Below are positions 1-64,000 of a stretch of 64,000 bases of DNA, piece after piece (position 1 is the first letter of the stretch; every line of letters begins with the position of its first letter). Source of the stretch: Burkholderia stagnalis (GTDB taxonomy: Bacteria; Pseudomonadota; Gammaproteobacteria; Burkholderiales; Burkholderiaceae). Where the stretch lies: the NCBI RefSeq assembly GCF_902830275.1, contig NZ_CADESW010000004.1, forward strand, positions 248,001 to 312,000. The letters run 5' to 3'. The notes beneath the pieces are model-generated. The model was not told the origin of the DNA. It saw only the letters and a list, made by a program, of their open reading frames with translations, and did no database searches. Both the position numbers and the translations under genes were made by a program.

Positions 1-2362
1 TTTCGCCGCGCGCCTGCGGCTCGGCGGCCGGCGTGCGCGCCGGCGTCGCCCCGGCCGCCGTCGCCGGCGCCGCGACACGCACGACCGCGGTTGGTTGCGC
101 AATCTGCGGCGCCGCGCCTGCCTGGCCCGCGCGATCCAGCTCGCCTCGTGCGGCGGCGATCGCCGCACGCAGGCCGGCAGCCTTCTCCGCGGAGGCGACC
201 GCCCGCGTTACCTCTGCGCGCGTTACCTCTGCCCGCGTCACCTCTGCCCGCGTCACCTCTGCGCGCGTCATCTCTCCGCGCGTTACCGTGACGCGCGGCG
301 GCGTCGCGCTGGCGCCGGCCGGTACGGCCTGAGCGGCCTCGATCGCTGCAGCCGGCCGTCGCCCGGCATCCGCACGCGTACGCATCATTCCTGCGCCGCG
401 CGCGACGGGCTCGACTACCGGGCTCGCCGCCTCGTCCTGCGCTGCCTCCGCGGGCGCTTCCGGTTCCGCTTCGGCCTTTTCGGCCGCTTCGGCCCGCTCG
501 ACCTTTTCAGGCGCCGCAGCCGCGCGGTTGCCCGCGGGCGTCGACGGCTCGATCGGCGCGTCCAGATCCGGGCCGCCCGACGACGGCTGCCGCGCCGGCA
601 CGGCCTGCGCGGATTCGAGCGTCAGCGCTTCGGTGGTCACGCGCGACTCGGTGCCCGACAGGAAGGTCGTCACCGCCGACGTCGGCAAATCGAGATTGCG
701 CTCGATATGCGGCGTGATCAGCAGCACGATCTCCGAGCGCTCGTTGCTGCGGCCGTTCGAACCGAACAGCCGGCCGATCACCGGCAGGCCCGATGCGCCC
801 GGCAGCCCGGCGATGCTGTCGGTTTCATTGCGCTTGACGAGGCCCGCAAGGATCTGCGTTTCGCCGTTCTTCGCGGTCATCAGCGTCTCGGCATTGCGCG
901 TGCCGAGCGAATAGGCGACCAGCCCGGTCTTCGTGGTTTCCTTCGACAGGATGCTGCTGACCTCCATGTTCACCTTGACGCTCACCTCCTCGTTCAGGCT
1001 GATGCGCGGCTCGACCTTCAGCATCAGGCCCACGTCCTGGTAGCTGACCGATTCGGTGACGACGCCGTTCGCGTTGGTGGTCGTGACGATCGGCACGCGC
1101 TCGCCGATCTTGATGTTGGCCTTCTCCATGTTGCGCACGCGGATCTTCGGATTGGCGAGCGTCCTGGTCTTGCCCTGCTTCTGCAGCATGTCGATCGCGA
1201 GCGCGAGCCCGCCCGATTCGCTCGATACGCCGACGCGGTCGCGATTCAGGCGCAGCAGGTCGCCGAGCGTGAGCGCGCCACCTTCCGCGGCGCCGAGCGC
1301 GCCGAACTGGACCTTGCCCGGATACTGGACGCCGAGATCGAGGCTGTCGTTCATGTTGACCTCGAGCACCTGCACGTCGAGCGTCACTTCGGATTGCGGA
1401 ATGTCGAGACCCATCACGACGCGCTCCGCGACCTGGATCGTCTCCGGCGTGTCGCGCATGACGACCGCGTTCACGCGCTCGTCCACGTAGACGTCCTTCG
1501 GCTTGATCATCTGCCGCAGCGCGGCCATCACCGATTTCGCGTCCGCGTGCGACAGGAAGAACGTGCGGATCGCGAACTCCGTATAGTTGCGCGCCTTGTC
1601 GGGCTGCGATGGGTAGACGAGCAGCGTGTGCTGGTCGAGCACCTTCTTTTCGAGCTGGTTGGTGCGCAGCAGCAGGTTGATCGCGTCCTCGGCGGTCGTG
1701 CGCTCGGCGAACAACGTCGCGGCCTGGGTCGTATCCACGTCGCGGTCGAACACGAAGTTCACGCCGGACACGCGCGAGATCACGTCGAAGATGTTGGCAA
1801 GCGGCTGCTGCTTGAAGTTGAGCGACACCGGCTTGCGCAGCGCGTCGGACAGTTGCGGGCGCGCCGCGCGGCTGGCCTGCGACTGACGCAGCAGCGTGTC
1901 GCGCAAGCGTTTCGCCTCAGCGTGGTTCGGCTGCTCGGCGAGGATGCGCCGCGCGATCTCGAGCGCTTCCTGCGGCTTCTCGCCGCCGATGCGCTGCGCG
2001 CGCGCGAGGTCGACCGCCATCTGCCGGTGGCGCTTGACCTGCTCGAGCGCCTGGCTGGCTTTCAGGTTGCCCGGGTCCTCGGCCAGCACGTTGCCGAGGT
2101 GATCGATCGCAGCCGCATGGTTGCCCTGTGCGACCTGGCGGTCGGCCTCCTTCAGCTCCGCGCGCACGTAATCCTGGCGGCTGAACTCGACGGCGGTCGT
2201 GAGCGCAATGTCGTCCGGCGCGGCTGCCTTCTGCTGCTGCAGCGTGCCGAGTCGTTCGGCGGGCGTCGCGGCGGCATCGGGCGCGGCATTGAACGGGGAA
2301 CCTGCGCATCCTGTCAGCGCAAGCGCCGAGATCAGGAGCAAAAGACTGACTTTACGTTTCAT
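1..2362 (-). CDS. Lipoprotein secretin, GspD/MshL-like (partial, C-terminus beyond window)
   Basis: Outer-membrane secretin that would form the exit channel of the secretion/pilus machine encoded upstream. Translation from the ATG at 2362 gives at least 787 residues. It begins with a lipoprotein signal (LTGC lipobox, Cys19), then a TPR-like helical region (about 60-170), an STN/N0 domain (about 190-260), and N1 and secretin domains. The secretin core includes VPIVTTTNANGVVTESVSYQ and a late ETQILAGLVKR stretch. After about residue 570 the sequence becomes a low-complexity Pro/Ala/Glu tail containing a TRAEV pentapeptide repeat. The TPR-STN-secretin order resembles MshL more than classic GspD, which starts with N0-N3 domains. 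It is the last visible gene of the minus-strand cluster. The stop codon is outside the window. Confidence 0.88.
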   Translation of the reverse strand, partial: MKRKVSLLLLISALALTGCAGSPFNAAPDAAATPAERLGTLQQQKAAAPDDIALTTAVEFSRQDYVRAELKEADRQVAQGNHAAAIDHLGNVLAEDPGNLKASQALEQVKRHRQMAVDLARAQRIGGEKPQEALEIARRILAEQPNHAEAKRLRDTLLRQSQASRAARPQLSDALRKPVSLNFKQQPLANIFDVISRVSGVNFVFDRDVDTTQAATLFAERTTAEDAINLLLRTNQLEKKVLDQHTLLVYPSQPDKARNYTEFAIRTFFLSHADAKSVMAALRQMIKPKDVYVDERVNAVVMRDTPETIQVAERVVMGLDIPQSEVTLDVQVLEVNMNDSLDLGVQYPGKVQFGALGAAEGGALTLGDLLRLNRDRVGVSSESGGLALAIDMLQKQGKTRTLANPKIRVRNMEKANIKIGERVPIVTTTNANGVVTESVSYQDVGLMLKVEPRISLNEEVSVKVNMEVSSILSKETTKTGLVAYSLGTRNAETLMTAKNGETQILAGLVKRNETDSIAGLPGASGLPVIGRLFGSNGRSNERSEIVLLITPHIERNLDLPTSAVTTFLSGTESRVTTEALTLESAQAVPARQPSSGGPDLDAPIEPSTPAGNRAAAAPEKVERAEAAEKAEAEPEAPAEAAQDEAASPVVEPVARGAGMMRTRADAGRRPAAAIEAAQAVPAGASATPPRVTVTRGEMTRAEVTRAEVTRAEVTRAEVTRAVASAEKAAGLRAAIAAARGELDRAGQAGAAPQIAQPTAVVRVAAPATAAGATPARTPAAEPQARGE
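201..290 (-). repeat. 15-bp tandem repeat encoding TRAEV in the secretin tail
   Basis: Five to six near-perfect 15-bp units lie head to tail (201-215, 216-230, 231-245, 246-260, 261-275, with a decayed copy at 276-290). In the secretin frame each unit encodes Thr-Arg-Ala-Glu-Val. The period is a multiple of three, so copy-number change keeps the frame. Confidence 0.9.
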
Positions 2363-2393
2363 GATGGTGTTCGGCACATGTTGAATTCGGGGT

Positions 2394-2873
2394 TCATCGA
2401 ATCGGGACGGGCGGCAACAGCTCGACTTCGGTGCTGCCCCGGGCCACGATCACCGTGCCCTGTTCGCCCAGTTTCTTCAGCCGGTAGCCTTCGGCGATCT
2501 CGCCGCCCGGCAGCACGGCATCGCGCACGCCGCAGCGCGATTCGCACAGCAGGAACGTCCTGCCCGCGCCTTCCAGCACGACGATGCGCTGGTCGTTCTC
2601 GCGCCATTCGCCGGCGATGTCGAACGGCGGCGCCGCGACCGGCGGCGCGTCGATCGGCTCGTCGAGCGACGGGGGTTCGGGTTCGGGCGCCGCGACGGGC
2701 GGCGGCGGCGCGTCGGGCGCCGGCTCCGCGCCGAGCGACGCCCAGCTTTGCGCCGGAAAGACGTCGACGATCGGCGCGTGGCCGGCGCCCTCCTGCGCGA
2801 CGCTGCCGCCCGCGATGCAGGCGGCGGCCAGCGCGAGCGCGGCCGCGAACGGGATCAGGGGCGCGCGCATCAT
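2394..2873 (-). CDS. PilP/MshK-like periplasmic accessory protein
   Basis: A 159-residue protein with an N-terminal signal or anchor (MMRAPLIPFAAALALAAACI), a long Pro/Ala/Glu-rich spacer (about 50-85) and a compact C-terminal beta domain with a CESRCG pair of cysteines. Its place directly before the secretin, a proline-rich linker and a small beta domain are typical of PilP/MshK/GspC-type proteins that couple the inner-membrane platform to the secretin. The start ATG overlaps the stop of the preceding gene (ATGA, 2870-2873), so translation is probably coupled. Family assignment rests mainly on architecture and position; sequence similarity is weak by eye. Confidence 0.6.
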   Translation of the reverse strand: MMRAPLIPFAAALALAAACIAGGSVAQEGAGHAPIVDVFPAQSWASLGAEPAPDAPPPPVAAPEPEPPSLDEPIDAPPVAAPPFDIAGEWRENDQRIVVLEGAGRTFLLCESRCGVRDAVLPGGEIAEGYRLKKLGEQGTVIVARGSTEVELLPPVPIR

Positions 2874-3424
2874 GTGTCCGGCCCCAGCAGGCTGACCCGC
2901 AGGTCGGCGTTCACGTTGGCGCTGTCGATCCGGTCGCGTTCGATCGACACGCCCTCGATGCGCACCATCGGCTGGTCCGCGATCTCGCGCATCGCTTCGC
3001 GCAGCCCGACGTAGCTGCCGCTCATCGCGATGCTGATCGTGAGCCGGCGCAGCTTGCCCTTCACCTCGACTTCGCGGCGATACGTTGCGTGCTTGCGCTC
3101 CATGCCGCGCTGCGACAGGATCTGGAAAATCGAGTACGCCTGCTCGCTGCTGCGCAGCTGCTGCACCTGCGCAAGCGTCATGCCGCCGTCGCCGGCCTTC
3201 TGGCCCGGCTTGGGCAGCGCAGCCAGCGCCGTCGTGCGCGCGTCGCGCTCGACCTCGAGATGCTCGCCGTCCGGCTGCAGGTAAAACGCGTGCGCGCCGA
3301 CCAGTGCCACGACCAGTCCGCCCGCCAGCAGCCCCGGCACGCCGAGCTTGCGGGCCGCCGCGTAAGCGACCCAGCGCAGCCGCGCGGCGAGCGCCGCCGT
3401 GTCGATTGCTTTCAGGTTCGTCAT
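2870..3424 (-). CDS. PilO/MshJ-like inner-membrane assembly protein
   Basis: A 184-residue bitopic protein. A single transmembrane helix (about residues 29-48, LLAGGLVVALVGAHAF) follows a short cytoplasmic part; then come a helical stretch and a small alpha/beta periplasmic domain (VEVKGKLRRLTISIAMSGSY). This is the fold of PilO/GspM proteins, which pair with PilN/GspL in the inner-membrane platform of type IV pili and T2SS. Start ATG 3424 overlaps the upstream stop by ATGA, and its own stop overlaps the next start by ATGA. PilM-N-O-P genes are normally arranged in this chain. Confidence 0.68.
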   Translation of the reverse strand: MTNLKAIDTAALAARLRWVAYAAARKLGVPGLLAGGLVVALVGAHAFYLQPDGEHLEVERDARTTALAALPKPGQKAGDGGMTLAQVQQLRSSEQAYSIFQILSQRGMERKHATYRREVEVKGKLRRLTISIAMSGSYVGLREAMREIADQPMVRIEGVSIERDRIDSANVNADLRVSLLGPDT

Positions 3425-3951
3425 GGGTGTTCGATACTCAGGCTGAAATGAAAGATGTTCTTGCCGTCCTCCGCTTTCGCGCGGTGCTGCAGCAGGCCGA
3501 TCTTGCGGTCCGGGTGACGGTCGTTCAGGCGATCGACGAAGATGTAGATGTGCGACAGTTCCGCCGCGCCGCCCTCGATGCGCGCCTCGCGGCCGGCCTT
3601 GTCGACCGTCAGCGACTTCAGCGCGATCTGCGGCGTCCATGCGTGCTCGATCCAGTCGACCACCGACAGCCCCGAACCTTGCGCACGCGTCCTTTGCTCG
3701 GCGAGCACGCGTTCGATGCGGCGCTGCTCCGGCGTCATGCTCTTCTGCCGGCGCTGCTCGCGCTCGATCGCGCGCTTGCGCTGGTCGATGCGGCTTTCGA
3801 TTGCGTCGACCTCGTCGCGCAACTGCTCGACACGCGACCACTCGCTCGCGGCGAACCCGCCGGTCAGCAATGCGCAGCACAGTGCGACGGTCGCCCAAGG
3901 CGTGACGCGCGTGCGCGGCGCGGCGAAATCCAGTTCGTTCAGGTGTTTCAT
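3421..3951 (-). CDS. PilN-like inner-membrane assembly protein
   Basis: A 176-residue bitopic protein that starts MKHLNELDFAAPR, a cytoplasmic motif reminiscent of the NLL motif by which PilN contacts PilM. One transmembrane helix (about 19-35) follows, then a charged coiled coil rich in Glu/Arg (about 38-85) and a C-terminal ferredoxin-like region. The start at 3951 sits inside an ATGA overlap with the PilM-like gene, which fits coupled expression of an interacting pair. It could equally be named MshI2 or a GspL C-terminal part. Confidence 0.7.
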   Translation of the reverse strand: MKHLNELDFAAPRTRVTPWATVALCCALLTGGFAASEWSRVEQLRDEVDAIESRIDQRKRAIEREQRRQKSMTPEQRRIERVLAEQRTRAQGSGLSVVDWIEHAWTPQIALKSLTVDKAGREARIEGGAAELSHIYIFVDRLNDRHPDRKIGLLQHRAKAEDGKNIFHFSLSIEHP

Positions 3952-4715
3952 GCCGGTGCCCCCGGCTCGCGCGCCAACGCGCCATCCACGCCGGCGTCGA
4001 GCAGCGTGATGCCGTCCGCGGCCGGCAACGCGCCATCGAGCGCGCTCGCGAAGGCCGCGCCGGCAAGCGGCTGCCCGGCCATCAGCGCCGCGGCGGCGAA
4101 CCAGTCGTCGAGCCGCCGGCCGCCCATGCGCGGCAGCGTGACCACGTCGGCCCACTCGCCGGCGCGGCGAAACACGCACGTGACGACGCGCGGCTCCAGC
4201 AGCGCATAGCGGTAGTCGCCACCGCCCAGGCGGCCGGCGTGTCGTTCGAGCGAGGCCGACAGCGCATCGCGCACGCTGGCGAGCCGCCAGCCGGTCGCGC
4301 GGCACGCCTGTGCGAGCGACGCGAGCAACGCATCGCAGGCCGCCACCGCCAGGCGCGCGCGGCCGTGCCGCCCGGCTTCGATGCGGATTCGCAGCGCACC
4401 GCGCTGCGCGCGGGCGGCGAACAGCGCGCGCGCATAGCCGTCCCACGCGGCGTTCGACACCAGCCCGTCCTGCCACGGCAGCACGACGCCATGCGTCCAC
4501 GGATGCCCGGCGACGACATGCACGCGGTTCTGCATCGGCAGACGCGCCCTTTGCAGGCCGCCGAGCACCTGCGCAAGCGCCTCGGCAGGCAGGCCCTCGT
4601 GTGCGACGACGGCGTGCGGCGGGCCTGCGCGGCGCGGGCGCCAGCCGTGGTCCGTCCACACGCTCAGCGTGTCGGCGTCGAGCACCGCGACGACGTTATT
4701 CCACGGCGATCGCAC
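3948..4715 (-). CDS. PilM/MshI-like cytoplasmic platform protein
   Basis: A 255-residue protein without membrane segments, rich in Ala/Arg. In PilM/MshI/GspL systems an actin-like cytoplasmic protein links the assembly ATPase to the PilN-PilO pair, and the gene here lies between the GspE-type ATPase and the PilN-like gene. It is short compared with PilM (about 350 residues), and I cannot see a clean actin-family phosphate-binding motif, so nucleotide binding may be lost. It overlaps the ATPase gene by 20 bp. The call is supported by position more than by motif. Confidence 0.55.
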   Translation of the reverse strand: MRSPWNNVVAVLDADTLSVWTDHGWRPRRAGPPHAVVAHEGLPAEALAQVLGGLQRARLPMQNRVHVVAGHPWTHGVVLPWQDGLVSNAAWDGYARALFAARAQRGALRIRIEAGRHGRARLAVAACDALLASLAQACRATGWRLASVRDALSASLERHAGRLGGGDYRYALLEPRVVTCVFRRAGEWADVVTLPRMGGRRLDDWFAAAALMAGQPLAGAAFASALDGALPAADGITLLDAGVDGALAREPGAPA

Positions 4716-6330
4716 GTTGCACCTCCTGGAACGTCGTCAATCGCGCGCGAATCGCCGCGAGCCCGGCGTCGCGCATCGATCGATAGTCGGCGTTGTCCGC
4801 GAGCGCCTGCGCCCGCTTCTCGACCGAGCGCTCGAGCAATGCGGCCTTCATCGCCGCGTCGAGCGTCAGCACTTCCGCGAGCCCGATCCGGCCGTGATAG
4901 CCGGTGCCGCGGCACGTCTCGCAGCCCGCGCCGGCCGTGACCGCGCGCTTCAGGTCGTCGAGCACCGCGTCGCGCAGGTCGGCGCCGTCCGTTGCCGCGC
5001 CGCCGCAACGCGCGCAGATCCGCCGCACCAGCCGCTGCGACACCACGCCGTTCAGCGCTTCGAGAAACGTCGACGGCTCGACACCCATGTAGATGAAGCG
5101 GTCGATCACGCTGAACCCGTCGTTCGCGTGCACGGTCGACAGCACACGGTGGCCGGTGAGCGCCGACTGCACGGCGATCGACGCGGTCTCCTCGTCGCGG
5201 ATCTCGCCGACCATCACCGTGTCCGGGTCGTGTCGCAGGATCGAGCGCAGCCCGCGCGCGAACGTGAGCCCCTTGCGCTCGTTGACCGGAATCTGCAGCA
5301 CGCCCTTCAGCTCGTATTCGACCGGGTCCTCGATCGTGATGATCTTGTCGTCGCCCGTGTTGACTTCCGACAGCACCGCGTACAGCGTCGTCGACTTGCC
5401 GCTGCCGGTCGGCCCCGTCACGAGCATCAGCCCGTACGGCCGATGCGCGAGCGCACGCACGCGCCGCGCCGTCTGCGCATCGAAGCCGAGCACGTCGAGG
5501 CTCACGCTGTCGCCGCGCTGCGACTTGTCGAGCACGCGCATCACCGCGTTCTCGCCGTAGGTGCCGGGAATGATCGACACGCGGAAATCGATCTCGCGGC
5601 CCTGCATCACGACCTTGAAACGGCCGTCCTGCGGCACGCGCTTTTCCGCGATGTCGAGCGCGGCCAGCACCTTGAGACGCGACAGCGTCTGCGCGGCCGC
5701 CTCGAGCCCCGGGATGTGACGGATCGACTGCAGCACGCCGTCGATCCGGTAGCGGATCGCCAGGCCGTCCGGCACCGCTTCGAGATGGATATCGCTGGCG
5801 CGGCTCTGCAATGCGTCGTAGAGCGTCGTGTTGACGAGCCGGATGATCGGGCTTTCGTCCTTCGCGATGCTCGCCAGCGAGATCGACTCGATCGCCTGCG
5901 CGAGCGAATCGCCCTGCGTATCGATCGTCACGTCGTCCATCAGCCGTTCGCTCGACTCGATGTCGCCGAGCAGCCGCTCGACTTCGCCCGGCACGCTCAT
6001 GGCCAGTTCGACCGGCCGTGCGCCGAAGCGCGCGAGCAGTTCGTCGCGCACGTGGCGGGCGAACGGGTCGGCGAGGACCACGCACGGCGCGCCGCCAAGT
6101 TCGACCGGCAGCACGCGCCAGGTCAGCGCGTCGTGCAGCGGCAGCAGGTCGAAGCGCGTCGGCGCCGCACGCAGCGCGTCCGCGTCGATTGCGCCGACGC
6201 CGAGACAGGCGGCCACTTCCGTGAGCCGCGCCGCATCCGCGCCGAGCAGGCCGTCGACGTACTGCGCAAAGCCGACGCCCGATGCTTCCCATTCCGACTG
6301 CCAGCGTTGGACGATGTGTTCCGTATTCAT
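4696..6330 (-). CDS. gspE: GspE/PilB-family secretion ATPase
   Basis: A 544-residue hexameric assembly ATPase that powers pseudopilus or pilus extension. The N-terminal MshEN/GspE_N domain (about 1-130) precedes the catalytic core. Visible motifs are Walker A GPTGSGKST (306-314), an Asp box around IITIEDPVEYE, Walker B VGEIRDEE, and a His box in LTGHRVLSTVHAND. A C-terminal zinc-binding insert has CARCGG and CETCRG pairs, a feature of GspE and PilB proteins. Length fits the family. It lies after gspF in the transcription order and overlaps the PilM-like gene. Confidence 0.95.
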   Translation of the reverse strand: MNTEHIVQRWQSEWEASGVGFAQYVDGLLGADAARLTEVAACLGVGAIDADALRAAPTRFDLLPLHDALTWRVLPVELGGAPCVVLADPFARHVRDELLARFGARPVELAMSVPGEVERLLGDIESSERLMDDVTIDTQGDSLAQAIESISLASIAKDESPIIRLVNTTLYDALQSRASDIHLEAVPDGLAIRYRIDGVLQSIRHIPGLEAAAQTLSRLKVLAALDIAEKRVPQDGRFKVVMQGREIDFRVSIIPGTYGENAVMRVLDKSQRGDSVSLDVLGFDAQTARRVRALAHRPYGLMLVTGPTGSGKSTTLYAVLSEVNTGDDKIITIEDPVEYELKGVLQIPVNERKGLTFARGLRSILRHDPDTVMVGEIRDEETASIAVQSALTGHRVLSTVHANDGFSVIDRFIYMGVEPSTFLEALNGVVSQRLVRRICARCGGAATDGADLRDAVLDDLKRAVTAGAGCETCRGTGYHGRIGLAEVLTLDAAMKAALLERSVEKRAQALADNADYRSMRDAGLAAIRARLTTFQEVQRAIAVE

Positions 6331-6388
6331 GAGATTTCTCCTGTTCGGTTGGACAGCGGGATCGCGAACGCCTTGCCGGCCCGGTTCG

Positions 6389-7573
6389 CTATCCGACGCT
6401 GCCGGCCAATTCGAAGATCGGCATGTAGAGCAGCAGGACCACCGCGCCGACCGTCGCGCCCACCGCGAGCATCAGCACCGGTTCGAACACCTTGCTGAGC
6501 ATCTCGATCGCGCGATCGAGCGCGCCGTCGTGAAACTGCGCGATGTGCTCGCACATCCCGCCGAGATCGCCGCTCTGTTCGCCCACGCGCAACAGCCGCT
6601 CGGCGACCGACGTCGTCAGCGCATGCGCGGCGAGCACGGCCGCGACCGGGCGACCGGCGCGCATCTCGGCCAACGCCGCCGCGAGGCGTGCGCGGAAGTG
6701 CTCGGGCAGCACCTTGCCGGACAGCTCCAGCGCGACGATCGCCGGCGTGCCGCCCGCGATCAGCAGGCCGACGGTCCGGTAGAACCGCGTGAGCGCGAAC
6801 AGCGCGCAGATGTCGCGCACTTTCGGCGCACGCCACATCAGGCGCTGCGCGGCACGCTTGACGGCTGCCGAGCGGATCGCCGGCACCGCGCCGGCGCACG
6901 ACGCCGCGACCGCGAGCCCGACCGCCATCCCGTTCTCCCGCAGCAGGGTCGCCCACCAGAGCATCGCCCGGGCCGTCGCCGGCAGCGTGGCGAGCGACTC
7001 GAACACCACCGCGAAGCGCGGAATCACGAAAAACGCCATGAACAGCAGGATCGCGATGCCGACGCCGATCACGACGGCCGGATAGATCAGCGCACCGGTG
7101 ACGCGCTTGCGAATCTGTTCGATTCGCACTTCGTACTGCTGGTAACGCTTCAGGACGACCGGCAACTGGCCGCTGCCCTCCGACGATTCGATCGTCGCGA
7201 CGAGCAGCGGCGGGAAGATGGCCGGCTGCTGCGCGAGCGCCTTCGACAGCGGCTGCCCCTCGACCATCACCGCGAGAATCCGGTCGATCACGTGTTTCGC
7301 GTCCTTGCCCGAATCCGCCTTGTCGCGCAAGGCTTCGAGCGCCTCCATCAACACCAGGCCCGCGTCGAGCAGCGTCGACAGTTCCTGCAGGAACAGCGCC
7401 AGCGCGAACTTCGGCGCCCGCCGGCGGCGCCCGATACGGGTATCGCGCCGCACCTCGAGCACGACGCCGCCCTGCTCCGCGACCCGCGCGCGGGCTTCCG
7501 CCTCGCTCGTTGCTTCCACCGTCTGCTGCGTGACCTTGCCGCCGGCGAGCACGCGCACCCGAAATGCGTCCAT
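6389..7573 (-). CDS. gspF: GspF/PilC-family inner-membrane platform protein
   Basis: A 394-residue polytopic protein with two repeated T2SSF domains (about 60-190 and 260-385) and hydrophobic helices near residues 165-190, 215-235 and 365-390. It contains the family motifs LSTLLDAGLVLMEAL and ESSEGSGQLPVVLKRY in repeat one, and GLLIAGGTPAIVAL and RVGEQSGDL in repeat two. The start MDAF (7573) was chosen because GGAGG lies 5 nt upstream; the previous gene ends 2 bp away. It should couple ATPase action to pilin insertion. Confidence 0.95.
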   Translation of the reverse strand: MDAFRVRVLAGGKVTQQTVEATSEAEARARVAEQGGVVLEVRRDTRIGRRRRAPKFALALFLQELSTLLDAGLVLMEALEALRDKADSGKDAKHVIDRILAVMVEGQPLSKALAQQPAIFPPLLVATIESSEGSGQLPVVLKRYQQYEVRIEQIRKRVTGALIYPAVVIGVGIAILLFMAFFVIPRFAVVFESLATLPATARAMLWWATLLRENGMAVGLAVAASCAGAVPAIRSAAVKRAAQRLMWRAPKVRDICALFALTRFYRTVGLLIAGGTPAIVALELSGKVLPEHFRARLAAALAEMRAGRPVAAVLAAHALTTSVAERLLRVGEQSGDLGGMCEHIAQFHDGALDRAIEMLSKVFEPVLMLAVGATVGAVVLLLYMPIFELAGSVG

Positions 7574-7575
7574 CG

Positions 7576-8088
7576 CTACCTCCGCCATTCGTCGAGCATC
7601 GCGAGGCTCGCATCGCGATCGCTCGTCAGCGCGCGGTACTCGCGCCACACCTTGGTCGCATAAGCCTTGCGGGCGGGCTCGCGCTTCGGCGCGGACCCGG
7701 CGTTGTACGCGCCTACCGCGTTCCAGGTATAGCCGTGCCGATCGATGAATCCGGCGAGAATCGATGCGCCGGTGTCGATCGACGTGCACGGCTCGTCGAT
7801 CAGCCGCTTGTGCGTCACGCCCGCCTTGATCAGACGCGGCAGGTGCGAGCTGTTGATCTGCATCAGCCCGATGTCGTAGGTGCCGTTCCGGTTCCAGTTC
7901 ATCGCGCGCGGATTCAGCGCGGATTCCACCTTCGCGACCGCGGCGAGCAGCAGCGGATCGATGCCGTGCCGTTCCCCCGCCTTCGTGAAGCAATCCTTGG
8001 CTGCGGCGCCGGATGCGCAGGTGGCGAACAGCGCCACCGCCGCGATCGAGCGACGCAGACCCTTACATGCCGTAGACAAGGTCCGCAT
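7576..8088 (-). CDS. Lytic transglycosylase, SLT family
   Basis: A 170-residue exported peptidoglycan lyase. A signal peptide (MRTLSTACKG through ATCASGAAA) is followed by a goose-lysozyme-like SLT domain. KVESALNP carries the catalytic Glu, NGTYDIGLMQIN and AVGAYNAGS are the other SLT signatures. Such enzymes (VirB1/PilT-associated type) open the murein for trans-envelope machines. The start at 8088 has GGAG 8 nt upstream and gives a clean signal peptide; it overlaps the end of gspG by 26 bp. Embedding between gspG and gspF suggests a dedicated role for this machine. Confidence 0.88.
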   Translation of the reverse strand: MRTLSTACKGLRRSIAAVALFATCASGAAAKDCFTKAGERHGIDPLLLAAVAKVESALNPRAMNWNRNGTYDIGLMQINSSHLPRLIKAGVTHKRLIDEPCTSIDTGASILAGFIDRHGYTWNAVGAYNAGSAPKREPARKAYATKVWREYRALTSDRDASLAMLDEWRR

Positions 8089-8503
8089 CGATGCCACTCC
8101 CGCCGACACGACCGTCCCGCCCGAGCGACACGATCTCAGCCTCGCCATCGCGGCCCGGCACGTTCCATTGGTATGCACGGCCCCAGCCGTCCTTCGGCAC
8201 GGCCTTGGCGAGATACGGGCCGTTCCAGCCGTCAGCGCCTTGCGGCTGCGCGACCAGTGCGTCGAGCCCTTCGTCGGCCGTCGGATAGCGGCCCGTGTCG
8301 AGCCGGTATTGCGTAACCGCGTCGCCCAGCGTCTTCATCTGCGCTTGCGTCGACTTGACCTTCGCCTTGTCGACCTGCGCGAACAGCTTCGGACCGACGT
8401 AGCCGGCCAGCAGCGCGATGATCAGCAGCACGACCAGCAGCTCCAGCAGCGTGAAGCCCTGCTGGCCGCGTCGCATCGTCCATTTCCGATAAATCGGTTT
8501 CAT
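8063..8503 (-). CDS. gspG: GspG-type major pseudopilin
   Basis: A 146-residue prepilin. A short basic leader ending RRGQQG is cut before FTLLELLVVLLIIALLAGYV, with the invariant Glu5. The C-terminal domain has the GspG features RYPTADEGLDALV, WNGPYL and PKDGWGRAYQW, which include residues of the calcium-binding loop. Start M at 8503 is preceded by AAGAGGG. It is the first gene of the cluster. No minor pseudopilins (GspH-K) or prepilin peptidase are present in the window, so the system either uses GspG alone or borrows partners. Confidence 0.95.
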   Translation of the reverse strand: MKPIYRKWTMRRGQQGFTLLELLVVLLIIALLAGYVGPKLFAQVDKAKVKSTQAQMKTLGDAVTQYRLDTGRYPTADEGLDALVAQPQGADGWNGPYLAKAVPKDGWGRAYQWNVPGRDGEAEIVSLGRDGRVGGSGIDADLVYGM

Positions 8504-8723
8504 GTCGTTTGCCCTCTTGAGAGATCCCGGCGCAGGCGTCGCGGCCGGGGGCCGTCGTGTTGCAGACGGCAGGTGAATGAGGCGCTTTCGGGAATGCGTA
8601 TTCGATTGATGAAAAGCGCCGATCGATGAAGTCATTTTCCCGGGGGACGGAAAACGCCACCAGCTTCATCAATGAAATATCAACGCAGGTTTCGATCCGC
8701 ACGGCGCGCGTTCGCCGCAAATG

Positions 8724-8753
8724 AAAAAGCCGCACGCGTTGCAGCGTGCGGCT
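8724..8753 (-). terminator. Rho-independent terminator after gbpA
   Basis: On the minus strand a perfect 10-bp stem (8744-8753 with 8728-8737, six-base loop) is followed by a run of T. It lies 24 bp past the stop of the LPMO gene and separates it from the gspG operon downstream. Confidence 0.85.
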
Positions 8754-8776
8754 CGCTTCATCTCCTCGTCAGGTCG

Positions 8777-10237
8777 TTACTTGCTGCAGGCGCCCAGGTC
8801 CTTCCACACCTTGCCGGTGTGGTCGGCGCCCGTCGAGGCCGGATTGCCCGGAACCTCGTTCTGGGTCCACCAGCGCGCCTCGTACGTGCGGCCGTCGTGC
8901 TGCACCTTCGCGCCGCCCGTGTAGGCCGTGCCCTGCTTCCACTGCGCCTGGCACTGCGCGCCTTCGCCGCCGCCCGCTTCACCGGTCAGCTTGAACGTGG
9001 CGGTTTCCTGCATCAGCTTGCCGCCGTCGATCTGCGACGTTGCCACGGCCGTGTGGTTACCGGCCTTCGCGTTCGCGATGTCGACGTTCACGTCGCCCTG
9101 CATGCGCATCGTCGACGACTTCGAGCCGACCATCGAGTTCGACGCGTCGTACACCTTGACGGTGACGTTCGTGTCCTTTGCGTGGTTGAACTTCAGGAAG
9201 AATTTCGCGGTGGCCTTGCCGTTCTGGATCTTGAACTCGCCGTTGTTCGAGATGCTGAAGCCCTCGTCGATGCCGCCTTCCGGCTTGTGTTCGATCGTCG
9301 TCTCGGTGCGCACGATGCCGCTGCTGCTCTTCGAGAACACGTCGTTCTTGCCGAGCGACGGCTCGATGCGGCCGTCGCGCTCGACGCCGGCGATCAGGTT
9401 CGCCGCCTGCGTACGATTGATTTCCTTCGCGAGCAGCATCGGCCACATGTTGCGCTCGCCCTGCTGTGCGGAGCCGATCGTCACCGTGGTCTTCATCGAC
9501 GGCACTTCGCCGCCCGACTTGAACACGCGGTTCATGACCTTGTCGCCGGCCTTCAGGTCCATCGTCGGTGCGATGCTGCCGACGTTCGACCAGCTCGGCT
9601 TGCCCGGATCGGTCGCGCCGCCGTCATCGGTGATGTTGAGGTCGGCCACGTTGTAGAACATGCCGGCCGTGTCGCCGACGTGCCACGTCGTCAGCATCAC
9701 GTGATGGCCCTTCTTGTCCGACGGAATCGTGCAGTTGTGCGGGCCGATCTCGTCGGCCTTCTTCATCCCGCCGTCGATCGTGCAGAACGGCGTCAGGTCG
9801 AACTGGTCGCGCGTGAGCTTCGCGTTCGGATTCCAGCCCTGCTTCGTCAGGTAGTACTTGAAATCCTTCGTCACGTGCGGCGCGGTGAACGTCCACTTGA
9901 ACTTCTGCGCGCCCGGCTTGATGTCGTTGATCTTCCAGCGATCGACGGCCTGCTCGTTGAGCTCGCTGAACTGCGTCACGCCGCCGCTCGCGATCTCGCC
10001 GTCCGGCGCGCCCGCTGCCGGGAAGCCCTGCTTGCCTTCGATGCTTTGCGGTTCATAGGTGACCGAACCGCAGTTGAAGTTTTCGATCTTGCCCGACTTC
10101 GAGCTGCACAGCAGGTTGCGCGACGGCGGCTCCGACAGGTAGCCATGCGCAAATGCGGCTTGCGCGAAGAACATCGACGCACAGGCCACGAGCGGCGACA
10201 GGGTAAGGAGGGTCTTTTTCGAAGTTCGGGTTCTCAT
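8777..10237 (-). CDS. gbpA: GbpA-like chitin-binding lytic polysaccharide monooxygenase (AA10)
   Basis: A 486-residue secreted protein. After a signal peptide ending AQAAFA the mature protein begins with His31 (HGYLSEPPSR), the copper histidine-brace residue of AA10 enzymes. The second brace His is probably in the GPHNC region. The AA10 domain runs to about 215, then come GbpA domains 2 and 3 (about 220-420). A C-terminal CBM5/12-type chitin-binding module follows (AYTGGAKVQHDGRTYEARWW). The architecture matches Vibrio cholerae GbpA. It oxidatively cleaves chitin, or acts as an adhesin on GlcNAc surfaces. It is divergent from the chitinase gene, so they probably share a control region. Confidence 0.93.
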   Translation of the reverse strand: MRTRTSKKTLLTLSPLVACASMFFAQAAFAHGYLSEPPSRNLLCSSKSGKIENFNCGSVTYEPQSIEGKQGFPAAGAPDGEIASGGVTQFSELNEQAVDRWKINDIKPGAQKFKWTFTAPHVTKDFKYYLTKQGWNPNAKLTRDQFDLTPFCTIDGGMKKADEIGPHNCTIPSDKKGHHVMLTTWHVGDTAGMFYNVADLNITDDGGATDPGKPSWSNVGSIAPTMDLKAGDKVMNRVFKSGGEVPSMKTTVTIGSAQQGERNMWPMLLAKEINRTQAANLIAGVERDGRIEPSLGKNDVFSKSSSGIVRTETTIEHKPEGGIDEGFSISNNGEFKIQNGKATAKFFLKFNHAKDTNVTVKVYDASNSMVGSKSSTMRMQGDVNVDIANAKAGNHTAVATSQIDGGKLMQETATFKLTGEAGGGEGAQCQAQWKQGTAYTGGAKVQHDGRTYEARWWTQNEVPGNPASTGADHTGKVWKDLGACSK

Positions 10238-10553
10238 CTGATTCCGTTTGGTTGAAAGTTGAAATTTGAATGGTGAATGCTTCGTTCGACGAATCGCGAG
10301 CGACCGCCGGAATGTGCGTCACGCATGCTTCGGTTGACGAAACGCCGGATGCAGTATCGTCAGGCGCCGCGCATCGACGTATCTTTCTGAACGATCTCTC
10401 AAAGATGCGCGGCGCCACCGCCCGGCGCTTGCCTTCTCGCGCACCGTCTTCACATGGCCCGCTTTTAGATTGCGTTGAGATTCGTTGCCGCCGTTGCGTC
10501 CAGGAAAAAGAATGTGCCCACTTCCCCGGTACTTTTTTTCAACCCAAGGATGG
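10238..10553. promoter_or_regulatory. Divergent control region of gbpA and chitinase
   Basis: 316 bp without a convincing gene between two divergently transcribed chitin-degradation genes. It is visibly less GC-rich than the flanks in places and must hold both promoters. TTGACG occurs at about 10333, but I could not pair it with a convincing -10 box, so no promoter is called. An AAGGA ribosome-binding site ends it before the chitinase ATG. Confidence 0.55.
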
Positions 10554-13454
10554 ATGGCTATCAAATTGAGATCGAATAAACGTACTCCCGGCATCGTGAT
10601 TCGACGCCGCTCGCTGCGTCGTGCGCACGTTGCCTATGCGGCCCTCGCGGCGGCCAGCGCACTGAGCTTCGCGAACGCTGCTTTCGCCGCGCCCGGCAAA
10701 CCCAGCCTGAAGCAATACGAAATCACGTCGAAGCCGCACGGCTTCGTCGAAATCGACATGCAGAAGGCCGGCGTCGCGCCGTACAAGGACATCGTCAAGC
10801 TGAACAAGAAGGTCGACGTGCCGCTGCCGTTCGACATCTGGAGCAACGGCACCGCCGTGAAGGCGGTCGCGTTGGTCAACGGCGTCGTCGATCCCGCTTC
10901 CGAGGTCAGGATGACGCCCGGCGGCACGCAAAGCGGCCAGGTGGTCGCGAACGTGAAGACGCCCGGCGTGAAGAAGATGCAGGTGCGCGTGATCGACGCC
11001 AACGGCGCGTCGACCGACAGCGCGCCGCTCGACGTGATCGTGTTCGACACGATTCCCGAGCTCGCGGACGACCTGCCCGACAACGCGAGCAAGACCCACA
11101 AGCCGTATGCGAACACGTCCGGCTCGGTCGTCGGCACGTACTTCGCGACCTGGTCGATCTACGACCGCAAGTTCAACGTCGACAACGTGCCGGTCGAGAA
11201 CCTCACGCACATGCTGTACGGCTTCATCCCGATCTGCGGCGGCGCGGCCGTGAATGCATCGCTCGCGAAGGACCTGCCGGGCTCGTTCAACACGCTGCTG
11301 CAGAGCTGCAAGGGCCTGCCCGACTACAGCGTCGCGATCCACGACACCTATGGCGAGATGGCCAAGGCGTTGCCGGGCCAGACCGCGAACTCGAAGCTCA
11401 AGGGCGTGCTCGGCCAGATGATGGCCGCGAAGAAGCGCAACCCGAACCTGAAGATCCTGCCGTCGATCGGCGGCTGGACGCTGTCCGACCCGTTCTTCCA
11501 GATGCACGATCAGGCGAAGCGCAAGGTGTTCGTCGATTCGACCGAACAGCTGCTGCGCACGTGGAAATTCTTCGACGGCGTCGACATCGACTGGGAATTC
11601 CCGGGCGGCAAGGGCGTGAACCCGTCGCTCGGCGATCCGGCGAAGGACGGCCAGCTGTACGTGACGCTGATGAAGGAACTACGGCAGATGCTCGACAAGC
11701 TGTCGCAGGAAACCGGCAGGACCTATGAACTGACGTCGGCGATCGGCGCGGGCAAGGACAAGATCGACGTGGTGAACTACAAGGAAGCCACGAAGTACAT
11801 GGACTACATCTTCGACATGACGTACGACTACTACGGTGCGTTCAGTCTGACGGAGCTGGGCCATCAAACCGCGCTGCACGCGCCGAACTGGAAGCCGGAC
11901 ACCGCGTACACGACGGACAACTCGATCAGGGCGCTGCTCGCGCAGGGCGTCGATCCGAAGAAGCTGGTGGTCGGCGCGGCGGCATATGCGCGCGGCTGGA
12001 ACGGCGTGCACGGCTACGCCGACGGCAATCCGTTCACCGGCACGGCGACGGGGCCGCACAAGGGCCAGTGGGAACCGGGCATCCTCGATTACAAGAAGCT
12101 CAAGGCGGAGATGATCGGGCCGAACAACGCCGGCATCAACGGCTACGAGTACCACTACGATCAGACGGCCGAAGCGCCGTACGTATTCAACAAGAGCACC
12201 GGCGAACTCCTCACCTTCGACGACGAACGCTCCGTCCTCGCAAAGGGCGACTATGTGCGCGCGAATCAACTGGGCGGCCTGTTCTCGTGGGAAATCGACG
12301 CGGACAACGGCGACATCCTGAATGCGATGCACAAGGGCCTCGGCCACGGCGACGCAGGCGGTGGCGGCGGCGGTGCCGAGAACCATCCGCCGGTCGCGAA
12401 TGCCGGCGCCGACATGACGGTCACCGGGCCGCAGACGGTCACGCTCGACGCGTCGAAGTCGCGCGATCCCGACGGCGACAAGCTGAGCTTCAAGTGGGAA
12501 CAGGTCGGCGGCGATCCGCTGAAGCTTGCCAATGCAGCAAGCGCGAAGGCGAGCGTCGACATTCCGTCGGTCAGGCAGGACACGAAATACACGTTCCGCG
12601 TGACGGTCGCCGATCCGGCCGGCCTGAAGGATACGGCGCAGGTCGTCGTGACTGCGCAGGCAGATGCGACGATCGAGCCGCCGCCCAAGGAAAACCGTCC
12701 GCCGGTCGCGCAGCTCGGTGGCCCGGCAACGGCGGAAGCCGGCCAGGCCGTGACGCTGTCGGCCGAGAAATCGACCGACCCGGACGGCGACAAGCTGAGC
12801 TTCAAGTGGAACGTCCCGAACGGCATCGACGCGAAGCCGGCCGGCGCAACGCTGAGCTTCACCGCGCCTGAACTCGCGAAGGACCAGTCGTTCACGTTCT
12901 CGGTCGCGGTCAGCGACGGCAAGCTGTCGAGCACGGCGAAGCACACCGTCGTCGTGAAGGCGAAGGATGCGGGCGGCGGCGAAGGCGGCGGCAACGGTGG
13001 CGGCGAAGGCGGCAAGCATCCGGCGTACAAGGCCGGCACGCAGTACAACGCCGGCGACATCGTGTCGAACCTCGGCAAGCTGTACCAGTGCAAGCCGTTC
13101 CCGTACAGCGGCTGGTGCTCCGGCGCGCCGACCGCGTACGAACCGGGCAAGGGCTTCGCGTGGAACGACGCGTGGACGCTTTACGGCGATGACGAAGGCG
13201 GTGGTGGTGGCGGTGGCGGCAACGGCGGTGGCAACGGCGGTGGCAACGGCGGCGGCGAAGGCGGCAACGGCGGCGATCACCCGCAGTACAAGGAAGGCAC
13301 GAAGTACAACGCCGGCGACATCGTATCCAACAACGGCAAGCTGTACCGCTGCAAGCCGTTCCCGTACACCAACTGGTGCTCGATGGCGGCCTGGGCTTAC
13401 GAACCGGGCAAGGGCACCGCATGGGACCAGGCATGGGAGGAACACAAGGAGTAA
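10554..13454 (+). CDS. Secreted GH18 chitinase with PKD and chitin-binding modules
   Basis: A 966-residue endo/exo-chitinase. A long basic N-region and signal peptide (ending ANAAFAAP) precede an N-terminal Ig-like domain (about 45-165) and a GH18 barrel (about 185-595). The barrel has the catalytic motif DGVDIDWEF (about 342-350; the last Glu is the acid) and the SxGG motif PSIGGWTL. Two PKD domains follow (from about 611 and 713), then a Gly-rich linker and two CBM5/12 modules (from about 822 and 909) separated by a poly-Gly/Asn linker. ATG 10554 was chosen for its AAGGA site and signal peptide; an upstream in-frame start at 10485 would add 23 residues. It works with the neighbouring LPMO on crystalline chitin. 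Confidence 0.95.
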   Translation: MAIKLRSNKRTPGIVIRRRSLRRAHVAYAALAAASALSFANAAFAAPGKPSLKQYEITSKPHGFVEIDMQKAGVAPYKDIVKLNKKVDVPLPFDIWSNGTAVKAVALVNGVVDPASEVRMTPGGTQSGQVVANVKTPGVKKMQVRVIDANGASTDSAPLDVIVFDTIPELADDLPDNASKTHKPYANTSGSVVGTYFATWSIYDRKFNVDNVPVENLTHMLYGFIPICGGAAVNASLAKDLPGSFNTLLQSCKGLPDYSVAIHDTYGEMAKALPGQTANSKLKGVLGQMMAAKKRNPNLKILPSIGGWTLSDPFFQMHDQAKRKVFVDSTEQLLRTWKFFDGVDIDWEFPGGKGVNPSLGDPAKDGQLYVTLMKELRQMLDKLSQETGRTYELTSAIGAGKDKIDVVNYKEATKYMDYIFDMTYDYYGAFSLTELGHQTALHAPNWKPDTAYTTDNSIRALLAQGVDPKKLVVGAAAYARGWNGVHGYADGNPFTGTATGPHKGQWEPGILDYKKLKAEMIGPNNAGINGYEYHYDQTAEAPYVFNKSTGELLTFDDERSVLAKGDYVRANQLGGLFSWEIDADNGDILNAMHKGLGHGDAGGGGGGAENHPPVANAGADMTVTGPQTVTLDASKSRDPDGDKLSFKWEQVGGDPLKLANAASAKASVDIPSVRQDTKYTFRVTVADPAGLKDTAQVVVTAQADATIEPPPKENRPPVAQLGGPATAEAGQAVTLSAEKSTDPDGDKLSFKWNVPNGIDAKPAGATLSFTAPELAKDQSFTFSVAVSDGKLSSTAKHTVVVKAKDAGGGEGGGNGGGEGGKHPAYKAGTQYNAGDIVSNLGKLYQCKPFPYSGWCSGAPTAYEPGKGFAWNDAWTLYGDDEGGGGGGGGNGGGNGGGNGGGEGGNGGDHPQYKEGTKYNAGDIVSNNGKLYRCKPFPYTNWCSMAAWAYEPGKGTAWDQAWEEHKE

Positions 13455-13552
13455 GCCGAACAACCTGCCAGATCCGGCCGGCGGCGCCGTCGCGGCGCCC
13501 CGGCCGATGTGAAACCCGCGTCTCCCGACGCACAACGGCCGATGCCGGTATC

Positions 13553-13583
13553 GCCCTCGCCTCGCGCGAGGGCGTTTTCGTTT
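13553..13583 (+). terminator. Rho-independent terminator after chitinase
   Basis: An 8-bp GC stem (13553-13560 with 13566-13573, five-base loop) is followed by GTTTTCGTTT, about 100 bp after the chitinase stop. Nothing else is seen between 13455 and 13667. Confidence 0.7.
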
Positions 13584-13667
13584 CCGCCGCCGGCGATGTT
13601 TCAATCCCGGCCGGACGTCAATGCATCCCACGCCCACGCCCACGCCGGCGCTCCGGCCCTTCGCCGG

Positions 13668-15983
13668 TCACGCGTCGTCAAGCGTTTCCGCAATGGTTTT
13701 CGGCAAACGCACGGTGAAGCGGCTGCCCTGCCCCGGCGTCGACGTCACGTCGACCGATCCGCCGTGGCGCTCGATCACCGCCTTCACGAACGGCAGCCCG
13801 AGGCCGACCCCGCGACTCGCGTCGCGATACATGCCGTCGACCTGAAAGAACGGCTCGAACAACCGCGGCATCGCGTCGGCCGGGATGCCGATCCCCTGGT
13901 CCTGCACCGCCACCGACACCTGCCGGTCGTCGGCGTCGATCCACACGTCGACGGCCGTCTCCTCGGCCGAGTACTTGATCGCGTTGTCGAGCAGGTTGGC
14001 CAGCGCGCGCAACAGCATGTCGCGATTGCCGAGCACGAACACGTCGTCGCCGTCGTAATGCGGGCCCTCGACGCGGATCCGCTTCCCGTTCGCGCTGTGC
14101 CAGACCTGATCGACCGCTTCCGCGGCCAGATCGTTCGCCGATACCGGCACGTACGCACGCGTATCGAGGTGCTCGGCGCGCGACAACTGGGTGAAATCCT
14201 GCGCGACGCGCAGGCTGTAGTCGACGAGCTTGTGCAGGTCGGCCAGGAAATCCTCGTCGATCGTGCCGTCGGCCTGGTTGCGCTCCTCGAGCAGCGACAG
14301 CACCGTCGAGAGCGGGTTGCGCAGGTCGTGCGCCATGTGCCGCAGCGTCAGCCGGTCGCTTTCGACCGCGGCCTTGACGTTGTGGATGTCGACGATGCAG
14401 ATCATGCTCGCCGTCGAACTGTGCCGGTCGCCGTCGCCGAACGGCGTCACCATCATCATCTGCGTACGCCCGTTCAGCGCCAGCTCGACCGAGTGAATCT
14501 TGCCGGTCGCCTTCGCGGTCAGCACTTCGTCGCGCGCGATCGCCAGCACGCGCCGTACCGCCTCGTCGCCGTCGGCGTCGAGCGTCTCGAGCATCGCGCG
14601 GCCGCGTGCATTGCACATCAGCAGCTCGCCGTGCTGTTCGACGAAGATCGGATAAGGCAGCGTCTCGATCATGTCGACATAGGCCGTCTGCCACGCGCGA
14701 ATGCGCTGCATCGCGATCTCGACTTCATCTTTCGTCGGCATCGCGGCATCGGCGCCTGCCGCGTGCGGCAAGCCGACGAACGCGTGATTGCCGGCAAGCC
14801 CGCGCAGCATCTCGTATTCGTTCAGCAGGAACGCCCGCAGGCTGCCGGCGCGCCGCCAGCCGCTCACCGCGAAAATCAATACACACACGGCGAGCAACGG
14901 CCCGAGCGGCGTCCAGTACGACCAATGCAGGAGCAGCACCAGTTCGGCGGCGACGAACGTGGCCAGCCACCCGATCGCGAATGCGTACATGCGCCAGCCC
15001 GGCACCAGCATGCAGATCAGCAGCATCACCGTCGCGACCACGATGCTGACGGCAACCTGGATCGCCGCCGGCTCGCGCGACAGGATGTGGCCGTCGAGCA
15101 GCGCCTGCGTCACCAGCGCGTCGACCTCGACGCGCCGCAGCCGTCCGCCCTCCGACATCGACAGGTCGTACACACCGGAAAGATCGGACATCGCGTCGCC
15201 GATGAAGACGATGCGGCCATGCCACGCCGACTCGGGGATGCGCCCCTTCAGCACGTCGACGTACGAATAGCGATCGAGGTTGAAGCGTGTCGGCAGGAAC
15301 AGCGCGAGCGAGCGCGCTTCGATGCGCCCCAGCCAGGACACGTGATCCTGCACGTGCAGGCGCACGTCGCCGGCCGGCAGCGACGCGCCCGCAACGTGGA
15401 TCGCCTGCAGCGCGACATGCGGCAGCTCGCCGTCCGAATTGTCCGTCCGGACATACGGCACGATGCCCTGCACCAGATAGTCGCTGCCGAGCACGACGCT
15501 GCGCTGGCCGACGGCCGCCGCCGCGCCGCGCAATTGCGGCGCGGGCAGCAGCACAGTGTCGGCACGCGTGCCCTCCGGCGAAACGTGGGCGGGCAGCACG
15601 ACGCGCCCTTGCCGCGCGATCGCGGCCACGAGTGCATCGTCGCCGCGCGCCGGGCCGAACATCGTCATGTCGAGCACGACGCTCGATGCGCCGCCGAGCC
15701 GATCGAGCACCTGCGCATGGGACGTCCGTGCATAGCTCGCGCCGCCGCCCAGTTCGGCGATCGTCTTCTTGTCGATCGAGATGACGACGACATCGTCGCG
15801 CTCGCCGTAATCGACGCAGGTCGCAACCAGATTCCAGTACAGGCGGTCGAGCGGCGACAGCAGCGTCTCGGCGGCCGGCGTACAACTGAGCGCCGCCAGC
15901 AACGCAACGCCGGCCGTAAGCGGCCATACGGCGGGCCGCACGGATATCGCTATTTTCCAGACTCGATTGAGCCAGTCAGGCAT
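13668..15983 (-). CDS. CHASE2-domain sensor histidine kinase
   Basis: A 771-residue membrane kinase. An N-terminal transmembrane helix (about 20-45) and a periplasmic CHASE2 domain (about 50-310, with VVISIDKKTIAELGG and RIVFIGDAMSDLSGVYD) lead to three transmembrane helices (about 325-400). A PAS-like segment follows (YPIFVEQHGELLMCNARGR), then a HisKA box MAHDLRNPLS (phospho-acceptor His about 550), and a HATPase_c domain with NLLDNAIKYS, DQGIGIP and GVGLGLPFVK. CHASE2 senses an unknown extracellular signal. No response regulator lies beside it, so it is an orphan kinase here. Confidence 0.93.
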   Translation of the reverse strand: MPDWLNRVWKIAISVRPAVWPLTAGVALLAALSCTPAAETLLSPLDRLYWNLVATCVDYGERDDVVVISIDKKTIAELGGGASYARTSHAQVLDRLGGASSVVLDMTMFGPARGDDALVAAIARQGRVVLPAHVSPEGTRADTVLLPAPQLRGAAAAVGQRSVVLGSDYLVQGIVPYVRTDNSDGELPHVALQAIHVAGASLPAGDVRLHVQDHVSWLGRIEARSLALFLPTRFNLDRYSYVDVLKGRIPESAWHGRIVFIGDAMSDLSGVYDLSMSEGGRLRRVEVDALVTQALLDGHILSREPAAIQVAVSIVVATVMLLICMLVPGWRMYAFAIGWLATFVAAELVLLLHWSYWTPLGPLLAVCVLIFAVSGWRRAGSLRAFLLNEYEMLRGLAGNHAFVGLPHAAGADAAMPTKDEVEIAMQRIRAWQTAYVDMIETLPYPIFVEQHGELLMCNARGRAMLETLDADGDEAVRRVLAIARDEVLTAKATGKIHSVELALNGRTQMMMVTPFGDGDRHSSTASMICIVDIHNVKAAVESDRLTLRHMAHDLRNPLSTVLSLLEERNQADGTIDEDFLADLHKLVDYSLRVAQDFTQLSRAEHLDTRAYVPVSANDLAAEAVDQVWHSANGKRIRVEGPHYDGDDVFVLGNRDMLLRALANLLDNAIKYSAEETAVDVWIDADDRQVSVAVQDQGIGIPADAMPRLFEPFFQVDGMYRDASRGVGLGLPFVKAVIERHGGSVDVTSTPGQGSRFTVRLPKTIAETLDDA

Positions 15984-16437
15984 GGGATGGCATTCCTCGT
16001 TATTGTTTTATTCGCCCGAGGTCACTGCGTCCGCGCGCGCCCTGAATGGTCGCGGCGGTCGGCCGCTGGCCTCGTCGCACACGTGATCCCGCCACGCGGC
16101 TATTCAGGCGCGCTCGGGCCCTTAAAAATACAACCGCGCCGCATTCGGCCGCGGGTTGGCAGCCGCCATGTTGCCCGAATAATCTTGATTTTTTTGGGGT
16201 GACGGATTCATTTCCCCCTTGTCCCATAACAAATCGCATTTTTTCGTACTCGTCCCATGCGCCATCACCCGGCGCGGCGCGCAAAACACTTCAGCGAACG
16301 GCGGACGGCGGTTGACTCGCGTCAATTCGGAACAGACGCTGCGCTGGAATATCGCCGCGAAATGGGGGATCCCGTCGGAGGATGAGCAGTCGTTCGGCAA
16401 GGGGCCGTGCTTTTTTCATCCTTTTGATGAAATTGTG
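15984..16437. other. Gene-free stretch upstream of the tRNA-Leu promoter
   Basis: About 450 bp with no ORF I trust. It must hold the promoter of the CHASE2 kinase, which reads left. The part from about 16120 to 16450 is more AT-rich than the flanks (for example TTGATTTTTTTGGGG near 16185). No repeat or RNA gene is recognised. Confidence 0.5.
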
Positions 16438-16465
16438 TTGACAGCCCCTTCGAACACGCTATAAT
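16438..16465 (+). promoter_or_regulatory. Consensus sigma-70 promoter of tRNA-Leu copy 1
   Basis: TTGACA (16438-16443) and TATAAT (16460-16465) are both perfect consensus hexamers with a 16-bp spacer, 35 bp before the tRNA 5' end. The second tRNA-Leu has the same arrangement. Confidence 0.88.
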
Positions 16466-16500
16466 CGCATTCTTTCGCGATGCAGCAACAAGCGAAACGT

Positions 16501-16587
16501 GCCCAGGTGGCGGAATTGGTAGACGCACTAGGTTCAGGTCCTAGCGGTGGCAACACCGTGGAGGTTCGAGTCCTCTCCTGGGCACCA
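16501..16587 (+). tRNA. tRNA-Leu(CAG), copy 1
   Basis: An 87-nt tRNA with an encoded CCA end. The acceptor stem GCCCAGG pairs with CCTGGGC, the anticodon stem-loop CTAGG-TTCAGGT-CCTAG gives anticodon CAG, a long variable arm (GGTGGCAACACC) marks a class II tRNA, and the T arm is GAGGTTCGAGTCCTC. It reads CUG, a heavily used leucine codon at this GC content. It is identical to the copy at 35714. Confidence 0.97.
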
Positions 16588-16940
16588 TCTGTTTTTTGAA
16601 AGGCCGGCTATATGCCGGCCTTTCTCATTTCTGCGCCCGGGACGCAAAGCGCTTGCGTGCTTTGCGTGAGGACTCGAAAGGCTGCGCTTGTAAGCGCAGC
16701 CGGGGTCGCCTCGTGTGACCGAGTCCTCTCCTGGGCGCCATCTGTTTTGAAAAGGTCGGCTTCGTGCCGGCCTTTTTCATTTTCAGCCCAGGAAGCAAAG
16801 CGCCTGCGCACTTGCGTGAGGACCCGAAAGGCTGCCTTGCAAGCGCAGCCGGGGTCGCGCCCGTGTGACCGAGTCCCCTCCCGGGCACCAGCTGTTTTAA
16901 GAAGGTCGGCTTCTAGCCGGCCTTTTTTCATTTCTGCGCC
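16561..16940 (+). repeat. Tandem array of tRNA-Leu 3' ends plus terminators (left copy)
   Basis: The true tRNA 3' end (to 16587) is followed by two degenerate copies of the last about 24 nt (16717-16740 and 16867-16890), each still ending in GGGC(G/A)CCA. Each is followed by TCTGTTTT or GCTGTTTT and a GGCCGGC-type hairpin. Between them lies an AAAGCGC...GCTTTGCG hairpin region. The period is 150-153 bp. I see no protein gene here. Confidence 0.85.
16599..16626 (+). terminator. Terminator of tRNA-Leu copy 1
   Basis: A perfect 10-bp stem AAAGGCCGGC/GCCGGCCTTT (16599-16608 with 16614-16623, loop TATAT) followed by CTC; a T run also precedes it. Related hairpins follow each degenerate tRNA tail. 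Confidence 0.8.
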
Positions 16941-16986
16941 CGATGGCAAAAAGCCCGCAAAAGCGGACTCCCTGCTACGGATGCCA

Positions 16987-18225
16987 TCACGCCTGCGGCA
17001 CACCCCGCCGCCACGTCCCGACGAACACGCCGGCCAGCACAACCCCGATCGCCGCGAACGGCGCGGCCGGATGCAGTTCGTAAAGCGCGCTGCCGGCAAG
17101 CGGCGCGATCACCATGCTGAGCCCCTGCGCGACCGACATCGCACCCGCGCACGCCCCCTGCTCGTGCGCCTCGACCCGCATGCTCGCCAGCGCCGCGACC
17201 GCCGGGAATGCCGCGCCCATTCCGCACGCCGCCACCAGGTAGCTCGCGCACATCCACAACGGCTGCGCGGGCCCGACCGCCAGCGTCGACACGAAGCCGA
17301 CACCGCCGACGAGCGCGCCCCAGCGCAGCCACTGCTGCGGCGCGACCCGGCGCAACCGCCCGACGAGCGATTGCATCGCGATCAGCCCGATGCCGGCGCT
17401 GCCGAGCGTATAGCCGACCACCGCCGACGCGTCGCTCACGCCAACCTGCAACCGGTCGATCACGTAAAAGCCGAGCGCGCTGTTCGCGATCATCACGACG
17501 CTGTACAGCGCAAAAGCGCTGCACCACGGCAGGCGCAGGCGCGGGTCGGTCGGCTTCAACCGCGGCGGCGCCTGCCGCGCGACGCGCGGTCCGTCGTCAC
17601 GCAAGCGGCGCAACCCCGGCAGGCCCGCGAGCGGCAGCAGCGCGAACACCGCGAGCGCGAGCGTCATGTCGTAACCCGCGAGCCAGCCCGCGAGCGGCGG
17701 CGCGATCACCATCCCGACCGCGCCCGCCGCGCCGAAGCGCGCCAGCGCCGCCGCGCGTCCGTCGACGGCCGTCCGGTCCGCGATCCACGCGGTTGCCGCG
17801 ACCGGCAAGCCCGCGTAGCAGCCGCCCATCGCCGCGCGCGTCGCGAGCAGCGCGGCGAAACTCGCCCACACCGGCGGCATGGCGCTCACGTCGCCGAGCA
17901 GCGCCCAGCCGACATAGCCGGCCAGCAGCAGAAAGCTGGCGACGAAGCCGACGATCGACGCGCGCATCGTCGGCAGCCGGCCGCGCATGTCGGCCGCGCG
18001 GCCCCAACGCGGCGCGGCGACGATCCACACGAGCCCGACGCTCGCGATGACGGCGCCGATATGCAGGGGTTCGAGATTCATCCGGCGCGCCAGCGGGCCG
18101 GCGATCGCGACGAATGCATAGGTGCCGGCCACCATCGCGAGATTCGCGAGCAGCAGCGGCAGATGGCGTGTGCCGGCAGCGGCCGGCGTTTGCAGGGGTT
18201 CGGCGGAAGTCGTCGACATGTCCAT
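16987..18225 (-). CDS. MFS exporter, probable siderophore efflux (EntS-like role)
   Basis: A 412-residue, 12-helix major facilitator protein with an MFS signature between helices 2 and 3 (PRWGRAADMRGRLPTMR). The central loop is short (about 205-225). It is the last gene of the long siderophore biosynthesis operon, 27 bp after the DAHP synthase gene. The simplest role is export of the finished catecholate, as EntS does for enterobactin. Substrate is inferred from context only. ATG codons at 18225 and 18219 are both possible starts. Confidence 0.82.
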   Translation of the reverse strand: MDMSTTSAEPLQTPAAAGTRHLPLLLANLAMVAGTYAFVAIAGPLARRMNLEPLHIGAVIASVGLVWIVAAPRWGRAADMRGRLPTMRASIVGFVASFLLLAGYVGWALLGDVSAMPPVWASFAALLATRAAMGGCYAGLPVAATAWIADRTAVDGRAAALARFGAAGAVGMVIAPPLAGWLAGYDMTLALAVFALLPLAGLPGLRRLRDDGPRVARQAPPRLKPTDPRLRLPWCSAFALYSVVMIANSALGFYVIDRLQVGVSDASAVVGYTLGSAGIGLIAMQSLVGRLRRVAPQQWLRWGALVGGVGFVSTLAVGPAQPLWMCASYLVAACGMGAAFPAVAALASMRVEAHEQGACAGAMSVAQGLSMVIAPLAGSALYELHPAAPFAAIGVVLAGVFVGTWRRGVPQA

Positions 18226-18252
18226 CCCGTGATTGATTGAAGAAGGCGCGCG

Positions 18253-19359
18253 TCAGCCGACGCGGCCACTGTCGCGCGCGAGCCATCGACTGCGCGCCCG
18301 CAGCAGCGCGTCCTCGGTCGCGTCCCAGCCCAGGCACGGATCCGTGATCGAGCAGCCGTAGCGCAGCGGGCCGCCGAGCGGCTGCGCGCCCGCCTCGAGA
18401 AAGCTCTCGAGCATCACGCCGCGAATCGCGTCGCTGCCTGCGCACATCTGCCCGACGACGTCGTCCAGCACCGCAAGCTGACGCTCCGCCTGCTTGCCGC
18501 AGTTCGCGTGCGAGCAGTCGACCAGCAGGTTCGGCGGCAGGCGCTGCGCGCGCAGCGTGTCGACGGCGGCCGCGACCGACTCCGCGTCGTAGTTCGGCCC
18601 GTGCCGGCCGCCGCGCAGCACCAGGTGCGCATGCGGGTTGCCGTCGCTGTGCAGCAGCGCGGGGCCGCCGGCGCCGTCGATGCCGATGAAGGTGTGCGGC
18701 CGCATGCTGGCCAGCATCGCGTGCGCGGCGATATCGACCTGGCCGTCGGTGCCGTTCTTGAAGCCGACCGGCATCGCAAGCCCCGATGCCAGCTCGCGGT
18801 GCACCTGCGACTCGGTCGTCCGTGCGCCGATCGCCGCCCAGCTCACGAGGTCGCACAGGTAATGCGGGGTGACGACGTCGAGCGCCTCGATCGCGGCCGG
18901 CAGCCCGAGCGCATTGATGTCGGCCAGCAGCCGGCGCGCGGCGTGCAGCCCGTCCACCACGCGATGACTGCCGTCGAGCCCCGGATCGTTGATCAGCCCT
19001 TTCCAGCCGACCGTCGTCCGCGGCTTCTCGAAATAGACGCGCATCACCACGCAGAATGCGTCGCGCACCGTGTGCGCCAGCCGCGCGAGCCGGCGCGCGT
19101 AGTCGAGCGCGGCCTGCGGATCGTGGATCGAACACGGGCCGACGACCACGATGCGGCGCGCGTCACGACGCTCGAGGATCGCGCGCAGCGCGCGCCGGCC
19201 GGCCTCCACGGTCGCGCGCGCGGCGACGGAAGCCGGCACGTCGCGGCGCAGCGCATCCGGCGCCGGCAGCCGCATGCCGACGCGCCACCGTTCGTCGCGG
19301 GGCGGCTCGGCGAACGTGCCGGCCGCCCCCTGCCCGACGCAGGCGGAAATCTGTTTCAT
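18253..19359 (-). CDS. 3-deoxy-7-phosphoheptulonate (DAHP) synthase, class I
   Basis: A 368-residue AroF/G/H-type enzyme joining phosphoenolpyruvate and erythrose 4-phosphate, the first step to chorismate. Family motifs are VVVGPCSIHDP, MRVYFEKPRTTVGWKG, AIGARTTESQVHRE, GFKNGTDG and DCSHANCGK (metal and substrate residues). Sitting between the EntA gene and the exporter, it probably supplies extra chorismate for 2,3-dihydroxybenzoate under iron starvation, as dedicated DAHP synthases do in some catecholate and phenazine clusters. Whether it escapes aromatic amino-acid feedback cannot be read from the sequence by eye. Confidence 0.93.
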   Translation of the reverse strand: MKQISACVGQGAAGTFAEPPRDERWRVGMRLPAPDALRRDVPASVAARATVEAGRRALRAILERRDARRIVVVGPCSIHDPQAALDYARRLARLAHTVRDAFCVVMRVYFEKPRTTVGWKGLINDPGLDGSHRVVDGLHAARRLLADINALGLPAAIEALDVVTPHYLCDLVSWAAIGARTTESQVHRELASGLAMPVGFKNGTDGQVDIAAHAMLASMRPHTFIGIDGAGGPALLHSDGNPHAHLVLRGGRHGPNYDAESVAAAVDTLRAQRLPPNLLVDCSHANCGKQAERQLAVLDDVVGQMCAGSDAIRGVMLESFLEAGAQPLGGPLRYGCSITDPCLGWDATEDALLRARSRWLARDSGRVG

Positions 19360-19392
19360 CGTTGATGCTCCGAAATGGAAAATGCCGGCCCG

Positions 19393-20187
19393 TCAGGCGC
19401 CGAGCGTCGCGCCGCCGTCGACGCACAGGCTGTGCAGCGTGACGTGACGCGACGCGTCGGACAGCAGGAACAGCACCGTTTCGGCGACGTCGTCCGGCGC
19501 GGCGATGCGGCCGAGCGGAATGCCGGTGCGGTACGTGTCGAGCGACCCGCCGATCACCGCCGCCGGGCCCTCGGGCCCGGTCCACAGCTGACGCTGCATC
19601 GGCGTATCCGTCGAACCGGGCGCGACGATGTTGCAGCGAATCCCGTGCGGGGCGAGTTCGAGCCCGAGACAGCGGGTGAACTGGTGCGCGGCCGCCTTCG
19701 ACGCCGCATACGCGGCCATCTGCATGCGCGGCACGAGCGCCGCGTTCGAGCCGACCGTGACGATGCTGCCGGCGCGGCGCGCGACCATCCGCTGCGCGAC
19801 CGCACGCGACAGATGGAACACCCCATGCGTATTCACCGCGAAACAGTGCGCCCAGTCCGCGTCGCTCAGCGACGTTGCGGCGGCAAGCCGCAGCACGCCC
19901 GCGACGTTCGCGAGCATGCCGATCGGACCGAGTGCCGCCTCGACGCGCGCGACCGCGTCGTTCACGGCGGCCGCGTCCGCGACGTCGACCGTGAACGGAT
20001 GGATTCGCGCGCCGAACGCCGCGCTGTCGGCCGCGTTGCGCGAAAGCGCGGCGCCGTCGATGTCGAACGCGGCGACCTCGATCCCGCGCGCGGCCAGCAC
20101 GCGCACGACGGCCGCGCCGATACCCTGGGCCGCGCCGCTCACGACGGCGACCGTGCCCGGAAATGTCATCCCAACCTGTGCATTCAT
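19393..20187 (-). CDS. entA: 2,3-dihydro-2,3-dihydroxybenzoate dehydrogenase (EntA-like)
   Basis: A 264-residue short-chain dehydrogenase that oxidises 2,3-dihydro-DHB to 2,3-dihydroxybenzoate with NAD+. It has the cofactor motif [25 protein letters not shown], catalytic Ser in [18 protein letters not shown] (Tyr-xxx-Lys) and [11 protein letters not shown], all close to EntA/DhbA. The start at 20187 overlaps the NRPS stop by ATGA, so the two are translationally coupled. Function follows from the DHB neighbours. Confidence 0.92.
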
Positions 20188-23100
20188 CGATTCGAATTCC
20201 CTGAAATTGAGCCGCCGGAAACCTCGGCGGCAAGCCGTTCCGCGATGGCCGCGCCGATCGCCGCCATCGGCGCGGGATCGGACATCCCGTCGTGCGAGCA
20301 ATCGAGCGCGCGGCACGTCAGCGCGTCCGGCGCCAGATGCGCGCGCCAGCTGTCGGGCTGCGGCAGGCCGGGCCGCTTGCGCGCGGCGTCGAACAGCAGC
20401 AGCGCGCCGTCGTAGCGCGGCGTGTGCGCCGCGCGGAACAGGCGCATCTGCCGCAGCGTCGCGTCGGCGAACGCGTCGAGCCCCGCCGCGCCGAGCGCCG
20501 CGAACGGGCTGTTCGCGCGCAGCAGCCGCTGCCGCAACGCCTCGTCCGACAGCTCGCCGGTGTCGAAATCGCCGTTCACCGTGAGCAGGATGCGCAGCGC
20601 ATCGGCCAGCGCCGGCTGCGCTTGCGCCGACCATGCGGATGCCGGATAGCTGTCCATCAGCGCGAGCAGGCCGACCGCCTGCCCGTCGCGCGCGAGCGCG
20701 GCGGCCACCGCGTGCGCGAGCGCGCCGCCGAGCGACCAGCCGAGCAGGTGATACGGGCCGTCCGGCTGCAGCGCGCGCACGCGTCGCACGTAGGTATCGA
20801 CGAGCGCGTCGAAATCGGCCGCGTGGCGGGTGTCGTCGATCGATAGCTGGAGGCCGTCCACCGCGACGTCCGGCAGATGGGCGGCAAGCCGCAGATAACT
20901 CCACGCAAGGCCGTCGGCCGGATGGATGCAGATCAGCCGCGGCGCGCCGTCGCGCCCGGCCTGGATCGCGAGATGCGGCGCGAACGCGTCGTGCCCGGTG
21001 CGCGGCCCATACGCGAGCGGCGTTCGCAAAGCGGCGGCCAGCGCGTCGACGGTCGCATGCCGGAACAGCATCGACACGGGCACGTCGCGCCCCAGCTCGG
21101 TCGCGAGCCGCGCGCTCGCCTGGATCGCCTGCAGCGACTTCCCGCCGACGTCGAAGAAGTTGGACGCCGGCGTGAGCGCGACCTCGCCCAGCACGTCACG
21201 CCAGATGCGCATCACCTGCTGCTCGAGCGCGCCGGCCTGCGATGCGTCGTCCGGCACCGCGCGCCGCTGTGCGGCGAGCCGCACCAGCGCATTGCGGTCG
21301 GTCTTGCCGTTCGCGTTGCGCGGCAGGCGGTCGAGCACGTGCCATGCATCGGGAATCGCGGCGGGCGGCAACGCGTCGGCAAGCCACGCGCGCAGCGCGG
21401 CGACGTCGTCGACCCCGACGACGAACGCCGCGAGCGTCGCCGCGCCCGCCTCGCTGCGCAATGCGACGACAGCTGCCTCGCGCACGGCCGGGAATCGCAA
21501 CAGCCCATCCTCGATCTCGCGCGGATCGATGCGCACGCCGCTGATCTTCACCTGATGGTCGATCCGGCCGTCGAAACAAAGCCGGCCGTCGCGCAGCGTG
21601 GCGAGATCGCCGGTGCGATAGGCGCGCAGGCCGGTGCCGGGCAGCGTCACGAAGCGTTCGGACGTGAGCGCCGGATTACCCGGATAGCCGAGCGCGAGCG
21701 CGTCGCCGCCCAGCACCAGTTCGCCGGTGCGCCCTGCCGCGACCGGATACAGGCGCGCATCGACGATCCGTGCGTCGATGCCCGCGCGCGGCGTGCCGAT
21801 CGGCACCGGCTCGCCGTCCTGCCAGGCCGCGTCGGGCCCGCCGACGCATGCGGCCGTCGCGATGATCGTCGCTTCGGTCGGTCCGTAGGTGTTCAGCAGC
21901 GTCTGGTGCGGCAAGCGTGCGCGCCAGCGCCGGATCGGCTCGGGCAGCGCCGCCTCGCCACCGATGATGGTCAGGCGTACGTCGCGCAACTGCCGCGCAT
22001 GGCGGCCGTCGAGCGCATGCGCGAGCACGTGCCAGTACGCGGTCGGCAGATCGAGCACGGTGATGCCGCGCCGCTCGACCTCGGCCGTGAACGTGTCGAC
22101 CGAGTCGAGCATCGCGTCGTCGCGCAGCACGAGCGTCGCGCCGTGGCACAGCGTGACGAAGATCTCCTCGAGGCTCGCGTCGAAATGCAGCGGCGCGAAC
22201 TGCAGCACGCGGTCGTTCGGCCCGACGCGATAAAGGTCGCGCGTGCTCGCGACGAAATGCGCGAGCGCGCCGCGCCCGACCAGCACGCCGTTCGGCGTGC
22301 CGGTCGAGCCCGATGTGTAGAGCAGGTATGCGGGATGGTCGGCCGGCGGCGCCTCGTGCGGCATGCCTGCCGCCGGCGCACGATGTGCGTCGAGATCCAG
22401 CGTCGGCAAATCGCCCGCGCACGCGCGATGCGCGCCCCGCGTGATCACGAGCACGGGCGCCGCGTCGGCGAGCATCGCCGCGGTTCGCTGCGGCGGGCCG
22501 TCCGGGTCGAGCGGCACGAGCACCGCGCCGACGCGCAGCACCGCGAGCATCGCCGCGATCACGTCCGGCGCGCGCGGCGCGGCGATCGCCACGCGGCTGC
22601 CGCGTGTCGCGCCGCGCTGCACGAGCGCCGCCGCAAGCGCGTCGACGTCGTCGAGCAGCGACCGGTAGTCGATGCGCCGCTCGCCTGCCTCGATCGCCGT
22701 GTGCGTCGGCGCGTGCCGCGCGATGTGTGCGATACGCGCGAGCACATCGGGATGCGGCCCGGCCAGCGGCGCGCCGCGCAGGACCGACGGCGGCGGCAGA
22801 TCGCCGAGCAGCGGCGCGACGGGCGCCTGCGGCGCATGCGCGGCGAATGCGTCGAGCCAGCCCGCGAGCGAACACGCATGAGCGGCCAGCGTCGCCGCGT
22901 CGTATGCGTTCGGATTGGCTTCCAGCGTCACCTGCCACGTGCCGGCGCGCACCGCGACCGTCACGTTCAGGTCCTTCACCGGGCCGCCGCTGATCGCGCG
23001 CGTGTCGCTCGCGAGCCCGCGGAACGCGACCTGGCGCTCGAACGGCATCACGTTGACCGCCTGGTTGAACAGGAACGCGTTGCGCTCCAGCAACCCGAGG

Positions 23101-24095
23101 TCGCCGCGAATCCAGCCGTACCGGTAGTACAGGTGCGGCCGGATCGCGCGCAGCCGGCCGGCGGTGTCGGCCGCGAGCGCGCGCGGCGAGCAATCCGGAT
23201 CGACGTGCACGCGCAGCGGCACGATGTTCATCGCCATGCACGGCACGCCGAGCGCCGGCGTGCCGAGACGGTTCATCACCGGCAGGCCGAGCGTCAGGTC
23301 GCGCTGGCCGCCCTCCTTCGCGAGCCAGATGCCGATCGCGCACAGCAGCCACGCGTTCCAGTCGACGTCGAGCCGATCCGCGGCCGCGCGCAGCGCCTGC
23401 ACGCGATCGGCGTCGAGCGTCAGCGTCTCGCGCAGTGCGTTCGCGCCGATCTCCTGCTTCGGCGCCAGCACGAGCGGCGCCGGCACGTCGTGCAGATGCG
23501 CGCGCCAGAACGCGCGATCGGCGTCGAAGCCGCCGGTTGCGCGGTAATGCGCCTCCGCGCCGACGACGCGATCGACGCGCCAGTCCGGCAGCGCGGGCGG
23601 CGCCGCGCCCGCGACGCGCGCGCTGTAGCGGGCGGCCACCGCCTGCTGGAGCAGGCTGTAGCCGAAGCCGTCGAGCGCGATGTGATGCACCTGCAGATAC
23701 CACCAGTGCCGCGTCGGCGACAGCCGCAGCAGCGCGGTGCGGTACAGCGGATCGGCCGTGACGTCGCAGCAGGTCGACAGCGACTCGGCCATCCAGTTGC
23801 GCGCCGCCTGTTCGGGATCGGCCTGCGTGGAGAAATCGACGAGCGGCAGCTGCGTGCAGGGCGGCCGGCGATGCTGCCAAAGCGCATCGTCCTGCCAGGC
23901 GAAGCGCATGTGCAGCGTATCGGCATGGTCGAGCACGGCCTCGACGCTGTCGGCCAGCGCGGCGACGTCGAGCGCGCCGTCGAGCGCGATCGTCTCGGCG
24001 GTCAGGTAGCCCGGGTCGTCCGGGTCGACCTGCTGCGCGACCCAGATTCCGTATTGCGCGGACGTCGCGCGCATCGGTCGGTCTTCGAGTTGCAT
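20184..24095 (-). CDS. Single-module NRPS, C-A-T-TE (EntF-like), predicted lysine-activating
   Basis: About 1303 residues with EntF layout. The condensation domain has HHIALDG (about residue 135). The adenylation domain has [34 protein letters not shown] and NGKTDR. A thiolation domain has FFDVGGKSL (about 983), and a type I thioesterase has GWSLGG (about 1117) and a late SHDG His. Hand alignment to GrsA PheA gives specificity residues D-A-E-D-I-G-T-I-I-K. That differs from the serine code of EntF and resembles lysine codes. A single module would have to acylate both amines with DHB. ATG 24095 is preferred; a TTG at 24110 is possible, and neither has a strong ribosome-binding site. No MbtH gene is nearby. 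Confidence 0.93.
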
Positions 24096-24144
24096 GAATG
24101 GATGTGCCAAGGGAATGCGTTGATCGGGAAACGGGCGATGCGCG

Positions 24145-24465
24145 TCACGCGCGCTGCCACTCGACGACGAGCTGCCGGTTGCGCGACATCAGCGCGAGGT
24201 GCTCGTCCATCACGTACTGGATCTGCGCGAGCTTGTCCGCGGCATCGGCTTCGCAGCGCAGGCTCAGCAGGTCGTCGGTGCGCAGCATCCGGCACACGCC
24301 GTACGGAAAATCGACCGTTGCGCGATGCTCGTCGAATACGACCGGCACCTTGATCGCGTAGTGCTTGCAGAGCTTGAACAGCACGCGGTCGGCCTGCGGC
24401 AGCGTGAGCTCGGCGGTGCTGACGAACGGCGCCGGCCGCGCATCCGGCATCGTGCGCGCCGTCAT
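24145..24465 (-). CDS. DUF2218 family protein
   Basis: A 106-residue soluble protein with no signal or membrane helix. It reads as a DUF2218 member (LPQADRVLFKLCKHYAIKV, VDFPYGVCRM), a family I recall near siderophore and iron-uptake genes but without known activity. Its ATG at 24465 overlaps the isochorismatase stop by ATGA, and the NRPS starts about 50 bp later, so it is produced with the synthetase. An ORF start further upstream (24567) lies inside the isochorismatase gene and is less likely. It may bind a catechol intermediate or iron complex, but this is a guess. Confidence 0.72.
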   Translation of the reverse strand: MTARTMPDARPAPFVSTAELTLPQADRVLFKLCKHYAIKVPVVFDEHRATVDFPYGVCRMLRTDDLLSLRCEADAADKLAQIQYVMDEHLALMSRNRQLVVEWQRA

Positions 24466-25337
24466 GCCGGCACCTGCGCCGAACGCTGCAGCAGCCGGGC
24501 CCACGCGTCGAGCGTCGGCTGCTCGGCGAGCTGGACGAACGTGACGTCGTAGCCGGCGGCCCGCCACGTTTCCACCAGCGTCATCATGCGCACCGAATCG
24601 AGCCCGGCGTCGAGCAGGTTGTCGCCCGCGCGCAGGCTGGCAACCGGCACCCGCAGGCTGCGCGCGACCTGCGCGGCGATCTCCGCGAGCATCGGCTGCT
24701 CGGCGTCACCCTCCGCCCTGCCGACGAGCGCATCCGTCGTCTCGACCTTGCCGCAGCGGCCCGCCACGTAGTCGAGCGCCATCCGGTGCTCGCGTTCGGA
24801 GAAATCCGCGACCGCGTCGGCGACGAAGAACGGCCGGACGTCGCGCATGAACGCGTCGCACGCGGTCATCAGGCAGCCGATGTGCGCGTAGATCCCGCAG
24901 ATCACGAGCTGGTCGCGCCCCAGCGCGCGCAACTGGACCTCGAGGTCCGAGCGCTGGAACGCGCTGTAGCGCCACTTGTCGAGCACGGTGTCGCCCGGCG
25001 CCGGCGCGAGCGCGCCGCAGATCGCTTCGCGCGACGGCTGCGCGGTCAGCCCCGGCCCCCACATGTCGGTCAGCAATGCGCGCTGCGCGGGCGTCTGCGC
25101 GGCCGATTGCGCGGTGTAGTAGATCGGCATCCCGGCCGCGCGCGCGAAGTCGATCAGGCGCCGGACATTCGCCAGCAGCACCGGCACGGGCGCCGCGCCG
25201 CGATCGTAGAAATCGAGGAAGTAGTCCTGCATGTCGTGCACGAGCAGCGCCGCACGATGCGGCTCGAACTGCCACGTCACACGGTTCACCGGCAGCGCGG
25301 CCGGCATCGGGTAGGAAGGAATCTTCGGAATGGCCAT
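24462..25337 (-). CDS. entB: Isochorismatase with aryl carrier domain (EntB-like)
   Basis: A 291-residue bifunctional protein. The N-terminal isochorismatase domain (about 1-210) hydrolyses isochorismate to 2,3-dihydro-DHB; its triad is visible as Asp in [12 protein letters not shown], Lys in DKWRYSAF and Cys in [14 protein letters not shown]. The C-terminal aryl carrier domain (about 215-290) has the phosphopantetheine Ser in [12 protein letters not shown] and presents DHB to the NRPS. Length matches E. coli EntB (285). No phosphopantetheinyl transferase is in the cluster, so one elsewhere must activate it. Confidence 0.95.
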
Positions 25338-25394
25338 GATGGAGTGCTGTTGAAAATGTTCATGCGCGGGCGATGCGTGCCGCCCGCGCTGTCG

Positions 25395-27008
25395 TCAATC
25401 GGTTTCGGTCAGCTGATCCGCAATGCGCTGGCGCAACGCGCGCTTGTCGATCTTGCCGACCGGCGTCTTCGGGAATGCATCGACGAATTCGATCCGGTCC
25501 GGCACCTTGTATGCGGCGACGCCCTGCTCGCGCACGAACCGCATCAGCTCCGCCGCGCCCGGCGGCGGCGCGCCGCCTATCACGTAAGCGCAGCTGCGCT
25601 CGCCGAGATACGGATCGGGCATCGGCACGAGCGCCGCATCGACCACGCCCGGGTGCGCGAGCAGCAGGTGCTCGATCTCCTCGGCCGGAATCTTCTCGCC
25701 GCCGCGATTGATCTGGTCCTTCGCCCGCCCCTCGACGACCAGATGGCCGGCGGCCGTGCGCCGCACGCGATCGCCGGTGCGATAGAAGCCGTCCACGGTG
25801 AACGCGCGAGCGTTGTGCGCGTCGGCGTCGTAATAGCCGCGGATCGTGTACGGGCCGCGCGTCAGCAGATGGCCGACCTCGCCCGGCTCGACGGGACGAT
25901 CGTCGTCGTCGACGATGAGGATTTCGTCGTCCGGCGAGATCGGCCGCCCCTGCGTGCCGGTCACGACCTCGCGCGGATCGTCGAGCCGCGTGTAGTTGAC
26001 GAGCCCTTCGGCCATCCCGAACACCTGCTGGAGCTGTGCGCCGAACCCGTCCGCCGCGCGTTCCGCGAGCGCCGGATCGAAGCGCGCGCCGCCGACCTGC
26101 ACGAGTTCCAGGCTCGCGAGCGCCTCCCGCCGCCGGGCCGCCGCCGCGAGCCAGACCGGCACCAGCGGCGGCACGAGCGCGACGACCGTCACGCGCTCGC
26201 GCTCGATCAGCGGGAACGCGGCGTCCGGGCTCGCGCCGTCGCACAGCACGACCGTGCCGCCCGCGTGCAGCACGCCGAGCGAGCCCGGCGAGCTGAGCGC
26301 GTAGTTGTGCGCGGCCGGCAGTGCGGCGAGATAGACGCTGCGCTCGCTCAGCCCGCAGATGCGCGCGCTTTCGCGCACGCTGTACAGGTAGTCGTCGTGC
26401 GTGCGCGGGATCAGCTTCGGCGTGCCGGTGCTGCCGCCCGACAACTGCAGGAATGCGACTTCGCTCGCGGCCGGTTCGGGCGGCAATGCGATATTGGCCG
26501 CTGCGTCGGCCAGCGCAAGGTTCGCATTGCCGGGCGCGGTGAACAGCACGTGGCGCAGCGTCGGCGCGTCGGCCTTCACGTCGCGCGCGAGCGCCCGGTA
26601 ATCGAACCCGTCGTGCCGCTCGGCCGCGACGTACGCGACCGCCTGCGCGTGCCGGCAGAAGTAGCCGATCTCGCGCCGGCGATGCGCGGGCAGCGCAAAC
26701 ACGGGCAGCGCGCCCAGCCGGAACAGCGCGAAGGTGACCGCGAAGAACGCGACGCAGTTCGGCAACTGCACCACCACGCGGTCGCCCGGCGCGATGCCGC
26801 GCGCGGTCAATGCGCGGGCGACACGCGCCGCTTCGTCGGCGAGCGTGCGATACGACCAGCGGATGTCGTCCTGCACGAGCGCGATGCGCTCGCCATGCCG
26901 TTCGACGCGCTCGTCGAGCCAGTGCGCGAACGACTGCCCTCGCCAATACCCGTTGCGGCGGTACGCGTCGGCGAACGCGTCCGGCCAGGGCGTGCCGTGC
27001 GCGCGCAT
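25395..27008 (-). CDS. entE: 2,3-dihydroxybenzoate-AMP ligase (EntE-like)
   Basis: A 537-residue stand-alone adenylation enzyme that activates 2,3-dihydroxybenzoate with ATP and loads it on the aryl carrier of the EntB homologue. Motifs are [20 protein letters not shown] (P-loop), [11 protein letters not shown] (aryl-acid pocket region typical of EntE/DhbE), [31 protein letters not shown] and [10 protein letters not shown] with the catalytic Lys. Its ATG shares one base with the stop of the EntC-like gene (27008), showing tight coupling. Length equals EntE (536). Confidence 0.95.
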
Positions 27009-28192
27009 CACGCGCGCTCCGTCAGCGCGTCCGCCGCGACGTCGCGGCTCACGCCGAGCGCGTCGAGCATCGTGCGGAACTTCGCGGCGGTTTCCGCGCG
27101 TTCGCCGTCGGGCGTCGATTCGCCGACCACGCCCGCGCCCGCATAGAGCCGCAGCGTGCGGTCGCGCGCTTCCGCGCAGCGGATCGTCACGACCCATTCG
27201 CCGTCGCCGTGCGTATCGACCCAGCCGAGCATCCCCGCGTAGAAGCCGCGGTCGAACGGCTCCGCGTCGCGAATGCACGCGCGGGCGGCTGCGCGCGGCG
27301 CGCCGCAGACGGCGGGCGTCGGATGCAGCGCGAGCGCCAGCGCCAGCGCGTCCGCATCGGTTTCGCCGCGCACTTCGGTCGACAGATGCCACATCGTCTC
27401 GGTGTGGATCAGCGACGGGCGCGCCGGCACGTCCAGGCGCCGGCACAGCGGCGCGAGGCTGTCGCGCACCGCCTCGACGACGACCCGATGCTCGTCGAGA
27501 TCCTTCACGGACGCGAGCAGCGCGTCCGCGCGGCGGCGATCCTCGACCGGGTCGGGGCTGCGCGGCGCCGAGCCCGCGAGCGGATTCGCACGGACGATCC
27601 CGCCGAAGCGGTTCACGAGCAGTTCCGGGCTCGCGCCGAGCAGCGTGCGCCCGGCGCCGAGATCGACGGAGAACGTGTAGCCGTGCGGATTGCGGGCCGC
27701 GAGGCGCGCGACGAGCGGCGCGACGTCGACCGGCCGCTCGCCGGTGAGCTCGAGCGTGCGCGCCAGCACCACCTTGTCGAGTTCGCCGGCGCGGATGCGC
27801 GCGACAGCCTGCGCGACCGCGTCCGCATAGCGGTCCGCCGACGGCACCGCGCGCGTCGCGTAGCGCGTCGACGCCGGATCGGGCGCGCGCGGCGAGCCGA
27901 GCGGCCCGGCGCGCAGCAGCGTGCGCGCAACGCGCAACGCGGCCGGCGCATCGACGTCGAACGGCACCGCGCCGACCACTGCCGCATCCGCGTAGCCGCT
28001 CGCGCGGGCATCGCGCAGCGCCTGCGCGACGCGTGCCGCGAGCGGCGCATCGCCGTGCGGCACCGCCTGCGCCGCATCGGCCGCGAGCAGCGCATGGTCC
28101 GGCGTCGCGAGGAACAGCGGCGTGTCGGGGCGATAGAGTTCCCAGACGTTTCGGGGTGCCAATAGTGTCGAAGGACGGGACACCATGTTCAT
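27008..28192 (-). CDS. entC: Isochorismate synthase (EntC-like)
   Basis: A 394-residue chorismate-binding enzyme converting chorismate to isochorismate, the entry to DHB. It shows [18 protein letters not shown] (a hallmark of EntC/DhbC), [11 protein letters not shown] and [11 protein letters not shown], with C-terminal RLYAGAGVV, as in EntC/MenF. ATG 28192 is chosen because GGAGG lies 8 nt upstream; a GTG at 28207 and an ATG at 28186 are alternatives. It follows the TonB receptor gene by 57 bp and probably shares its Fur-controlled transcript. Confidence 0.95.
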
Positions 28193-28249
28193 GAGCTTGA
28201 CCTCCACTTTCCAGATTGAATGAGCCGGCGCGCGGCGCCGGCCAGGCCG

Positions 28250-30385
28250 TCACATCTCGGCGGTGACGCTCACCGCGACGCGGCGGCCCTGATCGACCAG
28301 CCAGTTGCCGCTCAGGCCGTTCGCGCGGGTGCGGTCGTCCACCGGCACCATCCGGTTGGTCAGGTTCAGCACCGCGAAATTGACGGAGAAGCGCTTGTCG
28401 ATCCGGTAACGGCCGCCGAGGTCGAAGGTCGTCGTCGACGGCCGCTCGCGCACGCCCTGCGCGCCGTTGCGGAACGCCGCCCAGTATTCGTTGCCGATGT
28501 AATTGGCCGTCGCATACAGGTCGAGCTTCGGCGTCGGCGTCCAGTCGACCTGCACGTTGAATTTGTGCTTCGGCGTCTTGTCGAGCGGCTGGCCGTCGAG
28601 CGAGCTGCCGTTGAATGCCTTCTCGCCGTTGCCTTCGCGGCGCGACTGCGTGAGCGTGTACGCGCCCGACACCCTCACCGTGCGCGACACCCGCGTGCCC
28701 GCGCCGAGCTCGAGCCCGTACAGCTTGACCCGGTCGATGTTGTCGTACTTGTAGATGTTGCGGCCCGGCGAGCGCGGATCGGCGACGCCCGTGTCGTAGC
28801 TCGTGACCTTGTTCCTGAACAGGTTGTTGAACAGCGTCAGGCCCGCATACGTATCGCCCATGTCGTAGCGCACGCCGAGCTCCTCGGTCACGCTCGTTTC
28901 GGGCTTCAGGTCCGGGTTGCCGCACAGCGTGCCGGGCACCGCCCCCGCCGCGCCGCCCGACGTCATGCAGTAGCCGCCCGTGCTCTGGCGCAGCGACGGC
29001 GGCCGGAAGCCGGTCGACACGCCGCCGCGCACCGTCCATGCCTGGGTGAGCCGGTACACGCCGTAGACGCGCGGGCTGACGTGGCTGCCGTAGCGGTCGT
29101 CGTGGTCGAGCCGCAGGCCGGTGGTCAGCGTGAAGCGGTCGTTGAAGAAGTACTCGTTCTCGCCGAACAGCGCCCATGCATTGCGCGAGATGCGATCCGA
29201 ATTGATCGCGTGCCCCTTCGGCACGGCGTCCTGGCTGCCGACGCCCGACAGCCGCGACCAGATGTGCTGGCCGCCGACGGTCAGGATGTTGCGCTCGCCC
29301 CACCACGGCACCTCGGCCTTGCCTTCGAGGATCGTGTCGGTCAGCACGGGCTTGACCGGCGAGCGCCCCGCCGGCGTCCACTGGTCCTGCACGCCGCGCT
29401 CGCCGTACAGCGACAGCGTCGTGTTGGCGAAGCCCCAGCGGCCGTCGTGCGTGATGCCCCAGTAGTCGCGCACGTGACGCGTCTCGGTGATCGCGGAAGT
29501 CGCGGTGCGCGGCGTGAGCGGCGCCTCGCTCTTGCCCGGCGTGCTGAGATAGGTGAGCTGTTCGCGCCCGACGTTCACGCTGATGTCCTGGTCGCGGGTC
29601 GGCTTCGCGGCGAGCTTCACGTCGAAGCTGCCGATGCGCTGCCCGTTCGCGCCGCTCGCCCCGCTCGCCGGGTAGTAGATGGTGTCCTCGCCCCGGTGCA
29701 GCAGGCGCCCGGACGCCTGCAGCCCGAGCACGTCGGACTTCAGCGGGCCGCCGAGCCAGAAATCGACGCTCTGTGTGTCGCCCTGGTTCGACTCGAGCTG
29801 CCACACGCTGCTCGCGGTAAGCGTGCCGCCCCAGCGCTTCGGCACCTTGCGCGTGATCACGTTGACCACGCCGCCCATCGCATCGGCGCCGTACAGCGAC
29901 GACATCGGCCCGCGCACGACCTCGATCCGCTCGATCGCGGACAGCGGCGGCATCAGGTTCGACTGCACGCCTGCGGTGCCGCGGTTCATCGTTTCGCGGG
30001 TGTTCTGCCGACGGCCGTCGACGAGAAGCAGCGTGTATTCGCCCGGCATCCCGCGAATCGAGATGTCCTGGTCGTTCGGCGATCCGCCGACCACGCTCAC
30101 GCCCTCGACTTTGCCGACGATCTCGGCGACCGACGTGTACGGCTTCGCCGCAATCTCGTCGCGGGTGATCACCGAGATGCTGGCGGGCGCCTCCTTGATC
30201 GCCTGCTCGCGGCGGCTCGCCGTCACGACGATTTCCTTCATGGCCGCCGGCTCGCCGGACGCGGCCGGCGTGGCGGCATCGCCCGGCTTGTCAGGCGTCT
30301 GCGCCCACGCGCAGGACGCCCCCATCAGATACAGGCCGGCGACGACGGCCGGCTTCAACGCAAACTTCGCAACGTGACTCGACAT
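28250..30385 (-). CDS. TonB-dependent catecholate siderophore receptor (FepA/BfrA-like)
   Basis: A 711-residue outer-membrane receptor. A signal peptide ending CAWA precedes a TonB-box-like stretch (KEIVVTASR). The plug domain follows (about 60-180, with [20 protein letters not shown] and [20 protein letters not shown]), then a 22-strand barrel ending with the aromatic-poor SVTAEM. FepA/IroN-type features such as [16 protein letters not shown] are present. It is first in the transcript that continues into entC, and a Fur-box-like site lies about 26 bp upstream. It should import the ferric form of the siderophore made here. ATG 30385 was chosen for the signal peptide; an earlier in-frame start at 30409 would overlap the Fur site. 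Confidence 0.93.
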
Positions 30386-30410
30386 GATGACGCTTTCGCT
30401 GCTCCACAAT

Positions 30411-30429
30411 GTGATTGATTCTCATTTGC
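30411..30429 (-). promoter_or_regulatory. Fur-box-like site before the TonB receptor operon
   Basis: On the minus strand GCAAATGAGAATCAATCAC matches the 19-bp Fur consensus at about 13 positions and shares AAATGAGAAT with the palindromic site at 31586. It lies just upstream of the receptor start, where Fe-Fur would repress receptor and biosynthesis genes. Confidence 0.65.
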
Positions 30430-30499
30430 ATTATGGAACCTGTAATACGTCGAAATCTTTGCGTAAGCCTCGAACTCGTTTGAGCGCCGCTGCGATCCG

Positions 30500-31480
30500 T
30501 CAGCGGCTCGCGCAGCGCCGCGCGAGCGTCGGCGTCACGCCGAACCGGCGCTTGTACGCGGTCGCGAAATTCGCGGCGCTCGTGTAGCCGGCGAGCGCGG
30601 CGGCCTGCTTGACGCTCACCGCGTCGCGCTCGAGCGCGAGCCGCGCGCGCTGCAGGCGGTGCTCGCGGATGAAGTCGAACACCGTCGTGCCGTACGCGGC
30701 GCGGAACTGACGCTGCATCGCGTTCGCGCTCATGCCGACGTGGCGCGCGATGTCGTCGAGCGACAGCTCCTGCGCGGCGTCGCTCGCGAGGAACGCGCGC
30801 AGCTCGGCCATCCGGCGATAGTCGCGCGAGCCGAGCGCCGTGTCCGACGCGCCGGCCTCCTCCGCCTCGAGCGGCGCGAACGCCTCGGCGAGCAGTTCGA
30901 GCACGCGGCTTTCGAGGTAGATCGCCTGCAGCATCGGCTGGTAGGCCGGCGGCCGCACGATCTGCTCGGCGAGCGCGGCCGCGCGCGGCGTCGGCTGCCA
31001 GAAATGGATCGCTAGATGCGCGGACAGCATCGAATCGAGCCGCTCGGGCAACGCCGCGCGGCTCGCGGCCTGCAGGTGTGCGAGCCATTCGCCGGACATC
31101 GCGAGGCTGAGCCGCCGCGCATAGCCGCCCTTGCTCAGGCGGCGGCGGAACGTGTCAGGCTGCAGCGCGTTGAGCAGGAACGACTGCATCCGCACGTTCG
31201 GCCGGCCCGCGCCGGGATGGGCGGCGCCGTCGCGGCACGCGCGGCGCCCGTCGGTGGTCAGCAGCACGCGCCGGTCGCCGTAGGACACGTCGAGCGCGCC
31301 CTCCAGCAGCAGCACGAGGTGCAGGCCCGGCGTGCACTGGCCGGACATCACCGCGTCGAACTCGTCGGTCGCGTCGTCCGCATGCACGCGCAGCCCCGGC
31401 CGCACTTCGCGGACCCGCGCGACGTGCGCGTCGTGTCGATGGCAATCGGAATGGAAAGCGCCTGGCGCCCACGCAGTCAT
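30500..31480 (-). CDS. AraC/XylS-family transcriptional regulator
   Basis: A 326-residue regulator with a C-terminal double helix-turn-helix domain (about 225-322; SLDDIARHVGMSANAMQRQF and KQAAALAGYTSAANFATAYK). The N-terminal domain (about 1-215) resembles PchR-type siderophore sensors in length and layout. PchR and its relatives bind ferric siderophore and activate receptor and synthesis genes, so this protein is probably the positive regulator of the locus. It lies between the receptor and the importer operon, divergent from the latter across the palindromic Fur site. Ligand specificity is inference. Confidence 0.88.
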   Translation of the reverse strand: MTAWAPGAFHSDCHRHDAHVARVREVRPGLRVHADDATDEFDAVMSGQCTPGLHLVLLLEGALDVSYGDRRVLLTTDGRRACRDGAAHPGAGRPNVRMQSFLLNALQPDTFRRRLSKGGYARRLSLAMSGEWLAHLQAASRAALPERLDSMLSAHLAIHFWQPTPRAAALAEQIVRPPAYQPMLQAIYLESRVLELLAEAFAPLEAEEAGASDTALGSRDYRRMAELRAFLASDAAQELSLDDIARHVGMSANAMQRQFRAAYGTTVFDFIREHRLQRARLALERDAVSVKQAAALAGYTSAANFATAYKRRFGVTPTLARRCASR

Positions 31481-31585
31481 CTCGGATATCCCCCGCGCGC
31501 GGCCCTGTCCCGGTGCTCGCGCAAACTATTTCGTCGCTCGGACAAACGGACAGCGTCCGTTCCGGCCCGGCCTCTCGGTTACAAT

Positions 31586-31608
31586 TAAATGAGAATTGTT
31601 CTCATTTA
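31586..31608. promoter_or_regulatory. Perfectly palindromic Fur-box-like operator
   Basis: TAAATGAGAA (31586-31595), TTG, TTCTCATTTA (31599-31608): a perfect 10-bp inverted repeat with a 3-bp centre, AT-rich in GC-rich surroundings. It sits between the divergent AraC regulator and the ferri-siderophore importer operon, 18 bp before the GTG start of the latter. The AATGAGAAT core is typical of Fur sites. Confidence 0.8.
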
Positions 31609-31626
31609 TATCGTATCGGGAGTCAT

Positions 31627-32766
31627 GTGAGAAAGACAAGCGGAATGTGGGCCACGCTCGGCGCATGGCTGTGCGGATGGCTCGTGATGCATGCCGCGCA
31701 TGCGGACACCAGGACCGTCACCGACCTCGCCGGCCGGCAGGTCAAGATCCCCGCGCGCGTGGAGCGCGTGCTGCTCGGCGAAGGACGCCTGCTGCCGGCG
31801 CTCGCGATCGTCGACGGCGACGACCCGACGCGCCGGCTCGTCGGCATGATGGGCGACTTCGAGCAGCTCGATCCCGCGAGCTACGCGCAGTGGCTCGAAC
31901 GCTTTCCGCGGTTGAAGGACGTGCCGCGCATCGGCCGCTCGCAGGCCGGCAGCTTCAGCGACGAGCGCGCGCTCGCGCTGCGGCCGCAGGTCGCGATCTT
32001 CGGGCTCGGCGGCGGCCACGGGCCCGGCGAGCGCGATCGCGAGACGCTCGCGCGGCTGGAGGCGGCGGGCGTCGCGATCGTGTTCGTCGATTTCCGCCAC
32101 GACCCGCTCGCCAATACGACGCGCAGCGTCGCGCTGCTCGGCCAGGTGTTCGGCGCGCCGCAGCGCGCGGCCGACTTCAATGCGCTGTGGCAGCAGCAGT
32201 TCGACCTCGTGCGCACCCGCCTGAAAACCGCGCGGCCGGCCGCGCCGACCGTCTTTCTCGAAAGCCGCGTCGGCCTGTCCGACGACTGCTGCGAAACGAT
32301 GACGGGCATGCTCGGCCGCCTGCTCGACGCCGCCGGCGGCGAGAACATCGCGAAAGGCCGCGTGCCCGGCGAGCACGGCACGCTGAACCCGGAATACCTG
32401 CTGAGCCGCCAGCCCGACGTCTACATCGGCACCGCGATCGGCTCGGCCCTCACGCTGCAGAGCGCGCCGCGGCGCATCGCGCTCGGCGCCGGCGTGACGC
32501 GCGACGCCGCCGTGCAGTCGCTCGACCGCGCGCTGCAGCGCCCGACGATCGCCCCGCTGCGCGCGGTGCGCGAGCGCCGCGCGTACGCGATCTGGCATCA
32601 CTTCTACAACTCGCCGTTCAACGTCGTCGCGGTGCAGGCGCTGGCCAAATGGCTGCATCCGGACCTGTTCGCGGATCTCGACCCGCGCCGCACGTTCGAC
32701 ACGATGGTGCGCCGCTTCCAGCCGGTCGCGCTGAACGGCGAATACTGGATCCAGGAAGGGTCGTGA
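31627..32766 (+). CDS. Periplasmic iron-siderophore binding protein
   Basis: A 379-residue FepB/FhuD-class (cluster III) solute-binding protein. The GTG start at 31627 is preferred: GGGAG lies 5 nt upstream, and it gives a basic n-region (RKTSG) and a signal peptide ending HAAHA. An ATG at 31645 is possible. The start of the mature protein, TRTVTDLAGRQVKIPARVERVLLGEG, is the standard opening of this family, and two lobes follow. An unusual CC pair appears in LSDDCCETM. It begins the importer operon downstream of the palindromic Fur site and should deliver the ferric catecholate to the permease. Confidence 0.9.
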   Translation: MRKTSGMWATLGAWLCGWLVMHAAHADTRTVTDLAGRQVKIPARVERVLLGEGRLLPALAIVDGDDPTRRLVGMMGDFEQLDPASYAQWLERFPRLKDVPRIGRSQAGSFSDERALALRPQVAIFGLGGGHGPGERDRETLARLEAAGVAIVFVDFRHDPLANTTRSVALLGQVFGAPQRAADFNALWQQQFDLVRTRLKTARPAAPTVFLESRVGLSDDCCETMTGMLGRLLDAAGGENIAKGRVPGEHGTLNPEYLLSRQPDVYIGTAIGSALTLQSAPRRIALGAGVTRDAAVQSLDRALQRPTIAPLRAVRERRAYAIWHHFYNSPFNVVAVQALAKWLHPDLFADLDPRRTFDTMVRRFQPVALNGEYWIQEGS

Positions 32767-32767
32767 C

Positions 32768-33724
32768 ATGCCGGAGCCTTACTCCACCATGCGTCGCGGC
32801 CTGCTCTTCGCCGGACTCGCGGGCGCGCTTGCAACCCGCGTCGCGCCGGCCGGCGCCGCGTCCGATACGCCCGACACCGCCGCGTGGCCCTCGCCCGCCG
32901 ACACGCCGCCCGTGCGGATTCCCGGCAGTCACCAGTTCGACGTGACCGTCGCGGGCCGGGCCCGCCGCCTGTTCGTCGCGCTGCCGGCCGAACGCTCGGC
33001 CACCGCGCCGCATCCGGTGCTGGTCGTGCTCGACGGCAACGCGCTGTTCCCGCTCGCCGCGCCGCTCGCGCGCAACCGCGCGGCACGGCCCGACGCCGGG
33101 CACGCGCCCGCGCCGGTCGTCCTCGGCATCGGCTACCCGACCGATGCGCCGTACGACATGCAGGCGCGCGCCGACGACTACACGCTCGCGCCGCTGCCGA
33201 ACGGACAAGGCCTCGCGGCGGACCGCTTTCTCGATTTCGTCGAGCACGACGTGCAGCCGTGGCTCGCGCGCCAGTGGCCGATCGATGCGGGCCGGCAGAC
33301 GCTGTTCGGCCACTCGTACGGCGGGCTGCTGACGCTGTATGCGCTGCTGACGCGCCCGCACCTGTTCCGCCGCTACGTCGCGGCAAGCCCGTCGATCTGG
33401 TGGGGCGAACGCGCGCTGCTGCCGTATGCCGACCGCTTCGCCGCAACGGCGGCGCCGCTCGACCCGGCGCTGCGCCTGGTCGTGACCGCCGGCAGCCTCG
33501 AGGAAGGCGCGCCGCATCCGGACACCGAACGCATGCGCCGGCAACAGGCGCGCAAGCAGGTCAGCTCGGCCCGTGACTTCGTGCAGCGCGTGGGCGGCCG
33601 TGCGGGCCTCGACGCGACGTTCCGGCTGATCGACGGCGAGGACCACGGCGGCGTCGTGGTGCCGAGCGCGGCGCTCGCCGCGCGCATCGCGTGCGCGCCG
33701 GATCCTCGCGGAGGTGCCGCATGA
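32768..33724 (+). CDS. IroE/PfeE-like siderophore esterase (alpha/beta hydrolase)
   Basis: A 318-residue hydrolase with an N-terminal signal or anchor (MRRGLLFAGLAGALA), placing it in the periplasm as for IroE and PfeE. The nucleophile elbow is GHSYGG, the late catalytic His is in GEDHGG, and VVLDGNALFP and SPSIWWGE are typical of the IroE/Fes group. Such enzymes hydrolyse ferric triesters of enterobactin type to release iron. It starts 1 bp after the binding-protein stop and overlaps the permease by ATGA. The predicted lysine-based product would have amide bonds, so its true substrate is an open question. Confidence 0.85.
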   Translation: MPEPYSTMRRGLLFAGLAGALATRVAPAGAASDTPDTAAWPSPADTPPVRIPGSHQFDVTVAGRARRLFVALPAERSATAPHPVLVVLDGNALFPLAAPLARNRAARPDAGHAPAPVVLGIGYPTDAPYDMQARADDYTLAPLPNGQGLAADRFLDFVEHDVQPWLARQWPIDAGRQTLFGHSYGGLLTLYALLTRPHLFRRYVAASPSIWWGERALLPYADRFAATAAPLDPALRLVVTAGSLEEGAPHPDTERMRRQQARKQVSSARDFVQRVGGRAGLDATFRLIDGEDHGGVVVPSAALAARIACAPDPRGGAA

Positions 33725-34785
33725 GCACGACGGCTCCGGTTCCGCCCGCGTCGCTGAAGGTCCGCTACCGCGCGATCGCCGCGCGGCGCGTCGGCGCGCT
33801 CGCGATGCTGGCCGGCGTGCTCGTCGCGCTGCTGGTCGTCGACATCGCGACCGGCCCATCGTCGTTCCCGGTCGCGGATATCGTCACCGGGCTGCTGCGC
33901 CCGGACGCACTGCCGCTCGAACAGCGCGTGATCCTGTGGAACGTGCGCCTGCCGTATGCGCTGATGGCCATCCTCGTCGGCGCGTCGCTCGGGCTCGCCG
34001 GCGCGGAGATGCAGACGGTGCTGAACAACCCGCTCGCGAGCCCGTTCACGCTCGGCATCGCCGCGGCCGCGAGCGTCGGCGCGTCGCTCGTCGTGATCTC
34101 CGGCTGGCATCTCGTGCTGTGGAACGAGAACCTCGCGCTGTCGCTCGGCGCGTTCGGCTGCGCGATCGGCGCGACGCTGCTGATCGTCTGGCTCGCGTGG
34201 CGGCACGGCGCGACGACCGAAACCGTCGTGCTGTTCGGCATCGGCCTGATGTTCAGCTTCGAGGCGCTGCTGTGGCTGCTGCAATTCGTCGCCGACGCGA
34301 ACGCGCTGCAGCAGATCGTGTTCTGGAGCATGGGCAGCCTCGCGCGGGCGACCTGGAGCAAGATCGCGATCCTCGCATGCGTGCTCGGGTTCAGCGCGGT
34401 GTGGTCCGCGCCGGGCGTCGCGTCGATGACGGCGCTGCGCGCCGGCGAGGAACAGGCGCGCAGCATGGGCATCGCGGTCGAGCGGCTGCGGCTCGTCACG
34501 CTGATCCGCATCAGCCTGCTGTCGGCCACCGCGCTGTCGTTCGTCGGCACGATCGGCTTCGTCGGCCTCGTCGGGCCGCACGTCGCGCGGCTGCTCGTCG
34601 GCGACGACCATCGCCACTACCTGCCCGGCGCGGCGCTCGCCGGCGCGATCATGCTGTCCGCCGCATCGGTGCTCAGCAAGACGCTCGTCTCGGGCGTCGT
34701 GCTGCCGATCGGCATCATCACCGCGCTCGTCGGCGTGCCGCTCTTCATGACGCTGATCAGCCGCCGCAGGAGGCACGATGGATAA
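33721..34785 (+). CDS. FecCD-family iron-siderophore ABC permease
   Basis: A 354-residue membrane protein with about ten helices. It has the FecCD signatures RLPYALMAILVGASLGLAGA near residue 80 and GFVGLVGPHVARLLVGDDHR, the latter contacting the ATPase. Only one permease gene is present, whereas enterobactin systems use two (FepD and FepG), so it probably acts as a homodimer. ATG 33721 has GGAGG 9 nt upstream and overlaps the esterase stop by 4 bp. It overlaps the ATPase gene by 8 bp. Confidence 0.94.
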   Translation: MSTTAPVPPASLKVRYRAIAARRVGALAMLAGVLVALLVVDIATGPSSFPVADIVTGLLRPDALPLEQRVILWNVRLPYALMAILVGASLGLAGAEMQTVLNNPLASPFTLGIAAAASVGASLVVISGWHLVLWNENLALSLGAFGCAIGATLLIVWLAWRHGATTETVVLFGIGLMFSFEALLWLLQFVADANALQQIVFWSMGSLARATWSKIAILACVLGFSAVWSAPGVASMTALRAGEEQARSMGIAVERLRLVTLIRISLLSATALSFVGTIGFVGLVGPHVARLLVGDDHRHYLPGAALAGAIMLSAASVLSKTLVSGVVLPIGIITALVGVPLFMTLISRRRRHDG

Positions 34786-35590
34786 ACCGCCACGGGCACT
34801 CCGCATCGACGGCCTCGACGTCGCTTATGGCGCGCGCACGATCCTCGCGAAGTTGTCGCTGCAGGCGATCCCGCCCGGCAGCGCGGTGGCGCTGCTCGGC
34901 CCGAACGGCGTCGGCAAGTCGACGCTGCTGCGCGCGCTCGCCCGGCTCGTCGCCGCGCGCGGCGCGCTCACGCTCGACGGGCACGACCTGCTGCGCGGCG
35001 CGCGCCGCGAGCATATGCGGCGGGTCGGATATCTGCCGCAGACGCTGCCGCAGCCAACCTCGCTGCTCGTCTACGAAGCCGTGCGCGGCGCGCTGCGCGC
35101 GACCTGCGGCGGCCTGTCCGCCGACGCGCAGGACGCTCGCCTCGAACGGGTGTTCGGCCAGTTGAACCTGCATCCGCTCGCCACCACGTCGCTCGACCGG
35201 CTGTCGGGCGGGCAGCGCCAGATGGTCGGGCTCGCACAGGTGCTGGTGCGCGAAACGCCGCTGCTGCTGCTGGACGAGCCGACGAGCGCGCTCGACCTGC
35301 GCTGGCAGTTGCTCGCGCTGGAGGCGATGCGCGACGCGGTCGCGCGGCGCGGCGCGATTGCGCTCGTCGCGCTGCACGACCTGAATCTCGCCGCGCGCTT
35401 CTGCGACCGCCTCGTGCTGCTCGGCCGCGACGGCGTGCTGGCCGACGGCGGCGCTGCCGACGTGCTGACGCCCGCCAACCTGCGGCGCGCCTATCGCGTG
35501 GATGCGCGGGTCGAGCGCACGGCGTCGGGCGACTACGTGACGCTCGCCGAACGGGCGGCCTCGGTGGAGGAACTTGCGTCGACAGGTTGA
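34778..35590 (+). CDS. Iron-siderophore ABC transporter ATPase
   Basis: A 270-residue FepC/FhuC-type ATPase. Walker A is GPNGVGKST (about 42-50), the signature LSGGQRQMV, Walker B LLLLDEPTSALD and the switch His in ALHDLNLAARF. It is the last gene of the importer operon; the right-hand tRNA-Leu promoter follows within 60 bp, and I see no separate terminator between them. Confidence 0.95.
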   Translation: MDKPPRALRIDGLDVAYGARTILAKLSLQAIPPGSAVALLGPNGVGKSTLLRALARLVAARGALTLDGHDLLRGARREHMRRVGYLPQTLPQPTSLLVYEAVRGALRATCGGLSADAQDARLERVFGQLNLHPLATTSLDRLSGGQRQMVGLAQVLVRETPLLLLDEPTSALDLRWQLLALEAMRDAVARRGAIALVALHDLNLAARFCDRLVLLGRDGVLADGGAADVLTPANLRRAYRVDARVERTASGDYVTLAERAASVEELASTG

Positions 35591-35650
35591 GTGCAGGTCG
35601 GGTTGTTCGGCGTGCGCGCGATATTTTTTCAATCCGGAACGAAAAAGCTG

Positions 35651-35678
35651 TTGACAGCCTTCGCGGCTGCTCTATAAT
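35651..35678 (+). promoter_or_regulatory. Consensus sigma-70 promoter of tRNA-Leu copy 2
   Basis: TTGACA (35651-35656) and TATAAT (35673-35678) with a 16-bp spacer, the same spacing as for copy 1. The hexamers are conserved between the copies while the spacer is not, a sign of selection on both promoters. Confidence 0.88.
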
Positions 35679-35713
35679 TGCGGTCTTTCGCGATGCAGCA
35701 ACAAGCGAAACGT

Positions 35714-35800
35714 GCCCAGGTGGCGGAATTGGTAGACGCACTAGGTTCAGGTCCTAGCGGTGGCAACACCGTGGAGGTTCGAGTCCTCTCCTGGGCACCA
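35714..35800 (+). tRNA. tRNA-Leu(CAG), copy 2
   Basis: Identical over all 87 nt to the tRNA at 16501, with anticodon CAG, a class II variable arm and an encoded CCA. The 30 nt upstream and about 39 nt downstream are also identical. Confidence 0.97.
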
Positions 35801-36130
35801 TCTGTTTTTTGAAAGGCCGGCTATATGCCGGCCTTTCTCGTTTCTGCGCCCGGGAAGCAAAGCGCTTGCGTGCTTTGCGTGAGGACTCGAAAGGCTGCGC
35901 TTGCGAGCGCAGCCAGGGTCGCGCCCGTGTGACCGAGTCCCCTGCTGGGCGCCAGCTGTTTTAAGAAGGTCGGCTTCGTGCCAGCCTTTTTCATTTTCAG
36001 CCCAGGAAGCAAAGCGCCTGCGCGCTTTGCGTGAGGACTCGAAAGGCTGCTCTTGCGAGCGCAGCCGGGGTCGCGCCCGTGCGACCGAGTCCCCTCCTGC
36101 GCACCATCTGTTTTGAAAAGGTCGGCTTCG
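35774..36130 (+). repeat. Tandem array of tRNA-Leu 3' ends plus terminators (right copy)
   Basis: After the true tRNA 3' end (to 35800) come degenerate tails at 35931-35954 and 36083-36106. Each is followed by an (A/T)(T/G)CTGTTTT stretch and a hairpin of the GGTCGGC...GCCGGCC type. The period is 152-154 bp, matching the left array unit for unit. No protein gene is seen from 35801 to 36321. Confidence 0.85.
35812..35838 (+). terminator. Terminator of tRNA-Leu copy 2
   Basis: The same perfect 10-bp stem and TATAT loop as at copy 1 (35812-35821 with 35827-35836), followed by CT-rich sequence. Confidence 0.8.
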
Positions 36131-36258
36131 TGCCGGCCTTTTTCCATTCCTGCGCCCGAATTTCAGAGAAGGCGGCCACGACGCCGGCCTTCCTCATTTC
36201 AAACCCTCCCCCCCAATGCCCGGGATTTCCCTAGGCTGACATGCCGATCGCCACGCGG

Positions 36259-36285
36259 TTAAATAAATCAACGTGATTTATTTAA
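36259..36285. promoter_or_regulatory. Perfect inverted-repeat operator before the ROK regulator
   Basis: TTAAATAAATCA (36259-36270), ACG, TGATTTATTTAA (36274-36285): a perfect 12-bp dyad with a 3-bp centre, strikingly AT-rich in GC-rich DNA, 36 bp before the ROK gene start. It is the natural candidate for autoregulation of the sugar operon. Confidence 0.8.
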
Positions 36286-36321
36286 TGCGCCACCAACCGG
36301 CGCGCCATGGAAGGAGACACC

Positions 36322-37572
36322 ATGCGAAGCCCGCACATCGGCCAGGGAAGCAACTCGGCCAACGTGCGCCGTTACAACGAGCGCCTGTTGCTGAAGGCCC
36401 TGCGGCGCGCGGGCAGCGCGTCGAAGGCCGACCTCGCGCGCCTCGCGAACCTGACCGGCACGGCCGTCGGCAGCATCATCGCGTCGCTCGCCGACGCGAA
36501 GCTGATCGAGTTCACCGGCCGCCGCGTCGAAGGCCAGCGCGGCCAGCCCGCGTCGCTGATCCGTCTCGATCCGCGCGGCGCGTTCGGGATCGGCGTCCAC
36601 CTCGACCGGATGCGCATCGAAACGGCGCTCGTCAACTTCGACGGCGACGTGCTCGGCCGCGTCACGCACGACACGCTGCTGCCCCCGCCTGCCGACGTGC
36701 TCGAGATCGTCCGCCGCGACATCGACGCAATGCAGGCCCTGCTCCCCGCGCATGAACGCGAGCGCCTGACCGGCATCGGCGTCGCGCAGCCGTACAACCT
36801 CGGCAGCTGGATGCGCGAACTCGGCCTCGCGCCCGACACGTTCCGCCCGTGGGAAGACGTCGATTTCGCGAGCGAGCTCGGCCGCGCGGTGTCCCTGCCC
36901 GTGTTCGGCGAAAACGACGGCAACGCGGCCGCGATCGCCGAGCTGTTCTACGGCGTCGGCCGCCAGCAGGACGACTTCGTCTACCTGTTCATCGGCCCGG
37001 CGATCGGCGGCGGCATCGCGATCGACGGGGACTGCCTGCGCGGCGTCACCGGCAACGCAGGCGACATCGGCGTGATGCCGGTGCCGCCGAGCCGCCTGCC
37101 GTCCGCGCCGCCGCCGCGCGGCCCGTGGGACATCCTGCTCGCACGCGCATCGCTGCACGCGCTGGTGCGCCACCTGCGCCACAGCGGCGAGCAGGTCGAC
37201 AACCGCGCCGACCTCGAAGCGTGCATCGCGCGCGGCCTGCCCGCCGTCGACGAATGGATCGACGATTGCGTCGACGCGCTCGCCCCCGCGCTGCGCGCGG
37301 TGCTGTGCGTGGTCGACGCGCCCGTCGTCGTGCTCGACGCCGACACCGACGCGGGCCTGATCGACGCAGTCGCCACCCGCCTGCGCTCGGCCCTCGTCGC
37401 GACCGCGCCCGAAGCGCGCGGCACGCCGGCGCTGGTGCGCGGCACGTTCGGCGCGGACGCCGGCGCGATCGGCGCCGCGACGCTGCCGATGTTCTTCAAC
37501 TTCTCCCCGCGGGCCGGCATCCTCAAAGGCGCGAGCGCGGAATCGCAGGAGGTCAACCATGTCGCGATCTGA
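36322..37572 (+). CDS. ROK-family transcriptional repressor
   Basis: A 416-residue NagC/XylR/Mlc-type regulator. The N-terminal winged helix (about 18-85; [29 protein letters not shown]) binds DNA, and the ROK kinase-like domain (about 90-400) binds sugar. [12 protein letters not shown] and [13 protein letters not shown] are the ROK sugar/phosphate motifs. The usual ROK zinc cluster (GHxxx with three Cys) is missing; the segment reads [14 protein letters not shown]. The start ATG 36322 has AAGGAG 6 nt upstream. It overlaps the ABC ATPase gene by 14 bp and heads the sugar operon, so its inducer is probably the imported sugar or its phosphate. Confidence 0.92.
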
Positions 37573-39112
37573 GTCGCCCCGCCCGCTGCTCGAGATGCGC
37601 GGAATCAGCAAGACGTTCCCGGCCGTGCGCGCGCTCGACGACGTGAGCCTGACCGTCTATCCGGGCGAGATCCATTCGCTGATGGGCGAGAACGGCGCGG
37701 GCAAGTCGACGCTGATGAAGATCCTGTCGGGCGCGTACCAGGCCGACGCGGGCGGCGAGATCCTGATCGACGGCCGGCGCATCGACATCGACGGCCCGCT
37801 TGCCGCGCGCGATGCCGGCGTCGCGGTGATCTACCAGGAACTGTGCCTCGCGCCGAACCTGACGGTCGCGGAAAACATCTACGTCGGCCGCGAACTGCGG
37901 CGCGGCAACCGCCGCTGGGGCACGATCGACCGCGCGGCGATGGCGCGCGGCTGCGAGGACGTGCTCCAGCGCCTCGGCGCGCCGTTCGGGCCCGACACGC
38001 TGGTGGGCACGCTGTCGATCGCCGAGCAGCAGCTCGTCGAGATCGCCCGCGCCGTGCACACCCGCGCCCGCATCCTCGTGATGGACGAGCCGACCACGCC
38101 GCTGTCGTCGCGCGAAACGGAACACCTGTTCCGGCTGATCCGCCAGCTGCGCGAGGAAGGCCTCGCGATCATCTACATCAGCCACCGGATGGCCGAGATC
38201 TACGAGCTGTCGGATCGCGTGTCGGTGCTGCGCGACGGCACCTACGTCGGCACGCTCGAGCGCGCGGCGCTGTCGGCCGAGCGGCTGGTCGCGATGATGG
38301 TCGGCCGCGACATCTCCGGCTTCTACAAGAAGGAACACGCGCCGTACGACCGCGGCCACCTGCTGCTGTCGGTGCGCGACGTCGCCGACGGCGGCCGCGT
38401 GCGCGGCTGCAGCCTCGAGCTGCACGCGGGCGAGGTACTCGGCATCGCGGGGCTCGTCGGCGCGGGCCGCACCGAGCTTGCGCGGCTGATCTTCGGCGCG
38501 GAGCCGCGCACGCGCGGCGACGTGTCGGTCGACGGCAAGACCTTCGGCGCGCATTCGCCGCGCGACGCGATCGACGCGGGCCTCGTCTACCTGACCGAGG
38601 ACCGCAAGCGCCAGGGCCTGTTCCTCGACATGAGCGTGCGCGACAACATCAACATCTCGGTGTGCAACCGCGACGCGCGGCTCGGCGCGCTCGATCTGGC
38701 GCGCGGCGCCGAACGTGCGCGCGACGCGATCGCATCGCTGTCGATCCGCGTGCCGCACGCGAACGTCAACGTCGGCGCGCTGTCCGGCGGCAACCAGCAG
38801 AAGGTGCTGCTGTCGCGCCTGCTGGAGACGAAGCCGCGCGTGCTGATCCTCGACGAGCCGACCCGCGGCGTCGACATCGGCGCGAAATCCGAGATCTACC
38901 GGATCATCAATGAACTGGCCCGCGCGGGCGTCGGCGTGATCGTGATCTCGAGCGAGCTGCCGGAAATCATCGGCGTCGCCGACCGCGTGCTGGTGATGCG
39001 CGAAGGCGAGATCGCCGGCGAGCTCGGCGGCTACAGCGGCGCACCGATCACGCAGGAGGCGATCATCGCGCTCGCCACCGGCTCGCAAACGGAACCGGCA
39101 GACGCGCACTGA
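37559..39112 (+). CDS. Sugar ABC transporter ATPase (RbsA/FrcA type)
   Basis: A 517-residue protein with two fused ABC domains. The first has Walker [10 protein letters not shown], signature [14 protein letters not shown] and Walker [12 protein letters not shown]. The second has the degenerate P-loop GLVGAGRTE, signature [13 protein letters not shown] and Walker [17 protein letters not shown]. This two-domain CUT2 layout serves ribose, fructose, xylose or galactose importers. With the permease and binding protein downstream it forms a complete importer. Confidence 0.95.
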
Positions 39113-39153
39113 GCGTTGCCGATCATTTTCCCCATTACATTCAGGCTACCGAA

Positions 39154-40191
39154 ATGATCAACCCGACCAAGCAGCGGAACCTCGCTTCCGCGCCGGCCCA
39201 TCCGGTGCACGACCGCGCGCCGCAGGCGCGTGTCGCCGACCACCGCGCGCGCATGCAGTCGCTGATGCGCACCGCCGGCATGCTGCCCGTGCTGGTGCTG
39301 CTCTGCATCGGCTTCGGCCTGCTCACCGACGGCTTCTTCACGCTGCAGAACCTGTCGATCGTCACGCAGCAGGCATCGATCAACATCGTGCTCGCGGCCG
39401 GCATGACGTTCGTGATCCTGACGGGCGGCATCGACCTGTCGGTCGGCTCGGTGCTCGCCGCCGCGGCCGTCGCCGCGCTGCTCGCGTCGAACATCCCCGG
39501 CTGGGGCTGGCTCGGCGTGCCGGCCGCGCTCGTGGTCGGCCTCGTGTTCGGCATGATCAACGGCGGCCTGATCGCGCTGCTGCGCCTGCCGCCGTTCATC
39601 GTCACGCTCGGCGCGCTGACGGCCGTGCGCGGCGTCGCGCGCCTGATGGGCAACGACACGACGATCTTCAACCCGCAGCTGCCGTTCGCGTTCATCGGCA
39701 ACGGCACCCTGCTCGGCGTGCCGTGGCTCGTCGTGATCGCCGGCGCGGTGATCGTCGCGTCGTGGTTCATCCTGCGCCGCACCGTGCTCGGCATGCGGAT
39801 CTACTCGGTCGGCGGCAACCCGGAGGCCGCGCGCCTGTCCGGCATCAACGTGCGCATGATCCAGCTGTTCGTCTACGCGGCGTCGGGCCTGCTCGCCGGC
39901 CTCGGCGCGGTGATGTCGGCCGCGCGGCTCTATGCGGCCAACGGCCTGCAGCTCGGCCAGTCGTACGAGCTCGACGCGATCGCCGCGGTGATCCTCGGCG
40001 GCACCAGCTTCGTCGGCGGCGTCGGCTCGATCGTCGGCACGCTGATCGGCGCGCTGATCATCGCGGTGCTCACCAACGGCCTCGTGCTGCTCGGCGTGTC
40101 CGACATCTGGCAATACATCATCAAGGGCCTCGTGATCATCGGCGCCGTCGCGCTCGACCGCTACCGCCAGCGCGATTCGGCCCGCACCTGA
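39154..40191 (+). CDS. Sugar ABC transporter permease (RbsC/FrcC type)
   Basis: A 345-residue CUT2 permease with eight to ten helices after a 45-residue cytoplasmic leader. FVILTGGIDLSVGSVLA and GGNPEAARLSGIN are family signatures, the latter being the ATPase-contact loop, and AAVILGGTSFVGGVGSI follows. It lies 41 bp after the ATPase gene. One permease gene implies a homodimer, as usual for CUT2. Confidence 0.95.
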   Translation: MINPTKQRNLASAPAHPVHDRAPQARVADHRARMQSLMRTAGMLPVLVLLCIGFGLLTDGFFTLQNLSIVTQQASINIVLAAGMTFVILTGGIDLSVGSVLAAAAVAALLASNIPGWGWLGVPAALVVGLVFGMINGGLIALLRLPPFIVTLGALTAVRGVARLMGNDTTIFNPQLPFAFIGNGTLLGVPWLVVIAGAVIVASWFILRRTVLGMRIYSVGGNPEAARLSGINVRMIQLFVYAASGLLAGLGAVMSAARLYAANGLQLGQSYELDAIAAVILGGTSFVGGVGSIVGTLIGALIIAVLTNGLVLLGVSDIWQYIIKGLVIIGAVALDRYRQRDSART

Positions 40192-40267
40192 CACCCCCTT
40201 TCATTTATCGGGGCGCAGGCAGGTCCTCCTGCGCCCGCCGTCCAACGGACCTCACGGAGACAACGAC

Positions 40268-41212
40268 ATGTTCAAGCCCCAAGCTGTCCTGACCGGCATC
40301 GCCTGCGCGCTCGCGTTCGCAACGGCCGCCGCGCACGCGGCCGACAAGCCGTTGAAGTCGATCGGCATCACGGTCGGCTCGCTCGGCAACCCGTACTTCG
40401 TCACGATCGCGAAAGGCGCCGAGGCGCGCGCGAAGCAGCTCAACCCGAACGCGAAGGTCACGGCCGTGTCGGCCGACTACGACCTGAACAAGCAGTTCAC
40501 GCAGATCGACAACTTCATCTCCGCGCACGTCGACATGATCCTGCTCAACGCCGCCGACCCGAAGGCGATCGAGCCCGCGGTGAAGAAGGCGCAGGCGGCC
40601 GGCATCACGGTGGTCGCGGTCGACGTCGCGGCGGCCGGCGCGAACGCGACCGTGCAGACCAACAACGTGAAGGCCGGCGAGCTCGCGTGCGACTTCCTCG
40701 CGAAGAAGCTCAACGGCAAAGGCAACGTGATCATCGAAAACGGCCCGCAGGTGTCGGCGGTGGTCGACCGCGTGAACGGCTGCAAGGCCGTGCTCGCGAA
40801 GAATCCGGGCATCAAGCTGCTGTCTGCCGACCAGGACGGCAAGGGCTCGCGCGAAGGCGGGATGAACGTGATGCAGGGCTACCTGACGCGCTTCCCGAAG
40901 CTCGACGGCGTGTTCACGATCAACGATCCGCAGGCCGTCGGCAGCGACCTCGCCGCGAAGCAGCTCAACCGCACCGGCATCGTGATCACGTCGGTCGACG
41001 GCGCGCCCGACATCGAGACCGCGCTCAAGACCAACACGCTCGTGCAGGCGTCGTCGAGCCAGGACCCATGGGCGATGGCGCAGCAGGCCGTCAACGTCGG
41101 CTACGGGATCATGAACGGCCAGAAGCCCGCCAACCCGATGATCCTGATCGAGCCGGCGCTCATCACGCGCGACAACGTGAAGAGCTACAAGGGCTGGAGC
41201 GCCCCGCACTGA
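40268..41212 (+). CDS. Periplasmic sugar-binding protein (RbsB/FrcB type)
   Basis: A 314-residue cluster I binding protein. The signal peptide ends AAAHAADK; the mature part starts [21 protein letters not shown]. Further motifs are [23 protein letters not shown] and [19 protein letters not shown]. It most resembles fructose-binding FrcB proteins by eye, and the kinase and isomerase downstream agree, but the ligand is inferred. The gene is placed after the permease, 76 bp downstream, with its own ribosome-binding site (CACGGAGACAACGAC). Confidence 0.92.
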
Positions 41213-41252
41213 TCCTTCCGAACCCGAACCTGAACCCGCCCCCTTGCCGATC

Positions 41253-42851
41253 ATGACCCTGCTGACCCGGACGCCCGCGTGGCGTGCCCTCGCCGACCAT
41301 CGCGACGCGCTGGCCGGCACCCCGCTGCCCGAGCTGTTCGCGCGCGATCCCGAGCGCGCCGCGCGCTTCTCGCTCGAGGCGGCCGGCCTGTTCGTCGACT
41401 TCTCGAAGCATCCCGTCGTCGACGAGACGATCGCGCGGCTCGTCGCGCTCGCCCGCGCGAGCGGCGTCGAGGCGCGGCGCGACGCGATGTTCGCCGGCGA
41501 GCGGATCAACGCCACCGAGCGCCGCGCGGTGCTGCACGTCGCGCTGCGCGACCGTTCGGGCACGCCGCGCTTCGTCGAAAGCACGGACGTCGCCGCGCAG
41601 GTCGCGGCCGTCCTCGCGAAGCTGCGCGCCTTTGCCGGCGCGGTGCGCGACGGCGCGTGGCAAGGCCACTCGGGCCGCGCGATCACCGACGTGGTCAACA
41701 TCGGCATCGGCGGCTCGGATCTCGGCCCGAAGATGGTATGCGAGGCGCTGAAGCCGACCGCGCACGAACGGCTGACGATGCACTTCGTGTCGAACGTCGA
41801 CGGCGCGGACATCGCCGAGGTGCTGAAGCGCACCGATCCGCAGACGACGCTGTTCATCGTGTCGTCGAAGACCTTCACGACCCGCGAGACGCTCGTCAAC
41901 GCGCATACCGCGCGCGCGTGGCTGCTCGCGAGCGGCGCGCCCGAGGCCGCGATCGCACGGCATTTCGTCGCGGTGTCGACCAACGCGGACGCGGTTGCCG
42001 CATTCGGCATCGACCCGGCCAACATGTTCGAATTCTGGGACTGGGTCGGCGGCCGCTACTCGCTGTGGTCGGCGATCGGCCTGCCGATCGCGCTGCAGAA
42101 CGGCATGGATGCGTTCGACGCGCTGCTCGACGGCGCGCATGCGATGGACCGCCATTTCGCCGACGCGCCGCTCGAACGCAACCTGCCCGCGCTGCTCGCG
42201 CTGATCGGCATCTGGCATCAGAACTTCCTCGGCGCGACGAGCCACCTGATCGCGCCGTACGACCGCTACCTGCACCGGCTGCCCGCGTACCTGCAGCAGC
42301 TCGACATGGAGAGCAACGGCAAGTCGGTGACGCTCGCGGGCGAGCGGGTGGACTACGCGACCGGCCCGGTGATCTGGGGCGAACCCGGCACCAACGGCCA
42401 GCACGCGTTCTTCCAGCTGCTGCACCAGGGCACCGCGGTGATTCCCGCGGACATGATCGTCTGCATGCAGCCGCAGCACGCGTTCGACGCGCATCACGAC
42501 ATCCTCGTCGCGAACTGCTTCGCGCAGTCCGAGGCGCTGATGAACGGCGCGCGCTCGCCCGACGAGCCGCATCGCCACTTCGAGGGCAACCGCCCGACCA
42601 CCACGATCTGCCTGGACCGGCTCGACCCCGCGTCGCTCGGCGCGCTGATCGCGCTGTACGAGCACAAGGTGTTCGTGCAGGGCGCGGTCTGGCAGATCAA
42701 CTCGTTCGACCAGTGGGGCGTCGAGCTCGGCAAGCGGCTCGCGGTCGCGATCGAGAACGAACTCGACGCGCCGGGCCCGGCCCGCTCGCACGACGGCTCC
42801 ACCAACCAGCTGATCAACCGCTACAAGGCACGGCGCGGCACCGCGGCGTGA
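41253..42851 (+). CDS. pgi: Glucose-6-phosphate isomerase
   Basis: A 532-residue cytoplasmic enzyme interconverting fructose 6-phosphate and glucose 6-phosphate. Signatures seen are [39 protein letters not shown] (PGI signature 1), [16 protein letters not shown] with the catalytic Glu/His region, FEGNRPTTT, and QWGVELGK with the catalytic Lys. Start ATG 41253 is preferred to an in-frame TTG at 41244. In this operon it probably turns kinase-made F6P into G6P for Zwf. Confidence 0.96.
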
Positions 42852-42859
42852 GCATCGAC

Positions 42860-43798
42860 ATGACGACGAACCTCCCCCGCCTGGTCGTATTCGGCGAAGC
42901 GCTGACCGACTTCATCCGCGACGATGCGCAGCACTGGCACAGCATCGCCGGCGGCTCGTGCTGGAACGTGGCGCGCGTCGGCGCGCGGCTCGGCGTGCCG
43001 ACCGGCTTCGCCGGCACGGTCAGCCGCGACATCTTCGGCGACGAGCTGATGCGCAAGAGCGCCGAGGCCGGGCTCGACATGCGCTTCATGCGCCAGGTCG
43101 ACCGCGCGCCGTTCCTCGCGATGGTCGTGTCGAAGCAGCCGCCGAACTACTTCTTCATCGGCGAAAACAGCGCCGATCTCGCGTTCGACCCGGCCGCGCT
43201 GCCCGCCGGCGCGCTCGACGCCGCCGAGATCGTGCACGTCGGCTCGCTCGGCGTCGTGCGCGAGCCGCTCGCGTCGCGGCTGATCGACATCGCGCAGGCC
43301 GCGCGCGCGGCCGGCAAGCGGATCTCGTTCGACCCGAACTTCCGCGCGCCGATGGCCGATCCGTCGTATCGCGCGACGCTGCGCCGGCTGGCCGGCCTCG
43401 CCCATTACATCAAGGTGTCCGACGAGGACCTGGGCGGCCTGTTCCCCGAACTCGACGAGGCCGCCGCGCTCGCGCAGCTGCGCGCGTGGGCGCCCGACGC
43501 GGCCGTGCTCGTCACGCGCGGCGCGTCCGGCATGCAGCTGTTCCATGGCGGCGACACGCTGTTCCAGCCGGCCTTCCCGACCGAGGTCGCCGATACCGTC
43601 GGCTGCGGCGACGCGAGCGTCGGCGGCTGGATGGCGAGCCTCCTCACGCGCCCCGACGCGCCGGCCGCCGAGCACCTGCGCTACGCGGCCGCCTGCGCGT
43701 CGGTCGCGTGCGCGCACGCGGGCGCCTATGCGCCGACGGCGGCCGAGGTGGCCGCCTTGCTCGACACGTCGGCCGCGGCCGTGGGCGTGCCGCGATGA
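42860..43798 (+). CDS. PfkB-family sugar kinase, probable fructokinase
   Basis: A 312-residue ribokinase-like kinase. GGSCWNVARVGARLG is PfkB signature 1 and DTVGCGDASVGGW is signature 2 with the catalytic Asp; Cys replaces the common Ala in GAGD. FDPNFRAPM fits fructokinases. ATG 42860 or GTG 42848 (overlapping the pgi stop) could start it; neither has a strong ribosome-binding site, so coupling to pgi is likely. It overlaps zwf by ATGA. The likely reaction is ATP-dependent phosphorylation of the imported hexose. Confidence 0.9.
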   Translation: MTTNLPRLVVFGEALTDFIRDDAQHWHSIAGGSCWNVARVGARLGVPTGFAGTVSRDIFGDELMRKSAEAGLDMRFMRQVDRAPFLAMVVSKQPPNYFFIGENSADLAFDPAALPAGALDAAEIVHVGSLGVVREPLASRLIDIAQAARAAGKRISFDPNFRAPMADPSYRATLRRLAGLAHYIKVSDEDLGGLFPELDEAAALAQLRAWAPDAAVLVTRGASGMQLFHGGDTLFQPAFPTEVADTVGCGDASVGGWMASLLTRPDAPAAEHLRYAAACASVACAHAGAYAPTAAEVAALLDTSAAAVGVPR

Positions 43799-45282
43799 AT
43801 ACGGCCCACGCAAGCGCCGCGCGCGACCCGTCGGCTTTCGTGTTCGTGCTGTTCGGCGGCACGGGGGATCTCGCGATGCGCAAGATTCTGCCGGCGCTGT
43901 ACGCCGCGCATCGCGACGGCCTGCTCGCGCCCGCCGGACGCATCGTCGCGGTCGCGCAGAACCCGTTCGATCATGCGCAATACCTGCGCTGGGTCGACGC
44001 GTCCGTGCGTCCGCACGTCGAGCGCGCAACGTTCGACGCCGCGTCGTGGCGCGGCTTCGTCGAACGGCTCGCGTACGTCGCGCTCGACGCGAGCCGGCCG
44101 GACGCGTTCGCGCGCCTCGCCGACGCACTCGAATCGATACCGGGCCGGCGCATCTTCTATCTCGCGACCGGGCCGTCGCTGTTCGTGCCGATCTGCCGCT
44201 CGCTCGCGGCGGCCGGCCTCGCGCCGGCGTCGTCGCGCGTCGTGCTCGAGAAGCCGCTCGGCTACGATCTCGCGTCGTCGGCCGCGATCAACGACGCGGT
44301 CGGCGAGATCTTCTCCGAAGAGCAGATCTACCGGATCGATCATTACCTCGGCAAGGAAGCGGTGCAGAACCTGTTCGCGCTGCGCTTCGGCAACGTGATG
44401 TTCGAGCCGCTGTGGCGCCGCGAATGGATCGAGAACATCCAGATCACCGTCGCGGAGGAGCTCGGCGTCGGCGGGCGCGGCCCGTTCTACGACCAGACCG
44501 GCGCGCTGCGCGACATGGTGCAGAACCACCTGCTGCAACTGCTCGCGATCATCGCGATGGAGCCGCCGCAGTCGATGGATGCCGACGCGGTGCGCGACGA
44601 GAAGCTGCGCGTGCTGCGCGCGCTGAAGCCGCTCGCCGACGACGAGATCGCGCGCAGCGTCGTGCGCGGCCAGTATCGCGCGGGCGCGGTGCGCGGCGTC
44701 GCGGTGCCGGCCTACCACGACGAACCGGGCGTGATGCCCGGCAGCACGACCGAGACCTTCATCGCGTTGAAGGCGGAAGTCGACAACTGGCGCTGGGCCG
44801 GCGTGCCGTTCTTCCTGCGCACCGGCAAGCGGCTCGCCGATCGCGTCGCGGAGATCGTCGTCAACTTCCGCCCGGTGCCGCATGCCGCGCTCGGCGCTGC
44901 GTCGCTGCGCTCCGGCTCGAACCGGCTGACGATCCGCCTGCAGCCCGACGAGTCGATCCGGCTCGGCACGCTCGCGAAGCAGCCGGGGCTCGGCATGACG
45001 CTTCAGGGCGTGCACCTCGATCTCGCGTTCGACCGCTTCTTCCAGCAGAACCGGATGGAGGCCTACCAGCGCCTGCTGCTCGACGTGATCGCGGGACGCC
45101 TCGCGCTGTTCGTGCGCCGCGACGAGCAGGAAGCCGCGTGGCGCTGGGTCGCGCCGATCCTCGGCGGCAGCGCGCCGCGCTCGCCAGCGCCGAAGCCGTA
45201 TGCGGCCGGCAGCTGGGGCCCCGCGCCCGCCAGCGCGTTGCTCGCGCGGCACGGCACCTGCTGGCGCGAAGAAGAAAACTGA
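43795..45282 (+). CDS. zwf: Glucose-6-phosphate 1-dehydrogenase
   Basis: A 495-residue enzyme oxidising G6P to 6-phosphogluconolactone. The N-terminal nucleotide fold has FGGTGDLAMRKILPALY, and the active site is RIDHYLGKEAVQNL with the catalytic His region. EKPLGYD and PFFLRTGKRL are further family motifs. The ATG overlaps the kinase stop (ATGA, 43795-43798). Its lactonase partner (pgl) and edd/eda are not in the window, so another locus completes the Entner-Doudoroff route. Confidence 0.96.
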   Translation: MNTAHASAARDPSAFVFVLFGGTGDLAMRKILPALYAAHRDGLLAPAGRIVAVAQNPFDHAQYLRWVDASVRPHVERATFDAASWRGFVERLAYVALDASRPDAFARLADALESIPGRRIFYLATGPSLFVPICRSLAAAGLAPASSRVVLEKPLGYDLASSAAINDAVGEIFSEEQIYRIDHYLGKEAVQNLFALRFGNVMFEPLWRREWIENIQITVAEELGVGGRGPFYDQTGALRDMVQNHLLQLLAIIAMEPPQSMDADAVRDEKLRVLRALKPLADDEIARSVVRGQYRAGAVRGVAVPAYHDEPGVMPGSTTETFIALKAEVDNWRWAGVPFFLRTGKRLADRVAEIVVNFRPVPHAALGAASLRSGSNRLTIRLQPDESIRLGTLAKQPGLGMTLQGVHLDLAFDRFFQQNRMEAYQRLLLDVIAGRLALFVRRDEQEAAWRWVAPILGGSAPRSPAPKPYAAGSWGPAPASALLARHGTCWREEEN

Positions 45283-45328
45283 CCGGCGGCACGCCGCTCA
45301 ACGACTCCTGAACTCACGCATCGACCTC

Positions 45329-46348
45329 ATGGAATCAGTCTGGCATCTCGAATGGGCGCACGGTGCATTCGACGTGCATGCACGCGGCGGCATGCTCGGC
45401 GGCGTCACCTTCGACAGCGGCACGCGCGTCGTCCGCCCGTTTTACGAACCGCCGTGGCTCGACGAACCGGGCGCGCTGCCCGACGGCCTGCTCGGCACGA
45501 TGCGCAGCGAATTCGCGTGCGTGCCGTTCGGCGTGCCCTACGCGCCGGACGGCCTCGCCGACGGCTGGCGCGACGCGGTTGCCACGCCGCTCGCCGCGCA
45601 CGACGCGAGCGACGATCTTCAGCATGGCTACGGATGCATCGGCGAATGGGCCTTCGTGCGGCGCACATCGCACGACATCGAGATCGCGCTCGACTATCCG
45701 GCCGGCTCGCCGATCGCGCGTGTCACGCGCACGATCCGCGCCGATCCGCAGCGCGCGGCGCTCGACATCGTGCTGCGGATCGACGCGCGCAGCGCCGCGC
45801 GCCGCCCGGCCGGCCTGCATCCGAACCTCGCGCTGCCGTCGCTCGCCGGCGCCTTCCGGATCGAGCCGGGCGCGTTCCGCTTCGGCATGGTCCACCCGGG
45901 CGGCCCCGAGCCCGGCGTGTCGCGCGGCCGGCCCGGCGCGACGTTCGAGACGCTCGACCGCGTGCCGCTGGCCGACGGCGGCTGGCGCGCGTTCGACCGG
46001 CTGCCGTTCGCCGACGCCACCGAGGAAATCGTGCAGCTGTGCGGGATCGACGGAAGCGTGACGCTGCACGACGACGCGGCCGGCGCCGCCTACCGGCTCA
46101 CCTGGGATGCGGCCGCGCTGCCGTCGCTGCTGCTGTGGATCAGCAATCGCGGCCGCGCGTATGCGCCCTGGAACGGCCGCAACCTGTGCGTCGGCGTCGA
46201 GCCGGTCGCGAGCGCGTTCGAGCTCGGCTGCCGCGCGTCGCTCGCGCCGAACCCCATCAATACGCGCGGCGTCGCGACCGCGGTGACGCTCGATCCGGCG
46301 CGACCGCTCGAGATCGCGTACCGCTTCGAGGTGCTCGACGCGCGCTGA
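45329..46348 (+). CDS. Aldose 1-epimerase-like protein
   Basis: A 339-residue cytoplasmic protein of the galactose mutarotase superfamily by its beta-sandwich pattern. GLHPNLALP holds a His where the family has a catalytic His, and VGVEPVASAFELG carries a Glu near the C-terminus in the place of the catalytic Glu. It closes the sugar operon, 46 bp after zwf, and would equilibrate sugar anomers after uptake. The call is somewhat weaker because the N-terminal half matches no canonical GalM motif by eye. Confidence 0.75.
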   Translation: MESVWHLEWAHGAFDVHARGGMLGGVTFDSGTRVVRPFYEPPWLDEPGALPDGLLGTMRSEFACVPFGVPYAPDGLADGWRDAVATPLAAHDASDDLQHGYGCIGEWAFVRRTSHDIEIALDYPAGSPIARVTRTIRADPQRAALDIVLRIDARSAARRPAGLHPNLALPSLAGAFRIEPGAFRFGMVHPGGPEPGVSRGRPGATFETLDRVPLADGGWRAFDRLPFADATEEIVQLCGIDGSVTLHDDAAGAAYRLTWDAAALPSLLLWISNRGRAYAPWNGRNLCVGVEPVASAFELGCRASLAPNPINTRGVATAVTLDPARPLEIAYRFEVLDAR

Positions 46349-46354
46349 CGCCCG

Positions 46355-48073
46355 TCAGGCGCCCTCCGTCGCCACCCTGCCCGATGCCTGCAGCTGCTGC
46401 AGGCTCTCGTCGACGCTCAGCTCCGACATCGCGTCGGTGCGCAGCGTGTCGTCCGCCGCGCGACGCAGCGCATGCAGCGCGTGCAGCTTGAGCCGCACCA
46501 TCGCGAAGCGCTGGCCGCGCGCCGCGCATTCCGCGGCGAACGTGCGCAGCGATTCGATCGTCGTGCCGTCGACGTCGGGCGTCTCCTCGAGGCTCAGCAG
46601 CACCGTGTGCGTATCGGGCGCCGCCTTCACGAGCGCACGCACGCGGTTCAGCATCCGGTCCGCGTTCGCGAAGAACAGCTGCGCCTCCGGCCGCGCGATC
46701 AGCACGCCGGGCACCGGCATCGCGTCCGCGTGAATCGACACGTCGACGAAATCGTGGCTGTCGCGCAGCCGGCCGAGCACGCTCACGTTCGGCTCCGACA
46801 GCTTGCGCAGCGTCAGCAGCAGGCTCACGCCGATCGCGGCGAGCAGCCCGTGCAGCACGCCGAGCACCAGCACCGCGAGCAGCGCGGCGATCACGACGAG
46901 CCGGTCGCGATGCCACAGCCAGTACGGCCGGAACACCGCCGGATGCAGCGAATGGCTGACCGCGAAGATCACGATCGCCGCGAGCACCGGCTCGGGCGTG
47001 CGCGCCAGTTGCGGCAGCAGCAGCCACACGATCAGCGCGATCACGCCGGCCGCCCACAGCCCGGCGAAGCGCGATTGCGCGCCGGCCGCCTCGTTCGCGG
47101 ACGTCGCCGAATAGCCGGCGCCGACGGGCATCCCGTGCAGCAGCCCCGACACGAGATTCGCGCAGCCGAGCGCGACGAGGTCGCGGTTCGGCGACACCGC
47201 GTCGCCGTGCTTCAGCGCGAAATTGCGGATCGATCCGTAGGATTCCGCATAGAGGATCAGCATCAGCGCGAACGCGAGCTCGGTGGTCTGCATCCACGCG
47301 TTGCGGTCGAGCGACGGCAGGCCGAATGCGATGTGCTGGAAATCGATGTGCCCGACGATCGCGATCCCGTAGCGCTGCCAGTCGACGAAGTAGCCGGCCA
47401 CGATCGACAGCACGATCACGACCAGCGTCGCCGGCACGCGCGAGCGGCGCCCGAGCACGAACAACAGCGCCAGCGCCCCGCCGCCGAGCGCGACGCTCGC
47501 GAAGTTCGCCCGCGCGAGGCCTTCGACGAGGTCGAGCGCCACGCGCGGCGCATCGCTGTGCTGCACCTGGATCGCGAAGATCTTCGGCAGCTGCTTGATC
47601 ACGATGGTCAGCGCGAGCCCGAACGTGAAGCCGCGCAGCACCGGCCGCGCGACGAAGTCCGACATGCCGCCGAGCCGGAACGCGCCCGCGAGGATGAACA
47701 GCACGCCCGTCATCGCGACGAGCGCCGCCGCGAGCGCGAGCTGCGCGGCGAGCCCCATGCTCGACTCGGCGAACACCGTCGCCGCGAGCACCGCGGCCGA
47801 CGACGACGTCGACGAGACGATCGCGAACCGGCTGCTGCCCGTCAGCGCGTAGACGACGAGCCCCGACAGCAGCGCGATCAGGCCGGCCTGCGGCGGCAGG
47901 TTCGCGAGCCCCGCGTATGCAACCGCTTCCGGGATCAGCAGGCCCGCGATCGACACGCCGGCCAGCGCATCGCGGCCGAGCCGCTGCGCGCGCGGCGGCG
48001 GCGCCGCATCGAGCGCGGCGAAATGGTCCGCATGCTGCGGGCCGGCGTCGGTATGGTTCGGCGTGGTCGTCAT
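46355..48073 (-). CDS. SulP-family anion transporter with STAS domain
   Basis: A 572-residue inner-membrane carrier. The membrane part (about 35-430) starts with the SulP signature region DALAGVSIAGLLIPEAVAYA and LPPQAGLIALLSG, and has GMPVGAGYSATSANEAAGAQ. The C-terminal cytoplasmic STAS domain (about 445-560) includes LSLEETPDVDGTTIESL. Substrates in the family include sulfate, bicarbonate and C4-dicarboxylates, and the sequence does not decide. It converges with the sugar operon, ending 6 bp past the epimerase stop on the other strand. Confidence 0.92.
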   Translation of the reverse strand: MTTTPNHTDAGPQHADHFAALDAAPPPRAQRLGRDALAGVSIAGLLIPEAVAYAGLANLPPQAGLIALLSGLVVYALTGSSRFAIVSSTSSSAAVLAATVFAESSMGLAAQLALAAALVAMTGVLFILAGAFRLGGMSDFVARPVLRGFTFGLALTIVIKQLPKIFAIQVQHSDAPRVALDLVEGLARANFASVALGGGALALLFVLGRRSRVPATLVVIVLSIVAGYFVDWQRYGIAIVGHIDFQHIAFGLPSLDRNAWMQTTELAFALMLILYAESYGSIRNFALKHGDAVSPNRDLVALGCANLVSGLLHGMPVGAGYSATSANEAAGAQSRFAGLWAAGVIALIVWLLLPQLARTPEPVLAAIVIFAVSHSLHPAVFRPYWLWHRDRLVVIAALLAVLVLGVLHGLLAAIGVSLLLTLRKLSEPNVSVLGRLRDSHDFVDVSIHADAMPVPGVLIARPEAQLFFANADRMLNRVRALVKAAPDTHTVLLSLEETPDVDGTTIESLRTFAAECAARGQRFAMVRLKLHALHALRRAADDTLRTDAMSELSVDESLQQLQASGRVATEGA

Positions 48074-48095
48074 GCGGGGGCGTGGCGCGCGCGGG

Positions 48096-48722
48096 TCAGC
48101 CTTTCGCGACGATGACGCCCGACCAGCCGGGCAGATAGCGCGCGTTCTGCTCGTGCGCGTGGGTCAGCGCGGCGGCGAGCGCCTTGTCGAAGTTCTTGCG
48201 GATCTGGTCGAGCGTCACGTGCTGGCGCAGGAAGTCGGCCCACAGGAATTCGCTGAACGGCGTCGCATCCTTCGCATAGCCGCCCGCCGTGCGCAGCTCG
48301 CCCGCGAGGCTGCGGTACGGATCGTCCTCGAGGCCGGTGAGCGCGTTCGGCAATTGCGCATAGTCGCGACGCGCACCGTCCGCGCCGAACGGGTGCACCC
48401 ACTGGTTGTGCTCCATCATCCGCCAGAAGATCGTCTCGTCGAGCCACGACAGGTCCTTCAGCAGCATCGCCTTGACGGTCGTCTCGCCTTCCTCGATCAG
48501 CGCGAGGCCGAGATGATGGTGATCGGTGATGAAATGCCGGCCGTCGGGCCCGACGACCGCCGGGAACCAGTGCGAATCGATCGCCGCCTTGCGCTCGCGC
48601 TTGCCGAGCGCTTTCCAGTGCTTGCGCTTGGCTTTCACTTCCCGGTAGCCGACCGTCATCTGGGTCGGGCGCAGCGCGTCGAGCTTGACGGGGATGAGAT
48701 GAACATCGCGGCCGATTGTCAT
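48096..48722 (-). CDS. ParB-like nuclease-fold protein (ParBc_2)
   Basis: A 208-residue protein with a ParB/sulfiredoxin-type N-terminal domain: HLIPVKLDALRPTQMTVGYREV and HFITDHHHLGLAL, the latter matching the ParB GxxR-like catalytic box in altered form. No helix-turn-helix for parS binding is seen, so it is not a partition ParB. It starts at ATG 48722 and lies 22 bp before the SulP gene in the same direction. Members of this family are uncharacterised; a nucleotide-handling role is only suggested by the fold. Confidence 0.78.
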   Translation of the reverse strand: MTIGRDVHLIPVKLDALRPTQMTVGYREVKAKRKHWKALGKRERKAAIDSHWFPAVVGPDGRHFITDHHHLGLALIEEGETTVKAMLLKDLSWLDETIFWRMMEHNQWVHPFGADGARRDYAQLPNALTGLEDDPYRSLAGELRTAGGYAKDATPFSEFLWADFLRQHVTLDQIRKNFDKALAAALTHAHEQNARYLPGWSGVIVAKG

Positions 48723-48852
48723 GATCGTTCCCTCTGCAAGCAAATTCCGGCAACGATACTCCTGATCGCATGCGGCGTTAATACCGCGCATCCCTCGCGT
48801 GCCCCGGTTTGACGATCCATGACAAAACCTGCCGCGCGCCGCATGACGCGCG

Positions 48853-49395
48853 CTACGCGCGCAGGTCGTCGCGCTCGAGCCGGTGGCGCACGTAAGGAAT
48901 GCCGTCCTGCACGACGCCGATGCGGCGCATGCCGAGCTTGCGCGCGACGTTCAGCGAGCCGGTGTTCGCCGCCGCGATGTCGGCGATCACGCGCGGCAGC
49001 CGCACGGTATCGAACGCATGGCGCACCATCGCCACCGCGGCCTCGCTCGCGATGCCCCGCCCCCACGCCGCGCGCACCAGCCGCCAGCCGATCTCGATGT
49101 CGCGCGCGCCGTTCGCATAGTCGGGAATCAGCAGCATCCAGCCGATGAACGCGTCGGGCGCCGCCTTCTCGAAGATCGACCAGTAGCCGAGCCCGGGCGG
49201 ATAGTCGCGCGTGATCCGGTGCTCGACGAAGCGGCGGTGCTCGACCGGGTCGTGCCACGGCCCGGCGATGTGCCGCGTGACCTCCGGGTCGCGATCCATC
49301 GCGAGGCACGCCTCGAGATCGGCGAGCACGCGCGGCCGCAGCCACAGGCGGGCGGTCTCGAGCACGGGCAGCGCAACGGCGGGACGATCGGTCAT
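48853..49395 (-). CDS. GNAT-family N-acetyltransferase (RimJ/RimL-like)
   Basis: A 180-residue acetyltransferase. LETARLWLRPRVLADLE is the typical RimJ/RimL opening, and IGWRLVRAAWGRGIASEA is the acetyl-CoA loop (motif A, R/QxxGxG/A). ADIAAANTGSLNVARKLGM completes the fold. The start ATG 49395 has AGGAG 5 nt upstream. Its substrate (protein N-terminus, antibiotic or metabolite) cannot be told from sequence. Confidence 0.9.
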   Translation of the reverse strand: MTDRPAVALPVLETARLWLRPRVLADLEACLAMDRDPEVTRHIAGPWHDPVEHRRFVEHRITRDYPPGLGYWSIFEKAAPDAFIGWMLLIPDYANGARDIEIGWRLVRAAWGRGIASEAAVAMVRHAFDTVRLPRVIADIAAANTGSLNVARKLGMRRIGVVQDGIPYVRHRLERDDLRA

Positions 49396-49668
49396 CGGGG
49401 CTCCTGGGTCGGCGCATGCGCGCCGTCGATTGACGAATACATGACAACCGCCCTTCAGGACCACGACACGGCACGCGCACGGCGCGTCGCGATCGAGTAT
49501 TGCAGGGCGCGAAACAAACCATTTCGTAGGGATTATTCCCGATTCGGCGGCGGCGCGGGCCGCCGCATGCGGCACGGCATCCTACACTCGATGATGCCCC
49601 CGCGCGGCGCGCCGGCCGGGCGGCTGCTGCGAACCGTCACGGCGCAAGCCAACGAGGAGACGTCCGCC

Positions 49669-50889
49669 ATGAGCTGGACCCGCGAGCAACGCAACGTCAC
49701 GATCGCCGCCTATCTCGGCTGGACGCTCGACGCATTCGATTTCTTCCTGATGGTGTTCGTGCTGAAGGACATCGCGGCCGAGTTCGATTCGAGCATCCCG
49801 GCCGTCGCGTTCGCGCTGACGCTGACGCTCGCGATGCGCCCGCTCGGCGCGCTGATCTTCGGCCGCCTCGCCGACCGCTTCGGCCGCCGCCCGACGCTGA
49901 TGGTCAACATCGCGTGCTATTCGCTGATCGAGCTCGCATCGGGCTTCGCGCCGAGCCTGACCGCGCTGCTCGTGCTGCGCGCGCTGTTCGGCGTCGCGAT
50001 GGGCGGCGAATGGGGCGTCGGCTCCGCGCTGACGATGGAGACCGTGCCCACCCATGCGCGCGGCATCGTGTCGGGGCTGCTGCAGGCCGGCTACCCGAGC
50101 GGCTACCTGCTCGCGTCCGTGGTGTTCGGCGTGCTCTACCAGTACATCGGCTGGCGCGGGATGTTCATGATCGGCGTGCTGCCCGCGCTGCTCGTGCTGT
50201 ACGTGCGCGCGCACGTGCCCGAATCGCCGGCGTGGAAGCAGATGGAACAGCGGCCGCGCCCGAGCCTCGCGTCCACGCTGCGGCAGAACTGGAAGCTCGC
50301 GATCTATGCGGTCGTGCTGATGACCGCGTTCAACTTCTTCTCGCACGGCACGCAGGACCTGTACCCGACCTTCCTGCGCGAGCAGCATCACTTCGATCCG
50401 CATACCGTGTCGTGGATCACGATCGTGCTGAACATCGGCGCGATCGTCGGCGGGCTCACCTGCGGCGCGCTCTCCGAACGGATCGGCCGGCGCCGCACGA
50501 TCTTCATCGCCGCGCTGATCGCGCTGCCGGTGCTGCCGCTGTGGGCGTACTCGAGCGGCCCGCTCGCGCTCGCCGCGGGCGCGTTCCTGATGCAGATTTC
50601 CGTGCAGGGCGCGTGGGGCATCATTCCGGTGCACCTGAACGAGATCTCGCCCGACGACATCCGCGCAACGTTCCCCGGCTTCGTTTACCAGCTCGGCAAC
50701 CTGCTGGCGTCCGGCAACGCGACGATGCAGGCGTCGCTCGCGGTGTCGCACGGCAACGACTACAGCCTCGCGCTCGCGCTCGTGTGCGGCACCGTCGCGA
50801 TCGTGATCGCCGTGCTGATCGTGTTCAGTCCCGAACGGCGCGGCGTCGACATGACGCAATCGGTCAATACGCGTAGCAGCGTCGGCTGA
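49669..50889 (+). CDS. MFS transporter, sialate/lactate:H+ symporter-like
   Basis: A 406-residue 12-helix carrier. DAFDFFLMVFVLKDI in helix 1, GRLADRFGRRPTLM (MFS motif A) and RALFGVAMGGEWGVGSAL in helix 4 are typical of the SHS/MHS carboxylate:proton symporters (NanT, JEN1, ShiA relatives). The substrate is probably a carboxylate. It starts at ATG 49669 after a GAGGAGA ribosome-binding site. The 273 bp upstream, shared with the divergent GNAT gene, hold no other gene that I can support. Confidence 0.88.
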   Translation: MSWTREQRNVTIAAYLGWTLDAFDFFLMVFVLKDIAAEFDSSIPAVAFALTLTLAMRPLGALIFGRLADRFGRRPTLMVNIACYSLIELASGFAPSLTALLVLRALFGVAMGGEWGVGSALTMETVPTHARGIVSGLLQAGYPSGYLLASVVFGVLYQYIGWRGMFMIGVLPALLVLYVRAHVPESPAWKQMEQRPRPSLASTLRQNWKLAIYAVVLMTAFNFFSHGTQDLYPTFLREQHHFDPHTVSWITIVLNIGAIVGGLTCGALSERIGRRRTIFIAALIALPVLPLWAYSSGPLALAAGAFLMQISVQGAWGIIPVHLNEISPDDIRATFPGFVYQLGNLLASGNATMQASLAVSHGNDYSLALALVCGTVAIVIAVLIVFSPERRGVDMTQSVNTRSSVG

Positions 50890-51034
50890 AACCATCGCTT
50901 GACGCGCCGCACCATGCCGCGCGGCCCGCCACGCGGCGGCCACGCGATCGTCTTGCCGCACCTGCACATCGATCTAGAGGTTTCTGTCCAGATTCAGCGC
51001 TTGCCCGCGCCCGGCGCGTCTTTTTATCTTAATA

Positions 51035-51048
51035 AAAACGATTGTTTG
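51035..51048. promoter_or_regulatory. PsrA-type operator candidate
   Basis: The plus strand carries AAAAC-GATT-GTTTG, an AAAC/GTTT dyad with a 4-bp spacer that is close to the PsrA consensus (C/G)AAAC-N2-4-GTTTG. It lies about 60 bp before the PsrA-like gene, in an AT-rich promoter stretch, and fits autoregulation. Confidence 0.55.
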
Positions 51049-51105
51049 AAATTACAAATTCGAATCGCCGGATCGCCGCCGCGCGATCGGCATGGGAGGC
51101 GGAAC

Positions 51106-51927
51106 ATGGCAGTGGGTCAGGTGGGGCGGCCGTCCGCGGGACGGCCGTCCGGCAGTCGGCAGGCCGGCGGCACCAAGGCGCGCATCCTCGATGCAGCCGA
51201 GGATCTGTTCGTCGAGCACGGCTTCGAGGCGATGTCGATGCGGCAGATCACGTCGCGCGCGGCGGTCAACCTCGCAGCGGTCAACTATCACTTCGGCAGC
51301 AAGGAGGCGCTGATCCACGCGATGCTGTCGCGCCGCCTCGACCAGCTCAACCAGGAGCGGCTGCGCATCCTCGATCGCTTCGACGCGCAGCTCGGCGCGC
51401 ACGTCACGTGCGAGCACGTGCTCGGCGCGATGTTCATTCCCGCGCTGAAGGCGTCGCGCGACCCCGAGCGCGGCGGCCGCGCGTTTCTGCGGCTGATCGG
51501 CCGCGCGTACACCGACCCGTCGCCGTTCGTGCGCAACTTCCTGACCGCGCACTACGCGAGCGTCGCCGTCCGCTTCTTCGATTCGTTCCAGCGCGCGCTG
51601 CCGTACCTGCCGCGCACGGAGCTCGGCTGGCGGCTGCACTTCGCGATCGGCGCGCTGTCCGGCGCGCTCGCGGGCGCCGAGACCGAAAGCCTGATCGACG
51701 AGTTCTCGCAGGGCCGCACGATGGACGACGTGCAGATGATCGCGCGCCTGTCGTCGCTGATCGTCGCCGCGCTGAAGGCGCCGATGCCCGACAGCGCGCA
51801 ACTCGCGATCTTCGCGGCGGTGCTCGACGACGCCGGCGCGAACGACGCGCCGGCCGCGCCGCCCGCGCTGCCCACCTTGCCGGCGGACTCGCCCGCCGAC
51901 GACGCGACGCTGCACCCCGCCACCTGA
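51106..51927 (+). CDS. TetR-family regulator, PsrA-like
   Basis: A 273-residue regulator. The N-terminal helix-turn-helix (about 25-72) reads TKARILDAAEDLFVEHGFEA, then MRQITSRAAVNLAAVNYHFG, almost the PsrA pattern. The larger C-terminal ligand domain ends in a Pro/Ala-rich tail. PsrA of Pseudomonas senses long-chain fatty acids and represses fad genes; the fadD gene follows here by 55 bp. The ATG at 51106 has GGGAGG just upstream; an ORF start at 50899 lies before the operator and is unlikely. Confidence 0.88.
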   Translation: MAVGQVGRPSAGRPSGSRQAGGTKARILDAAEDLFVEHGFEAMSMRQITSRAAVNLAAVNYHFGSKEALIHAMLSRRLDQLNQERLRILDRFDAQLGAHVTCEHVLGAMFIPALKASRDPERGGRAFLRLIGRAYTDPSPFVRNFLTAHYASVAVRFFDSFQRALPYLPRTELGWRLHFAIGALSGALAGAETESLIDEFSQGRTMDDVQMIARLSSLIVAALKAPMPDSAQLAIFAAVLDDAGANDAPAAPPALPTLPADSPADDATLHPAT

Positions 51928-51982
51928 CCGCACGCGGCCGCGCCGTGCGCGCGGCCTCATCCTCATGATCCTGGAGACCACC

Positions 51983-53737
51983 ATGTCCGCTTCCGCAGCG
52001 CCAGCCGCCGCGCAGACGCCGCCGAACACCGACGGCGTCTGGTACGCGTCGTATCCGCCCGGCGTGCCCCGCGAGATCGACGTCACGCAGTATGCGTCGC
52101 TCGTGCAGTTCTTCGACGAATGCACGGCGCAGTTCGCCGAGCGTGTCGCGTACGTGAGCGCCGGCGCGTCGCTGACCTATCGCGCGCTCGCGCAGAAGGT
52201 GGCCGCGTTCGCGTCGTATCTGCAGAGCATCGGCGTGAAGCCGGGCGACCGCGTCGCGATCATGCTGCCCAACACGTTCCAGTATCCGGTCGCGCTGTTC
52301 GGCACGCTGAAGGCCGGCGCGATCGTCGTCAACGTCAATCCGCTGTACACGGCGCGCGAGCTCGCGCATCAGCTGAAGGACAGCGGCGCGCAGACGATCG
52401 TCGTGTTCGAGAACTTCGCGCGCACGCTGCAGGACGCGCTGCCGGAAACGCAGGTGAAGAACGTGCTCGTCACCGCGCTCGGCGACCTGCTCGCGGACGG
52501 CTTCAACGCGAAGGGCCGGCTCATCAATTTCGTGCTGAAGCACGTGAAGAAGCTCGTGCCGCCCTATCACCTGCCGCAGGCCGTGCAGCTGCGCTCGGCG
52601 CTCGCGCTCGGCGCGCGCGGCACGCCGCAGCCCGTGCCGCTCACGCGCGACGATCTCGCGTTCCTGCAGTACACGGGCGGCACGACGGGCGTCGCGAAAG
52701 GCGCGATGCTCACGCACGGCAACCTGATCGCGAACCTGCTGCAGGCGAAGGCGTGGATCGCCGATCAGGTTTCGGGCGACATCGAGACGGTGCTCACGCC
52801 GCTGCCGCTGTATCACATCTATTCGCTGACGGTGAACGCATTCATCTTCATGGGGCTCGGCGGGCGCAACATCCTGATCGCCAACCCGCGCGACACGAAG
52901 ATGGTGATGAAGATCATCCGTCACGAAACCTTCACGGGCATCACCGGCATCAACACGCTGTACAACGCGTTCCTCGACGACGAGGAATTCCGCAAGCGCG
53001 ATTTCTCGAAGCTCAAGCTCGCGATGGCGGGCGGCATGGCGATGCAGCGCGCGGTCGCCGAACGCTTCCAGCAGGTGACGGGCCGGCCGATCGTCGAGGG
53101 TTACGGGCTCACCGAGTGCTCGCCGATCGTCACGATGAACCCGGTCGACCTGGCGGACATGGCCGCGTTCAGCGGCTCGATCGGCCTGCCCGCGCCGTCG
53201 ACCGTCGTGCGCTTCCGGCGCGAGGACGGCACCTGGGCCGGCATCGGCGAGCCCGGCGAGCTGTGCGTGCGCGGGCCGCAGGTGATGCGCGGCTACTGGC
53301 AGCGCCCCGACGAAACCGCCACGGTGATCGATGCCGACGGCTGGCTCGGCACCGGCGACATCGGCGTGATGGACGAGCGCGGCTTCGTGCGCCTGATCGA
53401 CCGCAAGAAGGACATGATCCTCGTGTCGGGCTTCAACGTGTATCCGAACGAGATCGAGGAAGTGCTGGTGATGCATCCGGGCATCAGCGAGGCGGCGGCG
53501 ATCGGCATTCCCGACGAGGTGCAGGGCGAGCGGATCAAGGTGTTCGTCGTGCGGCGCGACCCGGCACTGACGGTCGACGACGTGCTCGCGCATTGCCGCA
53601 AGAACCTCACCGGCTACAAGATGCCGAAGTTCGTCGAGTTCCGCGACGCGCTGCCGCAGACCAATGTCGGCAAGATCCTGCGCCGCGCGCTGCGCGACGA
53701 GGAAATCGCGAAGCGCAATGCGGCTTCGCGCAGTTGA
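51983..53737 (+). CDS. fadD: Long-chain fatty acid-CoA ligase
   Basis: A 584-residue AMP-forming ligase activating fatty acids to acyl-CoA at the inner membrane. The AMP motif is FLQYTGGTTGVAKGAMLTHG, followed by EGYGLTECSP, GWLGTGDIGVMDERGF, the FACS region RLIDRKKDMILVSGFNVYP, and NVGKILRRALR with the catalytic Lys. Length matches FadD. ATG 51983 has GGAG 6 nt upstream; an ATG at 51965 is less good. It is probably controlled by the PsrA-like regulator upstream. Confidence 0.95.
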   Translation: MSASAAPAAAQTPPNTDGVWYASYPPGVPREIDVTQYASLVQFFDECTAQFAERVAYVSAGASLTYRALAQKVAAFASYLQSIGVKPGDRVAIMLPNTFQYPVALFGTLKAGAIVVNVNPLYTARELAHQLKDSGAQTIVVFENFARTLQDALPETQVKNVLVTALGDLLADGFNAKGRLINFVLKHVKKLVPPYHLPQAVQLRSALALGARGTPQPVPLTRDDLAFLQYTGGTTGVAKGAMLTHGNLIANLLQAKAWIADQVSGDIETVLTPLPLYHIYSLTVNAFIFMGLGGRNILIANPRDTKMVMKIIRHETFTGITGINTLYNAFLDDEEFRKRDFSKLKLAMAGGMAMQRAVAERFQQVTGRPIVEGYGLTECSPIVTMNPVDLADMAAFSGSIGLPAPSTVVRFRREDGTWAGIGEPGELCVRGPQVMRGYWQRPDETATVIDADGWLGTGDIGVMDERGFVRLIDRKKDMILVSGFNVYPNEIEEVLVMHPGISEAAAIGIPDEVQGERIKVFVVRRDPALTVDDVLAHCRKNLTGYKMPKFVEFRDALPQTNVGKILRRALRDEEIAKRNAASRS

Positions 53738-53765
53738 ACACCGGCCGCTTCCGGAGACGCCACCG

Positions 53766-54698
53766 ATGACTCGATCCACCGGGCGGCACGCGCGGCCGCT
53801 GCGCCGACACGCAGCCGTCGCCGCGCTCGCCGCCGCGCTGGCGCTCGCCCTGCCCGGCGTGCGCGCGCAGGAGGCCGCACGCGCGGCGCCGGCCGCGCAC
53901 GACGCGGCCACCCTGCCCGCCGATCTCGCGAACGTGACCCATCAGCCGGCCGCGCAGCAGGCGCGCTGGCTGCGAGCCGCCGCGCGCCAGGGCACGCTCG
54001 CGAAGCTCGACGACGCGACGCTTGCCGCGCTGTTCGCGGCGCTCGACCCGCTCGCCGTGCCCGAATACATCCGCCAGGGGCCGAACGGCTATCCGTCGTA
54101 TCAATTCACGATGGTCCGCCAGGAACGCATCAACGGGAAATGGTCGGACACGCCCGACCGGATGCTGGTCCGAACCACGCGCGAGCCGCTCAGGGTCTAT
54201 GCGAAATGGCTGCCGGACGGCGCGCATGCCGGCCAGGAGATCATCTACGACACGACGCGGCGCAAGGACGAGATGGTTGGGCACCTCGGCGGCCTGCTCG
54301 GCAAGCTGCCGATGTGGACGGCGCTCGACGGCACGCTCGCGCGCGCGCAGTCGAATCACCAGGTGAAGGATCTCGGCACCGAGTTCATCGCGAACCTGTA
54401 CCTGACCGAGGGAAGGAAATACCTGGAAGCGGGCGTGCAGCGCCCGACCCGTGTGGAGGCGAAGACGGTCGGCGGCGTGCGCGTCGTCGCGCTGACCTAC
54501 GAAACGCCGACCGGCCGGCCGCAGTTCTATGCGAAGAAGGAGATTCTGGGGCTCGACCTGCGCGAGCCCTATTTCCGGACCGTCGAATCGTATGACAACG
54601 ACGGCCGGGTGTTCGAGCGGATCGTGATCGAGAAGATCGCACCGGCGTCGTTCGACGACGCCGCATTCGACCCGAAGAACCCGGACTACGCGTTTTGA
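53766..54698 (+). CDS. DUF1571 exported protein
   Basis: A 310-residue secreted protein: a basic start and long hydrophobic segment (AAVAALAAALALALPGVRA) are followed by a mature domain I recognise as DUF1571 (YQFTMVRQERINGKWSDTP, YAKWLPDGAHAGQEIIYD). The fold resembles LolA/LolB-like lipid carriers in some annotations, but that is uncertain. It follows fadD by 28 bp, so it may be co-transcribed and act in envelope lipid matters. Confidence 0.8.
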   Translation: MTRSTGRHARPLRRHAAVAALAAALALALPGVRAQEAARAAPAAHDAATLPADLANVTHQPAAQQARWLRAAARQGTLAKLDDATLAALFAALDPLAVPEYIRQGPNGYPSYQFTMVRQERINGKWSDTPDRMLVRTTREPLRVYAKWLPDGAHAGQEIIYDTTRRKDEMVGHLGGLLGKLPMWTALDGTLARAQSNHQVKDLGTEFIANLYLTEGRKYLEAGVQRPTRVEAKTVGGVRVVALTYETPTGRPQFYAKKEILGLDLREPYFRTVESYDNDGRVFERIVIEKIAPASFDDAAFDPKNPDYAF

Positions 54699-54710
54699 CG
54701 CGCGCGGCGC

Positions 54711-54998
54711 TCAATCGTCATCGTCGCCGTGATGCTTGCGCCAGTGCTTGTAATAATGCTTGCGCCACTTGCGGTAGCGATCGTCGTCTTCGTCGTAGTA
54801 GCCGTAACCGTAGCCCGGGTACGCGACCACTGCCGGCTGCGGCGCCACATAGACCGGCGCCGGCTCGACATAGACCGGCGCGACCGGCAGGCCGATCCCG
54901 ACCGCGACGTCGACATGGCCCGCCATCGCACTGCCGGACGCCGCGGACGCCAGCAACGCAACGGCGCCGCCCCACACTGCCATTCGCCTCTTGTTCAT
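54711..54998 (-). CDS. Small exported PXPV-repeat protein with acidic His-rich tail
   Basis: 95 residues. A signal peptide (to SAMAG) is followed by VYVEPAPVYVAPQP, a PXPV-type repeat common in small Burkholderiales proteins. A Tyr/Gly stretch and a charged end (HYYKHWRKHHGDDDD) come next. The His/Asp cluster could bind metal. It faces hfq2 across a 294-bp divergent region in which I can call no convincing full promoter. Confidence 0.8.
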   Translation of the reverse strand: MNKRRMAVWGGAVALLASAASGSAMAGHVDVAVGIGLPVAPVYVEPAPVYVAPQPAVVAYPGYGYGYYDEDDDRYRKWRKHYYKHWRKHHGDDDD

Positions 54999-55292
54999 GT
55001 TCTGGACCTCTGATAAGCCGGCTCGACCGGCATGCGCGACGACTCTAGCCGAGCGGCGCGCCGCCAGGTGCAACGGTCCTGCGAGAGTCGTAACGCGACG
55101 TAACAATGCACCGCTAGCCGTTTGACCGAATCGCGAAATCGCGTGGAAGCGTCTATAGTGGGTTACGGTTCGACACAATCACGACCGCGCGCATCCGGAT
55201 CGAACAGGGTAGAATCCCGCCAAACACTTTGTGGATTCCACGCCACACACACGCACAACATACTTTCTGACGCAGGCTCCTGCCGCATCTCA

Positions 55293-55835
55293 ATGGCCAA
55301 TCCCGCAGAATCCCATCCGCAAAACGACTTCATCAATTCCGCGCGCAAGGAACGCAAGCGCGTCGAGATCTATCTCGTCAACGGCATTCGTCTGACGGGT
55401 TGCATCGAGTCGTTCGACCAGTACCTGGTGATGCTGCGCACCCCCGTGGGTTTGCAAGGCATCTACAAGCGTGCGATTTCCACCATCCAGCTCGACACCG
55501 GCGGTTCGCGCCCGGGCGGCGGCGGTTCGCGCGGCCCGCGCACGGGCGGCGGCGGGCGCCCCGGCGGCCGTGAAGGCGGCGGCCACAGCCCGTACGGCTC
55601 GCATGGCGGCTCCCGCGAGTCGCGCGGCGACTACGGTTCGCGCGAGCCCCGCGAAGGCTACGGCGCGCCGCGCGAGCCGCGTGAACCCCGCGAGCCGCGC
55701 GAAGGCTACACGCCGCGCGAGAGCTACGGCGCACCGCGCGATTCGGGCGACGCCCCGGCATCGCCCGGCAGCGGCAACGGCAACGGGCCGGTGATCGTCA
55801 CCCGCCGTCGGCGCATCGTGCCGGACGGCCAGTAA
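55293..55835 (+). CDS. hfq2: Hfq-family RNA chaperone with long Gly/Arg-rich tail (Hfq2)
   Basis: A 180-residue protein. Residues about 8-70 form the Sm fold: Sm1 [19 protein letters not shown], with QYLVMLR, and Sm2 IYKRAISTI. The tail of about 110 residues is Gly/Arg/Ser-rich with REPRE and GYGAPRE repeats and ends in [10 protein letters not shown]. Normal Hfq is about 80-100 residues; a second, long Hfq next to the Tad locus is known in B. cenocepacia. It mediates small-RNA/mRNA pairing. The conserved KH motif of Sm2 reads YKRAIS here, so the His is replaced. Confidence 0.92.
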
Positions 55836-55855
55836 GGCGCCAGCCAGTCAAAAGC

Positions 55856-55887
55856 AAAAGGGCAAACCCGCGGGTTTGCCCTTTTTT
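55856..55887. terminator. Strong terminator after hfq2, possibly bidirectional
   Basis: A perfect 15-bp inverted repeat (55856-55870 with 55871-55885) with a T run on the plus strand, 21 bp past the hfq2 stop. The A run on its left side allows it to serve the convergent DUF2968 gene as well. Confidence 0.92.
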
Positions 55888-55940
55888 CTTCATCGCGCCG
55901 GCGCGGCATGTCGCCGCATGCGCCGGCCGCTTCGCTCAGC

Positions 55941-56651
55941 TCAGTGCGCAGCCGGCAGGCCGGCATCGGCCTCGCGCTGCAATGCACGCACCTGCTGCTG
56001 CAACGCGCGCAGCTGCGACTTGAGCTCCGCCTGCTGCGACTGCAGCGCCACGGTTTCGCCGCGCACCGTCTTCTGGCGATCCGCGACAGCCGCCTGCTGC
56101 TCGCGTGCGATCGACAGGTCCGCCTGCAGGCGCCGCGCCCGCTCCTGCGTCACGGCGATCTGGCGGTCCGTCTGCGCCTTCTGCGATTCCAGCTTCGCCG
56201 CACGCAGTTCGTTGACGGCCAGATGCTCGGCCTGGCGCGAGAAATCGCGATAGATCGCTTCGGCCCGCACGTCGCTGTACGTCTTGATCACGCGCCAGAA
56301 TGCCTTCTGCTGGAACAGCGCGACGAAATAGGCGCCGTCCTTCACGTTGAACAGCAGGCTCGCGCCGTAGCTGCCGTTGTAGGCGGTGCGCATTTCCGTC
56401 AGCGTGTGCGCCTGGATCAGGCGCTGCAGCTCGTCGACCGTGCTGGGGCCGGTCGTGTCACCGGCCTGCATCTGCGTTTGCCCCTGCGCGTCGACCGACG
56501 GAATCGCGACCACCGGCGCCGATGCGGCCTGCACCGGCTGTGCGGCCGGCGCCGAGTCGGCCAATCCTTGCGCGTACGCGCCCTGCATGCCGCCAATCAA
56601 GGCGAGCACCGCGCACGCCCGTCCCAAACCCAACCCCGTAATCTGGCTCAT
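55941..56651 (-). CDS. DUF2968 exported coiled-coil protein
   Basis: A 236-residue protein. A signal peptide (to GAYA) precedes a domain with TVDELQRLIQAHTLTEMRTA and GASLLFNVKDGAYFVALFQQ, typical of DUF2968. A long C-terminal coiled coil (about 125-230) is rich in Gln/Ala/Leu. Members are common in Burkholderia and unstudied. ATG 56651 is preferred to the TTG at 56672. It follows the sigma-54 activator by 55 bp in the same direction. Confidence 0.82.
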   Translation of the reverse strand: MSQITGLGLGRACAVLALIGGMQGAYAQGLADSAPAAQPVQAASAPVVAIPSVDAQGQTQMQAGDTTGPSTVDELQRLIQAHTLTEMRTAYNGSYGASLLFNVKDGAYFVALFQQKAFWRVIKTYSDVRAEAIYRDFSRQAEHLAVNELRAAKLESQKAQTDRQIAVTQERARRLQADLSIAREQQAAVADRQKTVRGETVALQSQQAELKSQLRALQQQVRALQREADAGLPAAH

Positions 56652-56706
56652 GAAATGAAATTCCCGCTCCAAGTCGTTGTAATTCTGCGGCGCATTATCG
56701 CATTAA

Positions 56707-58113
<1,407 letters not shown>

Positions 58114-60111
58114 TCAGTTGACGAGTTGCGCGGCATTGCAGGTCAGCGACATCTGATGCACGGTCGCCTGGCCCACCTGGACGCCGAGCAGGCTCAGGAT
58201 CGGTACGAGCAAGGCATCGAGCGACGACAGCACGGGTTGCAGCACGAGGTTGCCGATCGTGCTGAGCAGCGGGCCGAGCGGCACGGTGATGCCGAGTATC
58301 GTGACGGAGTTCAGGTTGATGTTGCCGAGTGCCGTGCCGAGCGACGCGCCGAGGTTGTTCACGTACGTCGTCCAGTAGCTGTTCTGGTTCGCCGCGGTGG
58401 ACGGCGTCATCCAGCCGCTACCGCAGGACACCGGCGTCGACAGGCCGCTCGCCGCGTTGCAGAAATGGTAAGGCGAGGTCGTCGGGTAGCTCCCGTAAGG
58501 CGCACTCGCGTACGTACTGCCGACGATCTGCAGCACCGGGTTCGAGATCGACGCGGACACCGGCACGGACTGCGTCGTGCCGATGCCCAGCAGCGTGGCC
58601 GAAGCCGTGAGATTCAGCAGTTGCAGCGTGCCCGCGGCCGGGCAACTGCTCACGTTGGACAGGTTCAGCGTCCCGGAAGGCGGTGCGCTGATGCACAGCT
58701 TCGCGATCCCCGGCGTGGCAAGGATCGTCGTCGTGCTCGGCGTCGAGGCCGAACCGCACTTCGTCGCGGCGAGGCTGGCGACAGCCGGCCCGCCCACCAG
58801 CAGGTAGATCGGCAGATTGATGCCGCTCAGCGACGCGGAAATATCCAGCAAGCCGCTCAAGCCCAGCGGCCCCAGCAGTGCGCCCGTGCCGAGCGTAATC
58901 GTCGGCGTCTGCACATTCAGATACAACCCGATCTGCGCGGACGACGCCTGCGTGCGCCATGTCCCGTCCGGCAACTGTCCCGCCTCGCCGATCGCGATCG
59001 ACGGCGGGCTCAGCACCTGCAACTGCAGCTTCACGACGTTGAAGCCGGTCGCCCCGAGCGGCAGCGTGACGCCGGTGTTCAGCGACACCGCCTGCCCCTT
59101 GTTGTACGCGGCGACCTGCGCGGCCGTCGTCAGCAGATCGAGCAGGTTGACCGTCGCATCGGCGCCCGACTGCGGATTGCCGAGGCTGATATTGAGCAGC
59201 GCGTTGGACGCATTCGCGATCACGACGGTCGTATTGCCGACACCCGCACTCGCGAGCTTGCCGAGCGCCGACGACGCGGCCGTGAGCTGCGCCACGTAGC
59301 CGGTGCTGTTGGTGCCGCCCGGCGTCACCGCGCCGACATACGCGCCGAGATTCCCGACCAGCGTCGGCATCGACACCGCCAGGTTCACGAGCCCGTTGAC
59401 CGACCCCGCGCCCAACGCCGTCGAGATTCCCGCGAGCTTGATGTTCGCGCTCGCGAGCGACTGGTAGTCGGCGAGCGTCAGGTTGACGCTCGTGCCGAGC
59501 AGCGCGGACAGGATGCCGTTGAGCCAGACCGGATTGACGCTCGCGAGCGTCGCGCTGACCGAAAACGTGTCGATCGCGCTCGCGCGCGCGGTCGACGTGG
59601 CCGACACGGTGCCAGGCCCCGCGCCGAGCGCCGAGAGCACGCCGAGGAACGAATAGCGCATCGTGCGCGTGACCGTCACCTGCGTCGCGTTGAGCTGCGT
59701 CATCCCGCTCGCGGCCGCCGCGTAATAGGCCGGCAGGCTCGCATAGACCTGCGGATCCCAGCGGCCGCAGGTCGCCGCGACCTGGTCCTGCCCGCGCGAC
59801 GGCGCGCCCGTGCCGACCGCGTTCGAATCGTTCGCCCGCGCATTGTTCAGCGCGGCCGCGCCTGCCGCCGCGCAAGACGTGTCCGACGGATCGAGCGACT
59901 GCACGGCGGCCAGCGCCGCCATATCCGCGATCCGCTGCATGTCGCGCCGCTGATAGAACAGGTTGCCGATGTCGATCGTGCCGAGCGTCACCAGCGCGAC
60001 GAGGATCCACACGGTCGCAAGCACCGACACGGCGCCGCGCTGGCCGCCCATCCGCGGGCGGTCGCGCCCGGCCGGGCGGCATCCGAGGAAACGAACCGCG
60101 CTCATCGTCAT
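58114..60111 (-). CDS. tadG: TadG-like pilus assembly protein
   Basis: A 665-residue protein. A basic N-terminus (RGAVSVLATVWILVALVTLG) forms one membrane anchor with pseudopilin-like character. The next segment QRRDMQRIADMAALAAVQ is the TadG/TadE-like motif (DUF2134). The remaining extracytoplasmic part is long, rich in Ser/Thr/Gly/Ala, and has few cysteines. In Tad systems TadE/F/G are minor pseudopilin-like proteins anchoring the Flp machine. The start overlaps its neighbour closely (2 bp). Length is larger than typical TadG (about 450-550). Confidence 0.82.
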   Translation of the reverse strand: MTMSAVRFLGCRPAGRDRPRMGGQRGAVSVLATVWILVALVTLGTIDIGNLFYQRRDMQRIADMAALAAVQSLDPSDTSCAAAGAAALNNARANDSNAVGTGAPSRGQDQVAATCGRWDPQVYASLPAYYAAAASGMTQLNATQVTVTRTMRYSFLGVLSALGAGPGTVSATSTARASAIDTFSVSATLASVNPVWLNGILSALLGTSVNLTLADYQSLASANIKLAGISTALGAGSVNGLVNLAVSMPTLVGNLGAYVGAVTPGGTNSTGYVAQLTAASSALGKLASAGVGNTTVVIANASNALLNISLGNPQSGADATVNLLDLLTTAAQVAAYNKGQAVSLNTGVTLPLGATGFNVVKLQLQVLSPPSIAIGEAGQLPDGTWRTQASSAQIGLYLNVQTPTITLGTGALLGPLGLSGLLDISASLSGINLPIYLLVGGPAVASLAATKCGSASTPSTTTILATPGIAKLCISAPPSGTLNLSNVSSCPAAGTLQLLNLTASATLLGIGTTQSVPVSASISNPVLQIVGSTYASAPYGSYPTTSPYHFCNAASGLSTPVSCGSGWMTPSTAANQNSYWTTYVNNLGASLGTALGNINLNSVTILGITVPLGPLLSTIGNLVLQPVLSSLDALLVPILSLLGVQVGQATVHQMSLTCNAAQLVN

Positions 60112-60112
60112 G

Positions 60113-60448
60113 TCAATTCGACTGCATCGCGCCCTGCCCGCCGGCCGCCGCGCCGCCGCCGCTGGAACCCAGCGGCGAGCCCAGCGTGTCCGGAATCTTG
60201 TTCTTGAACGAGTCGAGATAGCGCTGGTACGTGAGCGAAGCAGCGTCGCCGAGCATCGGCAGGTCCGCGCCGGCGGCCCGGTTGTCGCGTTGCAGCGCGA
60301 GCCACGTTTCGGTCGAGCGGCCGATGTCGGCCGCGGTTCCGGTCAGCCGCTGGCCATGCGCGGCCGCCGTCGCGCCGAGCAGCGCGACCAGCGCGGCGAC
60401 GCGGCGCACGACCGCACGCCGGGCGAGGTTCTTGTGGTGATCGGTCAT
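60113..60448 (-). CDS. DUF3613 exported protein of the Tad locus
   Basis: A 111-residue protein with a signal peptide (to AAAHG) and the DUF3613 pattern (TETWLALQRDNRAAGADLPML, LTYQRYLDSF), then a Gly/Ser-rich end. This domain recurs in beta-proteobacterial Tad operons. No function is known. The start ATG 60448 has GGGGGA upstream. Confidence 0.82.
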   Translation of the reverse strand: MTDHHKNLARRAVVRRVAALVALLGATAAAHGQRLTGTAADIGRSTETWLALQRDNRAAGADLPMLGDAASLTYQRYLDSFKNKIPDTLGSPLGSSGGGAAAGGQGAMQSN

Positions 60449-60471
60449 GTCGTTTCCCCCGGAACGTCCTG

Positions 60472-61350
60472 TCATTGTGCGAACCGCTGCAGCATCGGCG
60501 CGGTTTGATCGAATCCCTGGATGCTCGCCACCGGCGACGCGCGCTGCGCGGCGTTGCTGCCTGACACGTCGACGACGCTGCCCGAGCCGGCCGCCGCCGC
60601 CGCAGCCGACGCGGGCGCCGGCCGCCGCCACGTACGCGCGGCCGCGGCGATCCGCGTTGCGTCGCTGCGGATGTCGTTGCGGATCTCCGTCGGCAGCTTC
60701 TGCTGGCCCATCAGCTTCTGCGCGTCGTGCGCGCGGCCCGACACGAGCAGGTACAGCGCCAGGTTGCTGACGATCTTCGGGTTGTTCTGGTTGAGCTCGA
60801 TGGCCTTCATCAACGGCACGCGCGCGCCCGGCACGTCGCCGCAGCGCAGCTTCGCGTACGCGAGGTCGGACAGCATCGACGCGTCGGTCGGCGCGAGCAC
60901 CGACGCCTGCGACAGCGCCTGCGCGGCGCGCTCGAAGTCGCCCGCGGCACCGGCGATCAGCCCGAGCCCGCGATAGCCGCGCGCGGCAAGCGGCGTGTTC
61001 AGCAGCTGCGTGTAGACGGCCGCGCTCGCAGCCGGCTGGTCGGTCATGCGCAATGCGTCCGCGCGCAGCAGGATCGACTCCGGCGAACCGCCGTACTGCT
61101 TCTCGTACGCGTCGATGTGCGCGAGCGACGCGTAATACAGGCCTTGCGACTGCATCCGCTCGATCAGGCCGAGATACATGCCGGGCGTATCGGGGGCGGC
61201 CTGCTTCTGGCCCGCCGCATCCATCAGCGCGGCGCGCTCGGCCTGCGCGCCGACGCCGTAGCCGCTTTCCTTGAAGGTCGAGCACGCGCCGAGCAGCACG
61301 ATCATCGCCGCCACGCCCGCCCGTTTCGCGATTCCACCGATCCGCTTCAT
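60472..61350 (-). CDS. tadD: TadD-like TPR lipoprotein
   Basis: A 292-residue lipoprotein (lipobox LLGACS). Several tetratricopeptide repeats follow (about 60-215; RGYRGLGLIAGAAGDFERAA, LSDLAYAKLRCGDVPGARVP, VSNLALYLLVSGRAHDAQKL). TadD acts as pilotin or assembly factor for the RcpA secretin. The C-terminus is an Ala-rich tail. ATG 61350 has GGAAGGA upstream; a longer in-frame ORF start lies inside tadC. Confidence 0.9.
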   Translation of the reverse strand: MKRIGGIAKRAGVAAMIVLLGACSTFKESGYGVGAQAERAALMDAAGQKQAAPDTPGMYLGLIERMQSQGLYYASLAHIDAYEKQYGGSPESILLRADALRMTDQPAASAAVYTQLLNTPLAARGYRGLGLIAGAAGDFERAAQALSQASVLAPTDASMLSDLAYAKLRCGDVPGARVPLMKAIELNQNNPKIVSNLALYLLVSGRAHDAQKLMGQQKLPTEIRNDIRSDATRIAAAARTWRRPAPASAAAAAAGSGSVVDVSGSNAAQRASPVASIQGFDQTAPMLQRFAQ

Positions 61351-61373
61351 CTTGGTTCCTTCCGTGCGCCGTG

Positions 61374-62387
61374 TCATTGGTGCGCCATCGACAGCGCGCG
61401 CAACACCGAAATCATCCCCGGGCCGGCCGTCACGATCAGCAGCGCCGGCAGCAGCGTGAGGATCATGACGCCCGTCATCTTCACCGTCAGGCGGCCGATG
61501 CGCTCGCGCAGCATCGCGCGGCGCGCTTCGCGCAGCCGGTCGCCGAACTGCTTGAGCGGCTCCTGCACCGCGCCGCCATGCTTGTCGACCTGGATCATCA
61601 GGCGCACGATCGCGCGCAGGTCCTCGTTGTCGTAACCCGACGCCAGCCGCTGCAGCGATTGCTCGCGCGTGCGCCCCGCCGCGAACTGCCGCTGCGCGAT
61701 GCCCATCTCCGACGACAGCACCGGCATCATCCCGCGGAAGTCGTTGGTCACCACCTGGATGCTCTGGTCGAGCGACAGGCCGACGCCCTGCAGCAGGCGC
61801 AGCATGTCGACCAGCAGCGGCAGTTCGTCGACGACGGCCTGGCAACGCTTGCCCGCGCGGCGCCGGACGTAGGCTTTCGGCAGCATGAAGCCCGTGACGA
61901 ACGCGAGCACGAAGCCGAGCACCCAGCGGCCGCCCTGCAGGTGCGGGCCGACGAAGGCGACGAACAGCACCGGCACGACCAGCGCACCGACGATCCGCGC
62001 GCTCAGGAACAGCCCGCGCGAGCGCGCATCCACGTAGCCGCACTGCTCGAGCATCCGGCGGTCCTCTTCGGCGACGACGTGCCGGCCGACCCCCGTATCG
62101 AGCCAGCGGGTGCCGGCCGCCGACAGCCGTTCGAGCAGGTGCGCCACGCGCGCGCGCCGCCCGGCGGCGGCCGGCGTATCGCCCTTCGCAGGCCGCGGCG
62201 CGGCGCCGTCCGGCACCGCGCGCGCGCCCGCTGCCGCGAGCGTGGCCGCACGGCGCTCGAGCGCGTCGGCGAGCGCGCGGCGGCTGCGCGTTTCGGTGCC
62301 CGCGCGCCGCAGCGCCAGCCACGCCAGCAGCAGCACGCCGAGGGCGCCGAGCGCGAGCGCAATCGATCCGAGTTGGTTGGGCGTCAT
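61374..62387 (-). CDS. tadC: TadC-like platform protein (T2SSF domain)
   Basis: A 337-residue inner-membrane protein with an N-terminal helix (about 8-26), a charged cytoplasmic region, paired helices near 120-165, a T2SSF domain (about 180-300; LPLLVDMLRLLQGVGLSLDQ) and a C-terminal hydrophobic pair. It pairs with TadB as the platform of the Flp machine. It lies 4 bp from tadB. Confidence 0.9.
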   Translation of the reverse strand: MTPNQLGSIALALGALGVLLLAWLALRRAGTETRSRRALADALERRAATLAAAGARAVPDGAAPRPAKGDTPAAAGRRARVAHLLERLSAAGTRWLDTGVGRHVVAEEDRRMLEQCGYVDARSRGLFLSARIVGALVVPVLFVAFVGPHLQGGRWVLGFVLAFVTGFMLPKAYVRRRAGKRCQAVVDELPLLVDMLRLLQGVGLSLDQSIQVVTNDFRGMMPVLSSEMGIAQRQFAAGRTREQSLQRLASGYDNEDLRAIVRLMIQVDKHGGAVQEPLKQFGDRLREARRAMLRERIGRLTVKMTGVMILTLLPALLIVTAGPGMISVLRALSMAHQ

Positions 62388-62391
62388 CGCG

Positions 62392-63390
62392 TCACCTGAG
62401 CCGGGCCATCCGGTACAGCCACGCGCCGCCGACGATCTGCATGACGAACGCCAGATAGAGGTACGTCCGCCCGCTCTCGTCGTTCCACATCGAGCTGAGA
62501 TAGGACGGATTGGTCGAGATCACGAAGCCGCCGACCGCGATCGGCAGCATCACGAGCACCCACGCCGACAGCCGCGTCTCCGACGACATCGCCATCAGCT
62601 CGCGCTCCGCCTGCTCGAGGTCGCGCATGAACACCGCCATGCGTTCGAGCATCACGTCGGCACGGCCGCCATAGCGCACCGACAGCCGCAGTACCGAGCC
62701 GACCAGTTCGAACTCCTTCGTGTGATAGACCTTCGCGATGTGCATCATCGCGCGATCGATCTCGACGCCCGTGCGCAGCATCCGCGACACGTGGTCGAGG
62801 CAGCCGCGCAGCGGCGCCTCGGTCGTCTGCAGCGCGGCCTGGAACGCGGCCGGCACGCTGTTGCCGAGCGTCACGAGACGCACGATCCCGTCGAGGAACG
62901 ACGGCAGCTGCCGGACGATCTGCAGGCGGCGGCGTTGAATGCGCGACACGAGCCAGAACGTCAGCAGCGCGACGCCGCCCACCAGCGCCGCCACGCCGCC
63001 GAGCACGCCGCCCGACTGGCCCGCGACGAGCGCGACGGCCGCCAGCGCCGCCAGCGCGAGCAGCGCCTTGCCCCGCGCGTCGTCGATCCCCGCTCGGCTC
63101 GCGAGGTGTTCGAGGTATTCGGTCGCGCGGGCCCGCCAGACCGCGCGGCGCGACGTGGGCGCAGCGGATGCCGGCGGCGTGCCGGCCTTGGCCGCAGCAG
63201 CCTGCGCCGCGCGGGCGGCCGGTGCAGCCGCGCCGTGCGCCGCCGAAGCCGCGCGCGCGGCCGGCTCGATCCGGCTGTCGATGAAGCGCTGCGCGTCCGC
63301 GCGGTCGCGCTTGAGCTCGCCGTGCCGCCACAGCAGCAGCGCCGCGGCGATGCAGACGAGCGCGAGCGCGCCGGCCGCGAGGCTATACAT
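62392..63390 (-). CDS. tadB: TadB-like platform protein (T2SSF domain)
   Basis: A 332-residue inner-membrane protein with an N-terminal helix, an Ala-rich cytoplasmic linker (about 45-80), paired helices (about 105-150), a T2SSF domain (about 160-285; LPSFLDGIVRLVTLGNSVPA, VGSVLRLSVRYGGRADVMLE) and a final helix. It overlaps the ATPase gene by 8 bp. Confidence 0.9.
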   Translation of the reverse strand: MYSLAAGALALVCIAAALLLWRHGELKRDRADAQRFIDSRIEPAARAASAAHGAAAPAARAAQAAAAKAGTPPASAAPTSRRAVWRARATEYLEHLASRAGIDDARGKALLALAALAAVALVAGQSGGVLGGVAALVGGVALLTFWLVSRIQRRRLQIVRQLPSFLDGIVRLVTLGNSVPAAFQAALQTTEAPLRGCLDHVSRMLRTGVEIDRAMMHIAKVYHTKEFELVGSVLRLSVRYGGRADVMLERMAVFMRDLEQAERELMAMSSETRLSAWVLVMLPIAVGGFVISTNPSYLSSMWNDESGRTYLYLAFVMQIVGGAWLYRMARLR

Positions 63391-64000
63391 TGAAGCCTCC
63401 GCCGCCGCGGCCGAAGCCGTCGCCGCCGAACCCGCCCGCGCCGAACCCGCCGCCCGACAGCGTCTGGCGGAAGCGCGCGAGCTTCGGCGAATGCGGATGG
63501 ATGCCGAGCGATTCCCAGTGATCGATTTCCTCGCCGTCGGGCGTCACGCGCGCCTCGTAGCGATACAGCTCCTGCGTCGCGATGATGTTGTCCGACAGCC
63601 CCGTGACCTCGGTGATCGACAGGATCCGCCGCCGCCCGTTCGACAGCCGGCCGATCTGCACGATGAAGTCGATCGCGTTGGCGATCTGGCGGCGCAGGCT
63701 CGATTCGGTGCCCTGGAAGCCCGCGAAGCCGGCCAGCATCTCGAGCCGGTACAGGCATTCGCGCGGCGAGCTCGCGTGCACGGTGCCCATCGAGCCGTCG
63801 TGGCCGGTGTTCATCGCCTGCAGCATCTCGAGCACCTCGCCGCCGCGCACTTCGCCGACGATGATGCGGTCCGGCCGCATCCGCAGCGTGTTGCGCAGCA
63901 GGTCGCGGATCGTCACGACGCCGGTGCCGTCGAAGCCGCCCGGGCGGCTTTCGAGCCGCACGACGTGCGGGTGGTTCAGCGACAGCTCGGCCGTGTCCTC
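63383..64000 (-). CDS. tadA: TadA/CpaF-family ATPase (partial, N-terminus beyond window)
   Basis: The C-terminal about 205 residues of the Flp pilus ATPase. Visible parts are ELSLNHPHVVRLESRPGG (entering from the window edge), RNTLRMRPDRIIVGEVRGGE (Walker B), AMNTGHDGSMGTVHASSP (His box) and RRQIANAIDFIVQIGR. The tail is Gly/Phe-rich (GGGFGAGGFGGDGFGRGGG), which is unusual for CpaF. The Walker A lies outside the window. Confidence 0.93.
   Translation of the reverse strand, partial: EDTAELSLNHPHVVRLESRPGGFDGTGVVTIRDLLRNTLRMRPDRIIVGEVRGGEVLEMLQAMNTGHDGSMGTVHASSPRECLYRLEMLAGFAGFQGTESSLRRQIANAIDFIVQIGRLSNGRRRILSITEVTGLSDNIIATQELYRYEARVTPDGEEIDHWESLGIHPHSPKLARFRQTLSGGGFGAGGFGGDGFGRGGGGFNV

Follow-up and report, generated by a model that had tools for sequence, protein, structure and literature searches.

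A predicted lysine-activating synthetase in a cepaciachelin-type siderophore gene cluster of Burkholderia stagnalis

The DNA analysed here (the window) is a stretch of 64,000 nucleotides from an 8.03-Mb draft genome of Burkholderia stagnalis in 149 contigs (G000:C4:248001-312000). It contains nine genes in a row on the minus strand: The first of them encodes a TonB-dependent catecholate-type receptor (CpcG-like; 28250..30409; PF00593 and PF07715), for which the top NCBIfam models are IreA/CirA-like and stay under their cut-offs. The receptor gene is followed by genes for an EntC/DhbC-like isochorismate synthase (27008..28207; PF00425, 260 bits; TIGR00543, 297.5 bits at a cut-off of 224.75), an EntE-like 2,3-dihydroxybenzoate-AMP ligase (25395..27008, ATG at 27008; TIGR02275, 753 bits at a cut-off of 723.55, with the scan started from 27005) and an EntB-like isochorismatase with an aryl carrier domain (24462..25337). 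As no EntB-specific NCBIfam model matched this protein, its assignment is based on the Pfam domains PF00857 and PF00550. Between entB and the gene of the nonribosomal peptide synthetase (20184..24095) lies a gene for a DUF2218 protein of 106 amino acids (24145..24465, ATG at 24465; PF09981, 87 bits, scanned on the longer frame 24145-24567). The row is completed by an EntA-like 2,3-dihydro-2,3-dihydroxybenzoate dehydrogenase (19393..20187; TIGR04316, 346 bits at a cut-off of 300), a DAHP synthase, the entry enzyme of the shikimate pathway (18253..19359; TIGR00034, 445 bits at a cut-off of 173), and an MFS transporter that is likely an exporter (CpcH-like; 16987..18225; PF07690, 120 bits). The starts of the EntE, DUF2218 and EntA genes each overlap the preceding stop, in the case of EntA by four bases with the stop of the synthetase gene, and these three overlaps suggest one coupled operon. 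Thus, the EntA, EntB, EntC and EntE homologues that had been noted beside the synthetase are indeed adjacent to it and on the same strand according to Pfam and NCBIfam. Further upstream, a gene for an AraC-family regulator (30500..31480, minus strand; PF12833) is followed on the plus strand by genes for a periplasmic binding protein (31513..32766; PF01497), an EstA-like esterase (32768..33724; PF00756), a FecCD-family permease (33691..34785; PF01032, 261 bits) and an ABC ATPase (34778..35590; PF00005, 103 bits).

The 90-base gap upstream of the receptor gene contains a possible overlapping pair of Fur-box-like sites (30411..30435, minus strand), two matches of 13/19 that are six bases apart, to the sequence that we take to be the Fur-box consensus. 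This signal is weak since 24 of 1000 shuffles of the gap also reach a score of 13, and equal matches of 13/19 are present elsewhere in the window, at positions 48749 and 52900. For B. ambifaria, it has been reported that the addition of iron abolishes cepaciachelin production (PMC4906002).

Matches to EntA, EntB, EntC, EntE, the receptor, the AraC regulator, the MFS transporter and the DUF2218 protein are present at all 11 Burkholderia loci, and a DAHP synthase match at ten of them, with B. puraquae (L010) being the one locus at which it was not found. A close relative of the synthetase (E <= 1e-280) is encoded in 20 of 65 genomes of the genus, the genome studied here included. A search of plasmid DNA yielded one record with a query coverage of 2%.

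The synthetase (P0001) consists of 1303 amino acids and is encoded on the minus strand with its ATG at 24095 and its stop at 20184; the plus-strand frame that starts at 20184 is interrupted by in-frame stops. An in-frame TTG is located at 24110, upstream of this ATG. Pfam identifies a condensation (C) domain (Condensation, residues 10-422), an adenylation (A) domain (AMP-binding, 458-804, and AMP-binding_C, 860-931), a carrier (T) domain (PP-binding, 959-1023) and a thioesterase (TE; Thioesterase, 1053-1210). This bears out the C-A-T-TE architecture and the length of about 1303 residues given in the original prediction, which had left the strand unstated. The motifs VHHIALDG of the C domain, GGKS of the T domain and GWSLGG of the thioesterase, with the serine at residue 1121, are all intact. 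The nearest named relatives are found in Burkholderia sp. SRS-46 (89% identity), B. ubonensis (86%) and B. cepacia LK29 (80%). Among the NCBIfam models, the one for MxcG scores 985 bits and the one for EntF 533 bits, and neither score reaches the curated cut-off.

To derive the specificity code, we aligned the synthetase with 80 relatives (L005-L084) and with EntF of Escherichia coli (L085), one frame per locus, giving 82 rows; the relatives are the best 80 of 172 confirmed candidates, and the loci L001-L004 of the own genome were omitted. The ten columns, for which we assumed the GrsA numbering of the code positions, read DAEDIGTIIK (D639, A640, E643, D682, I710, G712, T736, I744, I745 and K931), and all ten residues that had been aligned by hand in the original prediction proved to be correct. 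In the same columns, EntF has DVWHFSLVDK, which we take to be its known serine code, and this control speaks for the choice of the columns. The pattern D[AT]ED[ILV]G[TS][IV][IV]K fits each of the 80 relatives, that is the best 80 of 172, including MxcG of Myxococcus xanthus (L046, DAEDIGTVVK). Since the pattern is kept in all of them and the EntF control differs, the code is not a product of chance. It is identical in 11 of these best 80 of 172, namely ten of the 11 Burkholderia loci and locus L021, and differs at one position in the eleventh Burkholderia locus, that of B. singularis (L013). The synthetase of Azotobacter vinelandii (L026) has the lysine-type code DAEDIGTVIK; in the comparison that had been advised, both MxcG and this Azotobacter enzyme thus fit the pattern. 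Code strings of the DAEDIGTIIK type had no match in the published literature in which they were sought. MxcG has been described to load lysine and to join 2,3-dihydroxybenzoate (DHB) to both of its amines (PMC8400222).

The phylogeny points in the same direction. The tree was calculated by a quick method with support values that do not come from bootstrapping; it is based on the C-A-T part of 50 rows, without the partial L029 and with six of the 37 relatives that lack a TE motif, and it represents the producer lineages at the level of genus or family rather than by the sequences of B. ambifaria AMMD, Chromobacterium violaceum CV017 and Methylophilus strain 5. The synthetase falls into a group of 27 rows with a support of 100 that includes Burkholderia, Chromobacterium, Methylophilaceae, Methylobacillus, Rhodoferax, Curvibacter, Iodobacter and others. 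Although the TE part was not used for the tree, all 27 rows carry the motif GWSLGG, whereas A. vinelandii and the other rows with GWSSGG (14) fall outside this group. Six MxcG-type rows form one branch with a support of 98, and EntF stands alone on a long branch. Relatives in which the TE motif is missing (37) may be presumed, from the literature on MxcG, to end in a reductase. Taken together, the code, the similarity to the MxcG model and the 27-row group support the prediction that the A domain takes lysine rather than serine, in agreement with the initial reading of the sequence.

Based on these data, we propose the following pathway: The EntC, EntB and EntA homologues would convert chorismate to DHB, and the DAHP synthase of the cluster would supply the shikimate pathway. 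DHB would then be loaded onto the carrier domain of EntB by the EntE homologue, and the A domain of the synthetase would load L-lysine onto its own T domain. The single C domain may then acylate one and subsequently the other amine of lysine with DHB. Finally, release of the bis-DHB-lysine by the thioesterase would mainly be an aminolysis by putrescine, which would give cepaciachelin, and in part a hydrolysis, which would give azotochelin. Export would probably occur via the MFS protein, and uptake probably by the TonB receptor, the binding protein, the permease and the ATPase.

The number of C domains in related genomes is informative for the acylation and release steps. From 43 genomes, we selected 11 with low counts among the C-domain matches listed, the remaining 32 having more; judging from their titles, three or more of the 11 were assembled from metagenomes and are perhaps incomplete (L015, L021 and L038). 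In ten of these 11 genomes, the synthetase carries the only C domain found above the cut-off; two of the ten (L016 and L032) have in addition one C-domain fragment each below it, and eight of the ten belong to the GWSLGG group. In the eleventh genome, that of Uliginosibacterium, a stand-alone C domain of 447 amino acids is present in addition. The presence of a sole C domain in the ten relatives suggests that, in the B. stagnalis synthetase, both amines of lysine are probably acylated by one and the same C domain. As for putrescine, a synthetase of the IucA/IucC kind, which might serve as a putrescine ligase, had no match in the window's genome and none in 11 of 12 relatives, the exception being A. 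vinelandii with two matches. By elimination, the sole C domain and these negative results make the thioesterase the likeliest site of putrescine capture. It is tempting to extend this idea to the whole group: a single-C synthetase would perform both acylations and its type-I thioesterase would capture free putrescine as the amide, and the stand-alone C domains near the synthetases of Azotobacter and Uliginosibacterium would decide between free putrescine, leading to cepaciachelin, and DHB-putrescine, leading to protochelin. We give this general scheme slightly less than an even chance. The available text of the literature on cepaciachelin does not, as far as we could see, explain the attachment of putrescine (PMC13251462, PMC4906002), and the single-C relatives make it testable which enzyme joins it to bis-DHB-lysine.

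The idea that cepaciachelin is made but that putrescine is added in trans by another C domain has to be weighed against capture by the thioesterase. A partner in trans may act because the draft genome of B. stagnalis contains 23 C-domain matches. All of these are located in frames of at least 1334 amino acids, and a stand-alone C domain was not found among them. A candidate is the C domain at G000:C4:132498-133757, the C-terminal end of a 1664-amino-acid frame of an ornibactin-like synthetase about 135 kb away, and ornibactin itself carries putrescine (PMC5681537). However, the ten relatives that manage with one C domain above the cut-off in the entire genome speak against such a partner, their products being presumed, and we regard an addition in trans as unlikely. 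In Methylophilus, aminochelin (DHB-putrescine) has likewise been detected, indicating that some enzyme in this organism joins DHB to putrescine (PMC13251462). A scheme that involves only the thioesterase does not explain this aminochelin.

If the thioesterase is indeed the site of release, its product has to be considered. The original prediction had left the choice between azotochelin and cepaciachelin open; both names stand, with cepaciachelin as the likelier main product and azotochelin as a probable minor one. That bis-DHB-lysine is freed mainly as the acid, with putrescine remaining unattached, is conceivable since the TE motif by itself does not reveal whether water or an amine is used, and both azotochelin and cepaciachelin were detected in Methylophilus (PMC13251462). 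Nevertheless, we judge azotochelin as the main product to be highly improbable: The tree group of the enzyme contains cepaciachelin-making lineages, the A. vinelandii enzyme with its GWSSGG motif is not a member of it, and the B. ambifaria compound, as seen by mass spectrometry, yields fragments that correspond to DHB and putrescine (PMC4906002). An even less probable reading, which we consider to be practically negligible, is that of a serine-activating enterobactin synthetase (EntF). The order of the domains is the same and the length is similar, and the EntF model aligns from end to end, yet its 533 bits are far under the cut-off of 2400. The serine code of the EntF control is absent from the B. 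stagnalis enzyme, the two proteins share 31% identity, and EntF stands apart in the tree; based on the code, the identity, the model score and the tree position, we rejected EntF as the assignment. The lysine-type reading thus corrects any automatic label as enterobactin synthetase, and cepaciachelin as the predicted product would assign a catecholate siderophore to this B. stagnalis strain.

Among the known synthetases, EntF has the same C-A-T-TE organization and is distinguished by its serine specificity; moreover, the MbtH gene ybdZ is adjacent to it in E. coli, whereas the window is devoid of MbtH matches, the two of this genome being located outside of it. The enzyme of A. vinelandii, the products of which are presumably azotochelin and protochelin, also shares the C-A-T-TE order and has dhb genes nearby, and it has 46% identity to the B. 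stagnalis synthetase. In the protochelin/aminochelin system of Azotobacter, a stand-alone condensation domain (VibH-like) is presumed to acylate putrescine. A C-domain protein is encoded close to the A. vinelandii synthetase (frame L026:14741-17209), and a protein of this kind was not found in the genome of B. stagnalis. MxcG resembles the synthetase in its C-A-T part (44% identity) and in the bis-DHB acylation of lysine, but it releases its product reductively (PMC8400222); no TE motif was found in MxcG, and the B. stagnalis enzyme ends with a thioesterase instead of a C-terminal reductase domain.

The closest counterpart is the cepaciachelin cluster of Burkholderia itself. Its distribution and gene content have been listed by Butt and Thomas (2017; PMC5681537). 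Esmaeel et al. (2016) described the cluster in B. ambifaria AMMD, where it neighbours that of ornibactin, with two A domains predicted for DHB and lysine, and they detected cepaciachelin by mass spectrometry (PMC4906002); Burkholderia is thus known to make cepaciachelin, as the original prediction had stated. It has been assigned to eight species or groups of the Bcc including B. ubonensis, and also to B. cepacia LK29, and its receptor, exporter, ABC genes, esterase and DAHP synthase have been named (PMC5681537). Very recently, cepaciachelin was confirmed from homologous clusters of Methylophilus and Chromobacterium violaceum (2026 mBio paper, PMC13251462); the m/z values given there are 489.234 for cepaciachelin ([M+H]+) and 670.150 for enterobactin. 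Thus, both the cluster and the lysine call, which Esmaeel et al. had already made for the corresponding B. ambifaria domain, are known, and this genome provides one more copy; the new element is modest and consists in what the comparison of genomes indicates for product release. The window shares with the published descriptions the Dhb genes, the stand-alone DHB-AMP ligase, the TonB receptor, the MFS transporter, the ABC uptake genes and the EstA-like esterase. The published synthetase, written as Cstarter-A-Te with a prediction for lysine, is alike as well, and a pair of synthetases that we call ornibactin-like from their size and the literature is present on the same contig, as in the published neighbourhood. 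The DUF2218 gene is not named in the available parts of these descriptions, and the DAHP synthase gene, present here and in most of the published species, is absent from the B. ambifaria cluster; in a comparison by description, we found no distinguishing difference from the cluster of B. ambifaria AMMD. The present analysis shows which genes are there, how the domains are arranged, what the code is and where the enzyme falls in the tree; for the relatives, the product is known from the published work. In conclusion, the B. stagnalis genes very probably represent an orthologue of the Burkholderia cepaciachelin cluster with a product of the cepaciachelin type.

In the siderophore cluster, a DUF2218 gene (window 24145-24465, minus strand) is placed between entB, with which it shares a 4-base overlap, and the gene of the lysine-type synthetase, and a DUF2218 match was present in all 11 of 11 Burkholderia loci. 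An enterobactin-esterase-like gene (window 32768-33724, plus strand) was also found, yet the expected product of the cluster, cepaciachelin, does not contain an ester bond. PMC5681537 suggests ferric enterobactin as a possible further substrate of the cepaciachelin-cluster receptor. The cluster is adjoined by a divergent pair of genes within window 8777-13454: the one on the minus strand encodes a GbpA-like lytic polysaccharide monooxygenase, the one on the plus strand a large, PKD-domain-containing GH18 chitinase; a CHASE2 histidine kinase is encoded at window 13668-15983 (minus strand).

Near the related synthetases of Azotobacter vinelandii (L026:14741-17209) and Uliginosibacterium aquaticum (L027:3363-4703), there are C-domain proteins without other NRPS domains, and these possibly serve the formation of aminochelin or protochelin. 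Homologues of EntA, EntB and EntC were not found in the fetched flanks (at most 10 kb, some shorter) of four Chromobacterium loci (L018, L040, L057 and L072), and the genes for 2,3-dihydroxybenzoate synthesis may thus be located elsewhere in these bacteria.

The whole genome (G000) contains only two MbtH matches (G000:C4:155399-155545 and G000:C18:164901-165038). Since both are outside the window, no MbtH partner gene was found beside the synthetase. This is different from the enterobactin synthetase EntF of E. coli, which is adjoined by the MbtH gene ybdZ.
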